A DNA stretch of 64,000 bases. Origin: Paenibacillus sp. DCT19. Its GTDB lineage: Bacteria > Bacillota > Bacilli > Paenibacillales > Paenibacillaceae. The notes below the pieces were generated by a model. The model did not search any database. It was not told the origin of the DNA and saw nothing but the letters and a program-made list of their open reading frames with translations. The DNA is taken from contig NZ_CP029639.1 in the NCBI RefSeq assembly GCF_003268635.1, positions 3,235,501-3,299,500 of the forward strand, written 5' to 3'. Shown piece by piece: positions 1 through 64,000 of the stretch. A program made the translations under genes and the position numbers. The first letter of the stretch is position 1. Each line of letters begins with the position of its first letter.

Positions 1-38
1 GTGAGACGAATCTCATCCCCTCACTGTAACCGACCGAT

Positions 39-1643
39 TTATTTGCCGTAGGTGTCATTGACCGCTTGAGTGGCTTCATCGCCTCCGGCAGCACGCCAAT
101 TCTGGACAAGAACATCGAAGTAATCAATATTCTCGCTACCCATAATAATCTTCGTGAAGCCTTCAGTCAGAATATCATCCAGTGTGGAGCCGTAATTTGA
201 CAGTACTTCTGGAGAAACTCCCCATAACGCTGTTTTGATATAGTTCTCGCTGTCCAACACCTTCTTGGCAAGACTATAGGCATTCTTCGGCGCTCCTTGC
301 TGCAAATAATCACCGACGGATCCTGGCGTTGCATTCTCCATAAACTCGACACTGTTGTTGTATTTCTGCCACATGCCCGAAGTGGTTAATCCGCTAGTGT
401 CTTTGGATTGAAGAGCTGCGGATACAGCCTCGTACTGCTCATAATCGGAGTTAGGATTAAGTACGCGGAACGCACCTACAACATGTGCAATATCGTTGTC
501 CAACAAGTCGGACAAGGTTTCATCAGATTCTTTACCACTGCCTTCGTCCACGATGTATGCGTAGTCGTTCAGGATTTTGATCACTTCTTGTGGGTTAGCG
601 AATCCTTTTTTCATGACAATATAACTGTTGTTAGCGAAGAAGATGGATTGCTTCGCTTCTTGCCCATCAATCGTAGGGATAAGATAAGGATAGAAGATGG
701 CGTCTTTGCCCAAATTGGATACCGTATCTACCCCAGGATTGTAACCCCACCATTGGTAGAAAGGCTGTATCCCCACTTTGCCTGCAACGATATCGGCATT
801 CATAGCATTAAAGTCTTTGATGGCGAACTCTGGATCAATGATGCCTTGTTTATACCAATCTGCCCAGTCAGCAAGTGCCTTCTTCATTTCCGGCTGGATT
901 GAGCCATAAGCCAGTTTTCCGGTGGAATCCTCAATCCACATATCTGGATGTGCGCCCCATCCAATTGCGAGCAGGTTCAAGTAATCTAGACTTTGATCTA
1001 CCGCGATGCCATAACCGCCGTGCTTCTCCATAAACTTCAATGCGATATCCTTGACATCACCCATTGAAGTAGGGTCTTTAAGACCAAGTTCTTCTTTCCA
1101 ATCGTTCCGAATCCAGACAAAGTCAGGTTGTTCAATTAATCCCCAGTGCATCTGAGGTATCCCGTACAATTTGCCGTCCTTCTTACCAGATTCGTAACTG
1201 TCCTTGTCCATTTCCATATAACTTTTAACTCGGTCTGAAGCGTGTTGATCAAACACTTCGGTTAGATCCATGACCATATCCGCTTCGATCAGCTGCTTCA
1301 ATTGAGAGGGGTTAACTCTGAATACGTCTGGTAGGTCATTGGATGCAATTGCGAGATTTAATTTGGTATTGTACTCATCACTAACCCAGTCCGTTTTGAC
1401 ATTAATATTGAACTTTTCCTGGTAGCGCCGTATCCATACATTGTTTGTAATATCGTCACCCTGCGGATATTTCGCAGCCGTGTGCTCAGATGTTACGGTA
1501 TGAATCGTTATGGTTCCTGAATCGCTGGTATCTGTGTCCGGATTCGTTGGATTTTGACCTACGCCGCTATCATTCGAGCAAGCTGCGAGTAGTACGGTTG
1601 ACATGAGTAAAGACAAAACCACAGATCTCGTTTTCTTGTTCAT
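39..1643 (-). CDS. Extracellular solute-binding lipoprotein of a carbohydrate ABC transporter (LipO-like)
   Basis: A 534-residue precursor with a lipoprotein signal: a Lys/Arg-rich start, a hydrophobic stretch and the lipobox LLAAC with the lipidated Cys at about residue 22, followed by a Ser/Asn/Gly linker. The mature part resembles large (about 500-560 aa) family 1 sugar-binding proteins of the LipO/YtcQ type, which capture oligosaccharides outside the membrane and hand them to LplB/LplC-like permeases. No permease gene is visible beside it; the operon may continue beyond the left edge, downstream of this minus-strand gene. A second protein of the same type lies at 59558-61234, and both have the C-terminal pattern 'KIIMGSENIDYFD' / 'KVIMGSDSLDNFD'. 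The sugar bound cannot be read from the sequence. Confidence 0.88.
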   Translation of the reverse strand: MNKKTRSVVLSLLMSTVLLAACSNDSGVGQNPTNPDTDTSDSGTITIHTVTSEHTAAKYPQGDDITNNVWIRRYQEKFNINVKTDWVSDEYNTKLNLAIASNDLPDVFRVNPSQLKQLIEADMVMDLTEVFDQHASDRVKSYMEMDKDSYESGKKDGKLYGIPQMHWGLIEQPDFVWIRNDWKEELGLKDPTSMGDVKDIALKFMEKHGGYGIAVDQSLDYLNLLAIGWGAHPDMWIEDSTGKLAYGSIQPEMKKALADWADWYKQGIIDPEFAIKDFNAMNADIVAGKVGIQPFYQWWGYNPGVDTVSNLGKDAIFYPYLIPTIDGQEAKQSIFFANNSYIVMKKGFANPQEVIKILNDYAYIVDEGSGKESDETLSDLLDNDIAHVVGAFRVLNPNSDYEQYEAVSAALQSKDTSGLTTSGMWQKYNNSVEFMENATPGSVGDYLQQGAPKNAYSLAKKVLDSENYIKTALWGVSPEVLSNYGSTLDDILTEGFTKIIMGSENIDYFDVLVQNWRAAGGDEATQAVNDTYGK

Positions 1644-2009
1644 GTACTTTCCCCCTTAATAGCCATAATGGAGTGAATGGTGCCTTGAAAATATTGTAAT
1701 CGAGAACGGAATATCGGGATATAAACGTTATTGACGAAAAGCACTAAGTTTTTTTACTTTATCAAATCACAGAGGAAAAGTGAATCGAAGGTACCATGCA
1801 CTAATTTTACTAATGTCTGATCTTATTTTTACTTCGAAGGAAAATCAATATTTAGATGAACATTTCAACATATGAAAAATTCACAATAGAAAAAACATAT
1901 CTCCGCTGATCATATTGCGTATACCTCACATCCGCACACGCACCTTGAAAAACAACAAAAAGTAGCACATCTCAACGTCGAATACTACTATTTTTTCAGT
2001 TATCCAATC
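1644..2009. other. Intergenic region, no gene seen
   Basis: About 370 AT-rich bases between the divergent lipoprotein gene and the P450 remnant. It must contain the minus-strand promoter of the binding protein, but I could not assign -35/-10 boxes with confidence. A weak imperfect hairpin with a T-run lies near 1957-1996. No conserved coding frame was found. Confidence 0.5.
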
Positions 2010-2264
2010 GTGGTTCAGAAGAGAGCGAATCCTGGAGAGGACATTATATCTGACCTACTCGCGGTAGAGGTTGTTCGAACAACGATGTTGTTACTTGGAG
2101 CAGGTATTGAATCAACCAGCCATATGATATCGAGCATGTTCTACTCCTTATTGTATGATGATGCAACATTGTACAAGCAATTGAGAGAAGACCCTGGCCT
2201 GGTGCCTAACACCGTTGAAGAAATGCTCCGTTATCGTTTCCAGATCTCGAAGAGACATCGCTAG
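2010..2264 (+). pseudogene. Cytochrome P450 remnant (I-helix to K-helix fragment)
   Basis: An 84-codon open frame with two P450 landmarks. 'ANPGEDIISDLLAVE' followed by 'LLLGAGIEST' corresponds to the region leading into the oxygen-binding I-helix (A-G-x-E-[ST]-T). 'TVEEMLRYR' matches the K-helix ExxR motif. A full P450 is about 400 residues and has a heme-binding Cys loop; neither the N-terminal half nor the Cys loop is present here, and the residues normally found between 'LLAVE' and the I-helix are missing. There is no ribosome site before the GTG at 2010. I read it as a decayed fragment, not a functional gene. Confidence 0.7.
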
Positions 2265-2343
2265 CCACTTCTGCACCTGGCCAAAGTCTGATTCGTTTAC
2301 CCTTGCAAGTCATCTAAGATAGAAATATCAGAGAAAGTCAGAA

Positions 2344-2360
2344 GGTCAAAAAAGGTCAAA
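2344..2360 (+). promoter_or_regulatory. CtsR operator (heptad direct repeat)
   Basis: Two tandem heptads GGTCAAA separated by AAA, a complete match to the CtsR consensus (A/G)GTCAAA-NAN-(A/G)GTCAAA. CtsR represses class III heat-shock genes in Firmicutes. The next gene is the small heat-shock protein at 2516, so this is its likely operator, although it lies about 78 bases upstream of the best sigma-A -35 box. Confidence 0.8.
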
Positions 2361-2437
2361 AACTAAGAAAAAAAGATCTATTTCGGTATAACAGGCCATA
2401 TTGCAAAAATATCGTTTGTTTTCGTTTTTCTCGCATT

Positions 2438-2466
2438 TTGATGATCATTTATTAGCGGATTATAAT
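2438..2466 (+). promoter_or_regulatory. Sigma-A promoter of hsp20
   Basis: TTGATG at 2438-2443, a 17-base spacer, and a perfect TATAAT at 2461-2466, about 50 bases before the start codon of the small heat-shock gene. Confidence 0.75.
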
Positions 2467-2515
2467 CGTAGATGTAAGCAACAACATACCAATCATATTT
2501 AAGGAGATGATGTTA

Positions 2516-2959
2516 ATGTTTGAGATGACTCCGTTTCGCAAACGAAATGAAGACCTGTTCGGACACATGCTGAAATCCTTCAATGATATGTTTGACAATC
2601 CATGGGTATCTCCCCTGGGCAATAGCAATCAGCCATTCCGAACCGATATTCGTGAAGACGAGGACAAGTATTGGATTGAGGCGGATCTTCCGGGAATCGC
2701 AAAACAAGATATTGATATTCAGGTTCAAGGCAATGAATTGATTATTCGAGCGAAACGTCATGATTTTCAAGAGCATAAGGATGATTCCAATCTTATTATT
2801 CGGCAGGAGCGCCGATCAGGAGAATTCCTTCGACGTTTCTATGTAGAACGAATTGATGAAGACAATATCAAAGCCAGATTGGAAGATGGCGTGTTAAAGC
2901 TTGAAGTTCCGAAACGCTCAGGGGATGAGAACAACCAGAAACGCATTCAGATTGATTAA
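2516..2959 (+). CDS. Small heat-shock protein, Hsp20/alpha-crystallin family
   Basis: 147 residues from ATG 2516. This start is chosen over ATG 2507 because AAGGAG at 2501-2506 lies nine bases upstream of it. The protein has a Phe-rich N-terminal arm, then the alpha-crystallin domain from about residue 40 ('FRTDIREDEDKYWIEADLPG', 'I..QVQGNELIIRAKR', 'GEFLRRFYV', 'DGVLKLEVPK') and a short charged tail. Hsp20 proteins are ATP-independent cytosolic holdases that bind unfolding proteins. Monocistronic: a sigma-A promoter and a perfect CtsR operator lie upstream and a terminator hairpin follows at 3026. CtsR control is inferred from the operator only. Confidence 0.95.
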   Translation: MFEMTPFRKRNEDLFGHMLKSFNDMFDNPWVSPLGNSNQPFRTDIREDEDKYWIEADLPGIAKQDIDIQVQGNELIIRAKRHDFQEHKDDSNLIIRQERRSGEFLRRFYVERIDEDNIKARLEDGVLKLEVPKRSGDENNQKRIQID

Positions 2960-3025
2960 TATGACGATAACACTTACGAAAGATACTCCTCAAGTTACAC
3001 AGTATAGGTATTAAATATTGAATTC

Positions 3026-3060
3026 AATCCTCCATGGCAACATGGGGGATTTCTTTATTT
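3026..3060 (+). terminator. Rho-independent terminator after hsp20
   Basis: Stem ATCCTCCATG/CATGGGGGAT around a GCAA tetraloop, followed by a T-rich tract. Confidence 0.8.
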
Positions 3061-3166
3061 TGGAGAGCTTAAGGGCCAAAGTTAAACTAGAAGTAAACAG
3101 GTTGATCACCGAGATGTAACTTAGCCTCTATATAATGAAAGCCATAACAGAAAGGAAGTGTTGTGG

Positions 3167-3882
3167 TTGCTTACTATCAATAACGTAGTCAAACGTCGTG
3201 GGAATCAACAAATATTATCAGGTATAAGCTTCAAAGCCGAACCTGGTAGAGTAACGGGTTTTTTAGGTCCGAACGGGGCAGGTAAAAGCTCTACACTCCG
3301 CATCCTGCTCGGATTAGATCGCGCCACCTCAGGGAGCGCATTAATTAATGGGTTTCCATTCAGAGAATTACAGCATCCCCTAACTACAATAGGTGCTGCA
3401 CTTGATGGATCAGGAGCTCATCGTATGCGAACAGGACGAGCACACTTGCGCTGGATTGCTCGTGCAGCGGGATTGTCGCTCACACGTGTTGAGGAAGTTT
3501 TGGAAATCGTAGGTCTGAGTGGCGCGGCTGGTAAAAGAGTAGGCAGTTACTCCCTTGGTATGGGGAAAAGGCTTGGAATGGCGGCTGCATTACTTGGTGA
3601 TCCGCAAATATTGGTATTCGATGAACCTGTAAACGGGCTCGATCCAGAGGGTATTCGCTGGATTAGGAGGTTTTACGTGAGCGTGCAGAGTCTGGAAATA
3701 CGGTGCTACTATCAAGTCATCTCATGGGAGAACTTGCAGAGACGGTTGATGATGTGGTGATCATTCAGAAGGGGAAAATCGTTGCAGATGGAACGTTGGA
3801 AGAAGTTACGGGCAACTATACCACGTTAGAGGAAGCTTTTTTTGCGCTTACAACAACGGAAAATGCAGGTGATGTTGGGTGA
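3167..3882 (+). CDS. ABC transporter ATP-binding protein (frameshifted as read)
   Basis: ATPase of an ABC-2 exporter. The Walker A motif 'GPNGAGKSST', the signature 'YSLGMGKRLGMAAALL' and Walker B 'ILVFDEPVNGLDP' are all in the first frame. After 'GIRWIRR' the frame breaks at the TTTT run 3671-3674. One extra T restores 'FLRERAESGNTVLLSSHLMGEL' (including the H-loop His) through to a stop at 3880-3882, giving about 238 residues, normal for the family. As read, translation ends at 3760. TTG 3167 is preferred because AAAGGA at 3151-3156 sits ten bases upstream; TTG 3161 and GTG 3158 are alternatives. The restored stop overlaps the next gene's GTG, so the three genes form one translationally coupled operon. 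Substrate unknown; bacitracin- or lantibiotic-type exporters have this layout. Confidence 0.85.
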
Positions 3883-4628
3883 GAGCTTTCAACGCGGAAA
3901 TGTCTAAATTGTTCTCCCTTCCGAGCATCTGGCTTGCCTGCTTCATTGGAGCGTTTGCCCCAGCAATCTTTGCTGGCTTGGATAGTCTCGCAGAAAAAGA
4001 GGATATTATCGCTGGAATTAGCACAAGGTTAGCGGAAGTTGGATATGTCGGATTAGGTTTTGGTGTGCAAGGAGTTATCATCCTTGGTGTGCTTGCTGTA
4101 AGCAGTGAGTATTTCATAGAGAGCAGTGAATCTGGTGGAGGACGACAGATTACAACAAGTTTATCTGCAGTGCCATCCCGACTTCATTTTCTGTTGGCAA
4201 AGGCAGGGGCTGCGACAGCAATCAGCCTATTGTTATGTATAATGGCTATTGTGACAATTGTGCTATCAACTAAGTTAATTCTTGGTGAATATGCTCCCAC
4301 ATTTGAATGGTTCAGGCTTTTCGGTGCAGTTTGCTACTGGGTGTTCACTGCGCTCATAGCGTTCGGGCTTACTGTTCTAACCAAGAATAGTATTATCCCA
4401 CTCACTATACTTATGATAAATTCATCTGTTGTTTCATTTAGTATCTTGCTTGCCAAGGTTACAACATTAGCGGTGTATTTACCAGATCGCGCCGGCATTG
4501 ATATGTTTATGTCGATGAGCGACAGATATCACACTCCACTCACAGGTGGCTTGGTCATGTTTACATGGGTAGTTGTTCTTATGATTGTTGCAGCTGTTGT
4601 ATTTCATAGGAGGGATGTTGCATCATGA
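3879..4628 (+). CDS. ABC-2 type exporter permease subunit 1
   Basis: 249 residues with about six hydrophobic segments and the ABC-2 permease layout: a cytosolic start ('RAFNAEMSKLFSLPSIWLAC'), first membrane helix, a segment with 'SSEY.....GGRQITTSL' typical of BcrB/NatB-like and lantibiotic-immunity permeases, then four further helices. Starts at GTG 3879, overlapping the restored stop of the ATPase gene by four bases (GTGA); AGGTGAT lies upstream as a possible ribosome site. It ends overlapping the next permease by ATGA. The two permeases probably form a heteromer with the ATPase dimer in the cytoplasmic membrane. Confidence 0.85.
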   Translation: MRAFNAEMSKLFSLPSIWLACFIGAFAPAIFAGLDSLAEKEDIIAGISTRLAEVGYVGLGFGVQGVIILGVLAVSSEYFIESSESGGGRQITTSLSAVPSRLHFLLAKAGAATAISLLLCIMAIVTIVLSTKLILGEYAPTFEWFRLFGAVCYWVFTALIAFGLTVLTKNSIIPLTILMINSSVVSFSILLAKVTTLAVYLPDRAGIDMFMSMSDRYHTPLTGGLVMFTWVVVLMIVAAVVFHRRDVAS

Positions 4629-5389
4629 ATATCTCTTCTAGTAAAAAAATCCCACGAATTTTGTTTAGTGAACTAAATAAATTAGTTACACTGCCATGGA
4701 TTTGGATCACACTGATAAGTACATTCATAGCTAATTTATGTTTCGTAGCAGCTTTCACTTCTGCTTCTGCTGGTTTGCATGAGACAGTAGGGACGCAAAA
4801 TACATTAGATATAGGACTTGCGTCCATGGTATATCTTCAGGCGGGCTTCATGATTCTCGGTACTTTAGCTACTTGTTCGGAGTATACGGGTGGACAGATA
4901 CGAACGACTTTAATTACTGTACCTTGGCGTGGCCTACAATTATCCATGAAACATGTAGCATTGGCCATCATAACCATTCCTGCGGCATTTATAATTGTTT
5001 TATCTGGCGTGCTATATCCGTTATTCATAATGAGAGACACTGTGGCAGGGATTGAACTAGATATGATCATAAAATCATTAGTAGGCGCGACTGGCTATTT
5101 AACATTAACCACACTTCTCAGTGCAGCGGTAGGTGCTATAGTAAAAAGAACGACGCCTGCTTTAGTGGTGCTGCTTTCATATTATTTTGTACTGAGTCCA
5201 TTGTCGAGAGACTTGTTACCTCGTATTAGAGATTACTTTCCAGATACGGCAGGATTGTATATGTACATACCGCCTTCCTCTGATGTAATTAATCACTTTA
5301 CACCCTTACAAGGGGCAGGCATTTCTTTGTTATGGACACTAACCTTCATTACATTAGCGATTCTACTGTATCTTAAGCGAGATGCTTAA
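4625..5389 (+). CDS. ABC-2 type exporter permease subunit 2
   Basis: 254 residues with about six membrane helices and the same plan as the preceding permease. 'RILFSELNKLVTLPWIWITL' parallels 'RAFNAEMSKLFSLPSIWLAC', and 'TCSEYTGGQIRTTLITVP' parallels 'SSEYFIES..GGGRQITTSLSAVP', so the two are diverged paralogs. The start overlaps the previous stop (ATGA, 4625-4628), and AGGAGG at 4608-4613 lies in the end of the upstream gene. This is the last gene of the exporter operon; the convergent AraC gene ends 48 bases downstream. No dedicated two-component system or peptide gene lies next to it, so drug or peptide resistance remains a guess. Confidence 0.85.
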   Translation: MNISSSKKIPRILFSELNKLVTLPWIWITLISTFIANLCFVAAFTSASAGLHETVGTQNTLDIGLASMVYLQAGFMILGTLATCSEYTGGQIRTTLITVPWRGLQLSMKHVALAIITIPAAFIIVLSGVLYPLFIMRDTVAGIELDMIIKSLVGATGYLTLTTLLSAAVGAIVKRTTPALVVLLSYYFVLSPLSRDLLPRIRDYFPDTAGLYMYIPPSSDVINHFTPLQGAGISLLWTLTFITLAILLYLKRDA

Positions 5390-5437
5390 GCGTAGAGCTT
5401 ATGAATTCATTCTACTGAAATTAACGAATAAATATAG

Positions 5438-6328
5438 TTATTCCAGACGAAACGGATGATTGACCCATCTCTTGCGATACTGGTGGGGCGTGACATCCAT
5501 CTGTTCCTTGAATAATTTGCAGAAGTAAGATACGTTACTCAAGCCGATTTCCTCCGCAATGAGCGAGATCGGTTTATTTGTTGTAGTTAACAAGCGAACA
5601 GACTGATGAATTCTGCGAGCAGCAATAAACTGAGAAATGCTGACCCCAGTGGCGTTTTTGAATAAATGTGAAAGGTGATAGGAAGATAGGTGCAACGATT
5701 GAGCCAGCTCATCTAAACGAAAAGGAACATGATAATTTTTTTCGATCCAGCCCAGGATTCGCTCTACTTGATGATTTTTGCGTTCGGTTGGGGAGACGGC
5801 TGAGTTGACCTCGAAGTCATTCCATAACGGTTTGAGATGATGTAGGAAGTTCACCAGAAACAGTGAAATTTCTTCTAACCGATTCGATTCGTCCCAATGG
5901 GACATTTGCTCTTGAAAGCTCTTGAATAAGTGAACCAAAATGTGCTGATCATCCAGATCATAGAAGCAGGGCGAGGACAGTTTCCCTACATAAATATGTC
6001 TGAAAAACGCATGTAAAACAGGCCATTTCTCAAAATAGGCTTCAAACATAGCGGGCTCGAAAATAGCCAAAGATCGTTCAAAACATTGATTGTTGGAATA
6101 ATCCAATCTCAGGTGATGGAGCTGATACGGCTGAAAAATGCAGAACATGCCCTGCTTAATATCATAGCTTCGATTATTAACAATCATCGTTCCACTACCT
6201 TGGTGGATCAATAACAATTCGATGCCTAAGTGAGAATGAAATGTCTCCATATGCTCGTTATTTATACTTTTCCGCCTATACCCGAAATGAAGGGTATTTT
6301 CATTGAACTTGTACAGATCATATCGCAT
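5438..6328 (-). CDS. AraC family transcriptional regulator
   Basis: 296 residues: an N-terminal cupin-like sensing domain ('ETFHSHLGIELLLIHQGSGTMIVNNRSYDIKQGMFCIFQPYQLHHL', residues about 28-73) and a C-terminal pair of helix-turn-helix motifs from about residue 190 ('IEKNYHVPFRLDELAQSLHLSSYHLSHLFKNATGVSISQFI', 'ISLIAEEIGLSNVSYFCKLFKEQMDVTPHQYRKRW'). Divergent from the Gfo/Idh gene at 6492 across 163 bases, so it probably controls that gene and perhaps the ROK kinase after it. The ligand is likely a sugar or sugar derivative, inferred from the domain and neighbours. Confidence 0.9.
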   Translation of the reverse strand: MRYDLYKFNENTLHFGYRRKSINNEHMETFHSHLGIELLLIHQGSGTMIVNNRSYDIKQGMFCIFQPYQLHHLRLDYSNNQCFERSLAIFEPAMFEAYFEKWPVLHAFFRHIYVGKLSSPCFYDLDDQHILVHLFKSFQEQMSHWDESNRLEEISLFLVNFLHHLKPLWNDFEVNSAVSPTERKNHQVERILGWIEKNYHVPFRLDELAQSLHLSSYHLSHLFKNATGVSISQFIAARRIHQSVRLLTTTNKPISLIAEEIGLSNVSYFCKLFKEQMDVTPHQYRKRWVNHPFRLE

Positions 6329-6491
6329 ACCTCAACATCTCTCCCCTGTATTGTTATCCAGCATGTTTACTATAACGAAGCTCCTTCAAAACCGCAACAT
6401 AGCGTTATTTTATCCACATTACAGGATCACAATAGACCGTTATCCTAAGATACCATGATGTTAAGAGCATCTAATGTGAAGAGGGGGATTT

Positions 6492-7646
6492 ATGATGTTA
6501 AAGGTAGCGATTATAGGTACAGGGGCTATTTCCAACGCTCATATCCATAGTTATTTGCAATTTGGAGAGCGATGCGAGATTGTAGCGCTGTGTGATCTGT
6601 ATCCTGACAAAGCTGAAGCAAAAAAGAGTGAATTTAATCTGAACGCCAAAATTGTTAGCGATTACAAAGAGCTGCTTCACGCGGGGATTGATCTGATCTC
6701 GATCTGTCTGCCTCCGTATGAACATGCGCCGATCGCTGTTGATTTTCTGAATGCGGGGAGTCATGTATTGGTTGAGAAACCGATGGCATCATCGCTTGAA
6801 GAATGCGATCTAATGATTGAAGCCGCCCAGAAGAGCGGCAAGGTACTGTCGGTTGTGGCACAAAATCGGTTCACAAATCCAATCATGAAACTGAAAAATA
6901 TGCTGGATACTGGACTTGCGGGAGCAATCCTGCATGCACAGGTAGATTCATTCTGGTGGAGAGGTCATTGTTACTATGATCTCTGGTGGCGTGGTACTTG
7001 GGAGAAAGAGGGCGGCGGCTGCACGTTGAATCATGCGGTTCATCATATTGATGCCCTGCTCTGGATGATGGGACGTCCTGATCAGGTGCAGGCGTTCATG
7101 AGCAATGTCGCGCATGATAATGCTGAAGTCGAAGATATATCCATTGCGATGCTTCGTTATCCGAATGGAGCACTGGGACAGATCACGAGTTCGGTTGTGC
7201 ATCATGGTGAAGAGCAACAGTTCATTTTTCAAGGGCAACATGCTCGAATCTCAGCTCCTTGGAAAATTACGGCCTCCTCTTCACGAGCGAACGGATTTCC
7301 TAAGAAAAATGTGGAGCTTGAGGAACAGCTTCAAGAGGCGTATGATCACCTACCGAATCTACCTTACGAAGGACATACCGCTCAAATTGACAATGTCTTG
7401 ACTGCCATTGAATCAGGGGAGCCGCCGCTAGTTGATGGAACAAGTGGTCGCAGCACCTTGGAGATGATCACAGCGATTTATAAATCAGCTAGTACAGGTG
7501 AGAATGTTAGCTTGCCACTTGTAGCTGGTGATCCCTTCTACACAAGAGCAGATGTTCAGCAACATGCGATTCACTTTTATGAGAAAAGCGGTCATGTTGA
7601 GAATTTCACGGAACAACAGATTACTATTGGTAGAACAAAGGAATGA
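6492..7646 (+). CDS. Gfo/Idh/MocA family oxidoreductase
   Basis: 384 residues. The N-terminal Rossmann fold has 'AIIGTGAISNAHIHSY' (GxGxxxxxH dinucleotide loop) and the family motif 'HVLVEKPMASS' with the catalytic-region Lys. The C-terminal alpha/beta domain includes 'GGGCTLNHAVHHIDALLWMMG', where the His-x-x-x-Asp pattern fits a sugar or inositol dehydrogenase active site. Such enzymes oxidise or reduce sugars with NAD(P). ATG 6492 follows GAGGGGG closely; ATG 6495 is equally possible. It faces an AraC regulator and is followed by an AT-rich terminator and a ROK sugar kinase, suggesting catabolism of an unidentified sugar. Confidence 0.92.
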   Translation: MMLKVAIIGTGAISNAHIHSYLQFGERCEIVALCDLYPDKAEAKKSEFNLNAKIVSDYKELLHAGIDLISICLPPYEHAPIAVDFLNAGSHVLVEKPMASSLEECDLMIEAAQKSGKVLSVVAQNRFTNPIMKLKNMLDTGLAGAILHAQVDSFWWRGHCYYDLWWRGTWEKEGGGCTLNHAVHHIDALLWMMGRPDQVQAFMSNVAHDNAEVEDISIAMLRYPNGALGQITSSVVHHGEEQQFIFQGQHARISAPWKITASSSRANGFPKKNVELEEQLQEAYDHLPNLPYEGHTAQIDNVLTAIESGEPPLVDGTSGRSTLEMITAIYKSASTGENVSLPLVAGDPFYTRADVQQHAIHFYEKSGHVENFTEQQITIGRTKE

Positions 7647-7659
7647 ACTATTAAAAGTC

Positions 7660-7698
7660 AAAACACAAAACGTCTGATATCGATGTTTTGTGTTTTTT
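7660..7698 (+). terminator. Terminator after the Gfo/Idh gene
   Basis: Perfect 12-bp stem AAAACACAAAAC/GTTTTGTGTTTT with a 13-base loop and a T-run. It is AT-rich, so strength is uncertain. It could act in both directions. Confidence 0.6.
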
Positions 7699-7821
7699 GG
7701 TTCAACCTCTGACATAAGTTTTTGTGTGAAAAGCCATCCCATAATAGTCTCATATGTCCATTCATTATAGGCATGAAGTATTTTACAATAATCTAAACCT
7801 ATGAGAACGGAGATCAAAATC

Positions 7822-8817
7822 ATGAGTAACTATGTTATAGGCATTGACCTCGGTGGAACCAATATTAAGTCTGCCATCTTCAACATGGATTTTCAAATTG
7901 TTCACGAAAGAAGCGATCCGACGCAAGCAGCTAAGGGGCCAGCTCATGTATTACATAGAATTCAAGAAATTATTCAAGAGATGCTGCTGCACGAAGGTAT
8001 CGATCAGTCTTCAATTAAATGCATGGGTATGGGCATTCCGGGGTTACTTGATCCAGAGGAAGGGCTGTCTATTTTCTCACCTAATTTTCCTGGTTGGGAA
8101 AACATTCATGTAGTGAATGTGATGAAAGAACATTTTGAGTTTCCAGTCTTCATTGATAATGATGTTCGGGTAAACATGTATGGTGAATGGCTGTTCGGTG
8201 CAGGCGTTGGATATCGCAACCTGGTATTAATCACATTAGGCACGGGTCTAGGATCGGGTATCGTGAATGATGGGAGGGTGGTTTACGGTACAACATCAAG
8301 CGCAGGTGAAATTGGACATATGAATATGTTCCGGGAAGGGCGACCTTGTCGGTGTGGAAGCTCGGGCTGTCTAGGCAGATATGTATCTGCAGTAGGCATG
8401 GTTAGAACGTTTACTGACAAGCTTGAAGAAGGTCGATCAAGTATCATCCTGGAATGGGTAGGAGACGACTGGACGACAATTACAGCCCATCTGATATCAG
8501 AGGCATACGATCTTGGAGATGCGCTTGCGATCGAAGTGATGCATGAAACCGGAACCATTCTTGGATTTGGACTAGCGAATGTGATTAACTTATTGAATCC
8601 AGAAGTCGTTATCGTGGGAGGTGGAATGTCGGCTGCGGGGGATCGCTTACTTGAAACAGTACGAGATACCGTTAGAAAACATGCCTTAGCACTTGCATCC
8701 AGTTCTTGTGAAATCGTTCAAGCTACATTGGGTAGACAAGCAGGTATGATTGGTGCGGCTGCGTACGCAAACAAACAAATGAATTCTAACAGCAACAAAA
8801 GTATCTTAAACGATTAG
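7822..8817 (+). CDS. ROK family sugar kinase (glucokinase-like)
   Basis: 331 residues from ATG 7822. GGAG at 7809-7812 lies about nine bases upstream, so this is preferred to ATG 7801, and the protein then begins directly with the phosphate-binding 'YVIGIDLGGTNIKSA'. The active-site region 'VFIDNDVRVNMYGEW' contains the expected Asp, and 'ITLGTGLGSGIV' is the second phosphate loop. The zinc loop is 'CRCGSSGCLGRYVS': all three Cys are present, but the usual Glu after GCxx is replaced by Gly. There is no N-terminal helix-turn-helix, so this is a kinase, not a ROK repressor. It probably phosphorylates a hexose released in the AraC/Gfo-Idh pathway. Confidence 0.9.
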   Translation: MSNYVIGIDLGGTNIKSAIFNMDFQIVHERSDPTQAAKGPAHVLHRIQEIIQEMLLHEGIDQSSIKCMGMGIPGLLDPEEGLSIFSPNFPGWENIHVVNVMKEHFEFPVFIDNDVRVNMYGEWLFGAGVGYRNLVLITLGTGLGSGIVNDGRVVYGTTSSAGEIGHMNMFREGRPCRCGSSGCLGRYVSAVGMVRTFTDKLEEGRSSIILEWVGDDWTTITAHLISEAYDLGDALAIEVMHETGTILGFGLANVINLLNPEVVIVGGGMSAAGDRLLETVRDTVRKHALALASSSCEIVQATLGRQAGMIGAAAYANKQMNSNSNKSILND

Positions 8818-8895
8818 CGTGTGCTAGAACACAGAAGGAAGAAAATTATCGGTTGATCATTCCAAGTGTTCTAGTTCATTATGCAGATAATTGTC

Positions 8896-9347
8896 TTAAT
8901 CAGTTATGAATTTTGATGATGTTACAAGATCACCTCGCCAGATGTAAAGCGCCAAAACTGGGTCGAGTTTTGATTCTGTGGTGTGTACGTTTCCGCTCTG
9001 ATGAAGAATCATAGTACCTGGTGCTGTTGCTGTTGGCTGCTCATTACCTTTACTCCATATTCCTACCCCTCCGATGGGGATATATATTTCAACAGCAGGA
9101 TGCACATGAGCAGGATAAAACGTTTCAGGAGCTAATAAGGTAAGACCAATCAGCAAGTGGTCAGCCATTCCTAGATCATCCGGTCCAATAATTTGTGTGA
9201 AGGATACTTGTGATTCTAGGCCTCAGGCCATAATTTCAATATGTTCTTTAACTCAGTTATGATCTCAGGATCTGTTGTCTCATATTGTTTGAGACGTTCG
9301 TGTAAACGAATTAAGAATGTATCTATAATCGGGTTCATCTCTTTCAT
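8896..9347 (-). CDS. Cupin protein of the DMSP-lyase-like family (frameshifted as read)
   Basis: The intact 3' part (stop at 8896) carries the cupin metal motif 'ETFYPAHVHPAVEIYIPIGG' and a second motif 'GTMILHQSGNVHTT', as in the dimethylsulfoniopropionate-lyase-like cupin family. Upstream in another frame is a sensible N-terminus starting at ATG 9347 with GGAGGT (9360-9365) before it: 'MKEMNPIIDTFLIRLHERLK ... NILKLWPEA', then a TAG. One missing base near 9216-9222 would join '...LWPEA' to 'ESQVSFTQIIGPDDLGMADHL', giving about 150 residues. The family is usually nearer 200, so it may be a shorter member. Enzymatic activity on DMSP is not implied; many homologues have unknown substrates. Confidence 0.7.
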
Positions 9348-9453
9348 AATTTTAGTTCGACCTCCAACTAATGTTCAAACGCTTGTTAAGGTAAGGATGC
9401 AATTCGTACCTAACACGAGCTTTTTTATATTTTTATGATAAACATCCTATGTA

Positions 9454-9831
9454 CTATTTAGTGTCAATATGGAAGATGCCGATCTCATTATAGTGCTCCA
9501 GCTTGTAATCAATGGTACCCAGGCTACAGTTTAACATATCCATTTGCTTCAGAATATTTTGCCTATGCTGCTCCAACATCTCCTTCCGCTGTTCGCTAGT
9601 GCTGGAACCTTCCAGACATAACAGCATAAAAGCTTTGATATCCTCAAGTGGCATGCCACTGTCTCTCAGACAACGTACTAATTCCAGCCAACATATATCC
9701 ATCTCAGAATATTTACGGGTACCGTATTCTGTCTTTTTCAACAAGGGCATCAGACCTGCCCGATCATAGAAACGCAGAGTGGAAGCAGGCAATTGGGTGC
9801 GTTCCGCGACTTGTTTAATCGAAAATTCCAA
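9454..9831 (-). CDS. MerR family transcriptional regulator
   Basis: 125 residues from TTG 9831, chosen because AAGGAAG lies just upstream and the MerR winged helix begins at once: 'FSIKQVAERTQLPASTLRFYDRAGLM' (HTH), 'EYGTRKYSEMDICWLELVRCLRDSGMPLEDI' (wing and second helices), then a coiled coil ('SEQRKEMLEQHRQNILKQMDML') and a short tail. An open frame runs further upstream but is not MerR-like. Divergent from the aldo/keto reductase gene, whose promoter has the over-long 19-base spacer that MerR proteins activate. There is no effector-binding Cys cluster, so it resembles the AdhR/YyaN aldehyde-responsive group rather than metal sensors. Confidence 0.9.
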   Translation of the reverse strand: MEFSIKQVAERTQLPASTLRFYDRAGLMPLLKKTEYGTRKYSEMDICWLELVRCLRDSGMPLEDIKAFMLLCLEGSSTSEQRKEMLEQHRQNILKQMDMLNCSLGTIDYKLEHYNEIGIFHIDTK

Positions 9832-9866
9832 GCAAATCTTCCTTTCAAAAAAAATGGTTGAATGTC

Positions 9867-9897
9867 TTGACTTAAACCTAAGTTTAACCACTATCCT
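9867..9897 (+). promoter_or_regulatory. MerR-type promoter with 19-bp spacer and operator
   Basis: TTGACT (9867-9872), a 19-base spacer, then TATCCT (9892-9897). The spacer region contains the inverted repeat TTAAAC-CTAA-GTTTAA (9872-9887). A 19-base spacing with a dyad between the boxes is the hallmark of MerR-activated promoters; it drives the aldo/keto reductase gene. Confidence 0.8.
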
Positions 9898-9965
9898 AAG
9901 ATAGTACAATAGAGCGTTTACATGAATAGGCTCTAATCCAACCATTTTCATAAGGAGTGATTCAG

Positions 9966-10937
9966 TTGAAATACAGAAGACTGGGTAGAAGTGGATTGAA
10001 GGTAAGCGAGATTGGATTGGGAAGCTGGCTGACCTATGGATCGGCAACTTCAGAGGAAGTGGCGCGTGCATGTATGCATAAAGCGTACGAACTCGGCATT
10101 AATTTTTTTGATACATCGAATTCGTATCCAGGTGCCGAAGAAGTTATGGGGAGTACGTTGAAGGAGTATTCACGTAGTAGTTACGTACTTGCTACGAAGT
10201 TGTTTTTCCCACAAGGATCGGGACCGAACGATCGGGGGCTGTCCCGTAAACACATCGTCGAGCAGTGTGAAGCAAGCTTAAAACGATTGGGAACAGATTA
10301 TATCGACTTATATCAATGTCATCGCTTTGATTCTGAAACTCCTGTTGACGAAACACTTCGAGCATTGGATGATCTGCAAGCACAAGGCAAAATTTTGTAT
10401 GCAGGTGTCAGTGAATGGACGGCGGCGCAGATCGCGGAAGCATCAGGAATCAGCAAACGTCTGAACTTACGTCCGTTAATTTCCAATCAGCCGATATACA
10501 ATATGTTTGAGCGCTATATTGAGAGAGAAGGTGTGATTAAGCAATGTGAGCAGGAAGGACTGGGACTTATCGTGTTCTCTCCATTGGCTCAGGGTGTGCT
10601 CACAGGTAAATATAAACCGGGACAACAGATTCCCGAGGGTACACGGGCTGCGAATAATCAGACGAACGGTGTCATCAACAGTTATTTGCGTGAGGATGTG
10701 CTCCAATGTACTGTCCAGCTATCTGAACTTGCTAATGAAATAGGAGCAACATTATCCCAATTCGCATTAGCATGGATTCTACGTCAGTCAGTGGTAAGCT
10801 CTGCGATTATTGGCTCTAGCAGACCCGCGCAGATTGAAGAGAATCTCAAAGCGGTTGAGCTTGAGCTTACATCCGATATCATCTCGGAAACGGAGAAAAT
10901 TCTGTCTTCCATCAGCCATTTTGCGCCACTGCGATAA
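9966..10937 (+). CDS. Aldo/keto reductase
   Basis: 323 residues from TTG 9966 (AAGGAG at 9951-9956, ten bases upstream); the GTG at 9957 overlaps that ribosome site and is unlikely. An NADPH-dependent (alpha/beta)8 oxidoreductase of the voltage-gated-K-channel-beta/YajO-like group. The catalytic tetrad is visible: Asp and Tyr in 'FFDTSNSYPGAEEVMG', Lys in 'VLATKLFFP', His in 'YQCHRFD'. The C-terminal cofactor segment is 'SSAIIGSSRPAQIEENL'. It reduces carbonyls to alcohols in the cytosol. It is under the divergent MerR regulator and its 19-bp-spacer promoter, so it is probably induced by reactive aldehydes or electrophiles (inference). Confidence 0.93.
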   Translation: MKYRRLGRSGLKVSEIGLGSWLTYGSATSEEVARACMHKAYELGINFFDTSNSYPGAEEVMGSTLKEYSRSSYVLATKLFFPQGSGPNDRGLSRKHIVEQCEASLKRLGTDYIDLYQCHRFDSETPVDETLRALDDLQAQGKILYAGVSEWTAAQIAEASGISKRLNLRPLISNQPIYNMFERYIEREGVIKQCEQEGLGLIVFSPLAQGVLTGKYKPGQQIPEGTRAANNQTNGVINSYLREDVLQCTVQLSELANEIGATLSQFALAWILRQSVVSSAIIGSSRPAQIEENLKAVELELTSDIISETEKILSSISHFAPLR

Positions 10938-11027
10938 TAAAGGATATAACACTTCATAGGTATGGACAATATCAGACCGAAATAGATTAACATGTGTGAT
11001 AGATCACAGGACATTTGTTACCTGATA

Positions 11028-11059
11028 GGTTAGCTGTTTTTGCAGGCTAGCCTTTTTTT
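11028..11059 (+). terminator. Terminator after the aldo/keto reductase gene
   Basis: GGTTAGC/GCTAGCC stem (one G-T pair) with a 7-T tail, between convergent genes. Confidence 0.7.
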
Positions 11060-11072
11060 GGTCTATTCTCTA

Positions 11073-11861
11073 TCAATAGCTAGATTCACTTCTAAATCGA
11101 TATTGCCTTGGCGAGGTACCTACAAATTTTTTGAACTGACGCATGAAATGGGTGTCATTTTCATAACCACACGAGCTGGCTATTTCGGTTACCGACATCT
11201 CACTGTGATCCAAAAGGTACTTCGCATGTTCAAGCCTTCCGTTAATCATATCTATCATCACTGAGCAGCCAAACAACTGCTTATAAATATGCTGGAAATA
11301 AGATTTACTTACATTTAATCGGGAGGCAAGCTCTGTCACGGAAATACTCTGTTGAGGTGAGCGGTACAGTTCGCTACGTAATTCATTAAAGGGGACGTAA
11401 TAACGACTCAGTTGATGAAGAACCGTTCGCTCGCGCAAATCACTCAATTTCATAAAGAAAGATCGAAGATCACAATCGATGATACGCTCACGTAGTGAAC
11501 CATCGAGCCGGTTGAACTTTTGTAGCTCCATAATACATCTGGATATGAGCAGCGGATCGGATGCTTCAATCGGAGTATCCAGCGGGAAATTCAATTCCAT
11601 CAGAAAATCAGTCAGGTCTGCGCCATAACAATGAAACCAGTCATTGATAAAAGGGTTCTCCAATTCACGATACGCATGAGGCGTCTCGGGGCGAAAAAGC
11701 ATAAATGTATTTTTTTCTACAATCATCGTTTGCTCATATAGCGTCACTTCTGTACGGCTATTAAAGAATACAAACGTGTAATGACCTGATCCATTCGGGC
11801 GATTTCGGATAATTCCCTCATGGTGAATGGTATGAAATCCGCATGAAATTAACTTCAACAT
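11073..11861 (-). CDS. AraC family transcriptional regulator
   Basis: 262 residues. The N-terminal ligand domain has AraC-arm features ('CGFHTIHHEGIIRNRPNGSGHYTFVFF', 'NTFMLFRPETPHAY'). The C-terminal double helix-turn-helix begins near residue 165 ('ISVTELASRLNVSKSYFQHIYKQLFGCS', 'MSVTEIASSCGYENDTHFMRQFKKFVGTSPRQYR'). Divergent from the DUF2264 gene at 11978 (about 115 bases between), which is probably its target. The combination of AraC regulator with DUF2264 suggests a carbohydrate role. Confidence 0.9.
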   Translation of the reverse strand: MLKLISCGFHTIHHEGIIRNRPNGSGHYTFVFFNSRTEVTLYEQTMIVEKNTFMLFRPETPHAYRELENPFINDWFHCYGADLTDFLMELNFPLDTPIEASDPLLISRCIMELQKFNRLDGSLRERIIDCDLRSFFMKLSDLRERTVLHQLSRYYVPFNELRSELYRSPQQSISVTELASRLNVSKSYFQHIYKQLFGCSVMIDMINGRLEHAKYLLDHSEMSVTEIASSCGYENDTHFMRQFKKFVGTSPRQYRFRSESSY

Positions 11862-11977
11862 CGGTGTACACTCCTAGCACGATAGGTCAGTTTTTGATCA
11901 TTATAGTTTATTGAAGGAGGGGATACAACGATCTATACTTGATCTAAAATACGAGCCTGGCGAAGGAGCGATGCATC

Positions 11978-13123
11978 ATGCGAGACGACAGAAAATATTG
12001 GGTAGACACGTTAGTACAGATTGCACAACCTGTTTTACGTTCTTTATCGCAACAGAAATTGGCTGTAGAGATGCCTGTTGAAGCAAGCGCAGGTGACCGA
12101 TCTGATTATACATACTTGGAAGCGTTGGGACGTACGTTGGCAGGGATTGCACCATGGATTGAGCATGGACCACGTTCGGGTGAGGAAGGTGAAGTTCGAG
12201 CCAGAATGGCTGTAATGGCAAGACAAGCAATCGAGGCTGCAACGGATCCAGCTTCACCAGACTATATGAATTTCACTACAGGCGGTCAGCCTGTAGTCGA
12301 TGCAGCCTTTCTTGCCAATGCAGTTCTACGTGCTCCAAACGAACTATATGCACTGCTTGATGAAGAAGTGAAAACGAATTTAATCTCGGCGTTGATGGCT
12401 ACACGAATGATTCGTCCAGTATTCAGCAACTGGCTTCTGTTTAGTGCCATGATTGAAGCTGCACTATTTCGAATGGGTGTAGAACAATGGGATCGTATGC
12501 GTGTCGATTATGCATTAAGGCAGCATGAGCAATGGTATAAAGGCGATGGTGCATACGGTGACGGTCCGGCGTTTCATTGGGATTATTACAATAGCTTTGT
12601 CATTCAACCTATGCTGGTCGATATTCTAGATGCAGTAGGCGATCAGTTTGAAGATTGGGCTGTACTTCGAGTTAACGTGTTGAAAAGAGCAGCGCGTTAT
12701 GCGGCTGTTTTGGAACGAATGATCTCACCAGAAGGAACTTACCCACCCCTTGGGCGATCACTCGCATATCGTTTCGGGGCATTTCAGCATTTATCGTTGA
12801 TGGCTCTGCGGGAAGAATTGCCTGAAAAGCTATTACCAGCACAGGTTCGCTGCGCACTTACAGCCGTAATTAAGAGACAGATTGAGATGCCAGGTACTTT
12901 TGATGAGCATGGTTGGCTCCGCATCGGATTTGCTGGAAGTCAACCCGCAATTGGGGAAGCCTATATTTCGACAGGCAGTTTATACTTGTGCACAACCGTA
13001 TTTCTAGCCTTAGGCCTCTCACCTGACGCTGATTTCTGGCAAGGAGAGGCAGAGTGGACTTCACTGAAAGCATGGTCTGGCGGGGCGGTGGAGCTAGATG
13101 TAGCGATGTATGATAATTTTTAG
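11978..13123 (+). CDS. DUF2264 domain-containing protein
   Basis: 381 residues, recognised as DUF2264 from 'YLEALGRTLAGIAPWIE', 'FSNWLLFSAMIEAAL' and 'WYKGDGAYGDGPAFHWDYYNSFVIQPML', a helical (alpha/alpha)-barrel-like pattern also seen in unsaturated-uronate hydrolases and polysaccharide lyases. No signal peptide, so it is cytosolic. Many DUF2264 proteins carry an extra C-terminal domain; this one ends after the helical domain. The biochemical role is not established; the AraC neighbour suggests processing of an imported saccharide. A GAAGGAGCG ribosome site lies 5' of ATG 11978. The TetR gene converges eight bases downstream. Confidence 0.85.
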   Translation: MRDDRKYWVDTLVQIAQPVLRSLSQQKLAVEMPVEASAGDRSDYTYLEALGRTLAGIAPWIEHGPRSGEEGEVRARMAVMARQAIEAATDPASPDYMNFTTGGQPVVDAAFLANAVLRAPNELYALLDEEVKTNLISALMATRMIRPVFSNWLLFSAMIEAALFRMGVEQWDRMRVDYALRQHEQWYKGDGAYGDGPAFHWDYYNSFVIQPMLVDILDAVGDQFEDWAVLRVNVLKRAARYAAVLERMISPEGTYPPLGRSLAYRFGAFQHLSLMALREELPEKLLPAQVRCALTAVIKRQIEMPGTFDEHGWLRIGFAGSQPAIGEAYISTGSLYLCTTVFLALGLSPDADFWQGEAEWTSLKAWSGGAVELDVAMYDNF

Positions 13124-13130
13124 TTTGTCT

Positions 13131-13748
13131 CTAAAAGAACTCATCGATCTCACCAACATATTGAAAAGAGTGAATATGAGTTCGCGTAAGTTCAATCACG
13201 TTTTGGATAAATGTCTCCCGTGATTCACGATATCCGCTTAAGATCCAATTGTTTAATAATCCAAAAAAACCATATGCGGTATAGTACTTGAAATACTCCA
13301 TATTTACTGGGGAGTTGTTGATTGTCTCGAAGATAAACTGCTCCTCATATATTTTAAGTATTGTTTGTGGAAAACCTGTATGTAGACCGGGTAAGGTATC
13401 GTCATATTGAATCAATTCAAAGAATTCACGATGCTCGTAAATGTACTCTACGATTTGAAAAGATTCAGCTGTCAGCTTGCTAGTCAGAACCTTTTGACCG
13501 TGCCAATAAGGTCTTCCTACCGCACCTCGCAACCCTTTAAGTTTCATAGTTAAAAGTTCTTCACCAAGAATATATTTATCCTGATAGTGTAAATAAAATG
13601 TGCTTCGATTGTATCCCGCTTGCTCTACAATGTCCTTAACGGACACCGCATGAAAGCCTTTTTTCTTGATAAGTTGAATCAGGGCTGATTGGAGGTGTTC
13701 TTTGGTGCGATTGCGATGCTGAGTTGTCACAATAAGTTCATCATTCAT
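13131..13748 (-). CDS. TetR/AcrR family transcriptional regulator
   Basis: 205 residues. The N-terminal helix-turn-helix is 'TKEHLQSALIQLIKKKGFHAVSVKDIVEQAGYNRSTFYLHY', followed by a TetR_C_7-like helical ligand domain ('FFELIQYDD', 'YGFFGLLNNWILSGYRESRETFIQNV'). It lies divergent to the SDR gene at 13931, and a perfect 17-bp palindrome at 13789-13805 in the spacer is a likely operator for both genes. Confidence 0.92.
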   Translation of the reverse strand: MNDELIVTTQHRNRTKEHLQSALIQLIKKKGFHAVSVKDIVEQAGYNRSTFYLHYQDKYILGEELLTMKLKGLRGAVGRPYWHGQKVLTSKLTAESFQIVEYIYEHREFFELIQYDDTLPGLHTGFPQTILKIYEEQFIFETINNSPVNMEYFKYYTAYGFFGLLNNWILSGYRESRETFIQNVIELTRTHIHSFQYVGEIDEFF

Positions 13749-13788
13749 TCAAAAAATCTCCTATTAATATCGACATTGTAGGGAGAAA

Positions 13789-13805
13789 TGTCTACAAGGT
13801 AGACA
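13789..13805. promoter_or_regulatory. Putative TetR operator
   Basis: Perfect dyad TGTCTAC-AAG-GTAGACA between the divergent TetR and SDR genes, about 40 bases from the regulator's start. TetR dimers bind such dyads; assignment is by position and symmetry. Confidence 0.7.
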
Positions 13806-13930
13806 CTTCGTCTCATCTTAATGATTGGATTGTTACAATTTAAAGCATACAATTAATTTTGTAAACATCATATAGCACTATTTATATAGCTGCTATTCAA
13901 AATATTTATATTATACTGGAGGAATTATTC

Positions 13931-14668
13931 ATGGGCAAACTTCAAGATAAAGTAGCGGTCATTACAGGAGGAGCATCTGGAATTGGGGCAGCGACAGCAC
14001 GTCTATTCGTGTCAGAGGGAGCCAAAGTGGTCTTGGTGGACTTGAATGAAGAAAAAGGGAAGGCGTTCGAGCAGGAGCTGAAAGCGCTTAAAGCTGATGC
14101 GCTCTTTATTAAAGCCAACATCACAAGTGAACAAGAGGTAGCTGAAATTTTCAAACAAACCGTTGAAGCTTATGGCCGAGTGGACATTGTCTTCAACAAC
14201 GCAGGGATTGGACGTGTGCATCCGTCACATGAATTGGACTATGCTGAATGGCGCAATACGGTCAATGTTGATCTGGATGGCGTATTCTTGGTTGCTCGTG
14301 AATCCATTCGCGAGATGCTAAAAATTGGTGGAGGCACAATCGTAAACACGGCGTCCATGTACGGTTGGGTCGGTTCACCCGGTTCTGCAGCCTACAATGC
14401 TGCCAAAGGTGGCGTCGTGAATCTCACGCGTTCACTTGCACTGGAATATGCAGAGAAAAACATTCGCGTAAACGCACTATGCCCAGGATTTATTGATACA
14501 CCAATTATTCCTGAAGAGAGCAAGCAGGCTCTTTCTGCAGCAACACCTATGAAACGTCTTGGTAAATCAGATGAAATGGCAAAAGCTGTTCTGTTCTTGG
14601 CAAGTGACGATTCTTCCTATATGACTGGTAACAGCCTGATCGTAGACGGTGGATACACTGCTCAATAA
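13931..14668 (+). CDS. SDR family NAD(P)-dependent oxidoreductase
   Basis: 245 residues, classical short-chain dehydrogenase: 'VAVITGGASGIGAATARLF' (TGxxxGIG cofactor loop), 'NNAG', catalytic Ser in 'NTASMYGWVG', and 'YNAAKGG' (YxxxK). Asp after the second strand ('VVLVDLNEE') suggests NAD preference. The C-terminal 'YMTGNSLIVDGGYTAQ' is typical of the glucose-1-dehydrogenase/FabG-like subgroup. GGAGG lies before ATG 13931. Divergent from a TetR regulator with a shared dyad, so probably repressed by it. Substrate unknown. Confidence 0.93.
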   Translation: MGKLQDKVAVITGGASGIGAATARLFVSEGAKVVLVDLNEEKGKAFEQELKALKADALFIKANITSEQEVAEIFKQTVEAYGRVDIVFNNAGIGRVHPSHELDYAEWRNTVNVDLDGVFLVARESIREMLKIGGGTIVNTASMYGWVGSPGSAAYNAAKGGVVNLTRSLALEYAEKNIRVNALCPGFIDTPIIPEESKQALSAATPMKRLGKSDEMAKAVLFLASDDSSYMTGNSLIVDGGYTAQ

Positions 14669-14752
14669 GAGCTATGGATGAATGAAAGTAGCTTAACATC
14701 GACATCCTAAAGGAGTAGTATCATTTCTCATTTCCTGAGGAGGAGATCTTTT

Positions 14753-14881
14753 ATGGCTCGCCAGAAGAAAAGGCAGGAAGCTGCTTGGAAGTCACGAAAG
14801 CAAGAACAGCACCCTCATGGTAAAATCAGATCGCTCAAAGAAATATCAAGCGAATATGATGAGAAGCATACTACGCAATAA
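14753..14881 (+). CDS. Small basic hypothetical protein (42 aa)
   Basis: A 42-codon frame from ATG 14753 with an excellent ribosome site (GAGGAGGAG about eight bases upstream) and a strong hairpin terminator directly after the stop. The protein is highly charged and Lys/Gln/Glu-rich ('ARQKKRQEAAWKSRKQEQ'), with no membrane segment or Cys. It resembles the small basic proteins often seen in Bacillales, but I do not recognise a family. The ribosome site and terminator are the main reasons to believe it is translated. Confidence 0.6.
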   Translation: MARQKKRQEAAWKSRKQEQHPHGKIRSLKEISSEYDEKHTTQ

Positions 14882-14885
14882 TACG

Positions 14886-14920
14886 ATGACTGTCGGCATC
14901 TTCTGCCGGCGGTCATTTTA
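14886..14920 (+). terminator. Terminator after the 42-aa gene
   Basis: Stem ATGAC-GTCGGCA/TGCCGGC-GTCAT around TCTTC, followed by TTTTA. Confidence 0.75.
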
Positions 14921-14932
14921 ACTTCATTAATG

Positions 14933-14977
14933 AAAAAGTCTACGGAATAGAGTTAAGCTCTGTCCTGTAGACTTTTT
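14933..14977. terminator. Bidirectional terminator
   Basis: AAAAAGTCTAC/GTAGACTTTTT outer stem with a partly paired inner part. A-run and T-run on opposite sides let it serve both the plus-strand unit and the convergent SDR gene at 15015. Confidence 0.75.
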
Positions 14978-15014
14978 GCTACATATAACTATTATCAATA
15001 TGGGAGGTGCTAGT

Positions 15015-15797
15015 TTAGAACCAGCGGCTAAGGTCTGGATAACCTGTTGTTGCCCATGCCCCATCTACAATAAGGCTTGAACCGGATACATATCCCGCAT
15101 CCTCACTTGCCAGGAACAGCGCAGGTCCAGTCATTTCTTCCGGCTGTGCAGCACGTTTCATCGGGATTCGCTCCATATAAGCTTCGTTAATATCTGCATT
15201 CGAGAGCAGGTCGGCTGTTAATGGCGTATCAATTAAACCTGGAAGGATGGCGTTCACCCGAATACCATTACGTGCCATTTCGAGAGCACCGTTCTTGGTC
15301 AGCATTTCAACGCCAGCTTTGGCAGAAGCATATGCCGATCCGGCATACATAGGTACATGAGAGTTGAGGGAAGCTACATTTACAATAGCTCCGCCACCAA
15401 GTTTAGCCATCTCAAGAGCCTCGTGTTTCATGCTTAGAAAGACACCCTTCATGCACAAATCCACGGTGAAGTCCCAGTCTTTTTCTGAAAGTTCTGTAAT
15501 TACACCTGCGCGGGAAGCACCTGCCACGTTGAATGCTAGATCGAGTTTACCGAATTGCTTCACAGCCGCACGAACCATTTCTTCTACATCACTTTCTACG
15601 GTTACATTCGCTTTCACTCCGACAAACCGTTCTCCTAGCTCACCCTGGATGGTTTCCAGACGTTCTGTATTCAGATCGGCGGCGAGAACCGAAGCTCCTT
15701 CCTCGACAAGTCTTCTTGCAATTGCATAACCGATACCAGATGCTGCACCTGTTACAAGCGCTACTTTTCCTGCAAATCGATTCTCATATGTGTTCAT
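15015..15797 (-). CDS. SDR family oxidoreductase
   Basis: 260 residues. Cofactor loop 'VALVTGAASGIGYAIARRL', Asp in 'VLAADLNTERL' (NAD type), 'NVAG' in place of the usual NNAG, catalytic Ser in 'VASLNSHVPMY' and 'YASAKAG' (YxxxK), C-terminal 'GYVSGSSLIVDGAWATTGYPDL'. AAGGAGTG precedes ATG 15797. Divergent from a LysR regulator across 149 bases containing an inverted repeat, so LysR control is likely. The substrate is not apparent; it is only distantly similar to the SDR at 13931. Confidence 0.92.
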   Translation of the reverse strand: MNTYENRFAGKVALVTGAASGIGYAIARRLVEEGASVLAADLNTERLETIQGELGERFVGVKANVTVESDVEEMVRAAVKQFGKLDLAFNVAGASRAGVITELSEKDWDFTVDLCMKGVFLSMKHEALEMAKLGGGAIVNVASLNSHVPMYAGSAYASAKAGVEMLTKNGALEMARNGIRVNAILPGLIDTPLTADLLSNADINEAYMERIPMKRAAQPEEMTGPALFLASEDAGYVSGSSLIVDGAWATTGYPDLSRWF

Positions 15798-15886
15798 ATG
15801 TTACACTCCTTCAGATGTAATAATTTAATTGTTTTCGCTTACATATATCTTCAATTCAAAGTATACTTAACTTCAAGGTTCATGTA

Positions 15887-15916
15887 TATTTAAGAAAAAT
15901 TTATTTAACTTAAATA
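15887..15916. promoter_or_regulatory. Inverted repeat in the SDR/LysR spacer
   Basis: TATTTAAG, 14 bases, CTTAAATA: perfect 8-bp arms between the divergent genes. LysR proteins bind dyads in such spacers, but the region is AT-rich and the assignment is tentative. Confidence 0.4.
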
Positions 15917-15946
15917 TAATTAATGTAATGAGAATAGAGGTCAACG

Positions 15947-16840
15947 ATGAATTTAGAACAAATGATATATGTGCTCGAAGTTGAGAAGACAAAATCGATT
16001 ACCGTCGCTGCCGAAAACTTGTCTGTCACGCAATCTACGATCAGTCAAGCCATTACTCGTATGGAGCATGAATTGGGCGTGAAGCTATTTAATCGATCTC
16101 GTAATGGAGCTTATCTGTTAGAACATGGCAAGTCAATTTTGGATAAGATGAGAACTGTTGTGGATACGGTGCAAATGATGAGGGAAGATGCACAGTATAT
16201 TGGGGAATCGATTCATGGAGAATTGCGATTATCTGCGATACCGGGAGGTGTTCCTGGTATTATTCCTACCATTGCAAGTATGAAAAAGCGCTATCCCGAT
16301 CTGAAATTTGAGTTATCCGAAAGTTCAGCTCGTAGCATTATCAAAGATGTCCGCAACAAAGAGATTGATCTCGGTTTGATCGCTTTATACAAAGATGATA
16401 TGGAAAACCATTTGCTAGGACTGCATTTTGTCCCTATTGATGAAGGTGTGATGCACGCATGTGTGAATCACACGAATCGCCTAGCCGGCAAAAAGTCAAT
16501 TACGATGCATGAGTTGAAACATGAGACCCTTGTCCTGTTTAATGATGAATTGGTAGATCAATTTGTAACACAGCTTTCGCAATTGGTAGGAGAGGTGGAT
16601 GTCTTGTTTCGTACTAAAAACTCAGAAGTGGTCAATGCGGCTCTTGCTCAGTTGAATGCGGTTACGATCGGTCATGAATACTCCTTCACACACGATCGTA
16701 GTGTGCTGCATCATGACTTTACCATCCTCAAAATTGAAGGCATGCAACGTGTCATTTCTATTGGCTGGGTTATGCGTGAGAATAAATTAACCCATCGCCT
16801 CGTTAGACGTTTCCTTGATCGCTTCCAATACAAGAGATAA
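15947..16840 (+). CDS. LysR family transcriptional regulator
   Basis: 297 residues. N-terminal winged HTH 'MNLEQMIYVLEVEKTKSITVAAENLSVTQSTISQAITRME' followed by 'ELGVKLFNRSRNGAYLLEHG', then a periplasmic-binding-protein-like effector domain (from about residue 90, 'GELRLSAIPGGVPGIIPTIASMKKRYPDL', 'IDLGLIALY'). GAGGTC precedes ATG 15947. It probably regulates the divergent SDR gene at 15015-15797 and itself. The effector is not predictable. Confidence 0.92.
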   Translation: MNLEQMIYVLEVEKTKSITVAAENLSVTQSTISQAITRMEHELGVKLFNRSRNGAYLLEHGKSILDKMRTVVDTVQMMREDAQYIGESIHGELRLSAIPGGVPGIIPTIASMKKRYPDLKFELSESSARSIIKDVRNKEIDLGLIALYKDDMENHLLGLHFVPIDEGVMHACVNHTNRLAGKKSITMHELKHETLVLFNDELVDQFVTQLSQLVGEVDVLFRTKNSEVVNAALAQLNAVTIGHEYSFTHDRSVLHHDFTILKIEGMQRVISIGWVMRENKLTHRLVRRFLDRFQYKR

Positions 16841-16962
16841 CGATTATCAGAGGTGTTAAATGAATCCGGTGAATCATGAAAATGGAATGATTTTTAATAT
16901 TTGCTGCTTGCGTATACAATTTTTATACGTCAATAAGCTAATTATGAAAGGATTAGATCAAG

Positions 16963-17295
16963 ATTAATCATCAATTATTCAATTCAATCGAAGAAATCGA
17001 ACCATGCTTGCAAGATCATTCCTTAGTTCTACTATATGTTTCACAAGAAGACTGTACGGTCTGTCACGCCATTCTCCCCAAATTAAAGACGTTGCTGACA
17101 GACTATCCTCACATACAATTAGTGCAAGTGGATGCACAGCAGGTACCGGAGGTAGCGGGGCAATTTTTAATTTTCTCCGTTCCAACATTAATTATGTTCT
17201 ATGACCAAAAAGAGCTGTTCAGGGAAGGTAGATTCGTCCAGTTCGAGTCTCTTGAAAAACGTATAGATCAAATTTACAATGCTATAGAATTATAA
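16963..17295 (+). CDS. Thioredoxin family protein
   Basis: A thioredoxin fold with the redox motif 'SQEDCTVCHAILPKL' (CxxC as CTVC), the cis-Pro segment 'FSVPTLIMFYDQKEL', and a length near 110 residues, normal for a single domain. The start is unusual. The frame extends upstream of TTG 17008 through 'NHQLFNSIEEIEPCLQDHSLVLLYV', which looks like genuine thioredoxin N-terminus, back to a TAG, with no ATG/GTG/TTG on the way. ATT 16963, ten bases after AAAGGA (16948-16952), is the best candidate initiator. If TTG 17008 is used instead, the protein has 95 residues and lacks the first helix. It likely acts in cytosolic disulfide reduction. Confidence 0.8.
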   Translation: MNHQLFNSIEEIEPCLQDHSLVLLYVSQEDCTVCHAILPKLKTLLTDYPHIQLVQVDAQQVPEVAGQFLIFSVPTLIMFYDQKELFREGRFVQFESLEKRIDQIYNAIEL

Positions 17296-17351
17296 AACTA
17301 GAGTGCCAAACGTCTTAGTACCTGAGAGTCTTATGCAAGAGCAGAGAGGAG

Positions 17352-18223
17352 TTACTCATAATAGATAGCCTCGTAAGGAAATGCTAACTTATTCAACCGG
17401 TATTCTTTGGGTGACATGGACATATATTGCCGAAAAACTTTGCCGAAATAGCTTGGGCTCTCAAAGCCGCATTGTTGACCGATTTGAGCAATCGGAAGTT
17501 CCGTTGTACGGAGTAGTCGGACGGCAACCTCAATTCGTCTATCCTTGAGATAAGCAAGCGGTGATGTTTTCTCCGACTTTTGAAATAATCTACATAAGTA
17601 ATGTTTATTGATATCACAATGGCTAGCCAGTAGATCGAGCGTTAATGGCGTAGCATAATTTTCTCGAATGAACTTTTTGCATTTCTCGATTGTTGTTATT
17701 GAAAGGAGACCGATATCCCTCTCCGCATCCCGACTTGTCTGCACCAAGAGAAGCAACCACTGATAGACATGCATGGAGAGGCGATATTTGTCGGTCACTT
17801 TCTCTTGATGAATTAATTGAATGATCTGCCATAACTCTTGAATTAAAGGAGAGTCAGCGTTTCGCAGAATGACATACCCCTCATTATCATGAATCATATC
17901 CCATATTCGATTGGCTTCATCTCCACGAATGTTAATCCATATAAATTCCCAAGGTTCGTTGTTTTCTTGTTGATAGTAATAGCAATGTTCTCCGCTGATT
18001 TTAACAAGTAGTGCGTGCCCCTTAGGTAAAGGGATTGTCTGATTGTCAATATCCAAATAGCCTTGGCCATTAAGGTGTATTGAAAAACAACATGCCCCGG
18101 ATCCGGTCTGTCATCACTTGGGCAACGATATTCTTCACTTGAGACGATCTGCCATCCAATGGAGTCCAGTGTCATGATTGATGTATCGTCATTACGAAAA
18201 GCATAAGAGACCGTATGATTCAT
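17352..18223 (-). CDS. AraC family transcriptional regulator (frameshifted as read)
   Basis: Two overlapping frames make one 290-residue regulator. The upstream part begins at ATG 18223 (AGGGGTGAAG before it): 'MNHTVSYAFRNDDTSIMTLDSIGWQIVSSEEYRC..RPDPGHVVFQYTL'. One A is missing at 18070-18071 (minus-strand TTAATGG for TTAAATGG). With it restored, 'YTLNGQGYLDIDNQTIPLPKG' joins the downstream frame, which contains the sensing domain remainder and the two HTHs ('LTLDLLASHCDINKHYLCRLFQKSEKTSPLAYL', 'PIAQIGQQCGFESPSYFGKVFRQYMSMSPKEYR'). Divergent from the rhamnogalacturonan lyase gene at 18415, which is its likely target. Confidence 0.85.
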
Positions 18224-18313
18224 AACTTCACCCCTACCTAAAAAAGTCAATTATGTTATATAATACGTCACATTTTTTAGATTGTCTGTCTTTTTTTAGA
18301 CCTGTAAGATAAA

Positions 18314-18327
18314 TGTAAGCGGTAACA
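18314..18327 (+). promoter_or_regulatory. CcpA cre site
   Basis: TGTAAGCGGTAACA matches the consensus TGWAANCGNTNWCA at every position. It lies 88 bases upstream of the lyase start. TTGACA (18362-18367), 17 bases and TAATTT may be the promoter downstream of it, while TATAAT at 18259-18264 could drive an upstream start with cre as roadblock. Confidence 0.8.
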
Positions 18328-18414
18328 TACGAAAGGATGGTGACTGTAATTTAGTGTTCGTTTGACAACAAGTAAGGCAGATTTTAATTTTTGGATAAAG
18401 GAGGAGCTAATCCG

Positions 18415-21400
18415 ATGAACCGAAGAACTGTTTCCATCCAGAAATCGATGTTTGTATCTTTTCTAGCATTCCTTATGGTAATTTCATTGGCTGTACCTCC
18501 CGCTCCGGCACGTGCAGAGACATCCGACATCAAGGCGGGTCGTCAGGGGGAATATCTGAACCGTGGTCTGGTTGCGGTACTCGTGGACAACGGTGTTTTC
18601 TTAAGCTGGAGGTATTTAAACAATGATCCTGATGAGATCGCTTTCAACATATATAAAAACGGAACGAAAGTTAACGCGTCGCCTATAAGCGACGTGACAA
18701 ACTATGTAGACACAACGGGCTTTGACAGCTCACAATATCAGATTTCCACGATCATTGCGGGCAAGGAGCAGATGGAGCCAGAGGTTGTATCGGTCTGGCA
18801 TAACGATTATCTACCGATTCCGCTTGATAAACCGGCTGACGGTCGAACCAAGGACGGTGGGACTTACTCCTACTATGCGGGTGACGCTTCTGTAGCGGAC
18901 TTGGATGGTGATGGCGAATATGAGATCGTCTTTCTGTGGAGTCCAAGCAATTCCAAGGACAATTCGCAGGCAGGATACACTGGTAATGTGTATATCGATG
19001 CGATCAAACTAGACGGCACGAAGCTGTGGAGGATTGATCTTGGTGTCAACATCCGCGCCGGAGCGCATTATACGCAATTAATGGTATACGATCTGGATGG
19101 CGACGGTAAAGCCGAAGTTGTGGTAAAGACCGCAGACGGCACGAAAGACGGACAGGGTACGGTCATTGGCGACGGCACGAAAGATTACCGCAATGAAGGC
19201 GGATACATACTGACAGGTCCAGAATATCTCACGCTGTTCAACGGTGAGACCGGAGCTGCCGTATCATCCGTGGATTATGATCCTCCAAGAGGTAACGTCA
19301 GCGATTGGGGCGATGGCTACGGTAACCGTGTAGACCGTTTCCTTGGCGCCATTGCTTATCTGGACGGTACGAAGCCAAGTGTGGTAATGAGCCGGGGTAT
19401 TATACGCGCACCGTGCTTGTTGCTTATGATTATGTTGGCGGAGAACTCGTCAAGCGCTGGCGGTTTGACACCAATGAGGCAGGATCGCAATATCAGGCAC
19501 AAGGTAACCACAATCTAAGTGTGCTGGATGCTGACAATGATGGCAAGGACGAGATCATGTTTGGCGCTTTAGCGATCGACGATGATGGCAGCTTGATGTA
19601 TAGCACCGGACTCGGTCATGGAGACGCTATGCACGCGGGCAAGCTCGATCCGAACCGTGAGGGTCATCAGGTCGTAAGTGTGCATGAGCATTCCAATGCT
19701 GCATACGGACTTGAGATGCGCGATGCTGCTACAGGTGAAATTCTCTGGGGAGAAAAAACAGGTTTTGACACAGGTCGTGGGATGTCTGCAGACATTGATC
19801 CGAACCATCCAGGATACGAATCATGGGCAACGACGATTACTAACGGACAAAGTGTGCCTGTAACGAGTACCTACTCGGCTGCCGGAGAGGCTATCTACAC
19901 TGCGGAAGAAGGACCAAAAACCGCAAACTTCGCCATTTGGTGGGATGGAGATCTTCAGCGGGAGCTGTTTGACCATGAATGGGATAACAGTACTGCCAGA
20001 GGCATTCCGCTCATTTATAAATGGGATTATGAAAACAAAAAGCTTGATGAAATCTTCCGGGCGACCGGTACGTTAACAAACAACCATACCAAAGGAAATC
20101 CGGCGCTTCAGGCGGATATTCTAGGGGATTGGCGTGAGGAAATTCTGCTGCGGAGTGAAGATAGTTCAGAGTATCGTCTCTATACAACGACCATTCCTAC
20201 AGACTATCGCATCCCTACACTGATGCAGGATCCTGTGTACCGACTGGGCGTAGCTTGGCAAAATGTTGCCTACAACCAGCCGCCGCATACTGGTTTTTAT
20301 CTTGGAGCAGAGTCAACTTCATTCCCTAAAGCTGATCTGACACTGACTCGCGCAGCGGAAATGCTGGAGTCTGTATACCGTTTTGATTTCGGAACAGATA
20401 CAGCATCTGGAAGTACAGTTGTTCAAGATACGCTTTACACACAAGAGACGGGATATGGGTTCACAGATACAAGCAATGTTAATGTAGGTGTTAACGAGGT
20501 TTCTGTTGCGGCAGGTACGACATTTGCCGTTGATCTGCCGAACGCTAACTATAAGGTGACACTACGATTGGGAAGCGATGCGAATGATTCGAACGTTGGG
20601 GTCAAGTCCGAATTTGTCCAGAAGCTCGCTGTAACCAATGTAAAAGCAGGAGAACCCCTGGAGTATTCTTATGATATTGCCTTAGTAGATGGGCAGCTTG
20701 ATTTTCTCTTCACGGGTACAGCCATAGACATCCAAGACATCATTATTGAGAAATATCCGGAGAAAGAGGCTGGTACAGCAACGACGATCTATATGGCCGG
20801 TGACTCAACGATGCAATCTTACAGTGAAATGCAAGCTCCGCAAGAAGGATGGGGTCAACAGTTTGGACGTTACTTCTCTAATGGAGCAGTGATTGTAAAC
20901 GATGCAATCGGTGGACGTAGCAGTAAATCGTTCATGGTAGATGGGCGTCTGGATACAATTCTGCAGCGCATTAAACCAGGGGACTTCTTCTTCATTTCCT
21001 TTGGTCATAATGACGCTAGTGCAGGTATACCAGATCGGTATGCATCACCAGAGGACTACAAAATCTACTTATCCCGTTATGTGAACGGTGCTAAACAGCG
21101 CGGAGCTACGCCTGTACTGCTCACTCCGGTTGGACGCAGAGATTTCAATACGTTAACGCAGGAGTTCAACGTCAGCTTCCCGGCCTATGTGCAAGCAGCC
21201 AAAGAGGTGGCGCAGGAACTGAATGTGCCGCTGATTGATCTCAGCAAGTTAAGCATTACGTACTACAACAAAATTGGAAATACAGCTACGGAAAAAGTAT
21301 TCCTATATGCTAATCCAGGTGAATATCCGAAGTATCCGAATGGAATTAATGATAACACCCATTTCAGCAGTTATGGTGCACAGCGAATTGCTGGATTGGT

Positions 21401-24400
21401 TGCTGGTGCGGTCAAAGACATGGGGCTCAGCATTTCCTCCCTGGTTATTGACCCGGATATAACTGAACCCGAGCCTGAGCCGGAAATCCAGCTCTACGAA
21501 GAGGACTTTGAAGGCGCTGCAGCGGACTATCAGTATGCGATGGTGAATGCGACTGGTATTGCGGGAACCATGGCGGGAACAGTAGTTGAACAGTCAGGAA
21601 ATAAGGTACTGTCGGTCACAGGTTCCGGATCGGGTCATCGGGCGAAAGTATTCCGTTTGTTCGATGCTGTAAACGGCGATAAAGTGGACGTAAACTTTGA
21701 CTGGCAGTCTGGCAATGTGAGTGCCTATCCGTCAGAAGGCCACCTCACGGTTCAGGATTCGAATGAAAATGCCCTGTTCACACTGTTTACGAAAACCGGA
21801 AGCACGAAAATTCATTATTTTGTCGGTGCATACAACCCTGACTACGGCACAGGGGATTCAGCTATACCTGAAGGGGAACGGCTACAGAGATCTCCAAGAA
21901 CCAATGGGTTAACGTGGATGCATCCGTTAATTTTGCAGAGAAAACATTGGATCTGACATTAACGAATCAGGCGGATCCGACTATTACACAGACGATCCAA
22001 GATATTCCTATGAGTTCCATCGCATACGCAGATAACGTCAGAGCGATTCGTTTCCTGGGTACGAGAAAAGGCGGTGGAGGTACGCTGAACTGGACTACTC
22101 AAATTGATAATGTGCGAATTGAAGGAACTCAGCTTGCTTCAGAGGGCGGCGATCAGACAGCCTTGGTTGATCTGTACGATGAAGTTAAGGCGCTTGATCT
22201 GTCAGCATATACAGAAGAATCACAAGCCGTGGTCAATCGGGCATTGGCAGCTGCGGAAGCTATCTTTAATACAGAAGCAACGCAGGCTGAAATTGACCAT
22301 ACGTTTAACATGTTAACGGTCGCGAAGGAGTCTTTGACGAGTGAACCGGCCGAAGAGATCAACACGTACAAATTTGATTTTGGTTCTGGCAGTGCTGCCG
22401 AAGGATACATCAAGGTAGATGCCAAAAGAGCGTACATTGAGGGCAATAAGTATGGTTTTGCCGATACTGCTTTGACGAAAGATGAGAACCGGGAGACCGG
22501 GGATGCGCTCAAGGAGGATTTTACTCGAGTAAACGGCACTTCTTTCCTAGTGGAAATGGAGCCAGCTAATTACCGTGTAACGATGACCATAGGAGATGCA
22601 GAAGAATCAACCAGCGCGAATGTCGTTGTAGAGCAGATGACCAAACTGCCGCTCACAACGATTGCTAAGGGCGAGTTCAAAGAAGTAACCTATGATATTG
22701 CGCTCATCGATGGAATCTTTAACTTCAACTTCACTGGAAATGCACCGAAAATCAATGCGTTGACGCTGGAGCGTCTACCGGATAACAATGCAAGCGATAA
22801 GCCTATTGTCTATCTGGCTAGTGATTCCACTGTAGCCAATTACGCAGAGAACTATCGTCCGCAGGCAGGATGGGGCGAGACGCTGGGTCAATATTTTGAT
22901 CAGAATGAAGTCAGCATTGATAACCGTGCAGTTGGGGATTGAGTAGCAAAACCTTCCTGGTCGGTGGATACCTTAACGATATTTTGCTCGACATCAATGA
23001 AGGCGATTATCTATTCATGCAGTGGTCTCATAATGATTCCACACCGTCCCGTCCAGAGCGTTATCTAACGCCAGAGCAGTTTAAAGTGTATTTGAAAGAA
23101 TACATCAACGGTGCTCTGCAAAGAGGGGCGATTCCGGTTCTGGTCACGCCAGTCAACCGTCGTGATTTTACTGGAGAGGTGCTGAACAAGAGCTTTCCGG
23201 AATACGTTCAGGCGATGAAGGAAACGGCACAGGAGACGGAAACGCTCATTATTGATCTGAACCAAGCTAGCTGGGAGTATTTCCAAGAGCTTGGCACAGA
23301 AGGAACGAAATCGATATTTATGTGGGTAGGCACAACGGAAGACAATACACATTTGCAGATGAATGGAGCAATCAAAGTATCTGAACTTGTGGCAGGTCTT
23401 GTGAAAGAATTGAATATTCCGCTGTCAGCTCACGTTAAATTGGAAGGAGAGAATCCAGATCAGGAAGCTCCGCATACCACGGTAACCGTGGAAGGGGAAG
23501 AACATGACGGGTGGTACACTTCTCCAGTACAAGTAACCTTTACAGCAAGTGACGAAGACTCCGAGGTTGAAGGGACTTATTATCAAATCAATGGTGGCGA
23601 AACGGTGAGTGGCACACAGTTGACTCTAACTGAGGAAGGTACACACACGATCACTTACTGGAGCGTCGATGTGGATGGTAACAAGGAAAGTGAGCAGACT
23701 TTGACCATATCCATCGATCTCGTTCCACCAACCATCGAAATTCATGGTCAAACGGAGTACACGATTGATCAGCACGTGGAAATTGGCTATACAGCCTCGG
23801 ATGCGGTATCCGGTGTTGCAGAGCCAGAGGGTATACTTCTGGACACTCCAGCTTATACATTGGAACCCGGCCTGAATCAGGTCACAGCAACAATCTCCGA
23901 CATAGCTGGTTGGGAACAGACAGTAGAATATAGCTTTGCGGTGATAGCTACATTCGACAGCTTGATTAATCTGACCAACTCCTTTGCTGACGAATCAAGC
24001 GATCCAAATGCAAGCGTTCTTGCTGATCAGCTTGTGAACACATTGCAACAAGCGCAACAGGCTGCGAATGATCGTGAAGGAGCAAAAGCACGTCAACTGC
24101 TCGCATCCTATGGCAGTGACGTTCAAGGAGCTAGAGGAACCGTATTTACGGATGAGCAGGCCAATGTACTGCTTAAATGGGAGGAATGGCTCCATCAAGC
24201 AACACCACTAGCGAACGGGGCTCCAGGGACACCGGTGCTGTCGGACAATAACGGATACGACACTGGACTGAAAGATGGAGATTATACTGTCACGATGAAT
24301 TTGTGGTGGGGCAATAACGGCAACCAGTTCAAACTGTATGAGAATGGTGAGTTGATTAAAGAGGTTTCTCTGGTTGATCAATCGCCATCCGCTCAGTCTG

Positions 24401-24792
24401 TAAAAGTTGATATTACTGGAAAGAAAAATGGTACCTATATTTATACCGGGGAATTAATCAATGCACTAGGTACGACCATGAGTGTTCCATTGACCGTCAT
24501 CGTTACAGATGCAACCCCAGGGCAAGCTGTACTGTCGAACGACAACTGGGATGGTGATGGTAACTATAACGTCACGATGAACCTGTGGTGGGGAACAAAT
24601 GCTACTGAATATGAGCTATATGAGAATGGAGTTCTGATCGATACACAATCGCTACAAACGAATACACCTAATGCACAGTCTGCGGTTACCGCCATCTCTG
24701 GAAGATCACCAGGAAGCTATGAGTATGAAGCTGTACTTCGTAATTCTTCCGGGGCAACCAGATCATATCCATTACAAGTGACGGTACGATAG
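18415..24792 (+). CDS. Giant secreted rhamnogalacturonan lyase (PL11) with two SGNH esterase domains (three frame breaks as read)
   Basis: Starts at ATG 18415 after AAAGGAGG. Three one-base losses (GGGG 19394-19397; GG 21880-21881; GGGG 22934-22937) split it; adding one G at each gives a continuous protein of about 2126 residues. Order: signal peptide 1-34 (ARA cut); PL11 rhamnogalacturonan lyase propeller about 35-650 ('[18 protein letters not shown]', '[16 protein letters not shown]', '[18 protein letters not shown]', '[10 protein letters not shown]'); beta domain ('[10 protein letters not shown]'); SGNH esterase 1 about 790-1005 (GDST, GHND, DNTH blocks); concanavalin-like domain; FIVAR-like helices; second '[10 protein letters not shown]' domain; SGNH esterase 2 about 1463-1668 (SDST, SHND, DNTH); Ig-like domains; FIMAH about 1846-1932; two C-terminal beta repeats ('TVTMNLWWG', 'NVTMNLWWG'). 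It should cleave and deacetylate rhamnogalacturonan I outside the cell. Confidence 0.88.
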
Positions 24793-24868
24793 TAAACTGT
24801 AACGTTTGAAGTATTCCATTAATATGTGGTAATTAAAGCTACAACTAGAGTACAATATTATTAGAAAC

Positions 24869-24912
24869 AAAAAGGTGCTATTTCTCATAAATTTGAGGAA
24901 TAGCACCTTTTT
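24869..24912 (+). terminator. Terminator after the lyase gene
   Basis: Long stem beginning AAAAAGGTGCTATT and ending AATAGCACCTTTTT; can act in both directions. Confidence 0.85.
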
Positions 24913-25015
24913 ATATGCGCTCCGTGTAAGAGCGTTTGACTGATTTTAATATTCATCTGCAAGCATGAAAGGAAATTGACCTATGGAGAAATTGTCATCC
25001 ATACGTGCTTAGTTA

Positions 25016-25303
25016 TTATTTATTGAGGACATCCGCGTATTCAGAGATACGATCAAATCGTCCTTTGGCAAACGGGCATAAGGGTAAAATCTTAATACCG
25101 TTTTCACGTGCGTACTCCACCATCGCTTTGAGCAGTTTATCGCCAAGACCTTGTCCTCGATAAGCATTTTCAACTAAAGTATGATCAATAATGTAGAGTT
25201 CCGGACTTGAGATCACATACGTCATTACTGCGGCTATGTCGCCGTTATCTTGAATAAGAAATCTTTTATTAGCTGGTTCATGTTCTACGTTATGCATGTT
25301 CAT
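25016..25303 (-). CDS. GNAT-type N-acetyltransferase, YjdJ-like
   Basis: 95 residues, the short acetyltransferase type of the YjdJ/YidJ group. Acetyl-CoA loop 'VENAYRGQGLGDKLLKAMVEYARENGIKILPLCPFAKGRF' (Q/RxxGxG/A pattern), preceded by 'AVMTYVISSPELYIIDHTLV'. It overlaps the end of the ferredoxin-like gene 25290-25541 by 14 bases, so the two are co-transcribed. The same two-gene pairing (yjdI-yjdJ) is known from enteric bacteria. The substrate is unknown. Confidence 0.88.
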   Translation of the reverse strand: MNMHNVEHEPANKRFLIQDNGDIAAVMTYVISSPELYIIDHTLVENAYRGQGLGDKLLKAMVEYARENGIKILPLCPFAKGRFDRISEYADVLNK

Positions 25304-25541
25304 CCTCTTTCCTTGTTGAATATTTACCGTCCAGAAGTTTATACGTCAATGCTCCGCTTGGACAAGTGTCAATATGCCGGGCAATGCCCTCCGAAGTGTC
25401 CGCATCTGGATCAATCCAAGGACGTTTACTTAAATTAAAAACCCCAGGCAGACCTTTTACGCAAATGCCGGAATGAATACAGACATCCGAATTAAACATG
25501 ACCTCGATGTCTTTACCGTAGTATACTTTCTCCTTAGTCAT
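25290..25541 (-). CDS. (4Fe-4S) mono-cluster ferredoxin-like protein, YjdI-like
   Basis: 83 residues with the Fer4_19 pattern: 'YYGKDIEVMFNSDVCIHSGICVKGLPGVFNL' and 'RPWIDPDADT', then 'HIDTCPSGALTYKL'. The Cys arrangement (Cx5C ... CPSGA) fits a single iron-sulfur cluster. First gene of the YjdI/YjdJ-like pair. AAGGA lies just before ATG 25541. Probably a small cytosolic electron carrier; no partner is obvious. Confidence 0.85.
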   Translation of the reverse strand: MTKEKVYYGKDIEVMFNSDVCIHSGICVKGLPGVFNLSKRPWIDPDADTSEGIARHIDTCPSGALTYKLLDGKYSTRKEDEHA

Positions 25542-25594
25542 AGTTCCTTCACATCTTTCACTTTAAAGTTTGTTTACAGATCTAGATTCATTCT

Positions 25595-25807
25595 TTAATT
25601 GAGAGCCGTCAGAATTCTTTCCAATAGGTATTCATGGCAAGCCGTGTCTGTCAGTCTCTCGATGTCCGAATTATAATGAGGAATCCTAGATAAGTCAACG
25701 TGACGAATCTTCTTATACATTGGTGCAAGCTGTCCTTTAAAAGAGAACAATTGGCTTGGCAAGCATATCGAAGGACAAGAACTTGTACTGATTGCCGAAA
25801 TAAACAA
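25595..25807 (-). pseudogene. Unrecognised gene remnant (C-terminal fragment)
   Basis: The frame ending at 25595 contains a protein-like stretch 'FKGQLAPMYKKIRHVDLSRI' continuing 'PHYNSDIERLTDTACHEYLL'. Just upstream, in another frame, is 'FFVYFGNQYKFLSFDMLAKP'. Together they look like one C-terminal region interrupted near 25740; the shift is not a simple homopolymer loss. No start codon with a ribosome site and no N-terminal part are visible. I do not recognise the family and call this a decayed fragment. Confidence 0.35.
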
Positions 25808-25916
25808 AGAATCCAGCGCAAGTAGCTATTGAGGCTTTAACTGTGACTGAGTAAATTATTATTAGTAGTAAGTTATCGTATTCTTCATCGCAGTGTACTA
25901 CTTTCGTATGACTACA

Positions 25917-25974
25917 AGCTCCTATAATTCTCTCTACAATGTTTAGATGTCGTAGAATTATAGGAGCTTTTTTT
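25917..25974 (+). terminator. Long-stem terminator
   Basis: Perfect 15-bp stem AGCTCCTATAATTCT/AGAATTATAGGAGCT with a 22-base loop and a 7-T run. It stands alone between the remnant and the cupin gene, so it may be left over from a lost plus-strand gene. Confidence 0.7.
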
Positions 25975-26039
25975 GTGTGAAGACAATGAGGATACTTTTA
26001 TCTGAAATGCAACGAAATGAATACAAGGAGCGATCATGA

Positions 26040-26588
26040 GTGAAACAAACGGTTACGAATAAAGTAACAGGTGAACAAATTACGTTTATAGAGACGGCAA
26101 AGGATACGAACGGTGAATATTTATTAATTGAAGTCGCACTACCGCCACGTGGCAAAGGTCCACCCCTACATATTCATGATCACTTCGAAGAGGAATTTGA
26201 AGTGATCGCTGGTACGCTCACAGTTACCTTGGGTAAGACAAAGCACTTGTTAGAGACTGGAGAAGGTTGTATTGCCCCGCTCAGAACACCACACACATTT
26301 ACAAACGAGCACGATACTCCTGTTATATTTCGCGTTCGATTAACTCCACCAAGCAAGTTCGAGCAATCCGTTCGCATTCATTACGGGCTTATGAACGATG
26401 GATTAACCGATGAGAAGGGCAATCCCAAATCTCTCGCCCATACCGCTTTAATATTAACATTACAGAACACACTGATCGTTGGTATTCCACTCTGGCTGCA
26501 ACGTTGTCTCTTTGGACTAATCATCAAGCGTGCTCGTAAAAAAGGCATTTATGCTGTGCTAGAAAAGTATACGGGACAGGAATTCTGA
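26040..26588 (+). CDS. Cupin domain-containing protein
   Basis: 182 residues from GTG 26040, with AAGGAG nine bases upstream. An ATG four bases earlier is out of frame. Cupin motif 1 is 'GPPLHIHDHFEEEFEVIAG' (two His, Glu) and motif 2 'GCIAPLRTPHTFTNE', so a metal-binding beta-barrel at residues about 20-120. The C-terminus adds a hydrophobic and basic tail ('TLIVGIPLWLQRCLFGLIIKRARKKG') that could lie on the membrane. Similar stand-alone cupins have no agreed function. No operon partner; the NHL-repeat surface protein begins 59 bases downstream. Confidence 0.85.
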   Translation: MKQTVTNKVTGEQITFIETAKDTNGEYLLIEVALPPRGKGPPLHIHDHFEEEFEVIAGTLTVTLGKTKHLLETGEGCIAPLRTPHTFTNEHDTPVIFRVRLTPPSKFEQSVRIHYGLMNDGLTDEKGNPKSLAHTALILTLQNTLIVGIPLWLQRCLFGLIIKRARKKGIYAVLEKYTGQEF

Positions 26589-26647
26589 TGAACGATGAGA
26601 AGGATAACTGGAAAAGTTAAAAATAGGCAAGGGGGAAGATCGTAAAC

Positions 26648-29600
26648 ATGCGTCAACATTGGATAATCAATAAAAAACGATGGTTAATTTCATTAGTCGT
26701 CATAATGCTATTCGTCAATACGTATTCCGCAGCTGGGGCATACGAGGAAAGTGAAGTCAGCTCGGTGATGGCTCAAAATCCTATTTTGTTTAAAACACCT
26801 GTTGCTCTAGCCATAAATGATCAAGGCATGATCCACGTTGCTGACTATGGTAAAAATCGAATCGTAGTATTAGATCCTGTTGGGAGATATATTGCGGAGT
26901 GGGGCGGGATGGGAAGCGGCAATGGACAATTTAATTACCCTAGTGGGATCGCCTTCGATTCACACAGCAATATATATGTTGTGGATAGAGAGAACCACCG
27001 AATCCAGAAATTTGACGCGAATGGCAACTATCTGGCGCAATGGGGAAGTCTGGGCAGTGGAGATGGGCAATTTCGAAATCCTTCAGGAATTGCAATCGCT
27101 TCTAACGATATCCTGTATGTGGGCGATCGTGATAACCAAAGAATCCAACGATTTGACACCAACGGAAACTTTCTAGGCCAATGGGGAGTCAGGGCAATGG
27201 AGACGGGCAGTTTAACCGCCCCTACGGGATAGCGATTGATGGAAGGGGTCACGTCTATGTAACGGATTCCGAATTGCATCGGATCCAAGAATTTGATGCT
27301 AATGGCATATTCTTGAACAAATGGGGAAGTCAAGGGTCTGATGATGGACAGTTTCGATTTCCTTTTGATATTACGGTCGATAACAGAAACGGTCATATCT
27401 ACGTCCCCGATGCTCAAAACAATCGAATCCAAAAGTTTGATCTGGATGGAAATTTTATAAGTCAATGGGGCAGCGCGGGGAGTGGAGATGGACAATTCAG
27501 TTTTCCAAACGGTGTAGCGCTTGATCGAAACGGTGACGTCTATGTATCCGAAGCTACCAATCATCAAGTCCAAAAATTCAATGCGAATGGAAATTTCCTC
27601 AATAGGTGGTCTGGCACAATTACAGTTCCCGAAGCACTTAAAGTTCAGCTGGATGCACAAGGCGGAACGGTGCATCCAGCTGAACAAGTCAAGCAATATC
27701 ATGCGACGTATGGCGAAGGTTCGGATGGCGTGACCGTAGATCATTTGCCTAAGCCGGAGCGAGAAGGTTATACATTTGAAGGGTGGTTTACTGAAGCCGA
27801 TGGAGCAGGACTTGAAGTAACCAATACCTCTCGTGTCACCAGTTTAGAAGATCATACGCTTTACGCCAAGTGGACGTTGAATTACCCGTCCATTCCAGTC
27901 ATTCGTTCCGTTGAAGCAGGTGACTCTTCCGTCACGCTTAAATGGAAAGCCATTCCCAACGCAGACGGGTATAACCTTTACCAAAGGACAGAGACTGGCT
28001 CGTATGGAGCTCCCATTATAATAACTGATCGGTCTGTACTTCATTACACATATGAAAAGCTTACAAACGGCACACGTACTTTTTTCAAAATAGAAGCGTT
28101 CAATCGTAGGGGGCAAGCGGGGCTTCATTAGAAGTCAATGCTGTGCCGAGTGCGGTTCCGACCATCACTTCTGTGATTGTGCCGGCGAACGGCAACTATA
28201 CAGCTGGTGATACGCTCAACTTTAGGATCAATTTCAACGAACCCGTGACGGTATATGGCTTTTCGTCGCTGGGACTTAACATTGGTGGCATTATACGGCA
28301 AGCAAATTATGTAGGCAGCAGTGGTTCCTCTACCTTAAACTTTAACTATACGGTTCAAAATGGGGATTCGGACTCCAACGGAATTAGCATCGTCGCTTTT
28401 GCGCTTAACGGAGGAACTGTGCGGAGCAATGCCGGAGTCAATGCGTCCTTATCTCTAACAGGGGCTGTGATTCCATCCACTGCCGGCATCATCGTTAATG
28501 GGCATAATCAATATACACTGCGCTATGATGGCAACGGAAACACGGGGGGCAGTGTCACGTCAGACGTATACTCACATGTTAGTGGAGAGACAGTACGTGT
28601 AGTGGGCAATAGCGGCGTATTGACAAAGGACGGCTTTACGTTTGCGGGCTGGAACAACAGTGCGTCTGGAACTGGCAAAGATTATGCGGAAGGTTCAACG
28701 TTTGTGATGGGTGCAAACCATATGACGTTATATGCAAAGTGGAATGCGATTACCCCCATTATCAACAATGATGCTAAGCTGACTCATCTGTCTATATCGG
28801 GTACAGCGTTGACGCCGGGTTCAGTTCGGGTATGACCACCTATACCACGAATGTCGGTTCGAGTATAAAAAGTGTTGATGTTACAGCGGCACCTTCCGAT
28901 CCTAATGCAACGGTGGTTATAAACGGTCAAGCCATAGTTAGTGGCAGTCCATCTCAACCGATCTCGCTCTATGCCGGTAATAATCGAGTCGACATTATTG
29001 TTACCGCTGCTGACGGAGTAACGACGCTCACTTACTCGATCCAGGTGAGACGAGCATCCGACTCGATTGATAATCCTGTAGTTAACCATCCTATAGTCAA
29101 CAACCCGATACCCTCGAAATCTAACGTTCAAACGATCCAAGTCCCTATAGAGAGTGAGGGTGGAGACGTTTTGTTGTCAGTGACGATTACCCGTACGACG
29201 GATTCATTGGGCAAAAAGAAGGATGATATCATCATGACTGCACAGCAATCGCAACAACTTAGAACTGCATTGGAGGGAAAAAACGTCTCTGTAGCAAGGC
29301 TGGTTCTGCCGAATGACAAGGATGAAGTATCCGAATGGACGATGAGTCTGCAGAAGGGGGCAGTTGCACTGCTTGCCAACATGGGCATTGATCTTGAGGT
29401 TGTCACAACGAAAGGATCTATTCATCTATCAAAGTATACCTTGGCTAAGCTCAGTGGTGATACCACATTTGAGATTGTCCCGCTCCATTCGGAGAGTGAA
29501 CGCTCTGCGCTTCAGCAGCTGGTTGAAACAAATCCATCCGTGCTTGAACGCATAGGAACTTCCTCGATTTCGGTTGTCGATCCTCCCGTCAGTATTAAGA

Positions 29601-30412
29601 CGAATGTGTCGAGTCTGCAATCGGAGATTACTCTCCCTCTGAGTGATCTGAACATTAGCGAGGCTGAGGCGGAAAATCTGGCCGTCTTTATCAAGCATAG
29701 TGATGGTACGGTTGAGCTACTGAGAGGAGAAGTTGTGATTTACGACAAGTCTGGTCAAAAGGGGATTCGTTTTGCGATCGATCGTTTCAGCACATTCGTC
29801 ATCGTTCGCTCAGAGGCACTGATCATCAAGCATCATGACGCTTACATTACAGGCTATGAAGACGGTACGTTCCGGCCTAATACGCCGATAACGCGTGCTG
29901 AAATGGCGGTGTTGCTCTCCCGAATTTTCGACGATCGTAGTATGAATGAACCATCTAGTCTCGGCTTTAACGATGTTGACACGTCTTATTGGGCAAAGGA
30001 TGCGATTACCCTCGTATCGGCTAATGGCTGGATGATCGGGCAATTCAGCGGAAGCTTCCTGCCTGGCAAGACGATTACGCGTGCCGAGATGGCAGCCATT
30101 GTAGCAAGATTCATTGAACATTCCGAAGTGAATGAGATAACCTTCACGGATGTGAGAGGACATTGGGCCAAAGCTGCGATCGCTAAGGTTCAAGTCTCAG
30201 GTATGATGAATGGTTACGCCAGCGGCAAGTTTCGTCCTAATTCACCTTTAACACGAGCAGAGGCTGTTGTTATTCTGAATAAGCTGCTAGGTCGCGAGCC
30301 AATTGAGGGAAGTACCATGAAGTGGAACGACGTTGCCGAAGGGTTCTGGGCGTATGACGATATTCATGCGGCTTCCAACGTCTATGTAGAGGATGTACTT
30401 GCAACGCAATAG
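26648..30412 (+). CDS. S-layer-anchored NHL-repeat surface protein (three frame breaks as read)
   Basis: ATG 26648 follows a GGGGGAAG site. Three one-base losses in G runs (27183-27186, 28119-28122, 28817-28819) split it; restoring them gives about 1255 residues. Order: signal peptide about 1-30; a beta-propeller of at least six NHL repeats about 45-325 ('PSGIAFDSHSNIYVVDRENHRIQKFD' type units closed by 'QWGSxGSGDGQF'); Listeria-Bacteroides (InlB) repeat ('GYTFEGWFTEADG', 'LYAKW'); fibronectin-III-like domain; beta-sandwich ('VTVYGFSSLGLNIGG'); second InlB-type repeat; cadherin-like beta-sandwich ('LTHLSISGTALTPG'); undefined region; three SLH domains about 1060-1255 ('ITGYEDGTFRPNTPITRAEM' and relatives). 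It is exported and held on the wall through SLH binding to pyruvylated polymer. Confidence 0.85.
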
Positions 30413-30418
30413 TAGTTA

Positions 30419-30454
30419 ATAGAGGGCACCTAATCAGGTGCCCTCTATTTTTTT
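30419..30454 (+). terminator. Terminator after the NHL surface protein
   Basis: Perfect stem ATAGAGGGCACCT/AGGTGCCCTCTAT with AATC loop and a T-run. Confidence 0.9.
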
Positions 30455-30717
30455 ATTCTATATACGATGATGTAATCATATAAAATAGACAGCTTATCCC
30501 CCTCTGCACATACGTTTAGAGGAGAGCTGCGGCTTATATTTATTGTGATTTATGCCCTATTCGCAAAAAATGTTTATGTATCACGCAGACTAGACTCTAC
30601 AAGCATCATAGATTAAAATTTATTTAAGATAAATCTATCTAATCAAAACGAAATTTTATTATTAAATTCTGATATAAATCCTGTTCCCGAAACGAAATAT
30701 AACTTAGATAGGTGTGC

Positions 30718-33700
30718 ATGAACATCAAGATTTTAAGAGACTACATCACAGATCACCCAATAGAGCTTACTATGTTCATTGAACTGTCTATTATACTGGC
30801 AGAAATGGTGCAGCGTGAACACGAGCAGAATAGGATCATTGGATACCTTAGCCCTGACCATATCAGCGTGCAGTGGCAGGGGAAAACGGCGCATATATCC
30901 TGGCATACGGAAAGTCATGCAGCTTATCATTCTCCAGAGCAATCTGGGCGATTCAATCTTGTGCCGAGTGAACGCAGTGATCTTTACGCATTAGGTGTTA
31001 TTCTCTACGAGTTGTTGACCAGGCAATTGCCTTTTCATGCTGAAAATGATGAAGACTGGGGTACCGTGCTTACCCGTAAGGTGCCGCAGCCTTTATCCGA
31101 TATTCGACCGGGATTAGACGATACACTTCAATTGATACTGATGAAATTACTTGCCAAATCACCGATGGAGCGTTATCAGAGTGCATATGGGGTGCTTGAA
31201 GATCTGAAGTTGTATCAGAATATGATGGATAACGATGGAGCGTTTACGCCATTGGAAGTGGGACGATTGGATAAAATACGTACGCTTTCCCTATCCGATT
31301 CGTGGTATGGACGCAGTGCCGAAGTGTTGCAAATGGAGGCCGGGCTGGAGCAGGCTTTTCAAGGAATGAATGCCTTTCGTTGGGTGATAGGCAAGGAGGG
31401 AACGGGCAAAACGACGCTTGTCCATAGACTCCAACAAAACGTCATTCAGCATGGAGGCCGGATGATTGCCATGGAAGCGGAACCATTCCAACAAAACGTG
31501 CGGTGTGGGTCGATTCTTCAAGTGATGCGGGAATGGATCTATCAACTGTGGAGTGAGCCAGTTGAACTCATTACACGTCTGAAAGCCAAACTGCAAGCCG
31601 AGTTTGGGCTCGAAATGCAGGTGATCGTCTCCTGCTTGCCCGAGACCAAGCTGTTGTTCGACAACGATGCGAAGGTATCGCATGTCTCGGACGCTACGAA
31701 GGTCTGGGAACGGTTTGAAGAACTTCTGCCCGACTTGATCCGTTGTATGGCTGAATGCAAGCCACCGCTTGTTCTGTTTATGGACAATCTGCAGTGGGTT
31801 GACAATGGAACACAAGACGTCATTCGTGAACTTGCATTATCACAAAAAGCGTATGGATTATTCCTAATCGGGGCTTATCGTACGGAGGAAGTGATCACTT
31901 CCACTGAGGATGAAACGAAAGCTGATCAAGAGGGATTTCTGGTTTGGTTAAGCCAAAGATGCCGTGCGAATCCAGATGAACAAGTGACTCTATCGCCGCT
32001 GGCTTACGAGGATGTAAGGCAGCTGATCTCTGATGCTCTATATGAGAAATCCGCTCGCATTCAACTTCTGGCACGGTCTGTCTACGATCAGACAGGTGGG
32101 TATCCCGGCTCGGTTCGTCTCTTGCTGGAGGGATGGTTAAAGGAGAACAGACTAAACTTTGACGAGAAACGACGTAAGTGGGTATGGGACTCAGAAATAA
32201 CCCGGCAACTAAGCAGGTCGGAAGAACATCTACGGCTGCTGGAGATGAGTTTCTCCAATCTCAAGGAAGATCGTAAGGAGTTCTTGGCTATGGCGGCTGC
32301 AATAGGTCCGGTATTCCAGTTAACACTCTTGGCCGAAGTGTGTGGCATATCAATGGATAGGGTATTCCGTATTCTACAAGAGGCGGAAGCGGAAGGATTT
32401 ATTTATCGGGAAGACGAAGCAGGGCAAGAAGATGGACGGCATACAACCTATGTGTTCTCCCATGAATTCATTCACCGAATGGCATATGCCTTTGATTCAG
32501 AACGTATTATCCAACGACACCGAGCAATTGGACGGTTGCTACTGGATCGCACGTCGAATTCACGCGATGACTTGTCAAGAACAGCGATTGATCATCTGAA
32601 TTTGGCAGCTTCGGTATTATCAGAGCAAGAAACGAAGCAATTAATAGAGCACAATCTTCAAGCGGGACAAGAGGCGTTGGCATCCGCGCGCTATGCGAAA
32701 GGCAAGCATTATGCCGAAAACGGGCTTCATCTGCTTGCAACATACAAAGTGGACGTACCAGTTACACTCGATGTCGGGTTGCAGTTGGTATTAGCATGGA
32801 CGGAGTATATGGGTGGCAATAGTGTACGGGCGAAAAAACTGCTGGTGGACTTGAACCAAGACAGCGATCGACTGAGCCGATCAGAGCGGCTCAAAATCTG
32901 GGCACCTTTAATCCGATTCCATGCACTCGCGGACAATGAGACTGCGGTTCAATTTGGAATGGAGGCGCTAGGCTCCTATGGTTGGAAGCTTGGGAAGAAA
33001 AGTACACTGTTGTCTATAGGCAAGGAAGTGACCCGAACCGCGATCCTTTTACATCGAAAGCGGGAGAAGCATCTTCTGCTGTCCGACCCACTCGATGAGG
33101 ATTATGAAGAATTATGTCATGTAATGGAGCTGTTGTTTCTTCCATTGCTTGCACATGATGCGCGATCGCTTCTGGAATTGTATGCCCGATTTATTCGTTA
33201 TGGGTTGCATAAAGGGGTGAATGAGTCACTAGCCGCTATGATCGGAGCATACGAGCTGATTGTGCAAAGGTCATTTCCCAGCTTCGTTCGAAAGACTCCG
33301 ATTGCTGAGCAGGTGTTTCTGCAAATCGCGAACACCTCTACATTCAGGAAAAAGCATGTTTTTACTTTTTTGATCGGAATGATCAAGCAAATGGACAGTC
33401 CTTTGGAATCTTCTGTTGTCCTGTTCAATGCGATGCGGCAAGCGATGGAAGCAGGTGATCATGACTTTGCTAATCCTGCCTTAATTTTCAGTGTTATGGG
33501 TAATCATGGGAATGTATATATCCTAAATGAAATGCTCCAATACTTTGAGGAGAACATGCGACATGTTGCCGACGACAAGATACAGGACATGATGCGGCTG
33601 ACGAGTAGTTACGCAACAGTGCTGCAAGACGATTCTCTGATCGACAGTTTTGTTGCTATTCCACAGGTGCCGACTGACAGCGAGCTGGCGCAACGGGACG

Positions 33701-35100
33701 AGGACAATTATAGCTGCGGTTGTCGGCTCGAGGTAGCGTACCTGTCGGGTAGATATAGCGAAGCTCTGTATTGGTCGCAGCGAGGAAGGGTAAACGAACT
33801 GCATTTGGATTGGATGCGAATTCGTAAACAACGTGTTTACGAGACTTTGGCACGGGCTGGATTGTATTTCGAGACGAATAGGGAGGAACGTAAGCGGATT
33901 CGGAAGGCCATACGCGCGCAATTGCGATTGATGAAGAGTTGGCGAGGATTCTTGGACAGTACTTCCTCTGCATACTTGCTAATCAAAGCAGAGGCTGAAC
34001 GGATCGCAGGGAATTCGGTGAGCGCCATGCAACAATATACGGCTGCAATCAGGCTGGCAAGAACCGAGAAATACGTATTGCTGGAAGCCATTGCTTGCGA
34101 ACGGCTTGCGGTATGTTATCAAGATGATATGCACAGCCGATCCGGAGCGGCAATTACGATGATGGATGCATGTGCGGCATACGCTGAATGGGGAATCACC
34201 TTCAAAGTAACTCAGATTAGAAGCAGAGATGCTAAATTGCTGGACCCGATATATAAGCGTTATGAAGGTTCTGTATTACAGGATCGAATCCAAATGACTC
34301 AAACCGGCACATCGCTACCTCAACGGAACGGCTCCAAGATGGGTGAAGGCTCGAAGAGCGAAGAAGAACTCGAACATGTGCAACGACTCATCGATGGGTT
34401 GGCACAGACGAATAAGGTCGACTGGAAGGTGAATCTCTTGGAAACGGCTTTAAGACAAGCCGGAGCTGAGCGTGGTCTGTTGTTGAAGCGTCATAATAAT
34501 GAATTCTATATTGAAGCTAACCGTTCTGACTGGACTGATCAGGAAAAAGGAGTCGGCATGTATGCGGAGAGCGTCTTACGTCATACAACGATGACGGCGA
34601 AACCGCTAATTCTGCATGATGCGTTTCAGAGTTTTTGGGTGAAGGATGCTTATATCGCAGCAAGTAAACAGAGGTCGATTCTGTGCATGTCCATTGATGT
34701 TCCGGGAGAACAAGCTTCCTATCTACTCTACTTGGAAAATCGACTGATGCCGGGTGTGTTCACAAAAAGGGATGTTCAGATGATGGAGCTTATTGCGACA
34801 CGGATCATTTATCTCAAGCTGCTGGGAGACGAAGCTGCGAATACAACAATCCCAAGTACTTCCGAAAGTAACGTTTCGTCCGTGGTGCCTAGTCTCAGTC
34901 AACCGGGGCTGACTGAACCACTGACCGAACGAGAAACGGAAATTATTACAGCGATTGCAAAAGGTTTGTCGAACAGAGAGATTGCCGATCTCTTTGGGAT
35001 TGCAGAAACGACGGTCAAGACACATACTTCTAGAATATACGGCAAGTTGGGTGTAAAACGGCGGGGCAAGCTGTCCTACGTGCCAGAGAGCTACAATTGA
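30718..35100 (+). CDS. Large signalling regulator: pseudokinase, AAA/STAND ATPase, GAF and LuxR domains
   Basis: 1460 residues from ATG 30718 (GTG 30712 is an alternative; the ribosome site is weak). Residues 1-170 are a shortened Ser/Thr-kinase-like lobe: 'HSPEQSGR....ERSDLYALGVILYELLTRQLPF' matches subdomains VIII-IX, but the nucleotide-binding N-lobe is absent, the HRD loop is degenerate ('GYLSPDHISVQ') and no DFG is seen. An AAA/STAND ATPase follows (Walker A 'GKEGTGKTTL' near 226, Walker B 'LVLFMDNLQW' near 355), then a long helical TPR-like region, a GAF domain about 1220-1375 and a LuxR HTH about 1398-1457 ('LTERETEIITAIAKGLSNRE'). The layout recalls PknK/MalT-like transcription activators. 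It lies between two SLH surface-protein genes, which are plausible targets. Confidence 0.88.
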   Translation: MNIKILRDYITDHPIELTMFIELSIILAEMVQREHEQNRIIGYLSPDHISVQWQGKTAHISWHTESHAAYHSPEQSGRFNLVPSERSDLYALGVILYELLTRQLPFHAENDEDWGTVLTRKVPQPLSDIRPGLDDTLQLILMKLLAKSPMERYQSAYGVLEDLKLYQNMMDNDGAFTPLEVGRLDKIRTLSLSDSWYGRSAEVLQMEAGLEQAFQGMNAFRWVIGKEGTGKTTLVHRLQQNVIQHGGRMIAMEAEPFQQNVRCGSILQVMREWIYQLWSEPVELITRLKAKLQAEFGLEMQVIVSCLPETKLLFDNDAKVSHVSDATKVWERFEELLPDLIRCMAECKPPLVLFMDNLQWVDNGTQDVIRELALSQKAYGLFLIGAYRTEEVITSTEDETKADQEGFLVWLSQRCRANPDEQVTLSPLAYEDVRQLISDALYEKSARIQLLARSVYDQTGGYPGSVRLLLEGWLKENRLNFDEKRRKWVWDSEITRQLSRSEEHLRLLEMSFSNLKEDRKEFLAMAAAIGPVFQLTLLAEVCGISMDRVFRILQEAEAEGFIYREDEAGQEDGRHTTYVFSHEFIHRMAYAFDSERIIQRHRAIGRLLLDRTSNSRDDLSRTAIDHLNLAASVLSEQETKQLIEHNLQAGQEALASARYAKGKHYAENGLHLLATYKVDVPVTLDVGLQLVLAWTEYMGGNSVRAKKLLVDLNQDSDRLSRSERLKIWAPLIRFHALADNETAVQFGMEALGSYGWKLGKKSTLLSIGKEVTRTAILLHRKREKHLLLSDPLDEDYEELCHVMELLFLPLLAHDARSLLELYARFIRYGLHKGVNESLAAMIGAYELIVQRSFPSFVRKTPIAEQVFLQIANTSTFRKKHVFTFLIGMIKQMDSPLESSVVLFNAMRQAMEAGDHDFANPALIFSVMGNHGNVYILNEMLQYFEENMRHVADDKIQDMMRLTSSYATVLQDDSLIDSFVAIPQVPTDSELAQRDEDNYSCGCRLEVAYLSGRYSEALYWSQRGRVNELHLDWMRIRKQRVYETLARAGLYFETNREERKRIRKAIRAQLRLMKSWRGFLDSTSSAYLLIKAEAERIAGNSVSAMQQYTAAIRLARTEKYVLLEAIACERLAVCYQDDMHSRSGAAITMMDACAAYAEWGITFKVTQIRSRDAKLLDPIYKRYEGSVLQDRIQMTQTGTSLPQRNGSKMGEGSKSEEELEHVQRLIDGLAQTNKVDWKVNLLETALRQAGAERGLLLKRHNNEFYIEANRSDWTDQEKGVGMYAESVLRHTTMTAKPLILHDAFQSFWVKDAYIAASKQRSILCMSIDVPGEQASYLLYLENRLMPGVFTKRDVQMMELIATRIIYLKLLGDEAANTTIPSTSESNVSSVVPSLSQPGLTEPLTERETEIITAIAKGLSNREIADLFGIAETTVKTHTSRIYGKLGVKRRGKLSYVPESYN

Positions 35101-35116
35101 TAGAGTGACGAACAAG

Positions 35117-35152
35117 GAAGCGAGCCTAAAAGGGCCGCTTCTTTGTTTTTTT
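35117..35152 (+). terminator. Terminator after the LuxR-type regulator
   Basis: GAAGCG...CGCTTC stem with inner CCT/AGG pairs and a T-rich tail. Confidence 0.8.
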
Positions 35153-35267
35153 GGAGTACTACTTTAGTAGGACTTAAATATCCTAAGATGAGACTATGAT
35201 GTTTAGATGGAGTCAAATGAAAAGAGGTCATTTTGAGTAATAAGGAATGGTATGAAAGGAAGTGTAC

Positions 35268-38200
35268 ATGGTGAGAAAGAGAGTTGTCTCGATTGCAAGT
35301 ATGCTCGTTGTAATCGTGTGTATGGCATGCATCGTAATTTTTAATAATCAAAGCGTTGCATCCGCTAACATAGTTCCGTCAACTATTTATGCAGCAGAGG
35401 ATACAACAATGATTTATGAGTCTGGTATGATCTATGAGGGTGAAAATCTCGGGTATCTGGAAGTAGGCTATCAAGGAACACTTAGTGTTCCCTTAGAGGC
35501 TCAGGTATTACTAAAGTTTGCTTTACCCCCAATCCCAACAGGGTATGAAGTTGAAACTGCAAATCTTTATATTCCTGTAACAGGTGGTACTTTACAGGCA
35601 ACAACTAATTTTTCGTTAAAAGTTTCTACGAGTATAGATCATAGCTGGGCACAGGATAGTAGAATAACATCGCCACCAGCTCTAACGTCAGGTTCTACAC
35701 AATCAAGACTTTTAGCCAATAATGTACCTATACTTAAACCTACACTCGCTCCCTTTAATTTTACCAGCTATATATCAGGGGAATCAGCGAAATCTGATCC
35801 TAGAGCAACCTTCATTCTATCAGGAATGACTTCTCAAGAAGCAGCTGAAGCAGGAATAACCTATGCTGATCATTTTATACAAATGACCGAAAATCATGCA
35901 CATGGCGGCAGTCTGGGTCCATATTTAATTATTACGTATTCTGAAATTGCGAATATTGAAATAACTGGAGTCGCAGATGGAGGTCTATACAATACAAATG
36001 TAACGCCAACATTTAACACGGGTACAGCAACTTTGAATGGAAGTCCATTTACAAGTGGAACACAGCTTACTGCTGAAGGCTCGTACACGTTAACGGTTAC
36101 AGCAGGCAGTCAATTAGAAACGATTCAATTTCGAATAGATAAGACCCCTCCAACAGGGACGATTATTGTAAATCTAGGCAACGAATACACGAATGGTTCG
36201 GCTGTACTTATTTCAATAAATCCAGATCCTGGAGTAACTGATATTACGCATATCCAATATTCGCTTAACGGAAGCCCCTATACACAGATGCCTTATGTAC
36301 CAAGCTTTATGCTATCAATAGGATTTACTGATGGAGATAAAGTTTTGAGATTTAAACTAGTTGATCGTGCAGGGAACCAATCAATTGAATATCAAAAAAC
36401 CATAACACGGGATACCGAAGTGCCAACAGGCTCTATTGTTATTAATAATGGCAACGTGTATACAACTAATCGTGAAATAACGCTTAATCTATCATTAGGC
36501 AACGGTGTAACAGATGTGGTAGCCGTACAATTTTCTAATAACAATAGTTCTTGGTCAGGAGTTGAAGCCTTTAGTTCCATAAAAAGCTATACGTTACCTG
36601 CTGGTGATGGAAATAAAACGGTATATGTTCGTTTAATTGATCGAGCAGGCAATATTACCGTCATTCAAGACAGTATTATATTGGATACAACACCTCCAAC
36701 AGGTACGGTTGTTGTAAATGATGGTAGTGCTTTTACAAATGACTCAAACGTATACGTTGATATAACACCAACAGCAGGCGTGACGGATATCGTGAGCATT
36801 CGCTACACGCTTAACGGATTACCTCCAACGACTATAGCGTATACAAATAGCTTTACTATTAACGTAGGAAGCTCGGATGGAGAAAAAGCTATTACAGTAG
36901 AGTTAATTGATGAAGCAGGACGCGTATCTCCACTATATAGCACAACGGTAACGCTGGATACGATCCCCCTGTTGTCAGCGGTGTAGCGGAAGGAGGAAGT
37001 TACACTTCCTCACAAACCATTACATTTAACGAAGGTACTGCAACACTAAATGGTGGTTCTTTTGTGAGTGGAACGACTGTGGATACTGATGGTTCCTATG
37101 TACTCGTGGTTACGGATAGCGCCGGTAACTCAACTACCATAACATTTATTATCAATAAACCAGCTCCAAATAGATATAGCGTTAAATACGAGGGAAACGG
37201 TGCTACTGGAGGACAAGAACCAGTCGATAGTCAATCTTATGAGAACGGACATACCGTTACAGTATCTGATAATAGTGGAAATTTAGTGAGGACTGGATTT
37301 ACGTTTGATGGTTGGAATACATCAGCAGATGGCAGTGGGGTAAGTTATCTGGCAAATCACACGTTCAATATTAATGCCTCAGATGTCACGCTGTATGCTC
37401 TGTGGAAGGTAAATTCTTATACATTATCATTTCAATCAAATGGAGGCGCTGTTGTCCCGACTCAGAATATATCATACAACGTAACAGCAACAGCACCGAC
37501 CGCACCAACTAAACCAGGTTATACATTTGGTGGCTGGTTTAAAGAGACAGCCCTCATTAACCAGTGGAATTTTACGAGAGATGTAATTACAGCGAATATG
37601 ACGTTGTATGCGAAATGGATTCAAAATAACTCTTCTGAAAATAATGGAGGAGGAAGTTCTCCAACGCCTCCCCAGCGATTCATAGTATCTTTTGAAACGA
37701 ACGGAGGGAACGGGTTAAATAATCTGTCTGTCGTGTATGATACACGGTTAGCCGAACTACCAACTCCTACTAAAGAAGGTTATACATTTGGCGGATGGTA
37801 TCATGATATGGCGCTGACCAACACGTGGGACATCACTAAGGATCGAGTGACCAAAGATGCTACATTGTATGCAAAATGGATCGCAAACACAGTATCGGTA
37901 CCTGCAGCCAATCCGCAATCAACCCCAGAAGAACCAAAACCTGAACGACCTGTTGTTGCTTTTGACGACCTTTCAGGACATTGGGCAAAAGAAATGATTG
38001 AGGAATTAGCCAGTCAAGGGATAATTACAGGCTATCCCGACGGTTCTTTTTATCCCAATGAAAGCATCAAGCGCCATCACATGGCTCTAATATTCATACG
38101 TGCTTTCGAGTTTGAGCCAAAACGTGAGGCAGTTTCATTTTCTGACGTATCACCAAGTCATCCTTACTATGAAGCCGTTATGTCACTACAGCAAGCAGGA

Positions 38201-38476
38201 ATAGTCGATGGATCAAATGGGGATTTTCAGCCCAATCATTCGCTGACTCGTGCACAGATGGCTAAAATTTTGACACTGGCTCTTGAGATAGAACCAGGTG
38301 GAACTCGTACTTTCCAAGATATACCTACAACGCATTGGAGCTATGATTATGTCGCTGCACTAGCAGAACTAGAGATTGTACTAGGTGATAACAACGGCAA
38401 ATTTAAGCCGGATGAACCCGTGACACGTGCACAGTTCGCGGTAATGATGTATAGAGCATTGAATATGTCAAAATAA
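35268..38476 (+). CDS. S-layer-anchored surface protein with DNRLRE-like, Ig-like and InlB repeats (one frame break as read)
   Basis: ATG 35268 lies seven bases after AAAGGA. One C is missing from the CCCCC run 36965-36969; restoring it gives 'DTIPPVVSGVAEGGSYTSSQ' and a protein of about 1069 residues. Order: signal peptide about 1-33; DNRLRE/CBM96-like beta domain about 35-225 ('LKFALPPIPTGYEVETANLYIPV'); Ig-like modules ('GVADGGLYNTNVTPTFNTGTATLNGSPFTSGT' and three 'PTGxIxVNxGxxYT' units) to about 565, with a further module to about 630; three Listeria-Bacteroides repeats about 635-872; three SLH domains about 898-1069 ('ITGYPDGSFYPNESIKRHHM'). Exported and wall-anchored; probably adhesive or structural, with no catalytic motif. 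It shares InlB and SLH modules with 26648-30412. Confidence 0.85.
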
Positions 38477-38510
38477 ACCTTTGGCGTGGTAGAAAAACAT
38501 ATTTTCATTG

Positions 38511-38539
38511 AAGTCGCTATTACAGCGGCTTTCTTTTTG
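38511..38539 (+). terminator. Terminator after the second SLH protein
   Basis: AAGTCGCT/AGCGGCTT stem (one mismatch) with TTTCTTTTTG tail. Confidence 0.65.
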
Positions 38540-38890
38540 TTATAAACCTATGGTATTGAGATTAAGCAAGGTATCATATATTACCGGGATTAGCTTCACT
38601 TTAATAATAATACCTGCATATGAAACTGAAAGTGGCAAGATAATGTACCGCAATTATGTGATGTCATAGGGCAAAGACATTGTGTTGTTGCCAATAAAAT
38701 TATTATCTAAACGGGATTGTAGTAAGTAAGAAAAATTATTTAACCCGATTCATCATATTCAGCTGTGAGAGAAACCTGATCTTTTATTAGTATCAAGTAC
38801 TATTATCAAGTGTTATAATTGTGATTAAGTTGAAACAATAAATAGAGATAATCGGGTTCATCTTCATCTCAACAAAGGAGAGCTTAATAT
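38540..38890. other. Intergenic region upstream of the MaoC gene
   Basis: No coding frame seen. TATAAT at 38814-38819 is a good -10 box without a convincing -35. Two direct copies of TATCAAGT (38791-38798 and 38804-38811) sit just upstream of it at a 13-base period where a -35 would be, suggesting an activator site. AAAGGAGAG before 38891 is the MaoC ribosome site. Confidence 0.45.
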
Positions 38891-39316
38891 ATGAAATTTA
38901 ATGAATTTTTTGTTGGCCAAACTTTTAAAACAAAATCTCTTGAGATCACGAAAGAGGATATTACGAGATTTGCAGCTGAGTTCGATCCTCAGTATATGCA
39001 TTTAGATGAAGAGAAAGCCAAAGAGGGAAGATTTAATGGCATCATTGCTTCGGGAGTCCAAACTTTGGCGGTTTCATTTAAGCTGTGGATTGAAACGGGC
39101 AGTTATGGTGATGATGTTATTGCAGGAACCGCGTTCAATAATATCAAATTTATTAAACCCGTTTATCCTGATGATGTCTTGTATAACATGGTTGAAGTTA
39201 TTGAAGTAAAAGAAAAGAAGAATGAAGCAGGGCTTGTTACGGTGAAGTTTTCTACTTTCAATAGCAGAGAGGAACTCGTTTTTGAAGGAGACTTAACGGT
39301 TCTGGTCAAGAAGTGA
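38891..39316 (+). CDS. MaoC family dehydratase (hot-dog fold)
   Basis: 141 residues. MaoC-like hydratase signature 'ITRFAAEFDPQYMHLDEEKAKEGRFNGIIASGVQTLA', with Asp-Pro-x-x-Met-His (the catalytic Asp/His pair of R-specific enoyl-CoA hydratases) at about residues 37-42, followed by 'FIKPVYPDDVL'. Such proteins hydrate enoyl thioesters in fatty-acid or polyhydroxyalkanoate metabolism; stand-alone members often have unknown substrates. Strong ribosome site AAAGGAGAG. Monocistronic by position. Confidence 0.9.
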   Translation: MKFNEFFVGQTFKTKSLEITKEDITRFAAEFDPQYMHLDEEKAKEGRFNGIIASGVQTLAVSFKLWIETGSYGDDVIAGTAFNNIKFIKPVYPDDVLYNMVEVIEVKEKKNEAGLVTVKFSTFNSREELVFEGDLTVLVKK

Positions 39317-39513
39317 TAAACCTTATAGGGAAGCGGATATATGAGGATGTTGATGTATAATGTCATACAGACACCGATCAATAAACACTTGATTTATAGA
39401 GTTGAGCAAACAATGAAGTATATATCTGATCAGTTAATTCATTAAGCTAACGAGAAGCACGTTTCGAATGGAAAAGAATTATTTGCAAAGATTGCTGATG
39501 GAGAACTAGCCAT

Positions 39514-39547
39514 AGCAGCCGGTCAATTGTGGTCGGCTGCTTTTGTT
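39514..39547 (+). terminator. Terminator in the MaoC-MarR gap
   Basis: AGCAGCCG/CGGCTGCT perfect 8-bp stem, 12-base loop, TTTTGTTT tail. It lies about 200 bases after the MaoC stop. Confidence 0.65.
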
Positions 39548-39682
39548 TAACCAAACGGGCAAGTCCTAATAATTTATCCGTAAGGAGAATAATGTAATAA
39601 AAATTTATTAAATTTGATCAAAGGGAGAAAAACATAAGAGTCAAACGCATGGCCATAACCCTGTCAAGTAGACAATATGAAA

Positions 39683-39808
39683 AAGTATAGTTGACTCTAA
39701 GACTCAAGGGGATCATACCAGCAAACAATCGCTTTTAGAGTGTATTTATTTTGACCGTTTTGTTGATGCTTGATACAATAGCATAAACTATGTAGTAAAA
39801 CTATACTT
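39683..39808. repeat. Separated inverted repeat upstream of marR-type gene
   Basis: AAGTATAGTT at 39683-39692 and its exact complement AACTATACTT at 39799-39808, 106 bases apart. The second copy lies 18 bases before the MarR start. They could be two operator half-sites or a looping pair; chance cannot be excluded in AT-rich DNA. Confidence 0.45.
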
Positions 39809-39826
39809 AAATTAGGTGGGTATAAA

Positions 39827-40246
39827 TTGAAAAATAATAATGATGCCTTGAATATATGGATGTCATTGACAAATAGTTTTACCAGTATCCATGATAGATT
39901 GGAAAATGCTCTAGAAGAGCAGTATGATTTGTCGTTAAAGGAGTTTTATGTTTTATATTTTATATCAAATTCTGAAGATAAAGAGCTAAGATTGCAACAA
40001 GTACAAGAACTGATAGGTTTAAGTCAAAGTGCCACATCCCGTCTTGTTGTAAGAATGGAAGCAAAAAATTGTGGGGCATTAGAACGACATGTGTGTGAAG
40101 ATGATAAAAGAGGAATTTACACTAGAATTACGGAGCTAGGAGAAAATAAATTCCATCGAGCTTTAGTAACCGTTAATGAAATTTTGCAAAAGGAACTTCA
40201 GCAGGGTGAGTTGACAAAAGTACAAAGCTTATTTGATAAAAAGTAA
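39827..40246 (+). CDS. MarR family transcriptional regulator
   Basis: 139 residues from TTG 39827 (AGGTGGG upstream). Winged helix: 'YDLSLKEFYVLYFISNSEDKELRLQQVQELIGLSQSATSRLVVRME' then the wing 'CGALERHVCEDDKRGIYTRITELG'. The DNA-recognition helix and the 'DKR' wing are intact. Several Cys are present (in 'KNCGALERHVCEDD'), so thiol-based sensing is possible. First gene of a redox/detoxification cluster; it is the obvious candidate to bind the three palindromes at 40410, 42460 and 42975, although its own promoter lacks that motif. Confidence 0.9.
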   Translation: MKNNNDALNIWMSLTNSFTSIHDRLENALEEQYDLSLKEFYVLYFISNSEDKELRLQQVQELIGLSQSATSRLVVRMEAKNCGALERHVCEDDKRGIYTRITELGENKFHRALVTVNEILQKELQQGELTKVQSLFDKK

Positions 40247-40287
40247 TACTAGATCATGAATTTCCTAATAAAAAGTATATAAGAGGG

Positions 40288-40314
40288 CTCACTGATGTTT
40301 AGGTGAGTTTTTTT
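40288..40314 (+). terminator. Terminator after the MarR gene
   Basis: CTCAC/GTGAG short stem with a 10-base loop and a 7-T run. Confidence 0.6.
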
Positions 40315-40380
40315 GATTATAATAATACTAGGATGAAACGGATGAAGGTCACCTATTTCAAAAAAATGCTGCAGCACAGC

Positions 40381-40429
40381 TTGACAATCATTTTGTAATC
40401 CATTAAATTAAATGCATGCGCATGCTTTT
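40381..40429 (+). promoter_or_regulatory. Promoter with palindromic operator, copy 1 (SDR gene)
   Basis: TTGACA at 40381-40386, 17 bases, TAAATT at 40404-40409, then at once the dyad AAATGCATGCGCATGCTTTT (40410-40429). The operator begins at the base after the -10 box, a classic repressor position. The same motif recurs at 42460 and 42975. Confidence 0.75.
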
Positions 40430-40483
40430 AAATTCAAGTATATGTATCTGAAATAAAAAGAAGTTGGAGAGAGGGGATTGAGA

Positions 40484-41227
40484 ATGAATTATATTCAACA
40501 CAAAGTGATTATTTTGACAGGCGCATCTAGTGGCATAGGCGAAGCAACAGCATTGTATTTGGCTAAGCATGGGGCAACTGTTGTACTCGCAGCTCGAAAT
40601 GAAGAGAAGTTGAAAGCATTGACTGATCGTATCAAAAATGATGGTGGCCAAGCATACTACAAAGTAACTGATGTAACCGTTAACGAAGAGGTTCAAGCGC
40701 TGGTCAACTTTACCTTGGATTCTGTGGGGCGCGTTGACACGTTAATTAATTGTGCAGGTTACATGCTGTTCTCTATGTGGGACAATGCACATGTTGAAGA
40801 GTGGGAGAAAATGATTGATCTAAATATCAAAGGAACATTGTATGGAATTGCTGCTGTACTACCCCATATGAAAAAACAAGGTCAAGGGCAAATTATTAAT
40901 GTTGGCTCAATTGCTGGACATGCAATTGGAGAAGGACATGGTGTTTATAGCGCTACAAAATATGCGATGAGAGCAATAACGGAAAGTTTACGTAAAGAAA
41001 TGTCCGTGAAACACAATATTCAGGCTTCCTTAGTGTCTCCTGGTATGATCGCAACAAATTGGCAAAGTACAGTTACAGACCAAGATGTTAAGTCAGTATT
41101 AGAGAATCTAAATGAAGTGGCTATTGATGTCGAATATGTAGCAGAGACTATTGGGTTTGTGGTGAATAAGCCTGCTAATGTTTTAATCAATGATGTAATC
41201 GTATCTCCTACTTCTCAAGAATGGTAA
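40484..41227 (+). CDS. SDR family oxidoreductase
   Basis: 247 residues from ATG 40484 (GAGAGGGG upstream; TTG 40478 less likely). 'VIILTGASSGIGEATALYLAKHGATVVLAARNEEKL' (TGxxxGIG, and Arg after the second strand as in NADPH-preferring members), 'NCAG', catalytic Ser in 'NVGSIAGHAIGEGHGVYSATKYA' and YxxxK. A member of the YdfG/YwfD-like group that reduces small carbonyl or hydroxy-acid substrates. Followed by a co-directional NAD(P)-binding gene 49 bases on. A decayed close paralog lies at 44166. Confidence 0.92.
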   Translation: MNYIQHKVIILTGASSGIGEATALYLAKHGATVVLAARNEEKLKALTDRIKNDGGQAYYKVTDVTVNEEVQALVNFTLDSVGRVDTLINCAGYMLFSMWDNAHVEEWEKMIDLNIKGTLYGIAAVLPHMKKQGQGQIINVGSIAGHAIGEGHGVYSATKYAMRAITESLRKEMSVKHNIQASLVSPGMIATNWQSTVTDQDVKSVLENLNEVAIDVEYVAETIGFVVNKPANVLINDVIVSPTSQEW

Positions 41228-41276
41228 GAATGTTGTAATAGTCTCAATTGAAATCTCAAACCTAAGGAGTGATAAA

Positions 41277-41921
41277 ATGAAAGTCTTAGTAGTGGGGTCA
41301 AATGGACAAATCGGACAAAAACTTATCGCATTATTAAAAGAAAGTAAGGATCACAGCGTTCGTGCGATGGTTCGAAAAAAAGAGCAGGCTGAAGTTTATG
41401 AGAAATTGGGTGTTGAAACTGTTCTTGCTGATTTGGAAGGCTCGGTTGCTTCCATTGTTGAAGCTGTTCAGGGTTGTGATGCTATTGTCTTCGCTGCGGG
41501 TTCCGGTGGTAAAACGGGCGATGATAAAACGTTGCTCATTGACTTGGACGGTGCAGGTAAGACTATTGAAGCTGCTGAAATAGCAGGCATTGACAGATTT
41601 ATCATGGTCAGTGCAATTCAGGCTAACAATAGGGACAATTGGCATGCTAACATACTTCCATATTATGCTGCAAAGCATTATGCAGACAAAGTACTTGAGA
41701 GTAGCAGCTTAACATACACAATTATACGTCCAGGGATATTGTTGAATGAACCAGGAACAGGAAAGGTGTCTGCTGCTGAAAATATCATTTATGGTAGTAT
41801 TCCACGTGAAGATGTGGCAAGCACCATTATTGCTGCATTAAAAGAAGAAAACACATTTAGAAAGACTTTTGATTTGATTACAGGAGAAGTATCAATTGTC
41901 AATGCGTTGCAACAAATTTGA
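41277..41921 (+). CDS. NAD(P)-binding (atypical SDR) protein, YhfK/YwnB-like
   Basis: 214 residues. Rossmann start 'MKVLVVGSNGQIGQKLIALL' (GxxGxxG, extended/atypical SDR type), 'VRAMVRKKEQ' with a basic patch suited to NADPH, and 'YTIIRPGILLNEPGTGKVS' typical of the NAD(P)H-binding 'SDR_a5' group. AAGGAG precedes ATG 41277. Members act as quinone/flavin reductases or stress-linked reductases; the exact substrate is unknown. It lies 49 bases after the SDR gene and is probably in the same transcript from the operator-controlled promoter. Confidence 0.88.
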   Translation: MKVLVVGSNGQIGQKLIALLKESKDHSVRAMVRKKEQAEVYEKLGVETVLADLEGSVASIVEAVQGCDAIVFAAGSGGKTGDDKTLLIDLDGAGKTIEAAEIAGIDRFIMVSAIQANNRDNWHANILPYYAAKHYADKVLESSSLTYTIIRPGILLNEPGTGKVSAAENIIYGSIPREDVASTIIAALKEENTFRKTFDLITGEVSIVNALQQI

Positions 41922-42079
41922 TCGTAGGGAGAGACTAAAGTGAAATATAAGGAATTACTGAAGTTGAACTTGTTATAACAGGTTGTACCCATGTGGAATT
42001 CAATTAAAAATTCTTAATAATGGATACAAATTACGAATTGAAACACGTTTGTTTCTTTTGTTATGAAAGGGAGTTAAGG

Positions 42080-42427
42080 ATGTTTTGGTTGATGTTTACT
42101 TCTGTGCTTATTGGGTTGTTGGTTGCTGTACGCCAACTATGGCCATTATCAAATCTGCAATATGTCAGTGGTCAAGAATTCAAGAAACTACAAATTGAGT
42201 TTCTGGATTATAAAGTGGTGGATATACGGGATTCATCTCAATTTAGTTCAGAACCTACAAACGGAACTATTAATATTTCTTTGGGTCGACTTCCTTATGT
42301 ATGGCAAAAGCATATTACTCCTGGGGAACATATCTTTATACTTTCACAAGGAAAGTTCAAAACTAAAAAAGCTGCACGTATATTGTTAAAGCGAGGATTC
42401 CGCAATCTATATGTCATTAAATCGTAG
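42080..42427 (+). CDS. Membrane-anchored rhodanese-like protein lacking the catalytic Cys
   Basis: 115 residues from ATG 42080 (AAAGGGAG upstream; the open frame reaches further up but without a ribosome site). One N-terminal membrane helix ('FWLMFTSVLIGLLVAVRQLW'), then a rhodanese fold: 'YKVVDIRDSSQFSSEPTNGTINI' and the loop 'HIFILSQGKFKTKKAARILLKRGF'. In active rhodaneses that loop is CxxGxRS; here the Cys is Ser, so sulfur transfer is not expected. It may bind a partner or ligand instead. Same strand as the neighbouring redox genes, without the palindromic operator directly before it. Confidence 0.75.
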   Translation: MFWLMFTSVLIGLLVAVRQLWPLSNLQYVSGQEFKKLQIEFLDYKVVDIRDSSQFSSEPTNGTINISLGRLPYVWQKHITPGEHIFILSQGKFKTKKAARILLKRGFRNLYVIKS

Positions 42428-42430
42428 TAA

Positions 42431-42479
42431 TTGAAATACAATTCAATTCGCATTACTATAAATGCATGCGCAAGCAAAT
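42431..42479 (+). promoter_or_regulatory. Promoter with palindromic operator, copy 2 (NTF2-like gene)
   Basis: TTGAAA (42431-42436), 17 bases, TACTAT (42454-42459), then the operator AAATGCATGCGCAAGCAAAT (42460-42479). Geometry identical to copy 1, with the first 12 operator bases the same. Confidence 0.75.
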
Positions 42480-42502
42480 AAAATTAAAAGGAGATAATTA
42501 TA

Positions 42503-42868
42503 ATGAGTAAAGCAACGTTGAAGGATTATGAAGAAATCGTTAATGCAATGCAGGGATACATTGAGGGGAATATCGAGGGTAAAGGCGATGTAATGAAATC
42601 TACCTTTCATGAAGATGCAATTATGTATGGTTATACAAATGATGGTAACCTCAGTACAGGTTCGATTCGAAATCTTTATGAATTGATCGACACGCTAGAA
42701 CCCGCAAAAGATTTGAAATACAGAATTGATGTTCTAGATGTAGCGGTGACTGTTGCAGTAGTTCGAATTATTCTAGAGGCACCTGGCATTGAGTATGCAG
42801 ATTATCACACGCTCCTTAAAATAGATGGTCAATGGAAAGTTATTTCTAAAGTGTTCCATCAATATTGA
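42503..42868 (+). CDS. NTF2-like protein (SnoaL/lumazine-binding-like)
   Basis: 121 residues with the NTF2 cone-fold pattern: 'DYEEIVNAMQGYIEGNIEGKGDVMKSTFHEDAIMYGYTNDGNL' at the start and 'YADYHTLLKIDGQWKVISKVFHQY' at the end, as in the putative lumazine-binding family. Ribosome site AAAGGAG before ATG 42503. It probably binds or isomerises a small molecule in the cytosol; no catalytic set is clear. It has its own promoter with the 20-bp palindrome. Confidence 0.85.
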   Translation: MSKATLKDYEEIVNAMQGYIEGNIEGKGDVMKSTFHEDAIMYGYTNDGNLSTGSIRNLYELIDTLEPAKDLKYRIDVLDVAVTVAVVRIILEAPGIEYADYHTLLKIDGQWKVISKVFHQY

Positions 42869-42944
42869 TGGTTTAGGAAAGTATATCTTTTGTTTGTTTG
42901 GGGAAGATTTATTTTAGCGAACTTCAAAATGAATGATGTTCGGG

Positions 42945-42994
42945 TTGACAAAAAGAATAGTTCTGATAATATATAAATGCTTGTGCATGCATTT
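42945..42994 (+). promoter_or_regulatory. Promoter with palindromic operator, copy 3 (old yellow enzyme gene)
   Basis: TTGACA (42945-42950), then an AT-rich -10 region around 42968-42975 (exact hexamer ambiguous), overlapped by the operator AAATGCTTGTGCATGCATTT (42975-42994). Dyad-related to copies 1 and 2. Confidence 0.7.
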
Positions 42995-43025
42995 AAATAC
43001 TGTGAAAATGAGAGGAGTCTTTCTA

Positions 43026-44048
43026 ATGAAAGATTTATTTAGCCCCTTTACAATAAAAGGCATGGAATTGAAGAACCGTATTGTAATGTCTCCTATGTGT
43101 CAATATTCGGTGGACAACAAAGATGGAATCGCCACCGATTGGCATTACATGCATTATGTAAGTCGGGCAGTGGGCGGTACAGGGTTTATTATGATTGAGA
43201 TGACGGATGTTGAGCCAGATGGTCGAATTTCAGATTTCGATCTGGGCTTGTGGTCCGATGAACAAATTCCAGCATTGAAGAGAATTGTAGACGCTTGTCA
43301 TAGCTACGGTGCAAAGGTAGGAATTCAAATTGCACATGCTGGCCGTAAAGCAGAGGATGCGGAAGTACCCGTTGCTCCATCTGCGATTGCTTTTGATGAA
43401 AACTCTAAAACACCGCGTGCTCTAACTACGGACGAGGTAAAAGGGCTGGTTGAAAAATTCCGTAGTGCGGTAGCTCGTGCAGTGAAAGCAGGATTTGATA
43501 CGATTGAAATCCATGGTGCACATGGTTACCTAATTCATCAATTCCATTCACCACTGACGAACAAACGTGATGATGAGTATGGTAAAGATCTTACCTTGTT
43601 TGGTCGGGAAATCATCACAGCAGCGAAAGGTGAAATGCCGGATCATATGCCGCTTCTGATGCGCATTTCTGCTAAAGAATATGTAGAAGGTGGCTATGAC
43701 CTTCAGGAGAGCATTCAATTTGCTAAAGAATATCAAGAAGCAGGTGTAGATATGTTTGATATTTCATCGGGTGGAGAAGGACCGATTGCTGCATGGGGCA
43801 GACCAGGTACACATGCTGCTTACCAGGTTCCACTAGCTAAAGGAATCAAAAATGCTCTAAATGTTCCAGTAATCGCCGTTGGACGACTAGATGATCCAAC
43901 TTTGGCAAATGCCGTAATTGGAAACGAAGAGGGTGATCTGGTTGCCGTTGGTAGAGGATTGCTCAGAAATCCTTACTGGGCATTGGAAGCTGCTTCGAAA
44001 TTAAGAAAAGAAACACAAGTTCCTAAACAATATACCACAGGCTTCTAA
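43026..44048 (+). CDS. namA: NADPH dehydrogenase, old yellow enzyme family (YqjM/NamA-like)
   Basis: 340 residues from ATG 43026 (AGGAG at 43012; the upstream open frame includes the promoter and is not used). FMN-dependent ene-reductase of the YqjM class: 'RIVMSPMCQYSV' holds the class-specific Cys and Tyr near residues 24-27, 'EIHGAHGYLIHQFHSPLTN' the paired His residues that bind substrate, and 'VAVGRGLLRNPYWAL' the FMN phosphate loop. It reduces activated C=C bonds of enals, quinones and nitro compounds with NADPH. Controlled by the palindrome-bearing promoter at 42945, consistent with an electrophile-stress regulon. Confidence 0.93.
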   Translation: MKDLFSPFTIKGMELKNRIVMSPMCQYSVDNKDGIATDWHYMHYVSRAVGGTGFIMIEMTDVEPDGRISDFDLGLWSDEQIPALKRIVDACHSYGAKVGIQIAHAGRKAEDAEVPVAPSAIAFDENSKTPRALTTDEVKGLVEKFRSAVARAVKAGFDTIEIHGAHGYLIHQFHSPLTNKRDDEYGKDLTLFGREIITAAKGEMPDHMPLLMRISAKEYVEGGYDLQESIQFAKEYQEAGVDMFDISSGGEGPIAAWGRPGTHAAYQVPLAKGIKNALNVPVIAVGRLDDPTLANAVIGNEEGDLVAVGRGLLRNPYWALEAASKLRKETQVPKQYTTGF

Positions 44049-44165
44049 CAAAGATTACTGAGTGTTTTCACCGGAGAATCGGCTCCAGAGATGATAGTGA
44101 TTTCAATAGTGTTCTCTGGCTGATCATCCGATCACCAAAATATCACATGAAAAGAAGTTTTATTA

Positions 44166-44285
44166 ATGTCTTATATTAAGGATAAAGTTATTATTATCAC
44201 TACTGCGTCACGAGGCATCGGTGAAGCAACTGCACTTTACCTTGAAAAACAAGGAGCATCAGTAGTACTTGCAGCAAGGATGAAG
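44166..44285 (+). pseudogene. SDR gene remnant (5' fragment)
   Basis: Encodes only the first 40 residues of an SDR: 'MSYIKDKVIIITTASRGIGEATALYLEKQGASVVLAAR', clearly related to the intact SDR at 40484 ('MNYIQHKVIILTGASSGIGEATALYLAKHGATVVLAAR'). The cofactor loop has lost a Gly (TTAS for TGAS). After 'LAAR' the similarity continues only in a shifted frame ('DEEK') and then ends in a terminator hairpin. No downstream SDR sequence remains. Confidence 0.8.
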
Positions 44286-44325
44286 AAAAACGATCAAGGT
44301 ACTTTCGGTACCTTGATCGTTTTTT
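44286..44325. terminator. Bidirectional terminator (end of the sensor kinase gene)
   Basis: Perfect stem AAAAACGATCAAGGTAC/GTACCTTGATCGTTTTT reading through TTTCG; ends eight bases before the minus-strand kinase stop at 44334. Confidence 0.9.
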
Positions 44326-44333
44326 GCCATTCA

Positions 44334-45661
44334 TTATCTAGGGAAATAGATATGAAGATAAAAAATATCTTCGTCTGTGTGAAACGTTAGAGTTCCATTG
44401 TATTGTTCTGTAATATGCCGCATGCTCTTAATGCCAAAGCCATGACGATCTTTGTTTTTCTTATTTGTTTGTATCACATCATCTTTGATGATCAGGTCAC
44501 TATTAAAATAGTTTGTGATGTGAATAGAAATGATACCGCTTTCATTGCCTGTTGTAATCGAAATCGTTCGCTTCTTATCATTGGTTACGGATTGTACAGC
44601 CTCCAGAGCATTTTCTATTCCGTTGCTTAATAGAGAGTATAGATGAGTGGGTGAAATAAAAGACAAACATCGACCATCAGCCATGCAACTCATTCGAATC
44701 TGATTTTTCTCACAGTAAAGCTGCTTTTTATAGAGAATTACGTCCAGGATATCACTACCGGTTTTCACGGAGGTGTCATACACTTCAATAGCAGCATTCA
44801 ATGACTCGAGTTCTTGATTAGTCAGTTTGTAACTCACATTTGACAATTGTTGCCGAAGATCGTGACATTTCATATTAATCAGTTCTATTTCACTTCGCAT
44901 ACTTTCAAACTGTTTTTTCTCCGCATGCAGTAGTTCATCCATAATTAATAAATCCTGTTTTAGTTTACTCGTTTCCAATATTCTTGTACGTAATAACAAT
45001 GTAAGTAGAGCATACAGAATTGCAAAAATCCGAATGATGAAATCCAAGATACTGTTATCGCCCTCGAAGGAACGACTTAACGAGTTAATGATTACGGTGA
45101 CAAAAATAAAAATCAATGAAAAAATAACAATTAAGACCTTGTTACTTTTGTCGTGTTCATAGACTTTGTTACGACGAAAGAGTAGAGCGAGTGAAATACT
45201 AAAAATGCAATGTATCAAGGAATACACTAACCAATCCCGTAACGGAACCATTTCCTTAAAAGGGAGAGTGTTTCATACGGATTTTGTTTGAATACAACAA
45301 TAAATATTTCATACAACCGGCCTACAATCATCTGGATCGCAATACCGCCACATAGACAAAACAATAGTTCTGAAAAATTTTCCTTGTACAGCAAACATAG
45401 AGCACTCAAAACGAAAATATAGACAACAGTACTTACCACTCCGGGAAATAGATAAGGATAATGAAAATTCATATAAGATACTAACAATAGTAGTGGAATC
45501 GCCAAGTTAGCCATGATACATAGCTTTAACCAAAACCCTTTTGATTTTTGATAAGGCAGTGTCAGAATGAAAATGCAAAACACAAATTCAATTAAACTAG
45601 CCGATCGAATGATAATCTGTTTGGAGTAGACATCCAAAAAATCAGAAATCATACTATTCAT
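44334..45661 (-). CDS. AgrC-type sensor histidine kinase, GHKL domain (frameshifted as read)
   Basis: Two frames joined by one missing base at the AAAA run 45258-45261 (minus strand TTTT for TTTTT). Restoring it reads 'NPYETLSLFKEMVPLRDWLVYSL' and gives about 442 residues. The N-terminal half has about six membrane helices as in AgrC-like peptide sensors. A coiled linker leads to the H-box 'MKCHDLRQQL' (His near 267), then the N-box 'NGIENALEA' and the G-box 'HGFGIKSM' of a GHKL ATPase. The start overlaps the response-regulator stop by eight bases. No AgrB/AgrD-like peptide genes are nearby, so the signal is unknown. The target is probably the divergent glycan operon from 46615. Confidence 0.85.
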
Positions 45662-46370
45662 CTTTTTCTCTCACATACTCCATTAGTTTATTAACAAAGG
45701 CTTTCTTTCTGGGCTGACTGATCCGTAGCTCAATGCCTCCATCTAATGTAACAGTGTATCCCTGTACGCTTTGAACATACGCCAGATTGACCAAGTAACA
45801 ATTATTGCATCTGAAGAAATCGTATCCGTGCATTTTTTTTTCGATAGATGAAATAGTGGCATACTGCCGGAAGCTATTTTCTACCGAATGATAAATGACA
45901 TGATGCCCTTCTGTTTCAACATAGCGGATGCTTTTGGGAGAAACTTTGAGGATTCCTTTGTCCGAAGGGATAAGTATTTCATCTTTGGGATTCTCGTTAA
46001 GTCTTTGCATGGCACGTGACATTTTCAAGGCAAAATCATAGTACTCCACCGGCTTTAACATATAATCAAGCGCTTCCACTTCATATCCTTGAATAGCGTA
46101 CTGAGTAAGATTGGTAATGAAGATTAGGATCACTGTTTTATCGAGTGCTCTGATACTACGCGCAGCGTCCATTCCATTCATATACGGTAATTGAATATCC
46201 ATGAATATGATATCAAAATTGGAGTCGTAATTCTCCAACAGTGCAACAGCTTGTGAGAAATGCACGATATTGAAGGAAAGTCCTTTTTCGGCACTATAGT
46301 TCGTCAGATGACTTTCTAACAAACGCGCCTGGTTGATATCATCCTCTACAATAGCGATTTTGATAATCAT
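45654..46370 (-). CDS. LytTR family response regulator
   Basis: 238 residues. Receiver domain: acidic pocket 'IVEDD', phospho-acceptor Asp near 58 in 'IIFMDIQLPYMNG', and Thr and Lys in 'IFITN' and 'YMLKPV'. C-terminal LytTR DNA-binding domain from about 140 ('ILKVSPKSIRYVETEGHHVIYH', 'FFRCNNCYLVNLAYVQSVQG', 'LRISQPRKKAF'). AGGGGTG lies before ATG 46370. Co-transcribed with the AgrC-type kinase. Direct repeats at 46457 and 46477 in the divergent spacer have the helical spacing expected for LytTR binding. Confidence 0.93.
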   Translation of the reverse strand: MIIKIAIVEDDINQARLLESHLTNYSAEKGLSFNIVHFSQAVALLENYDSNFDIIFMDIQLPYMNGMDAARSIRALDKTVILIFITNLTQYAIQGYEVEALDYMLKPVEYYDFALKMSRAMQRLNENPKDEILIPSDKGILKVSPKSIRYVETEGHHVIYHSVENSFRQYATISSIEKKMHGYDFFRCNNCYLVNLAYVQSVQGYTVTLDGGIELRISQPRKKAFVNKLMEYVREKDE

Positions 46371-46456
46371 CTTTCACCCCTTAGTTTTATCTCTAATTTA
46401 TGTTCACTATAGAAAGTGAGCCTCTCTTTGTCAATAATACAACCTAAACCTCAGCG

Positions 46457-46486
46457 TAAACTAAAAAAAAACCTCATAAACTAAAA
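46457..46486. promoter_or_regulatory. Putative LytTR direct-repeat binding site
   Basis: TAAACTAAAA at 46457-46466 and again at 46477-46486, a 20-base period (about two helical turns). On the minus strand each reads TTAGTTTA, close to the LytTR core with GTT at its centre. Located between the response-regulator gene and the operon it probably controls. Confidence 0.5.
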
Positions 46487-46542
46487 ACCCGGTCGTGAAT
46501 TTTCTTTAATTCTTTGAGTTTATGCCAAATGCCACAAACAAC

Positions 46543-46561
46543 TGGCGTTACGCCATACAAT
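46543..46561 (+). promoter_or_regulatory. Probable promoter of the glycan operon with a palindrome
   Basis: Perfect dyad TGGCGT-T-ACGCCA (46543-46555) directly abuts a -10-like TACAAT (46556-46561). There is no recognisable -35 17 bases upstream, which fits a promoter that needs an activator. Confidence 0.5.
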
Positions 46562-46614
46562 AGAGGTGCGCTAAGGAAAGCGTATACAATAATTGATTAA
46601 AAGGGGATAGCAAC

Positions 46615-47244
46615 ATGGGAAAAAGAACAGCGAAAACAGCCTTCACGGCAATTTGTATGGTCATGATGTTGGTTGCTTTAACAGCATGTGGAAGTGGTAC
46701 AGACGGAGAGAAGTCAGGTGCATCTAATAACCCTACAGGGTATTATGCGTCTACAACTAATGTGGCATTCACAAGTGCTTACCCGGAACATACCTTTAAA
46801 AGGGCCACTTTTGGCGTCCAATCCATTGAGACATTTGCAGATAATACGTATATCTTAACATCCACAGGTACTTCTTTTTCGGGAGCATTGTTATTTGAAG
46901 ATAGCGGTAAATACGATGTTGTACCTAGAGGAGCAGACATTACTAAATATTATGGGACAGTAACTGTAAAAGACGAAGATGGGCTACGTACACTTGAATT
47001 ATCCCAACCTACATCAGTGATGGTGAATAGTTCATATTCGGCAGGTGCAAATCCTATTGGTTATTTGAATACGCTTGCATGGACTGATGAAATGGGGCAA
47101 GCAGCTGGTGGAGAAGGTGCAGCCTTAACTGCAGAGCAATACCTTGAATCCGTATCATTCCCGGCAACTTCCATTATTGTTGACCCTGCAAGAGCAAGCT
47201 TCGATTACACAGTGCTAAAAGAAAGCGAAGAAGCAACACATTAA
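46615..47244 (+). CDS. Lipoprotein of unknown function
   Basis: 209 residues with a lipoprotein signal (basic start, hydrophobic core, lipobox LTAC with Cys 25) and a Gly/Ser/Asn linker. The mature part is beta-rich ('SIETFADNTYILTSTGTSFSGALLFEDSGKYDVVPRG', 'YYGTVTVKDEDGLRTLELSQPTSVM') with no motif I recognise. GGGGA precedes ATG 46615. It is the first gene of the operon opposite the AgrC/LytTR pair and ends 34 bases before the GH3 gene. It may be a substrate-binding or accessory partner for the membrane-anchored GH3. Confidence 0.75.
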   Translation: MGKRTAKTAFTAICMVMMLVALTACGSGTDGEKSGASNNPTGYYASTTNVAFTSAYPEHTFKRATFGVQSIETFADNTYILTSTGTSFSGALLFEDSGKYDVVPRGADITKYYGTVTVKDEDGLRTLELSQPTSVMVNSSYSAGANPIGYLNTLAWTDEMGQAAGGEGAALTAEQYLESVSFPATSIIVDPARASFDYTVLKESEEATH

Positions 47245-47278
47245 GTTAAATAAATGGACTCTGTAGGAGGTAGCTGCA

Positions 47279-50218
47279 TTGAAAAGCAAAAAAAAATTAT
47301 GGCGCGGATTGACGGCGCTTTCAGCATTTCTCTTAGCCTTTAGTTTATTTATGACTGAACTGCTAATGAGTTGGAGTGGTCAAGTGAATGTTTTTCTTAA
47401 AATCACTCCACCTGTAATCCAAGCTGATGAGAGCTCGACGTATTATCCAAGCAACTATGAGTTATCTGATCAGGGTTTAGCAGAGATGTTAGTCGATTCG
47501 GATAAACACGATGTGCAGACGATGGAAGAAGGAACGGTTCTCTTAAAAAATAACCAATCCGCACTGCCATTACGTGCTGAAGAACGTAGTGTTACCTTGT
47601 TTGGTCGGGCGACGGCAGATCCTGTATATAGCGGGAATTCTGGTGGGCCTGGTATGGATGAGAAACGTCAGGTTAATTTGTACAATGCTTTAAAGGAAGC
47701 TGGATTCACCATTAATGACAGGTTGTTCGACGCTTACAAGAATAGTGATGTGGCTAGGGCAAAAGCGTCTCCCGATTGGTTCATTGGAGAAGTTGATAAA
47801 AATTTCTATACCAATGACCTACAAGCAACATACCAAGATAATTTCAATGATGTGGCTATTGTCATGTTGTCTCGTGATGGTGGGGAAGGTAAAGACTTAG
47901 CGACAACCGACAGAGACGGCATTTCTTACTTGGCACTTCATAACACAGAAAAAGATCTATTAAAAATGATCAAGGATAGCGGGAAATTTTCGAAGATTGT
48001 TGTTCTGATTAATAGTGCATATGCGATGGAACTAGGTTGGCTTGAAGAACAGGAATACGGGGTTGATGCTGCCCTGTGGATCGGAAATCCGGGTCTTAAA
48101 GGCTTTACAGGCGTGGCAAATGTACTAGTAGGTGCGGCCGATCCTTCAGGTAGACTCGTGGATACCTTTGCAGCAGACTCCTTATCTGCACCAGCGGTTA
48201 GAAACGCAGGCGATTTTCAATACTCGAATGATAATGGTCATTATATCATCCAAGCAGAGGGTATCTATCAAGGCTATAAGTACTACGAAACAAGATATCA
48301 CGATGCTGTCCTGGGTTTAAATAATGCGGATAGCAGCGCAGGTGCTTTTGTTAATCAAGAACGTTGGAGCTACGCTGACGAAATGGTATATCCATTTGGC
48401 TATGGTAATAGCTATGCTAATTTCACTCAGCAGTTAACTTCGGTGGAATGGGACAGAAATGCCAAAACAGTAACGGCTCAGGTTAAGGTGACGAATGAGG
48501 GCTATCCTCAGGAATCAGCTTATACAGGAAAGTCTAAATCAGTTGTACAGGTCTATGCTCAACTTCCATATGAAGAAGGGCAAGCAGAAAAATCTGCAAT
48601 ACAGTTAGTTGGATTCGGAAAAACGAGTGAACTGGGTGCAGGTGAATCTGAAGATGTCACGGTTACAATTGATGACTATTTATTTGCAACCTATGATGAG
48701 AATGCTGAAAATGGGGCTGATCCAAGCAAGAAGGGTAGTTATGTCTTTGATCCAGGCGACTACTATTTTGCAATAGGTAATGATAGTCATGACGCTCTCA
48801 ATAATGTGATGGCAAATAAGCAAGGTGCAGCCGTAGCAGGCAAGCTATTGCTGGCTAATGGTTCAGTGGTAGATGGAGATGCCAATAAAGCAGTCTCTGT
48901 ACCGCTAGAAACGTTAGATAATGTAACCTATGCCAAATCTCAATATACAGATGAAGTGGTTTCCAATCAATATGATGATATTGATTATAATTACTTCGCT
49001 GAAAATGCGGTTACGTATTTAACACGTAATGACTGGAATACGTATCCTAAAGCATACACCGCTGTTGAGGCCACTGATAAATTAAAAGAAGTATTGTATA
49101 ACGAAAAATATCAAAAGCCTAGTGATGCGCCAGCGTATGATAGCTTTGCTCAAGGTGTAGATGCAGGGCTGAAACTGGTTGATATGAAGGATGTTCCGTT
49201 TGATGACGATGAGAAATGGAATACGTTCTTGAGTCAATTAACGATTGCTGAGTTGAGTGCGACGATCGGGGAGAATTTTGGACAACCAGCTGTGAAGTCC
49301 ATTAATAAACCTGCCAACAAAAATACAGACGGACCTTCAGGCGCTCAATCCAATTATTTGTTTAATAATGGTCAACCGTCTACGGCACATGTTAGTCAAA
49401 TTGTAGCAGCATCAACGTGGAACCAACAGTTAATCGCAGAACGTGGTGATTTTATCGCAGAGGATGCTCTGTTCACTGGAACGACACAGCTCTGGTCACC
49501 AGGAGCCAATCTACATCGGACTCCATTTAGTGGACGTAACTTTGAGTATTACTCTGAAGATAGCATTCTGAGTTATATCATGGGTGCAGTTCAGACAGAA
49601 GCAATGCAAGCGAAGGGATTAACCGCTTCCATTAAACACTTTGTTGCCAATGACCAAGAGACAAATAGAAGCGAGTTAGCTACATTTGCGACTGAACAAT
49701 CCTATCGTCAAGGTCCTTTGAAAGCATTTGAGGGTGCCTTCACCAAAGGAGAAGCGCTTGGTACGATGATGTCATTCTCTCGAATTGGTGCTCGTTTGGC
49801 CTATGCAGATCATGCAACGCTGACACAAGTGCTTCGAAATGAATGGGGCTTCAAAGGGGTTACGATTACAGATTCAGTTAAAGGTAATCCGAATATCCCA
49901 ACGGTGGAATCACTTGTTGCTGGAACAGATACCTTTAACGCGGATACTGCCCGTGCGAGTGAGATTCACAAATATCTTGCAAGTAACAAGGATGGTTACG
50001 TATTGCAAGAGTTAAGAAGAGCCAATAAAGGCTTCTATTATTCCTTAGCTAATTCTACTTTGATTAATGGTCTATCGGCTGAAACTGAAGTAGAAGATTT
50101 TGTACCATGGTGGCAAACATTTTTGAAGGTTACGAATTATACCCTTGGTGCATTAACGCTGTTGAGTTTATTCCTGTTCATTAGAACTGGCTATGCAAGA
50201 AGGATAAGGGAGGTTTAA
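47279..50218 (+). CDS. Membrane-anchored, circularly permuted glycoside hydrolase family 3
   Basis: 979 residues from TTG 47279 (TAGGAGG eight bases upstream). Domain order is reversed relative to most GH3 enzymes: the alpha/beta sandwich ('EEGTVLLKNNQSALPLR', 'VVLINSAYAMELGWLE') and the fibronectin-III-like part come first (about 80-520). The TIM-barrel comes last (about 640-900), with 'TASIKHFVANDQETNR' (KHF-type motif) and nucleophile Asp in 'GFKGVTITDSVKG'. Membrane helices lie at both ends (about 12-34 and 945-968), each with a basic cytosolic side, so the catalytic part is held outside the membrane. GH3 enzymes release terminal beta-linked sugars. The permuted order is known from a few rumen beta-glucosidases; the double anchor is unusual. 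Confidence 0.88.
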   Translation: MKSKKKLWRGLTALSAFLLAFSLFMTELLMSWSGQVNVFLKITPPVIQADESSTYYPSNYELSDQGLAEMLVDSDKHDVQTMEEGTVLLKNNQSALPLRAEERSVTLFGRATADPVYSGNSGGPGMDEKRQVNLYNALKEAGFTINDRLFDAYKNSDVARAKASPDWFIGEVDKNFYTNDLQATYQDNFNDVAIVMLSRDGGEGKDLATTDRDGISYLALHNTEKDLLKMIKDSGKFSKIVVLINSAYAMELGWLEEQEYGVDAALWIGNPGLKGFTGVANVLVGAADPSGRLVDTFAADSLSAPAVRNAGDFQYSNDNGHYIIQAEGIYQGYKYYETRYHDAVLGLNNADSSAGAFVNQERWSYADEMVYPFGYGNSYANFTQQLTSVEWDRNAKTVTAQVKVTNEGYPQESAYTGKSKSVVQVYAQLPYEEGQAEKSAIQLVGFGKTSELGAGESEDVTVTIDDYLFATYDENAENGADPSKKGSYVFDPGDYYFAIGNDSHDALNNVMANKQGAAVAGKLLLANGSVVDGDANKAVSVPLETLDNVTYAKSQYTDEVVSNQYDDIDYNYFAENAVTYLTRNDWNTYPKAYTAVEATDKLKEVLYNEKYQKPSDAPAYDSFAQGVDAGLKLVDMKDVPFDDDEKWNTFLSQLTIAELSATIGENFGQPAVKSINKPANKNTDGPSGAQSNYLFNNGQPSTAHVSQIVAASTWNQQLIAERGDFIAEDALFTGTTQLWSPGANLHRTPFSGRNFEYYSEDSILSYIMGAVQTEAMQAKGLTASIKHFVANDQETNRSELATFATEQSYRQGPLKAFEGAFTKGEALGTMMSFSRIGARLAYADHATLTQVLRNEWGFKGVTITDSVKGNPNIPTVESLVAGTDTFNADTARASEIHKYLASNKDGYVLQELRRANKGFYYSLANSTLINGLSAETEVEDFVPWWQTFLKVTNYTLGALTLLSLFLFIRTGYARRIREV

Positions 50219-50223
50219 CCTAA

Positions 50224-50661
50224 ATGGTCTTATTTAAAGACAGAACACTAGGCTTTTGGATCGGATTTATGGCTGCGAGTTTAATGCTGGTAGCTAACAT
50301 TGTGTTTCTCATTGTTAATCATGGTGATCGCACCTTTTCCTTCATCACCTTTGGTTTAATTATTGCTGGCGTATTAGGAGAATTGCTGGTTTTGCTTAAA
50401 AACTATTTCTTTGCCCCTATTCTACCAGCCATTGCCTTTGGGGTCGCATTATCTATGCATTTCTATCTAGGGTTCCCGACATTATCAGATGTTGTAAACG
50501 GAGTCAACTTTATTGGAGGAAATCCTCAAGCTGTGCTGGTCTTTGGTATTACCTTTACTATTGGAACTATTGCAGCATTGATCTCTTGTTTTATGAAACA
50601 ATCCAAGTCCGAAGGGTTAAACCATACTGTTCATACTTCAAATGAAAGCGGAGAAACATAA
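50224..50661 (+). CDS. Small integral membrane protein, four helices
   Basis: 145 residues with four predicted membrane segments ('LGFWIGFMAASLMLVANIVF', 'FITFGLIIAGVLGELLVLL', 'FFAPILPAIAFGVALSMHFY', 'AVLVFGITFTIGTIAALISCF') and a charged cytosolic tail. No family recognised. It starts five bases after the GH3 stop and its stop is followed immediately by the GH2 start (TAAATG), so translation is tightly coupled. It may assist the membrane-bound GH3 or form part of an export complex; this is inference from context. Confidence 0.75.
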   Translation: MVLFKDRTLGFWIGFMAASLMLVANIVFLIVNHGDRTFSFITFGLIIAGVLGELLVLLKNYFFAPILPAIAFGVALSMHFYLGFPTLSDVVNGVNFIGGNPQAVLVFGITFTIGTIAALISCFMKQSKSEGLNHTVHTSNESGET

Positions 50662-53082
50662 ATGAGAAAAATTAGTATCTGTGATGGATGGAGTTTTATA
50701 GAGAATATTACTGATGAATTTTTCAACTTTACAGGTGAGGGGACAGCCGTAAGGCTGCCCCATACTTGTAAAGAAGTCCCTGTACACTACATGGAAGAGA
50801 GTGCTTGTCAGATGATCTGTGGTTATAGACGTCATCTGATGGTTCCGGATACACTGAAAGGTCAGCGTTTGTTTCTTCAGTTTGATGGTGCCGCTCACGT
50901 AGCAGAAGTATTTGTCAATGGCGAGCAGCTAACGACTCACAATGGCGGATACACTGCTTTTCGAGTAGAAGTAACGGATAAACTGGTGTACGGAGCCGAG
51001 AACAGAATTGTCGTTCGTCTGAATACACGAGAAGACGCAAATGTACCGCCATTTGGTCATGTTATTGATTACATGACTTACGGTGGACTCTATCGTGAAG
51101 CGTGGTTGTTAGTAGCTAATGAAAGCTATGTAGAAGATGTTTTTGTCCGAACACCGGAGAAAGACCAAGCACTGATTGACGTTACAATTAGTCAACCTGA
51201 TTCAACACACATTGTGGAATTAAGTTTGTTAGATCAACAGCAAACGATAGTTGCCCATACCACCCTGAATGTAATAGGGGCAGAACTCAAAGAATGCAAG
51301 ATTAATGTTCCTAATAGCAACGCGTGGAGCCCGGAGACTCCTTATCTTTACTCGTTAGTAGCAACGCTTAAAAAGCATAATGGAGAAATAATAGACGAGT
51401 ATAATGTATTTTTCGGATTCCGCCAAATTGATTTTCGCTATGATGGATTTTATTTGAATGGTGAAAAATATAAGATTCGTGGGCTGAATCGCCACCAGAG
51501 TTATCCGTATGTAGGCTATGCTATGCCTGCTTCAATGCAGGTGGAGGATGCACGAATATTAAAGGAAGAACTACATGTTAACGCAGTTCGTACCTCGCAC
51601 TACCCTCAGTCTAAGCATTTCCTGGATGCATGTGATCGTTTAGGATTGCTCGTGTTTACCGAAACACCAGGTTGGCAACATATCAAAGACGATGAAGAGT
51701 GGAAACAGATTGTTTGTGAAAACGTGGAAGAAATGATTCTGCAGTATCGTAATCACCCTTCCATTATTCTGTGGGGGGTTCGATTGAATGAGTCGCAAGA
51801 TGATGACGTTCTATATACAAAGACGAATGAAATCGCTCGCCGTTTGGATCACAGCAGACAGACCAGTGGAGTTCGCTTTCTGTGGAGAAGTAATCTATTA
51901 GAAGATGTCTATGGGTTTAATGATTTTTCTCATACTGGAAAGAACGCTGCGCTACTACCAAGGTGGTTGATTTCACCGAGTAAAAGCAAAGCGTATTTGA
52001 TCTCCGAATTTAATGGTCATATGTTTCCAACAAAAGCAACAGATGAGCCTTCTCGCCGGCTTTCTCACGCTATGCGTTACGCCAATGTCTTGAATGAAGT
52101 GTATAAAAGAGAAGACATTGCAGGCTCTTTTGGCTGGTGTATGTTTGATTATCAAACCCATGGTGATTTTGGATCTGGTGATCGTATTTGCTACCACGGT
52201 GTGATGGACATGTTTCGTAATCCGAAGCTTGCTGCCAGAGTCTACGCTAGTTTCTCAGAAGATGCTCCCGTTCTGGAAGTGGGTTCAGATATGCATATCG
52301 GAGATTACCCTGGTGGTGCTGTTGGTGAAAACTACATCTTCACTAATGCGGATCAAGTCCGGCTGTATAAGAATGACATCATGATTCGGGAGTTTGAACC
52401 GGTTAACCAAAAGTATCGTTATTTACCACATCCACCGATCGAATTCTATGACACCGTAGGGAACGTAATAGAAGAAGGAGAGAAGTATTCCCGTAAGAAA
52501 GCAGATGCCATCAAAGAGAGCCTATTAGCTATCCAGCGCTTTGGAACTGCATTACCTGTAAAGTATATTTTTAAAGCAGTATGGGTCATGTGTCGTCACC
52601 TTGTATCGCCGATCACCTTCTATCGTTTGTTTTTCAAGTACATTGAGAATTGGGGAGCTTCAGCACCCGTCTATCGTTTTGAAGCTGTGAAAAAAGGAAA
52701 GGTTGTCGCAGAGGTTGTGAAATCATCTAACGCGAGTATTCATGTGGAAACCACCGTTAGTGCTGCGGAATTAGTCGAAGCTGACACATATGATATGGCG
52801 TCAGTTCGTATTCGAGTAGCAGATGCCAATAACAATAATGCAACCTACTCTCATTTACCTTTATTTCTAAAAGCAGAAGGTGCGATAGAAATCGTAGGAC
52901 CAGACTGTGTCGTCGCAGAGGGCGGTATGTGTGGTACGTATATCAAGACACACGGGACAGCTGGCGAGGGAACATTGACAATCACCTCCAACCAGACTGA
53001 ACCTGTCCAGTTAAGCTTTAACGTGATATTAGAAGGAAGTGATCGGTATGCAAGCAATCAGATTGTACTGGAACAATTATAG
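50662..53082 (+). CDS. Glycoside hydrolase family 2 protein (beta-galactosidase/glucuronidase-like)
   Basis: 806 residues, no signal peptide, so cytosolic. Sugar-binding jelly roll ('QFDGAAHVAEVFVNGEQLTTHNGGYTAFRVEVT'), Ig-like domain, then the TIM barrel from about 270: 'FYLNGEKYKIRGLNRHQSYP', acid/base Glu in 'ILWGVRLNESQDD' and nucleophile Glu in 'YLISEFNGHMFP', followed by C-terminal beta domains. In the N-E pair the residue pattern is kept, so activity is likely. The linkage could be beta-galactoside, beta-glucuronide or a galactofuranoside; sequence alone does not decide. It starts directly at the previous stop. The next gene begins inside its 3' end. Confidence 0.88.
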   Translation: MRKISICDGWSFIENITDEFFNFTGEGTAVRLPHTCKEVPVHYMEESACQMICGYRRHLMVPDTLKGQRLFLQFDGAAHVAEVFVNGEQLTTHNGGYTAFRVEVTDKLVYGAENRIVVRLNTREDANVPPFGHVIDYMTYGGLYREAWLLVANESYVEDVFVRTPEKDQALIDVTISQPDSTHIVELSLLDQQQTIVAHTTLNVIGAELKECKINVPNSNAWSPETPYLYSLVATLKKHNGEIIDEYNVFFGFRQIDFRYDGFYLNGEKYKIRGLNRHQSYPYVGYAMPASMQVEDARILKEELHVNAVRTSHYPQSKHFLDACDRLGLLVFTETPGWQHIKDDEEWKQIVCENVEEMILQYRNHPSIILWGVRLNESQDDDVLYTKTNEIARRLDHSRQTSGVRFLWRSNLLEDVYGFNDFSHTGKNAALLPRWLISPSKSKAYLISEFNGHMFPTKATDEPSRRLSHAMRYANVLNEVYKREDIAGSFGWCMFDYQTHGDFGSGDRICYHGVMDMFRNPKLAARVYASFSEDAPVLEVGSDMHIGDYPGGAVGENYIFTNADQVRLYKNDIMIREFEPVNQKYRYLPHPPIEFYDTVGNVIEEGEKYSRKKADAIKESLLAIQRFGTALPVKYIFKAVWVMCRHLVSPITFYRLFFKYIENWGASAPVYRFEAVKKGKVVAEVVKSSNASIHVETTVSAAELVEADTYDMASVRIRVADANNNNATYSHLPLFLKAEGAIEIVGPDCVVAEGGMCGTYIKTHGTAGEGTLTITSNQTEPVQLSFNVILEGSDRYASNQIVLEQL

Positions 53083-53647
53083 AGATAAGCATCCCAAGTT
53101 GGCAGAATTTTTAATGTTTCTGATCCTGAGTAATGGCATCACCGTTTTTCAAATGGTTCTTATGCCTGTCTTAAAAGCCATGTTTAGCGGAAGCCGTATG
53201 GAAGCCTATACTTTTCAACTTTTTCCGCTAGGTCATAATTTTGACGGATCAGTTTATTATATTTTCAATTATCCGGCTGGTTCAATTGCATCAGGTGGAG
53301 GTGGAGGTCTTGCTTACTTCATTGCTGTCCAATTAACCTTGGGTATTGCTCAGGTCATTAATTTCTTTGCGCAACGAAATATCACGTTCAGATCCAAAGG
53401 GAACATTTATAAAGCCGCTTTTTGGTATGTTGTAGCTTATATCTTGATTACCATTTGTGCAGGAGCACTTCAGGGTTGGTATAAGGAACCGATCTACAGC
53501 TTCTTTATCGATCGATTTGGAAGATCTGGTGAGACAACGGCTGATCTGATCACCATGATTATTAATGCCGCCATTTCATTCTGGGTATACTTCCCGATAT
53601 TGAAAATCATCTTTAAAGAGAAGAAAAATAAGATATCAATAGGATAA
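53048..53647 (+). CDS. GtrA-like family membrane protein
   Basis: 199 residues from ATG 53048 (AAGGAAG upstream), overlapping the GH2 gene by 35 bases. Four membrane helices and the GtrA hallmark after the second-third helix: 'VINFFAQRNITFRSKG' (N-F-x-x-x-R-x-x-x-F). GtrA-type proteins are thought to move undecaprenyl-phosphate-linked sugars across the membrane for glycan decoration. Members usually have about 120-150 residues; this one carries a longer loop with a Gly run ('IASGGGGGLAYF'). It lies directly before a GT2 glycosyltransferase gene. Confidence 0.82.
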   Translation: MQAIRLYWNNYRDKHPKLAEFLMFLILSNGITVFQMVLMPVLKAMFSGSRMEAYTFQLFPLGHNFDGSVYYIFNYPAGSIASGGGGGLAYFIAVQLTLGIAQVINFFAQRNITFRSKGNIYKAAFWYVVAYILITICAGALQGWYKEPIYSFFIDRFGRSGETTADLITMIINAAISFWVYFPILKIIFKEKKNKISIG

Positions 53648-53674
53648 ATACACGACACTAAGAAGAGGTTTGTT

Positions 53675-54691
53675 ATGAAACTATTATCTTTCGTAATACC
53701 GTGTTTTAACTCGCAGGATTACATGGATCGGTGTATAAGTAGCTTGCTGATTGACGATGAAGAACTTGAGGTCATTATTGTTAACGATGGATCTAGCGAT
53801 AGTACCCAAAGGATTGCAGAGCAGTATGAGGCGAAGTATCCATCCATTGTAAGAGTCGTACACCAAGAAAATTTAGGCCACGGTGGAGCGGTCAATACAG
53901 GTATTAGTTTTGCTACTGGATTATTCTTAAAGGTTGTTGACAGTGATGATTGGATTGATCCTAGTGCCTTCAAAGAAATACTTGCAACACTAAAAACGTT
54001 GGTAGCGGAAGATAAGACAGTCGACATGGTTGTAAGTAATTTTGTCTATGAGAAAACAGGGAAAAAGTACAAAAAAGTGATGGAGTACGGAAAAAACTTT
54101 CCTGAAGGATGCATTTTCTCATGGGACGATATTAAACCCTTTCGCAAAGGTCAGTATATCTTGATGCATTCGATTATTTATCGCACGAGTCTATTAAAAG
54201 AATGCAAATTGAAACTTCCAGAGCATACGTTTTATGTGGATAATCTGTTTGTGTTTAAACCGCTGGAAAAAGTGGAGCGAATTTATTATGTGAATGTTGA
54301 TTTTTATCGCTATTTTATTGGGCGAGAGGATCAATCCGTCAACGAGAAAGTGATGATTGAGCGAATTGACCAACAGCTGAAAGTTAATAAACTCATGATT
54401 GACCAGATCAATATGGAAGAGATTAAAAGCCTGAAACTTCGTCAATATATGCTGAACCATCTCGAAATAATAACCGTGATCTCTACCATATTATTGATTC
54501 GTTCAGGGAAGAAGGAAAATCTAAAAGCGAAAAAAGAACTGTGGAAGTACATTAAGGATAAAGATATTGAATTATACAATAGTATCCGATATGGAGCCAT
54601 GGGAAGATTGATGAATATGCCGGGTCATTTGGGTCGCACAATGTCAGTAGCTGCCTATAAATTATCACAGAAGATTGTGGGATTTAATTGA
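53675..54691 (+). CDS. Glycosyltransferase family 2
   Basis: 338 residues, GT-A fold. 'MKLLSFVIPCFNSQDYMDRCISSLL', 'EVIIVNDGSSDSTQRIAEQY', 'NLGHGGAVNTGISFATGLFLKVVDSDDWID' (with the metal-binding DxD as DSDD). The C-terminal part is helical and lacks membrane segments, so the enzyme is probably cytosolic or peripheral. It transfers a sugar from a nucleotide donor to a lipid or glycan acceptor. Placed between GtrA-like and UDP-galactopyranose mutase genes, its donor could be UDP-galactofuranose, though this is an inference. AGAAGAGG precedes ATG 53675, and a hairpin follows the stop. Confidence 0.9.
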   Translation: MKLLSFVIPCFNSQDYMDRCISSLLIDDEELEVIIVNDGSSDSTQRIAEQYEAKYPSIVRVVHQENLGHGGAVNTGISFATGLFLKVVDSDDWIDPSAFKEILATLKTLVAEDKTVDMVVSNFVYEKTGKKYKKVMEYGKNFPEGCIFSWDDIKPFRKGQYILMHSIIYRTSLLKECKLKLPEHTFYVDNLFVFKPLEKVERIYYVNVDFYRYFIGREDQSVNEKVMIERIDQQLKVNKLMIDQINMEEIKSLKLRQYMLNHLEIITVISTILLIRSGKKENLKAKKELWKYIKDKDIELYNSIRYGAMGRLMNMPGHLGRTMSVAAYKLSQKIVGFN

Positions 54692-54719
54692 AAGCATAAA
54701 ACAACGTTTATCATCTTTA

Positions 54720-54752
54720 AACCTGTGGATCCGTTTAGAATCCACAGGTTAT
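54720..54752 (+). terminator. Hairpin between GT2 and glf
   Basis: Perfect 11-bp stem AACCTGTGGAT/ATCCACAGGTT with a poor T-tail (ATTTC). Probably a weak or leaky terminator. Confidence 0.6.
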
Positions 54753-54802
54753 TTCATATCAATTGCTTTCTTATGAACGAATGAAAGGTCAGGTGAGTGT
54801 AC

Positions 54803-55918
54803 ATGCAACACGATTATTTAGTCATAGGTTCCGGATTATTCGGTAGTACATTTGCTTATGAAGCAGCCAAACGGGGGAAGCGAGTAAAGGTTATCGAAAA
54901 ACGAGACCACGTTGGCGGTAATATCTATACGGAACCGATCGAGGACATACATGTTCATAAATATGGGGCGCATATTTTTCACACCAATAATAAGGAAATC
55001 TGGGACTACATCAATCAATTTGCGGAGTTCAATCGATATACGAACAGCCCCGTAGCCAATTATAAAGGTGAAATATACAATTTACCCTTTAATATGAATA
55101 CATTTAATCAGCTATGGGGCACGATTACCCCTGATGAAGCTAAGTTGAAGATTGCAGAACAGATCCAGGCAACACAGATTAAAGACCCCAAAAACCTGGA
55201 AGAACAAGCGATTTCATTAATCGGAACGGATATTTATTACAAATTGGTGAAGGGTTATACAGAAAAACAATGGGGGCGCAAAGCAACCGAGTTACCTCCG
55301 TTTATCATTAAACGTGTCCCTGTCCGCTTCACGTATGATAATAATTATTTTAATGACCGTTATCAGGGGATTCCTGTTGGTGGCTATACACAAATCATCG
55401 AAAAAATGCTATCGAGTGAATTGATCGAGGTAGAGATAAATCAGGATTTTTTTTCAAACAAAGAATCCTACTTAAAAAGCTTCCCCAAAATTGTGTATAC
55501 AGGAATGATTGATCAATTGTTTGATTACACATTTGGTGAGTTAGAATATCGAAGTTTACGATTCGAATCCTCGACTATAGATCAGCAAAACTATCAAGGC
55601 AATGCAGTTGTAAATTATACTGATTCCGAAACACCATACACTCGAATTATTGAGCATAAACACTTTGAATTCGGCAAGCAGTCCAAAACAATCATAACAA
55701 AAGAATATCCCCAAGCTTGGAGCAAAGGCGACGAACCCTACTACCCTCTAAATGACGAAAGTAATACTGAAAAATATAGAAAATATCACAAACTTGCAGA
55801 GCAATCACCACATATTATATTGGGTGGACGTCTAGGAATGTATCAATATTATGATATGCACCAAGTTATTGCAGCTGCCTTGAACACAGTTAGCATAGAA
55901 TTCGGGCAGTCCCATTGA
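54803..55918 (+). CDS. glf: UDP-galactopyranose mutase
   Basis: 371 residues from ATG 54803 (GTG 54797 is closer to the AGG site and less likely). Flavoenzyme that interconverts UDP-galactopyranose and UDP-galactofuranose. FAD-binding 'DYLVIGSGLFGSTFAYEAAKRGKRVKVIEKRDHVGGNIY', the family motif 'HKYGAHIFHTNNKEIWDYI', 'YNLPFNMNTF', the substrate Tyr/Trp region 'GYTEKQWGRKATELP', and the C-terminal 'GGRLGMYQYYDMHQVIAAA'. Length matches the family (about 370-390). It supplies galactofuranose for surface glycans and is the key clue to the sugar used by the preceding GH3/GH2/GtrA/GT2 genes. Confidence 0.97.
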   Translation: MQHDYLVIGSGLFGSTFAYEAAKRGKRVKVIEKRDHVGGNIYTEPIEDIHVHKYGAHIFHTNNKEIWDYINQFAEFNRYTNSPVANYKGEIYNLPFNMNTFNQLWGTITPDEAKLKIAEQIQATQIKDPKNLEEQAISLIGTDIYYKLVKGYTEKQWGRKATELPPFIIKRVPVRFTYDNNYFNDRYQGIPVGGYTQIIEKMLSSELIEVEINQDFFSNKESYLKSFPKIVYTGMIDQLFDYTFGELEYRSLRFESSTIDQQNYQGNAVVNYTDSETPYTRIIEHKHFEFGKQSKTIITKEYPQAWSKGDEPYYPLNDESNTEKYRKYHKLAEQSPHIILGGRLGMYQYYDMHQVIAAALNTVSIEFGQSH

Positions 55919-55943
55919 AAGTCGCTATTGAGCGACTTTTTTT
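55919..55943 (+). terminator. Terminator after glf
   Basis: AAGTCGCT/AGCGACTT stem, ATTG loop, T-run, starting at the base after the stop. Confidence 0.85.
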
Positions 55944-56010
55944 ATTTATAGATCAATATAACAATAGTCTTCCTAATACAACTTTATGCTATATTATGTC
56001 TACATAATAA

Positions 56011-56024
56011 TGAAATCGTTTTCT
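56011..56024 (+). promoter_or_regulatory. Probable CcpA cre site upstream of the YesM-like kinase
   Basis: TGAAATCGTTTTCT matches TGWAANCGNTNWCA except for the last base and fits the looser WTGNAANCGNWNNCW form completely (preceded by A). It lies 47 bases before the GTG start. Nearly the same sequence recurs at 59486. Confidence 0.65.
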
Positions 56025-56070
56025 TTCGTTGGGGAAAAGTAATGATTAGCTAGAAATCGGAGGAGTTGAC

Positions 56071-57831
56071 GTGTTGAGAAATACAAATACGAAATGGCGG
56101 CTATCCATTAATAAACGTCTGATCATAGCGTTTATTGTTGCGACATTTCCAATATATTTACTTGCAGGCATATTGTACAACTGGACTTCGGATTTACTAC
56201 GGAAAGATATTATGACCTCGACTGAAACGCAGTCTCAAAAGTATTTAAGTGAGCTTAATAGTACCCTTAGCCGCTTTAATTCACTTCAGTACGATATGCT
56301 TAACGATGAATATGTAATCCAGTTTGCGAATGCATATGACACGCTTGAGTCCTATCACAAAATTCAGCTTATTCATTTTTTGAGATCCAAACTAGTATCC
56401 ATTCGAAACAGCAGCGACTTCATCGTGGATGTACGTCTTTATTTAACAAATCTTGATATTGAAATATCCGCAAACGACGGTTACGGTCAGTTGAAGGTTA
56501 CAGATATCCCTCCTGAAAAGCTGAAAGATCCTTATCATCTTATTACTTATGATGACAGATTGCTTAGCGTCGCATACCCTCTTGAGAGCGAATATAGAAC
56601 CACCCCTGAAATAATCGTTGAGATCGAAATGAGAACGAGTGAACTTCATCGCAGCTTCGAAGCTGCGTTAGAAAAAGATTATTCTGGCGCGATTGTACTC
56701 GGACTAGGTCGAAACGCCAAAAATATGATTGTTGTGAATGATGACAAATTAGAACAGTCAATCACACGGCAGTATGGGGAAATGAAACAATCAACTCAAG
56801 AAGCTTCACCAATTCAAACGAATAAAGATTATATTTTTGTAAGATCTTCTCTGGCGGAAAATGACTTGTATATCGATCATTATTTGTATACACCAACGAT
56901 GTTTGAACCAATCTCGAAATCTATTATCTGGTTCTGGCTATTCTTCGGACTGACCATTCTAATGGTTGCCCTGTATCTGTACTACATCAACAGAATCATT
57001 AATAAGCCTATGGTGAAGCTTGTTCGCGCGTTCAAGCGAATTGAAGAGGGAAATTTGGAACTCAATATTCATCATAATAAGGAAGACGAATTCGGTTATT
57101 TATACAAACGTTTCAATGATATGGTAATCAATTTGAATATTTCAATAGATGAGATCTATAATCAGCGGATTCATCGACAAAATGCGGAGCTGAAACAGCT
57201 TCAATCACAGATTAATCCTCATTTCCTATATAATTGCCTGTTCAGTATCATTCGTCTTATTAAAATGGAAAAAGACAAAGAAGCCGTGCATTTCACGGAT
57301 CAGCTTGCCAAGTATTTTCAATTCATAACGCGCAACTCTAGAGATACAGTCACCCTTGAGAATGAAGTGGCACATGCTCGTAATTATGCCATGCTACAAT
57401 TAGCTAGATTTTCAGATCGGGTGACCGTGAATTTTGGCGAATTACCGAACAGTATCAAAGCTCTTTCGGTTCCACGCCTAATTATTCAGCCTATAGTTGA
57501 AAACGCATTCGTGCACGGCTTGGAAAATGTGATAGAAGGAGGTATTCTTAGCGTTTCGTTCCTGGATAAACCTGAACAGATCGTGGTTCTTGTCGAAGAT
57601 AACGGTGAGGACAGTGAGGATGCTATAAAAAAACTGTCTGCGCTTCTATCGGATACGCAAGATGAACAAGAGATCTCGGGGATTTTGAATGTGCATAGAA
57701 GGCTTCAGTACAAATACGGACCAGAGAGTGGGATAAAGGTCAGTCCTAGTGAGCTAGGTGGAGTAAAGATTGAACTAACGATTTCACGGAAAGAGGCGAG
57801 TGACGATGTACCGGATGTTAATTGTGGATGA
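56071..57831 (+). CDS. YesM-like sensor histidine kinase
   Basis: 586 residues from GTG 56071 (GGAGGAG upstream). Two membrane helices (about 18-38 and 287-308) enclose a large extracellular sensor domain. A HAMP segment follows ('INKPMVKLVRAFKRIEEGNLEL'), then the His_kinase domain with phospho-His in 'QINPHFLYN' and the ATPase with 'QPIVENAFVHGLE' and 'VEDNGE'. The final part overlaps the response-regulator gene. These kinases, with AraC-type regulators, sense extracellular oligosaccharides or the loaded binding protein and induce pectin and xylan uptake genes. Confidence 0.93.
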   Translation: MLRNTNTKWRLSINKRLIIAFIVATFPIYLLAGILYNWTSDLLRKDIMTSTETQSQKYLSELNSTLSRFNSLQYDMLNDEYVIQFANAYDTLESYHKIQLIHFLRSKLVSIRNSSDFIVDVRLYLTNLDIEISANDGYGQLKVTDIPPEKLKDPYHLITYDDRLLSVAYPLESEYRTTPEIIVEIEMRTSELHRSFEAALEKDYSGAIVLGLGRNAKNMIVVNDDKLEQSITRQYGEMKQSTQEASPIQTNKDYIFVRSSLAENDLYIDHYLYTPTMFEPISKSIIWFWLFFGLTILMVALYLYYINRIINKPMVKLVRAFKRIEEGNLELNIHHNKEDEFGYLYKRFNDMVINLNISIDEIYNQRIHRQNAELKQLQSQINPHFLYNCLFSIIRLIKMEKDKEAVHFTDQLAKYFQFITRNSRDTVTLENEVAHARNYAMLQLARFSDRVTVNFGELPNSIKALSVPRLIIQPIVENAFVHGLENVIEGGILSVSFLDKPEQIVVLVEDNGEDSEDAIKKLSALLSDTQDEQEISGILNVHRRLQYKYGPESGIKVSPSELGGVKIELTISRKEASDDVPDVNCG

Positions 57832-59437
57832 CGAGAAACTGCTGTTGAATGGATTATACGAATTGTTCCTGGAAGCCGAAGGACATCGACTTGAAGTTTA
57901 CAAAGCATCTACTGCATTGGAGGCTTTGAGAGTCATGTCTGAAAAGCGGGTTGATATTCTGTTGTCCGATATTAAAATGCCTAAGATGTCGGGATTAGAA
58001 CTTGGTGATCAGGTAAAACGGCAATGGCCGGAATGCAAACTCATATTCCTTACAGGCTTCGATCAATTTGATTATGTTCATCATGCCATTAAGCAAGGTG
58101 CACAGAACTATATATTGAAAGCAGAGGGAGACGATGCGATCGTAGAGGCAGTTCGTAAAACCATTCGTGATTTGGATGAAGAACAGAAGATGGACACTTT
58201 AATCAAACAAGCACGTGACATACAGAAAAAACATGCGGAGCATCACCGCCTTATCTACCTATCTGACTTACTGGAGGGCTTACAATCGCAGGAGGATCTA
58301 ACACCACAACATTTGGAGGCAATGGGGATCAAACTTGCAATAGACCGCCCCTTTATTATGTGTGTGGCAAGATTAGATTTGGTGAATTCTTCATTACGAG
58401 CTAGAGAGAGACAGTTACTTTTCACGGCACTGCATACCGTTTGTGTACGATTTCTGTCAGCCTATTCCGAATTCACAGACGTTGTATATAACCGGGAGTA
58501 TTATGTTTTCTTCATTCAATCTCGTGATCACTCCTCAAAAGCTGATGAGCAGTTAATAACTTTTATTAACGGGTCTATTGAATTGATTCAGCAAACATTA
58601 GAAAAATCGACAGGATATACATTTTCATTTGCACTTACAGAACGATCTATTGTTTGGAGCGATGTAGTCAAGCAGTTTACAGTTCTCAAAGCCTTCTTAT
58701 CTCGATACTATGATGCTCAAAAAATCATCGTGAGGAATAACAACTTTACAGGTTCGGAGAATCAAGATGAAGAAGAGGTACGTGGGTTCATTGAGGTTTT
58801 CCATAAGAAGGCAAATGCACTAGAGACGTACATTGAATCTGGACGAAGAGATGAAGTTCAATTTATATTGTCAGAACTGGCGTCTTATGCTGAGTGGGAG
58901 GCCATTGATGATATGCGATACATGGAGATGTATTGCGCGGTAGCACTTCGTATACTGACATCTGCCAACAAATTAGGGCTGGATCGTGATACTACAGTTG
59001 CTTCCCATATGTCCAAGCTGTTACAGCCCACATCCATTCTTATACGAAAAGAAGGGATCAAGACATTACAGCACATCTTAAACCAATTTGAACATTACCA
59101 CTCCTCTCAGTCTTCTAGCATGCGGATAGACATACTCTGGAAAATTAATCAGTACATTGAAACACATTTAGGTGGTGACCTTTCTGTATCCAATCTTGCG
59201 GAGCAAGTGTACTTGAATCCGGATTATCTATCCAGAATGTTTAAACAATCAAAAGGCATAACCCTTACGGAGTATATCGCAGCTCTGAGAATTCAAAGAG
59301 CCAAAGAACTACTAACGGACCCAAGAAATCTCGTGCAGGATATCGCCAAAGCCCTTGGCTTCACTTCGGCTGGTTATTTCAGTCGATTCTTTAAAAAAGA
59401 AACGGGACAAACCCCGCAGGAGTTTCGGACATCTTAA
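57806..59437 (+). CDS. YesN-like response regulator with AraC-type output domain
   Basis: 543 residues from ATG 57806 (AGAGG nine bases upstream; GTG 57800 possible), overlapping the kinase gene by 26 bases. Receiver: 'MLIVDDEKLL', phospho-Asp near 55 in 'VDILLSDIKMPKMSG', and Lys in 'YILKAEGD'. The middle region is of the YesN linker type. C-terminal double HTH from about 445 ('LSVSNLAEQVYLNPDYLSRMFKQSKGITLTEYI', 'LVQDIAKALGFTSAGYFSRFFKKETGQTPQEFR'). It probably activates the binding protein and permease genes that follow. Confidence 0.93.
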   Translation: MYRMLIVDDEKLLLNGLYELFLEAEGHRLEVYKASTALEALRVMSEKRVDILLSDIKMPKMSGLELGDQVKRQWPECKLIFLTGFDQFDYVHHAIKQGAQNYILKAEGDDAIVEAVRKTIRDLDEEQKMDTLIKQARDIQKKHAEHHRLIYLSDLLEGLQSQEDLTPQHLEAMGIKLAIDRPFIMCVARLDLVNSSLRARERQLLFTALHTVCVRFLSAYSEFTDVVYNREYYVFFIQSRDHSSKADEQLITFINGSIELIQQTLEKSTGYTFSFALTERSIVWSDVVKQFTVLKAFLSRYYDAQKIIVRNNNFTGSENQDEEEVRGFIEVFHKKANALETYIESGRRDEVQFILSELASYAEWEAIDDMRYMEMYCAVALRILTSANKLGLDRDTTVASHMSKLLQPTSILIRKEGIKTLQHILNQFEHYHSSQSSSMRIDILWKINQYIETHLGGDLSVSNLAEQVYLNPDYLSRMFKQSKGITLTEYIAALRIQRAKELLTDPRNLVQDIAKALGFTSAGYFSRFFKKETGQTPQEFRTS

Positions 59438-59485
59438 AGACGCAAGGTACACGTTGTCGGCAGAATACAAGGAATATCGGAATTT

Positions 59486-59499
59486 TGAAATCGCTTTCT
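59486..59499 (+). promoter_or_regulatory. Probable CcpA cre site upstream of the binding-protein gene
   Basis: TGAAATCGCTTTCT, one mismatch to the strict cre consensus and a full match to WTGNAANCGNWNNCW (preceded by T). It differs from the site at 56011 at a single base over 14. It lies 58 bases before the start codon. Confidence 0.65.
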
Positions 59500-59557
59500 T
59501 TCCCTCTGGACTGTAAGCTTATCTTGTACTTAATATTGAATGACTGGAGGGGTATAC

Positions 59558-61234
59558 ATGACGAACAAAAAAAGGAAAGTATTCTCTTTTGCTGTAGTAA
59601 TGATGCTAAGTGTCTCACTTCTGGCCGGATGCAGTTCGAACAATGCAAACAAGGTGTCCAATAATGAGGGCGTCAGCACAGCAACAAATCCCCCGTCTGA
59701 TCCGATGGCTAAGTATGATCCACCCATCGAACTAACAGTTGCTATATCGATTGCCGACGCAATCGCCGATGGCTTTTCTGAGGAGAAGTGGGAGAATAGC
59801 GAATGGATCAAAGCCTATCGGGATGAGCTTGGTATTATTGTTAAACCGCTATGGTACACCAAAGGTGCAGATGCAGGAAAGCAGAAAATGAGCGTTGCTA
59901 TCGCATCCGGTGATATACCGGATCTTGTAGGCGCGAGTCTGGAAAATCTCGCAACGCTGTCGAAGACCAATCTATACACTGATTTAACAGATGTTTATAA
60001 AAATTATGGAACACCATTGACGAAGGAGATCATTACCGAGGAAGGCAACACAGCCCTAGAGTCAGCAACCTTTGGAGGGAAGTTAATTGCTATTCCATCG
60101 ACTAGCTCATCTATTGATAGTGCTTCCTTTTTGTGGGCACGCCAAGATTGGTTGGAAAAGTTAGGTCTACCGAATCCAAAGACGACAGATGAACTATACT
60201 CGGCTCTCAAGGCAGTTGTGGAGCAGGATCCTGACGGCAATGGTAAGAAGGATACTGTTGGGCTCATGCTGAGCAAAGATTTCCTTACTCCTGGGTTGGC
60301 TGAAGCCATAGGATTATTTAATGCCTTCGATGCTTATCCGAAAACGTGGGTTCGTGGAACAGACGGTAAGCTTGTGTACGGTAGCGCACAGCCAGAAGTC
60401 AAGGATGCTCTTGCATATCTTAACAAACTGTATAGTGAAGGTTTGATTGAGAAAGACTTTGGCGCAAAAGATTCAGGTAAAGCAGCCGAGTTGGCTGCTG
60501 CTGGAAGAGTCGGTTTCAACTTTGGTCAAATGTGGAATGGGATGTATCCGTTACAGCAGACAAAGGATAATTTCCCGGATTCCAACTGGATGGCTTACCC
60601 GATCGTATCCAAGGATGCACAACCTGCTAATCCTCAAATCCAGTTAAATGTTGAGAATTACTATGTGATGCGTAGTGGATACGAGCACCCGGAAGCCATT
60701 ATGAAACTGATTAATTTCTGGACAGAGTTGAACTATGGGGATACATCCTCCGAGGAATACAACCGATTCTTGGGTCCTGAACCAGCTCCGGGACATCATT
60801 ATGCCGTTGCAAAGGCGTGGAAAGCAAAAAAGAACCTTCAAGGTCATCTTAATATAACAGAAGCTTTCAAAACGGGGAATGCCTCTAATTTGAATGCTGA
60901 AGAAAAAGGATACTATGATAATATTCAAAAATACAAAGATGGAGACAACGCCAACGCTCAATACGAGAAGGTGTTCGGCGAAACCGGTTCGTTTAAATAT
61001 ATGAACGAATATGTTAATCAAGATCTATTCAAAATGAATGAGTTCTATGGTGCACCAACGGCTGCCATGAAAAACCGGTTGAAAACGATTGAACAGGCAG
61101 TTATTGAATATTACACAAAAGTTATTATGGGATCCGACTCACTGGATAATTTCGATAAATTCGTTGATCAATTGAACAAACTCGGCCTCGAAGAAGTTAC
61201 GAAAGAGGTCAATGACTGGGACGCAGCTAAATGA
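59558..61234 (+). CDS. Extracellular solute-binding lipoprotein (LipO-like)
   Basis: 558 residues from ATG 59558, with TGGAGGGG upstream; the ATG at 59540 lies before that ribosome site and is not used. Lipobox LLAGC with Cys at about residue 25, then an Asn/Ser linker. The body is a large family 1 sugar-binding protein ('PPIELTVAISIADAIADGF', 'SASFLWARQDWLEKLGLPNPKTTDELYSALKAV', 'GTDGKLVYGSAQPEVKDALAYLNKLY'). It feeds the two permeases downstream. A hairpin terminator after the stop suggests it is made in excess over them. The adjacent rhamnosidase gene suggests rhamnose-containing oligosaccharides as ligand. Confidence 0.93.
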   Translation: MTNKKRKVFSFAVVMMLSVSLLAGCSSNNANKVSNNEGVSTATNPPSDPMAKYDPPIELTVAISIADAIADGFSEEKWENSEWIKAYRDELGIIVKPLWYTKGADAGKQKMSVAIASGDIPDLVGASLENLATLSKTNLYTDLTDVYKNYGTPLTKEIITEEGNTALESATFGGKLIAIPSTSSSIDSASFLWARQDWLEKLGLPNPKTTDELYSALKAVVEQDPDGNGKKDTVGLMLSKDFLTPGLAEAIGLFNAFDAYPKTWVRGTDGKLVYGSAQPEVKDALAYLNKLYSEGLIEKDFGAKDSGKAAELAAAGRVGFNFGQMWNGMYPLQQTKDNFPDSNWMAYPIVSKDAQPANPQIQLNVENYYVMRSGYEHPEAIMKLINFWTELNYGDTSSEEYNRFLGPEPAPGHHYAVAKAWKAKKNLQGHLNITEAFKTGNASNLNAEEKGYYDNIQKYKDGDNANAQYEKVFGETGSFKYMNEYVNQDLFKMNEFYGAPTAAMKNRLKTIEQAVIEYYTKVIMGSDSLDNFDKFVDQLNKLGLEEVTKEVNDWDAAK

Positions 61235-61240
61235 TGATGA

Positions 61241-61271
61241 ATAGGGGAACTTCGCAGTTCCTCTATTTTTA
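61241..61271 (+). terminator. Intra-operon terminator between binding protein and permease
   Basis: ATAGGGGAACT/AGTTCCTCTAT stem (one G-T pair) with TCGC loop and TTTTTAT tail, between co-directional transporter genes. Probably partial, giving more binding-protein than permease mRNA. Confidence 0.8.
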
Positions 61272-61295
61272 TAAAAACGGATGGAGTGTGCACAC

Positions 61296-62207
61296 ATGGA
61301 GCTAAAAGGAACCCGTAAACGTCGGTTCTCTACTGGTGCTTACCATATGATGCTGTTGCCGGCGGTCATTCTGGTTCTCATCTACAGCTATGGACCGATT
61401 GTTGGCATCGTTATTGCATTTCAAGATTTTATTCCCTCAAATGGATGGTTTAACTCAGAATGGATTGGATTCGATAACTTTAAGTACGTATTCGGTATGC
61501 CAGATACGATGCAAGTTATTGGAAATACCTTATTCATTTCATTGTTGAAAATGATCGTTGGTATCATATTTCCTCTTGGATTGGCGATCTTGCTTAATGA
61601 AGTTAAGAACGTTGTATTCAAACGAACAGTTCAGACGGTCGTCTATATGCCTTATTTTATTTCCTGGATTATATTATCCGGCATACTAATTGACATACTG
61701 TCACCTTCAGGCGGTATTATCAATAATTTTCTAGGACTTTTTGGTTTTGAACCTATTTATTTTTTAGGCGATGGTGCATGGTTCCGCTTTGTAATTGTTG
61801 CTTCACATATATGGAAAGAACTTGGCTTTGATACGATCGTATACTTGGCCGCAATTCTAAGCATCGATAAGTCTTTATACGAAGCAGCAGCGTTGGACGG
61901 TGCTGGACATATCAAGCAAATGTGGCATATTACACTTCCTGGTATGAAACCAATCATCGTATTACTTAGTGTTCTAAGCCTTGGAAATATATTAAACGCA
62001 GGTTTCGATCAGGTGTTTAATCTGTACAGTCCTCAAGTCTATTCCAGTGCAGACATTCTGGATACGTATGTGTTTCGGATCGGCATGGAGCAGATGCAGT
62101 ATGGTGTAGCAACAGCTGTTGGACTTTTCAAATCGTTCGTGTCATTTATCTTCATCTGTACCTCCTATCTTCTTGCCTATAAGCTCGCGAATTATCGCAT
62201 TTTTTAA
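61296..62207 (+). CDS. Sugar ABC transporter permease, LplB-like
   Basis: 303 residues from ATG 61296 (GGATGGAG nine bases upstream; the ATG at 61281 lies inside that ribosome site). Six membrane helices. N-terminal 'YHMMLLPAVILVLIYSYGPIVGIVIAFQDF' is typical of LplB/YteP. The cytoplasmic EAA loop 'YEAAALDGAGHIKQMWHITLPGMKP' contacts the ATPase. It pairs with the next permease. No ATPase gene is in the window; such systems usually share a distant MsmX-type ATPase. Confidence 0.94.
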   Translation: MELKGTRKRRFSTGAYHMMLLPAVILVLIYSYGPIVGIVIAFQDFIPSNGWFNSEWIGFDNFKYVFGMPDTMQVIGNTLFISLLKMIVGIIFPLGLAILLNEVKNVVFKRTVQTVVYMPYFISWIILSGILIDILSPSGGIINNFLGLFGFEPIYFLGDGAWFRFVIVASHIWKELGFDTIVYLAAILSIDKSLYEAAALDGAGHIKQMWHITLPGMKPIIVLLSVLSLGNILNAGFDQVFNLYSPQVYSSADILDTYVFRIGMEQMQYGVATAVGLFKSFVSFIFICTSYLLAYKLANYRIF

Positions 62208-62263
62208 TTGGAATTTACGAGCGATAAGCCCCATTTCTCTCAATAAATAAGGAGGCTGTATAC

Positions 62264-63148
62264 ATGATCGAACGACGCACGCTTTCTCGAAAAGTATTCC
62301 TATATGCGAACTATATTTTCTTAACCTTATTTTCCATCACTTGTTTATTCCCTATTATTCATATGGCCGCTTTATCCTTCAGTAGTAATGCAGCCGTTTC
62401 AGCTGGATGGGTGACGATTTGGCCTGTGGATTTTAATCTGGATTCCTATAAATATATCTTCAGTAACAACATCTTTATGAGTACGGTACTCGTTTCCTTT
62501 CAAAGGGTGATACTCGGGGTTTCCTTAAGTTTAACCCTCACTGTTCTTGCTGCTTATCCGCTCTCGAAATCCAATTTGAAGTTTCGTTCCAGAACGATAT
62601 ACTCCTGGTTTTTCGTTATAACGATGATCTTTAATGGAGGATTAATACCAACCTTCATGGTAGTTAAAGAGACGGGGCTAATGGACACCATCTGGGCTCT
62701 TGTCATCCCTTCAGCGGTTAATGTATTTAATATTGTGCTCATGCTTAACTTTTTCCGTACTCAGCCGCCAGAGCTTGAAGAATCTGCCCAAATGGATGGC
62801 GCAGGTTCCTTGCGAACATTATGGAGCATTTACTTGCCCATATCTAAACCATCCTTAGCCACAATCGCCCTATTTTCAATCATTTTTCACTGGAATTCAT
62901 GGTTTGATGGCATGATCTATATGAACTCACCGTCCAACTATCCGTTACAGACCTATTTACGAACCGTTATTGTATCAAGAGATTTAACCAATATGAACGC
63001 GAGCGATTTATCACTCCTTGCTAATATTTCTAATCGTACGGTCATGGCAGCCCAATTGTTCGTATCCATGCTGCCCGTCTTATGTATCTATCCTTTCCTG
63101 CAAAAGTATTTCGTCAAAGGGATCGTGCTTGGCAGTGTCAAAGGGTAG
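62264..63148 (+). CDS. Carbohydrate ABC transporter permease, LplC/YtcP-like
   Basis: 294 residues, six membrane helices. 'YIFLTLFSITCLFPIIHMAALSFSSNAAVSAGWVTIWPVDFNL' is the LplC/YtcP start. The EAA loop is 'LEESAQMDGAGSLRTLWSIYLPISKPSLATIALF', and the C-terminus 'YPFLQKYFVKGIVLGSVKG' is characteristic. AAGGAGG precedes ATG 62264. Heteromeric partner of the LplB-like permease, importing the sugar bound by the 59558 lipoprotein. Co-directional with, and 31 bases from, the rhamnosidase-like gene. Confidence 0.94.
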   Translation: MIERRTLSRKVFLYANYIFLTLFSITCLFPIIHMAALSFSSNAAVSAGWVTIWPVDFNLDSYKYIFSNNIFMSTVLVSFQRVILGVSLSLTLTVLAAYPLSKSNLKFRSRTIYSWFFVITMIFNGGLIPTFMVVKETGLMDTIWALVIPSAVNVFNIVLMLNFFRTQPPELEESAQMDGAGSLRTLWSIYLPISKPSLATIALFSIIFHWNSWFDGMIYMNSPSNYPLQTYLRTVIVSRDLTNMNASDLSLLANISNRTVMAAQLFVSMLPVLCIYPFLQKYFVKGIVLGSVKG

Positions 63149-63179
63149 TTTAATCAAACTATACATTATGAGGTGACAC

Positions 63180-64000
63180 ATGAATCAGGATCTATTGAAG
63201 CGTGCTTTTTTAAATCCGGGTCACTCGTTTCGCTCAGTTCCATTCTGGGCTTGGAACGACAAGTTGGAGCAAGAGGAGTTGAATCGCCAGATTGATGGTT
63301 TCAAGGAACAGGGCATGGGCGGTTTTATGATGCATGTGCGTGAGGGCTTGGAAACACCTTATCTGAGCCAAGAGTTTATGCATCGGATCAAGGACAGTGT
63401 TGCTAAGGCGAAGGAGTCAGGCATCTCTGCCTGGTTGTACGATGAAGATCGATATTCCTCAGGGATGGGTGGTGGAATGGTCGCGAGTAAAGGCGGCGAT
63501 AAGGTGCGTGCCAAGGCACTGACTTTAGATATGAGCCGCACCTTTGATCGAGAAGATACATCCATTGTGGCCATATATCACGCCATCATAATAGGGGAAG
63601 TATCACGAAGCTGAGGCAACTGGCAGAGAATGAACTCGGAGTGGTTCTTCAGACGAAAGATGAGATCTATCTCATCTTCCGTGTGAGAATCGCTGATAAA
63701 AACGACTGGTGTCATGGGGACACCTACACGGATCTTATGAATCCTGAAACGGTAAAGTTATTTATTGAGACGAACTATGAACCTTACAGAGAAGCAGTTG
63801 GAGAAGAATTCGGAAAAACGATTCCTGGGATATTTACCGATGAGCCGACGATCCAAGGTTTTGCCGAACGTATGAATGAACCAGAATTGACTTGGATTGC
63901 ATGGAGTGAACTATTTGCACACGAGTTTGAAGTCAGAAGAGGATATTCCATATGGACGTTGCTTCCATACTTCTTTTTTCAAGGTCCCCTTTCTTCACAA
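63180..64000 (+). CDS. GH106-like alpha-L-rhamnosidase, N-terminal part (frameshifted as read, cut by window end)
   Basis: Opens with 'AFLNPGHSFRSVPFWAWNDKLEQEELNRQIDGFKEQGMGGFMMHVREGLETPYLS', followed by 'ISAWLYDEDRYSSGMGGG', the N-terminal signature of GH106 and related glycosyl hydrolases. A frame break at the GGGGAA run 63594-63599 stops the first frame at 63614. Adding one base continues with 'SITKLRQLAENELGVVLQTK' and 'GKTIPGIFTDEPTIQGFAE' (an acidic 'FTDEP' motif typical of the family) to the window edge. No signal peptide, so it would act on imported oligosaccharides in the cytosol. Full members have about 900-1100 residues, so most of the gene lies outside. Rhamnosidase specificity is inferred from the family. 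Confidence 0.8.

Follow-up and report, generated by a model that had tools for sequence, protein, structure and literature searches.

In Paenibacillus sp. DCT19, genes for a LytTR response regulator and an AgrC-type kinase lie divergently to a row of genes for a lipoprotein, two glycoside hydrolases, small membrane proteins, a GT2 glycosyltransferase and a UDP-galactopyranose mutase (UGM), raising the question of whether these genes belong together and what they might do. A sequence-only reading had proposed that the locus makes and edits a galactofuranose (Galf)-bearing surface glycan in response to an extracellular signal. The window is the whole 64,000-nucleotide stretch of DNA that was analysed, and all coordinates refer to it.

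Organization of the locus

The locus is real and conserved, with window positions 44288–56089 forming a single 11.8-kb piece that matches two relatives at 93.7% identity. Apart from the kinase, the gene placements of the sequence-only reading hold, with all of the named genes present in the order and positions given (Table 1); the tight spacings are also as described, with 5 bases between GH3p and MP145, 0 bases between MP145 and GH2, and GH2 and GtrA overlapping by 44 bases.

Table 1. Predicted genes and candidate control signals of the locus (window coordinates)
Feature	Coordinates	Strand	Properties
GHKL kinase, C-terminal part	44334..45251	-	3 hydrophobic segments; HATPase_c_5, 78.8 bits
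GHKL kinase, N-terminal membrane part	45227..45661	-	four hydrophobic segments; premature end
LytTR response regulator	45654..46370	-	LytTR 61.3 bits, Response_reg 56.7 bits
Sigma-70-like promoter toward regulator/kinase pair	46406..46434	-	11/12 positions; consensus match alone
Candidate LytTR binding site	46457..46487	+	perfect 11-bp direct repeat, 20-bp period
Lipoprotein	46615..47244	+	beta-rich by prediction; without Pfam family
GH3p, permuted GH3, membrane-anchored	47279..50218	+	Pfam domains; conserved catalytic residues
MP145, 145-aa four-helix membrane protein	50224..50661	+	relatives directly 3' of GH3p
GH2	50662..53082	+	no hydrophobic segment found; both catalytic glutamate motifs
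GtrA-like, four-segment membrane protein	53039..53647	+	20.5 bits, under Pfam cut-off of 26.1
GT2 glycosyltransferase, 338 aa	53675..54691	+	no hydrophobic segment found
UDP-galactopyranose mutase (UGM)	54797..55918	+	TIGR00031, 447.8 bits (equivalog cut-off 303.75)
Terminator-like hairpin with T tail, directly after UGM	55917..55940	+	sequence scan

Regulatory genes and signals

The families of an AgrC-type kinase and a LytTR regulator are both present, but the two parts of the kinase lie in different frames in the window sequence rather than forming one intact gene; in both closest relatives it is a single 443-aa gene. The sequence-only reading saw no AgrB/AgrD pair, and a search of the whole genome for AgrB with PF04647 gave 0 matches (E ≤ 0.001).

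The pattern of the repeat at the candidate LytTR site has one match as against none in 100 shuffles, a figure flattered by taking the pattern from the window site itself, and the repeat is kept in two relatives. Direct repeats with a spacing of 21 are present in 24 of 153 upstream regions, compared with 0–5 at each of 18 other spacings, whereas the period in the window is 20 bp. Repeats with the 21-bp period are also seen upstream of some loci with no LytTR in view (e.g. L035 and L068). The promoter-like scan yields 42 sites where 37 are expected from shuffles. On the + strand, the top terminator-like site immediately follows UGM, which is compatible with a single transcript; the total of that scan (11 sites versus 8.2 in shuffles) is not above chance.

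Predicted outer-face proteins

GH3p has a permuted order of Pfam domains, with the C-domain at residues 86–379, Fn3 at 422–503 and the N-domain at 706–895. In the family alignment (aligned with 2x40), the acid/base residue E203 is present in 92/92 rows and the nucleophile D865 in 91/92. GH3p had been described as double-anchored; the N-terminal anchor is marked in the window protein, but the C-terminal one is unmarked at a hydropathy cut-off of 1.6. With a cut-off of 1.5, the family has an N-terminal segment in 86 and a C-terminal segment in 84 of 92 proteins.

All 18 relatives of MP145 scoring above 35 bits are encoded directly downstream of GH3p. Its predicted structure consists of four helices (mean pLDDT 84.9). 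Nothing in the PDB matches it at E ≤ 0.001, and the top-ranked structures, Fc-epsilon-RI beta and TARP subunits among them, are four-helix membrane proteins of a generic kind. The structure model of the lipoprotein is of moderate confidence (71.1) and beta-rich. Its best structural match, a ToxS sensory domain, was rejected as too weak (E 0.044, TM 0.30).

Co-occurrence and exchange of parts

A total of 93 loci were selected for a GH3p relative, and 50 of these have flanks of 5 kb or more on each side. The LytTR/GHKL pair is present in 55 of the 93. Co-occurrence across genomes, proposed as a check of the locus, was found: the parts lie together in records from both Bacillota and Actinomycetota, many of them from gut and rumen.

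Counted with profiles that were built from these very loci, the parts of the 50 full-flank loci replace one another in an exclusive manner. The regulator is LytTR plus kinase in 33, LysR in 10 and neither in 7; the cytosolic glycosidase is GH2 in 12 and a soluble GH3 in 25; and the transporter is GtrA in 27 and MFS_2 in 9, with no locus having both alternatives in any of the three cases. Cytosolic glycosidase and transporter occur together in 36 loci, the glycosidase alone in one (L043), the transporter alone in none, and neither in 13, which may carry ones that were not profiled. GT2 is present in 24 loci, every one with GtrA, and UGM in 19, every one with GT2. GT2 thus accompanies GtrA in 24/27 loci and MFS_2 in 0/9; the MFS loci of these sets (9 with full flanks, 12 in all 93) carry neither GT2 nor UGM.

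The exception is L183, which was found via GT2, lies outside the 50, and has GH3p, LytTR, kinase, GH2, MFS, GT2 and UGM in one row; it is the only new one of two clostridial GT2 loci with GH3p, the other (L207) being on the same contig as L095. Because GT2 and UGM are missing from MFS loci with L183 excepted, GtrA may be connected with GT2 in a way that MFS mostly is not; L183 itself indicates that GT2/UGM can accompany MFS and so favours equivalence of GtrA and MFS.

Among 20 ordinary GH3 controls, none has LytTR, kinase, GtrA, MFS, GT2, UGM, GH2, MP145 or lipoprotein over the thresholds, although the controls are drawn from one family, while the loci come from several phyla and are not independent of one another. 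One control (L129) is a 2325-aa protein whose best-scoring profile is that of GH3p, and another (L143) has an MFS_2-like match of 98 bits, below the threshold of 300.

By co-occurrence, the block is beyond chance. The sequence-only reading would have been contradicted by relatives in which GH3/GH2 and GT2/glf are never linked; instead, GT2 accompanies the core of GH3p and cytosolic glycosidase in 24/50 loci and UGM in 19/50. In other respects its proposal is unsupported or too narrow: GT2 and UGM are optional and the core also occurs with MFS_2 or with no profiled transporter, and because the core persists where GT2/UGM are missing, Galf-glycan building cannot be its general job. The 13 loci with GH3p and no profiled glycosidase or transporter likewise argue that the outer enzyme has a role without Galf, which counts against the function proposed below. 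The protein families make it plausible that the locus responds to a signal from outside, but the window kinase is broken and 10/50 loci have LysR without LytTR or kinase. The block in the window is itself a mosaic: its GH3p side resembles clostridial loci, and its GT2/UGM resemble counterparts from the organism's own family and from Bacillales.

Cytosolic glycosidases and transporters

The window GH2 has a basic hydrophobic helix at residues 634–651, and the stretch bearing it is absent from all GH2s other than two near-copies. Its best identities to the GH2s of sister loci are 25–31%; these low identities and the missing helix stretch led us to set aside the possibility that it is the same GH2, and it looks like a separate recruitment. 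The acid/base columns are misaligned in the GH2 family alignment, and the catalytic motifs were taken from a separate motif reading. Among the soluble GH3s of the module, 41/42 have a lipid-binding-like helix in the last 100 residues compared with 0/19 controls, by a rule-of-thumb score that also fires outside the tail in 21/42 and 3/19, respectively.

The GtrA family of the module has many conserved positions in its alignment. Representatives of the alternative transporter (L068 and L075) match the sugar-transport family MFS_2.

GT2 and UGM

UGM is the only copy found in the genome and is uncommon in the genus, being present in 5/60 genomes (that of the window, G147 and three others), so the UDP-galactofuranose capacity of the genome seems to be tied to this one operon. 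Of 29 GT2 loci in a clostridial draw, 27 have no GH3p nearby and 11 have UGM. The link of GT2 to Galf comes only from its UGM neighbours. A neighbour of one shared family is present in 12/29 GT2 loci (the 27 clostridial loci without GH3p plus L150 and L151), and the one member scanned is PAP2-like at 24.4 bits, under the Pfam cut-off of 27.2. Substrates of PAP2 proteins can be polyprenyl pyrophosphate as well as phosphatidic acid. A lipid-binding-like helix is scored in the last 90 residues of 52/57 GT2 relatives, and the score also fires outside the tail in 36/57; in the window GT2 the helix is only at 153–170 and the tail is without a score.

Proposed function and alternatives

In our preferred reading, which we place somewhat below an even chance, the locus is a recurrent, switchable module in its GtrA form, by which a membrane-linked glycan would be trimmed, moved and re-glycosylated. 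The membrane kinase would sense an outside cue and LytTR would bind the 46457–46487 repeat, as family roles and site statistics suggest, switching on a single transcript from 46615 to about 55940. GH3p, tethered on the outside of the membrane next to MP145 and the lipoprotein, would cut beta-linked pyranosyl residues, its active-site residues being recognized by sequence and its substrate presumably a membrane-linked glycan. GtrA would move the lipid-linked remnant across the membrane, as MFS_2 may in sister loci given their mutual replacement, and GH2, at the inner face via its basic hydrophobic helix, could take off another sugar. UGM, identified by its family, would make UDP-galactofuranose, which GT2, as a putative lipid-type galactofuranosyltransferase, would add as Galf to the freed lipid. 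Head groups of a membrane glycolipid would thereby be exchanged under the control of a switch. Saponin, plant galactolipid and arabinogalactan were considered as substrates, and none was adopted, with no support for any of them.

A "strip, flip and replace" machine for membrane glycolipids under signal control is doubtful; in it, glycosidases at both faces would work with a GtrA flippase and a dedicated UGM/GT2 pair would install Galf, so that a single switch alters the glycolipid head groups of the cell. GtrA and MFS_2 would then be interchangeable for inward movement of partly trimmed glycosides, a direction that the literature consulted does not assign to GtrA.

Close to the best explanation stands a Gram-positive polysaccharide utilization locus (gpPUL), in which GH3p trims foreign glycosides outside, GtrA imports the product, the cytosolic glycosidase finishes it and the regulator senses the substrate, with GT2/UGM being passengers or serving to renew a surface coat that the substrate has disturbed; we consider this possible, if tentatively. 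The published minimum of enzyme, transporter and regulator (PMC5320581, available portion) fits it, as do the GH43 genes in 5/50 loci and the LysR that replaces LytTR/kinase in 10/50, which is expected if a cytosolic metabolite is sensed. The MFS_2 sugar-transporter family takes the GtrA place in sister loci, but GtrA is described in the available portion of PMC13390465 as moving lipid-linked sugars outward and not as an importer. L183 has GT2/UGM next to the ordinary sugar-transporter version, yet GT2 is hardly a random passenger given its distribution between GtrA and MFS loci (24/27 versus 0/9), and soluble sugars need no basic hydrophobic tails on cytosolic glycosidases.

The scheme of the sequence-only reading, in which a Galf lipid built by GT2/UGM is exported by GtrA and used for a surface glycan that GH3p edits outside, appears unlikely. 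GtrA, GT2 and UGM do co-occur, and in the window share one apparent transcript with GH3p, but no GT-C or other outer-face transferase is seen among the ORFs of 44288–56089, GT2 has no hydrophobic segment, and there is no role for the cytosolic glycosidase present in 36/36 full-flank loci with a transporter. That unrelated genes are adjacent by chance is very improbable: many GH3p loci do lack GT2/UGM and GT2 mostly occurs without a nearby GH3p (27/29 clostridial places), but the exclusive swaps, the 0/20 controls, the assembly in distant taxa and the terminator-like site at the end all argue against it.

The recurrence of the module with swapped parts in distantly related bacteria suggests a glycan-processing device for which no description was found in the open-licence literature, a search that is weak evidence of absence. 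A further paper lists two GH3 genes of B. longum that are two numbers apart, and its available portion does not describe the module. If the trimming and re-glycosylating module is correctly read, it would be a widespread and apparently unnamed one in which regulation is joined to hydrolysis at the outer face, passage through the membrane and hydrolysis at the inner face, with one version adding galactofuranose. It would also provide a second working context for GtrA proteins and tie LytTR signalling to membrane glycan turnover, and the substrate would become testable because natural replacements exist for each part.

Relationship to known systems

GH3p resembles the structurally solved permuted GH3 beta-glucosidases 5wug and 5k6l, chains of 955 and 921 residues with the GH3 N-domain in the second half; the GH3p family is mostly membrane-anchored, and the comparison is by domain order alone. 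The GT2 (338 aa) is similar to the 347-aa Mycoplasma MG517 as described in the available portion of PMC3849446, a GT2 glycolipid synthase of the kind that transfers a sugar to diacylglycerol; in both, a C-terminal extension follows the GT domain, the likeness being one of GT2 family, size and layout alone.

A LytTR regulator together with a GHKL kinase whose membrane part has several segments recalls agr-type signalling, but no AgrB was found in the genome, the neighbours are glycan enzymes and the kinase is split here. GtrA three-component glycosylation (gsf cluster; available portion of PMC13390465) is an extracellular type of glycosylation that likewise has a GtrA-type protein beside a GT2; its membrane-linked GT-A glycosyltransferase makes the lipid-linked sugar. 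The window pair, with a GtrA-like protein scoring under the Pfam cut-off, sits with glycosidases and UGM, its GT2 lacks hydrophobic segments, and the outer-face GT-C glycosyltransferase of that system has no counterpart among the annotated ORFs of the locus.

The gpPULs, as set out in the available portion of PMC5320581, require at least one polysaccharide-degrading enzyme, a carbohydrate transport system and a transcriptional regulator. The window differs in having GtrA in place of a sugar transporter, plus GT2 and UGM, and "gtra" and "mutase" are absent as whole words from the main text of that paper. GtrA is the only candidate transporter in the window block, with MFS_2 in its place in sister loci. 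The block is like gpPULs in combining glycoside hydrolases (GH3 and GH2 with predicted catalytic motifs) with a regulator, here LytTR with a broken kinase, and in having a sugar transporter in sister loci; for the gpPUL Ros-7, the available portion of PMC5320581 gives a GPH transporter together with a kinase and a response regulator of the LytTR type.

Organization of the block

The block is discrete and matches two other genomes of the genus as a single 11.8-kb piece with 93.7% identity; the window itself comes from a genome assembled as a single contig of 6.67 Mb. The LytTR regulator and kinase genes are transcribed divergently from the remaining genes, which form a single row. The terminator-like hairpin was located in a scan whose remaining plus-strand candidates are weaker, and whose total number of sites is not above chance. 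Past the block, both relatives have 6 bases and then sequence homologous to the right end of the window, so that ~7 kb separates block and shared flank in the window. On the opposite side the neighbourhoods of the window and the two relatives differ. A search of 29 other genomes of the genus gave no match to the YesM-type kinase of the extra ~7 kb at E ≤ 1e-150. Elsewhere in the window, a protein of 1462 aa combines an AAA_16 domain and a LuxR-type HTH with a partial match to a protein kinase, which at 26.8 bits is under the cut-off.

Coordinates of features in the window
Feature	Coordinates	Strand	Remarks
Block	44288–56089		
LytTR regulator and GHKL kinase		minus	divergent from remaining block genes
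Kinase, GHKL part	44334–45251	minus	
Kinase, membrane part	45227–45661	minus	
Perfect 11-base direct repeat	46457–46487		20-base period; kept in both relatives
Gene row		plus	lipoprotein, permuted membrane-anchored GH3 (GH3p), 145-aa membrane protein (MP145), GH2, GtrA-like protein, GT2, UDP-galactopyranose mutase (UGM)
Hairpin with T tail	55917–55940	plus	directly 3′ of UGM
Extra ~7 kb	56090–63149		YesM-type kinase, AraC-type response regulator, solute-binding-like protein, permease-like ORF
Shared flank	63150–64000		homologous to relatives
Rhamnogalacturonan lyase (RGL11) region	18391–24792		later ORFs 19413–21956, 21914–22942, 22939–24792
1462-aa protein	30712–35100		

The sequence-only reading described a LytTR regulator and an AgrC-type kinase divergent from the row; the arrangement stands, but the kinase is not intact, as its membrane and GHKL parts lie in different frames. 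Both relatives encode it as one 443-aa gene, and a single-base length difference separates the window frames. Similarly, the RGL11 match in the first ORF of its region stops at profile position 198 of 490, and the ORFs that follow overlap mutually in other frames. This suggests that the two regions contain indel errors or decayed genes; because a second gene in the window apparently continues in other frames, an assembly error is possible for the kinase break.

Composition of related loci

GH3p relatives were compared at 93 loci (13 places from a family search and 80 named loci, the best 80 of at least 590 matching stretches); all contain GH3p by selection, and the same loci served both to build the profiles and as the set in which the profiles were then searched. 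The association of the permuted GH3 with the LytTR pair and MP145 that had been put forward for checking recurs, with LytTR and kinase both present in 55 of the 93 and MP145 in 17. The other families found are GtrA (36), soluble GH3 (33), GT2 (29), UGM (21), GH2 (17), MFS_2 (12) and the lipoprotein (7). Every MP145 relative scoring above 35 bits (18/18) is immediately downstream of GH3p. In MP145 and its relatives, the stretch that joins helix 3 to helix 4 has a conserved motif, around LSDxxNGVNFxGGN.

Fifty loci have at least 5 kb on either side of GH3p. LytTR with kinase occurs in 33, LysR (assigned by cluster, with one member scanned) in 10, neither in seven and both in none; the loci with a LysR-type regulator, which lack the LytTR/kinase pair (L034–L040, L080, L088, L106), come from Gracilibacillus, Cytobacillus and the family of the window. 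A cytosolic glycosidase accompanies a transporter in 36 loci and stands alone in one (L043), no transporter stands alone, and 13 have neither, meaning that no profiled family was found and that other transporters or hydrolases are possible there. GtrA (27) and MFS (9) never coincide (Fisher p 0.0003), nor do GH2 (12) and soluble GH3 (25). All 24 GT2 genes occur with GtrA and all 19 UGM genes with GT2; the GtrA version has an inner glycosidase in 27/27 loci and GT2 in 24/27. Among all 93, the single GT2 without GtrA (L087) is at a contig end, and GtrA and MFS_2 occur together only in L098, where one contig carries two GH3p genes, one beside MFS_2 and the other beside GtrA and a soluble GH3. However, a clostridial locus outside the 93, found via GT2 (L183), has GH3p, LytTR, kinase, GH2, MFS, GT2 and UGM in one row; it is the only locus seen pairing GT2/UGM with the MFS version, an exception to the restriction of GT2 to GtrA loci and a point for equivalence of the two transporters.

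At the same thresholds, none of 20 ordinary GH3 control loci contains LytTR, kinase, GtrA, MFS, GT2, UGM, GH2, MP145 or lipoprotein (below threshold, the LytTR profile reached 52–72 bits and one MFS 98 bits); the controls all come from one family, whereas the GH3p loci span several phyla and include related loci that are not independent of one another. The core consists of a regulator, a membrane-tethered GH3 on the outside, and a glycosidase on the inside that is coupled to a transporter. That unrelated families replace its parts one for one points strongly to a common plan.

Relationships of the parts

In a FastTree phylogeny of 103 GH3p rows, labelled by locus ('none' also covers loci truncated at a contig end), 31 GtrA rows, 24 'none' and no MFS fall on one large side, and 12 MFS, 30 'none' and six GtrA rows (the window, its two near-copies, L057, L061 and, through the label of its locus, L098) on the other. 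The window GH3p belongs to a clade of 10 rows with full support; the other seven rows there are labelled 'none'. Outside the near-copies, the best matches of GH3p (49–54% identity), MP145 (29–39%), the lipoprotein (27–36%) and the kinase C-part (33–38%) lie mostly in metagenome genomes of clostridia and other Bacillota; the top three LytTR matches (46–48%) come from the same kind of genomes, with Cellulomonas within the top five. UGM (71–73%) and GT2 (63–64%) have their best matches in module loci from Gracilibacillus, Cytobacillus and the family of the window, whereas those of GtrA (56–65%) are in module loci from several taxa. From these sequence relationships, GtrA, GT2 and UGM seem to have been added as a unit to a GH3p core on more than one occasion, which speaks in favour of a working link.

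Regulation

LytTR regulators bind pairs of direct repeats spaced by roughly two turns of the helix. Among 153 regions upstream of GH3p, soluble GH3, GH2, lipoprotein, UGM or GT2 at 82 loci (the window counted once and its near-copies left out), 24 have a 9-of-10 direct repeat at spacing 21, compared with 0 to 5 at each of 18 other spacings (13 to 31); some of the 24 are in loci without LytTR in view (e.g. L035, L068). In 111 coding stretches spacing 21 occurs once, and the largest counts are 9 (spacing 27) and 6 (spacing 30). A search of the genome for AgrB gave no match, so a peptide made by its own AgrB is unlikely as the cue.

Enzymes and their substrate

To judge from sequence, the enzymes of the block appear to be active. 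GH3p can be aligned with beta-glucosidase 2x40, its segments being in permuted order; its acid/base E203 is kept in 92/92 family rows, its nucleophile D865 in 91/92 and nearby active-site residues in 78 to 92 of 92. GH2 carries both glutamate motifs. UGM scores above its equivalog cut-off and is the sole UGM found in the genome, the enzyme having been found in 5/60 same-genus genomes. GH3p occurs at 97% identity in two other genomes, among 23 of the genus listed, with up to four candidates scored per genome in a first look.

We think that the substrate is a membrane-linked glycan, because the enzymes seem membrane-held and GtrA proteins are described, in an excerpt of PMC13390465, as flippases of lipid-linked sugars. 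A lipid-binding-like helix lies in the last 100 residues of 41/42 module soluble GH3s as against 0/19 control GH3s; outside the tail the score is also reached more often (21/42 against 3/19), so part of this signal may be composition. The window GH2 has such a helix at residues 634–651, in a stretch absent from GH2s outside its near-copies. There is modest evidence for GT2 using a lipid acceptor and UDP-Galf as donor. A basic hydrophobic tail scores in 52/57 GT2s and elsewhere in the protein in 36/57, the window GT2 tail being below the score. The GT2 subfamily (E ≤ 1e-70) occurs in 5/299 genomes of the window's class and in 26/291 of Anaerobium's class, at 29 places, 11 with UGM and two with GH3p nearby (L183 and L207, the contig of L095). 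Without these two, and with two further places from small genomes in the window's class, there are again 29 loci, of which 10 have UGM and 12 a neighbour of one family within three genes; this small-protein family lies near GT2 without GH3p in L182, L184, L185, L187–L190, L192, L194, L199, L202 and L205, and its single scanned member is PAP2-like (24.4 bits against a Pfam cut-off of 27.2). In clostridial genomes GT2 and the PAP2-like neighbour are possibly an independent lipid glycosylation pair. The limits of the PAP2 match and of the helix score weaken the case for a lipid, and a utilization locus with GtrA as importer is a close rival: the definition of a Gram-positive polysaccharide utilization locus in PMC5320581 covers all of it but the transporter and the Galf arm.

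Comparison with known systems

MG517 of Mycoplasma, a characterised GT2 glycolipid synthase (PMC3849446), is similar to the window GT2 in size. In the parts of the open-licence literature covered, no account was found of GtrA together with GH3, beta-glucosidase, LytTR or UGM. The module belongs with regulated glycan-processing loci and is not a new category.
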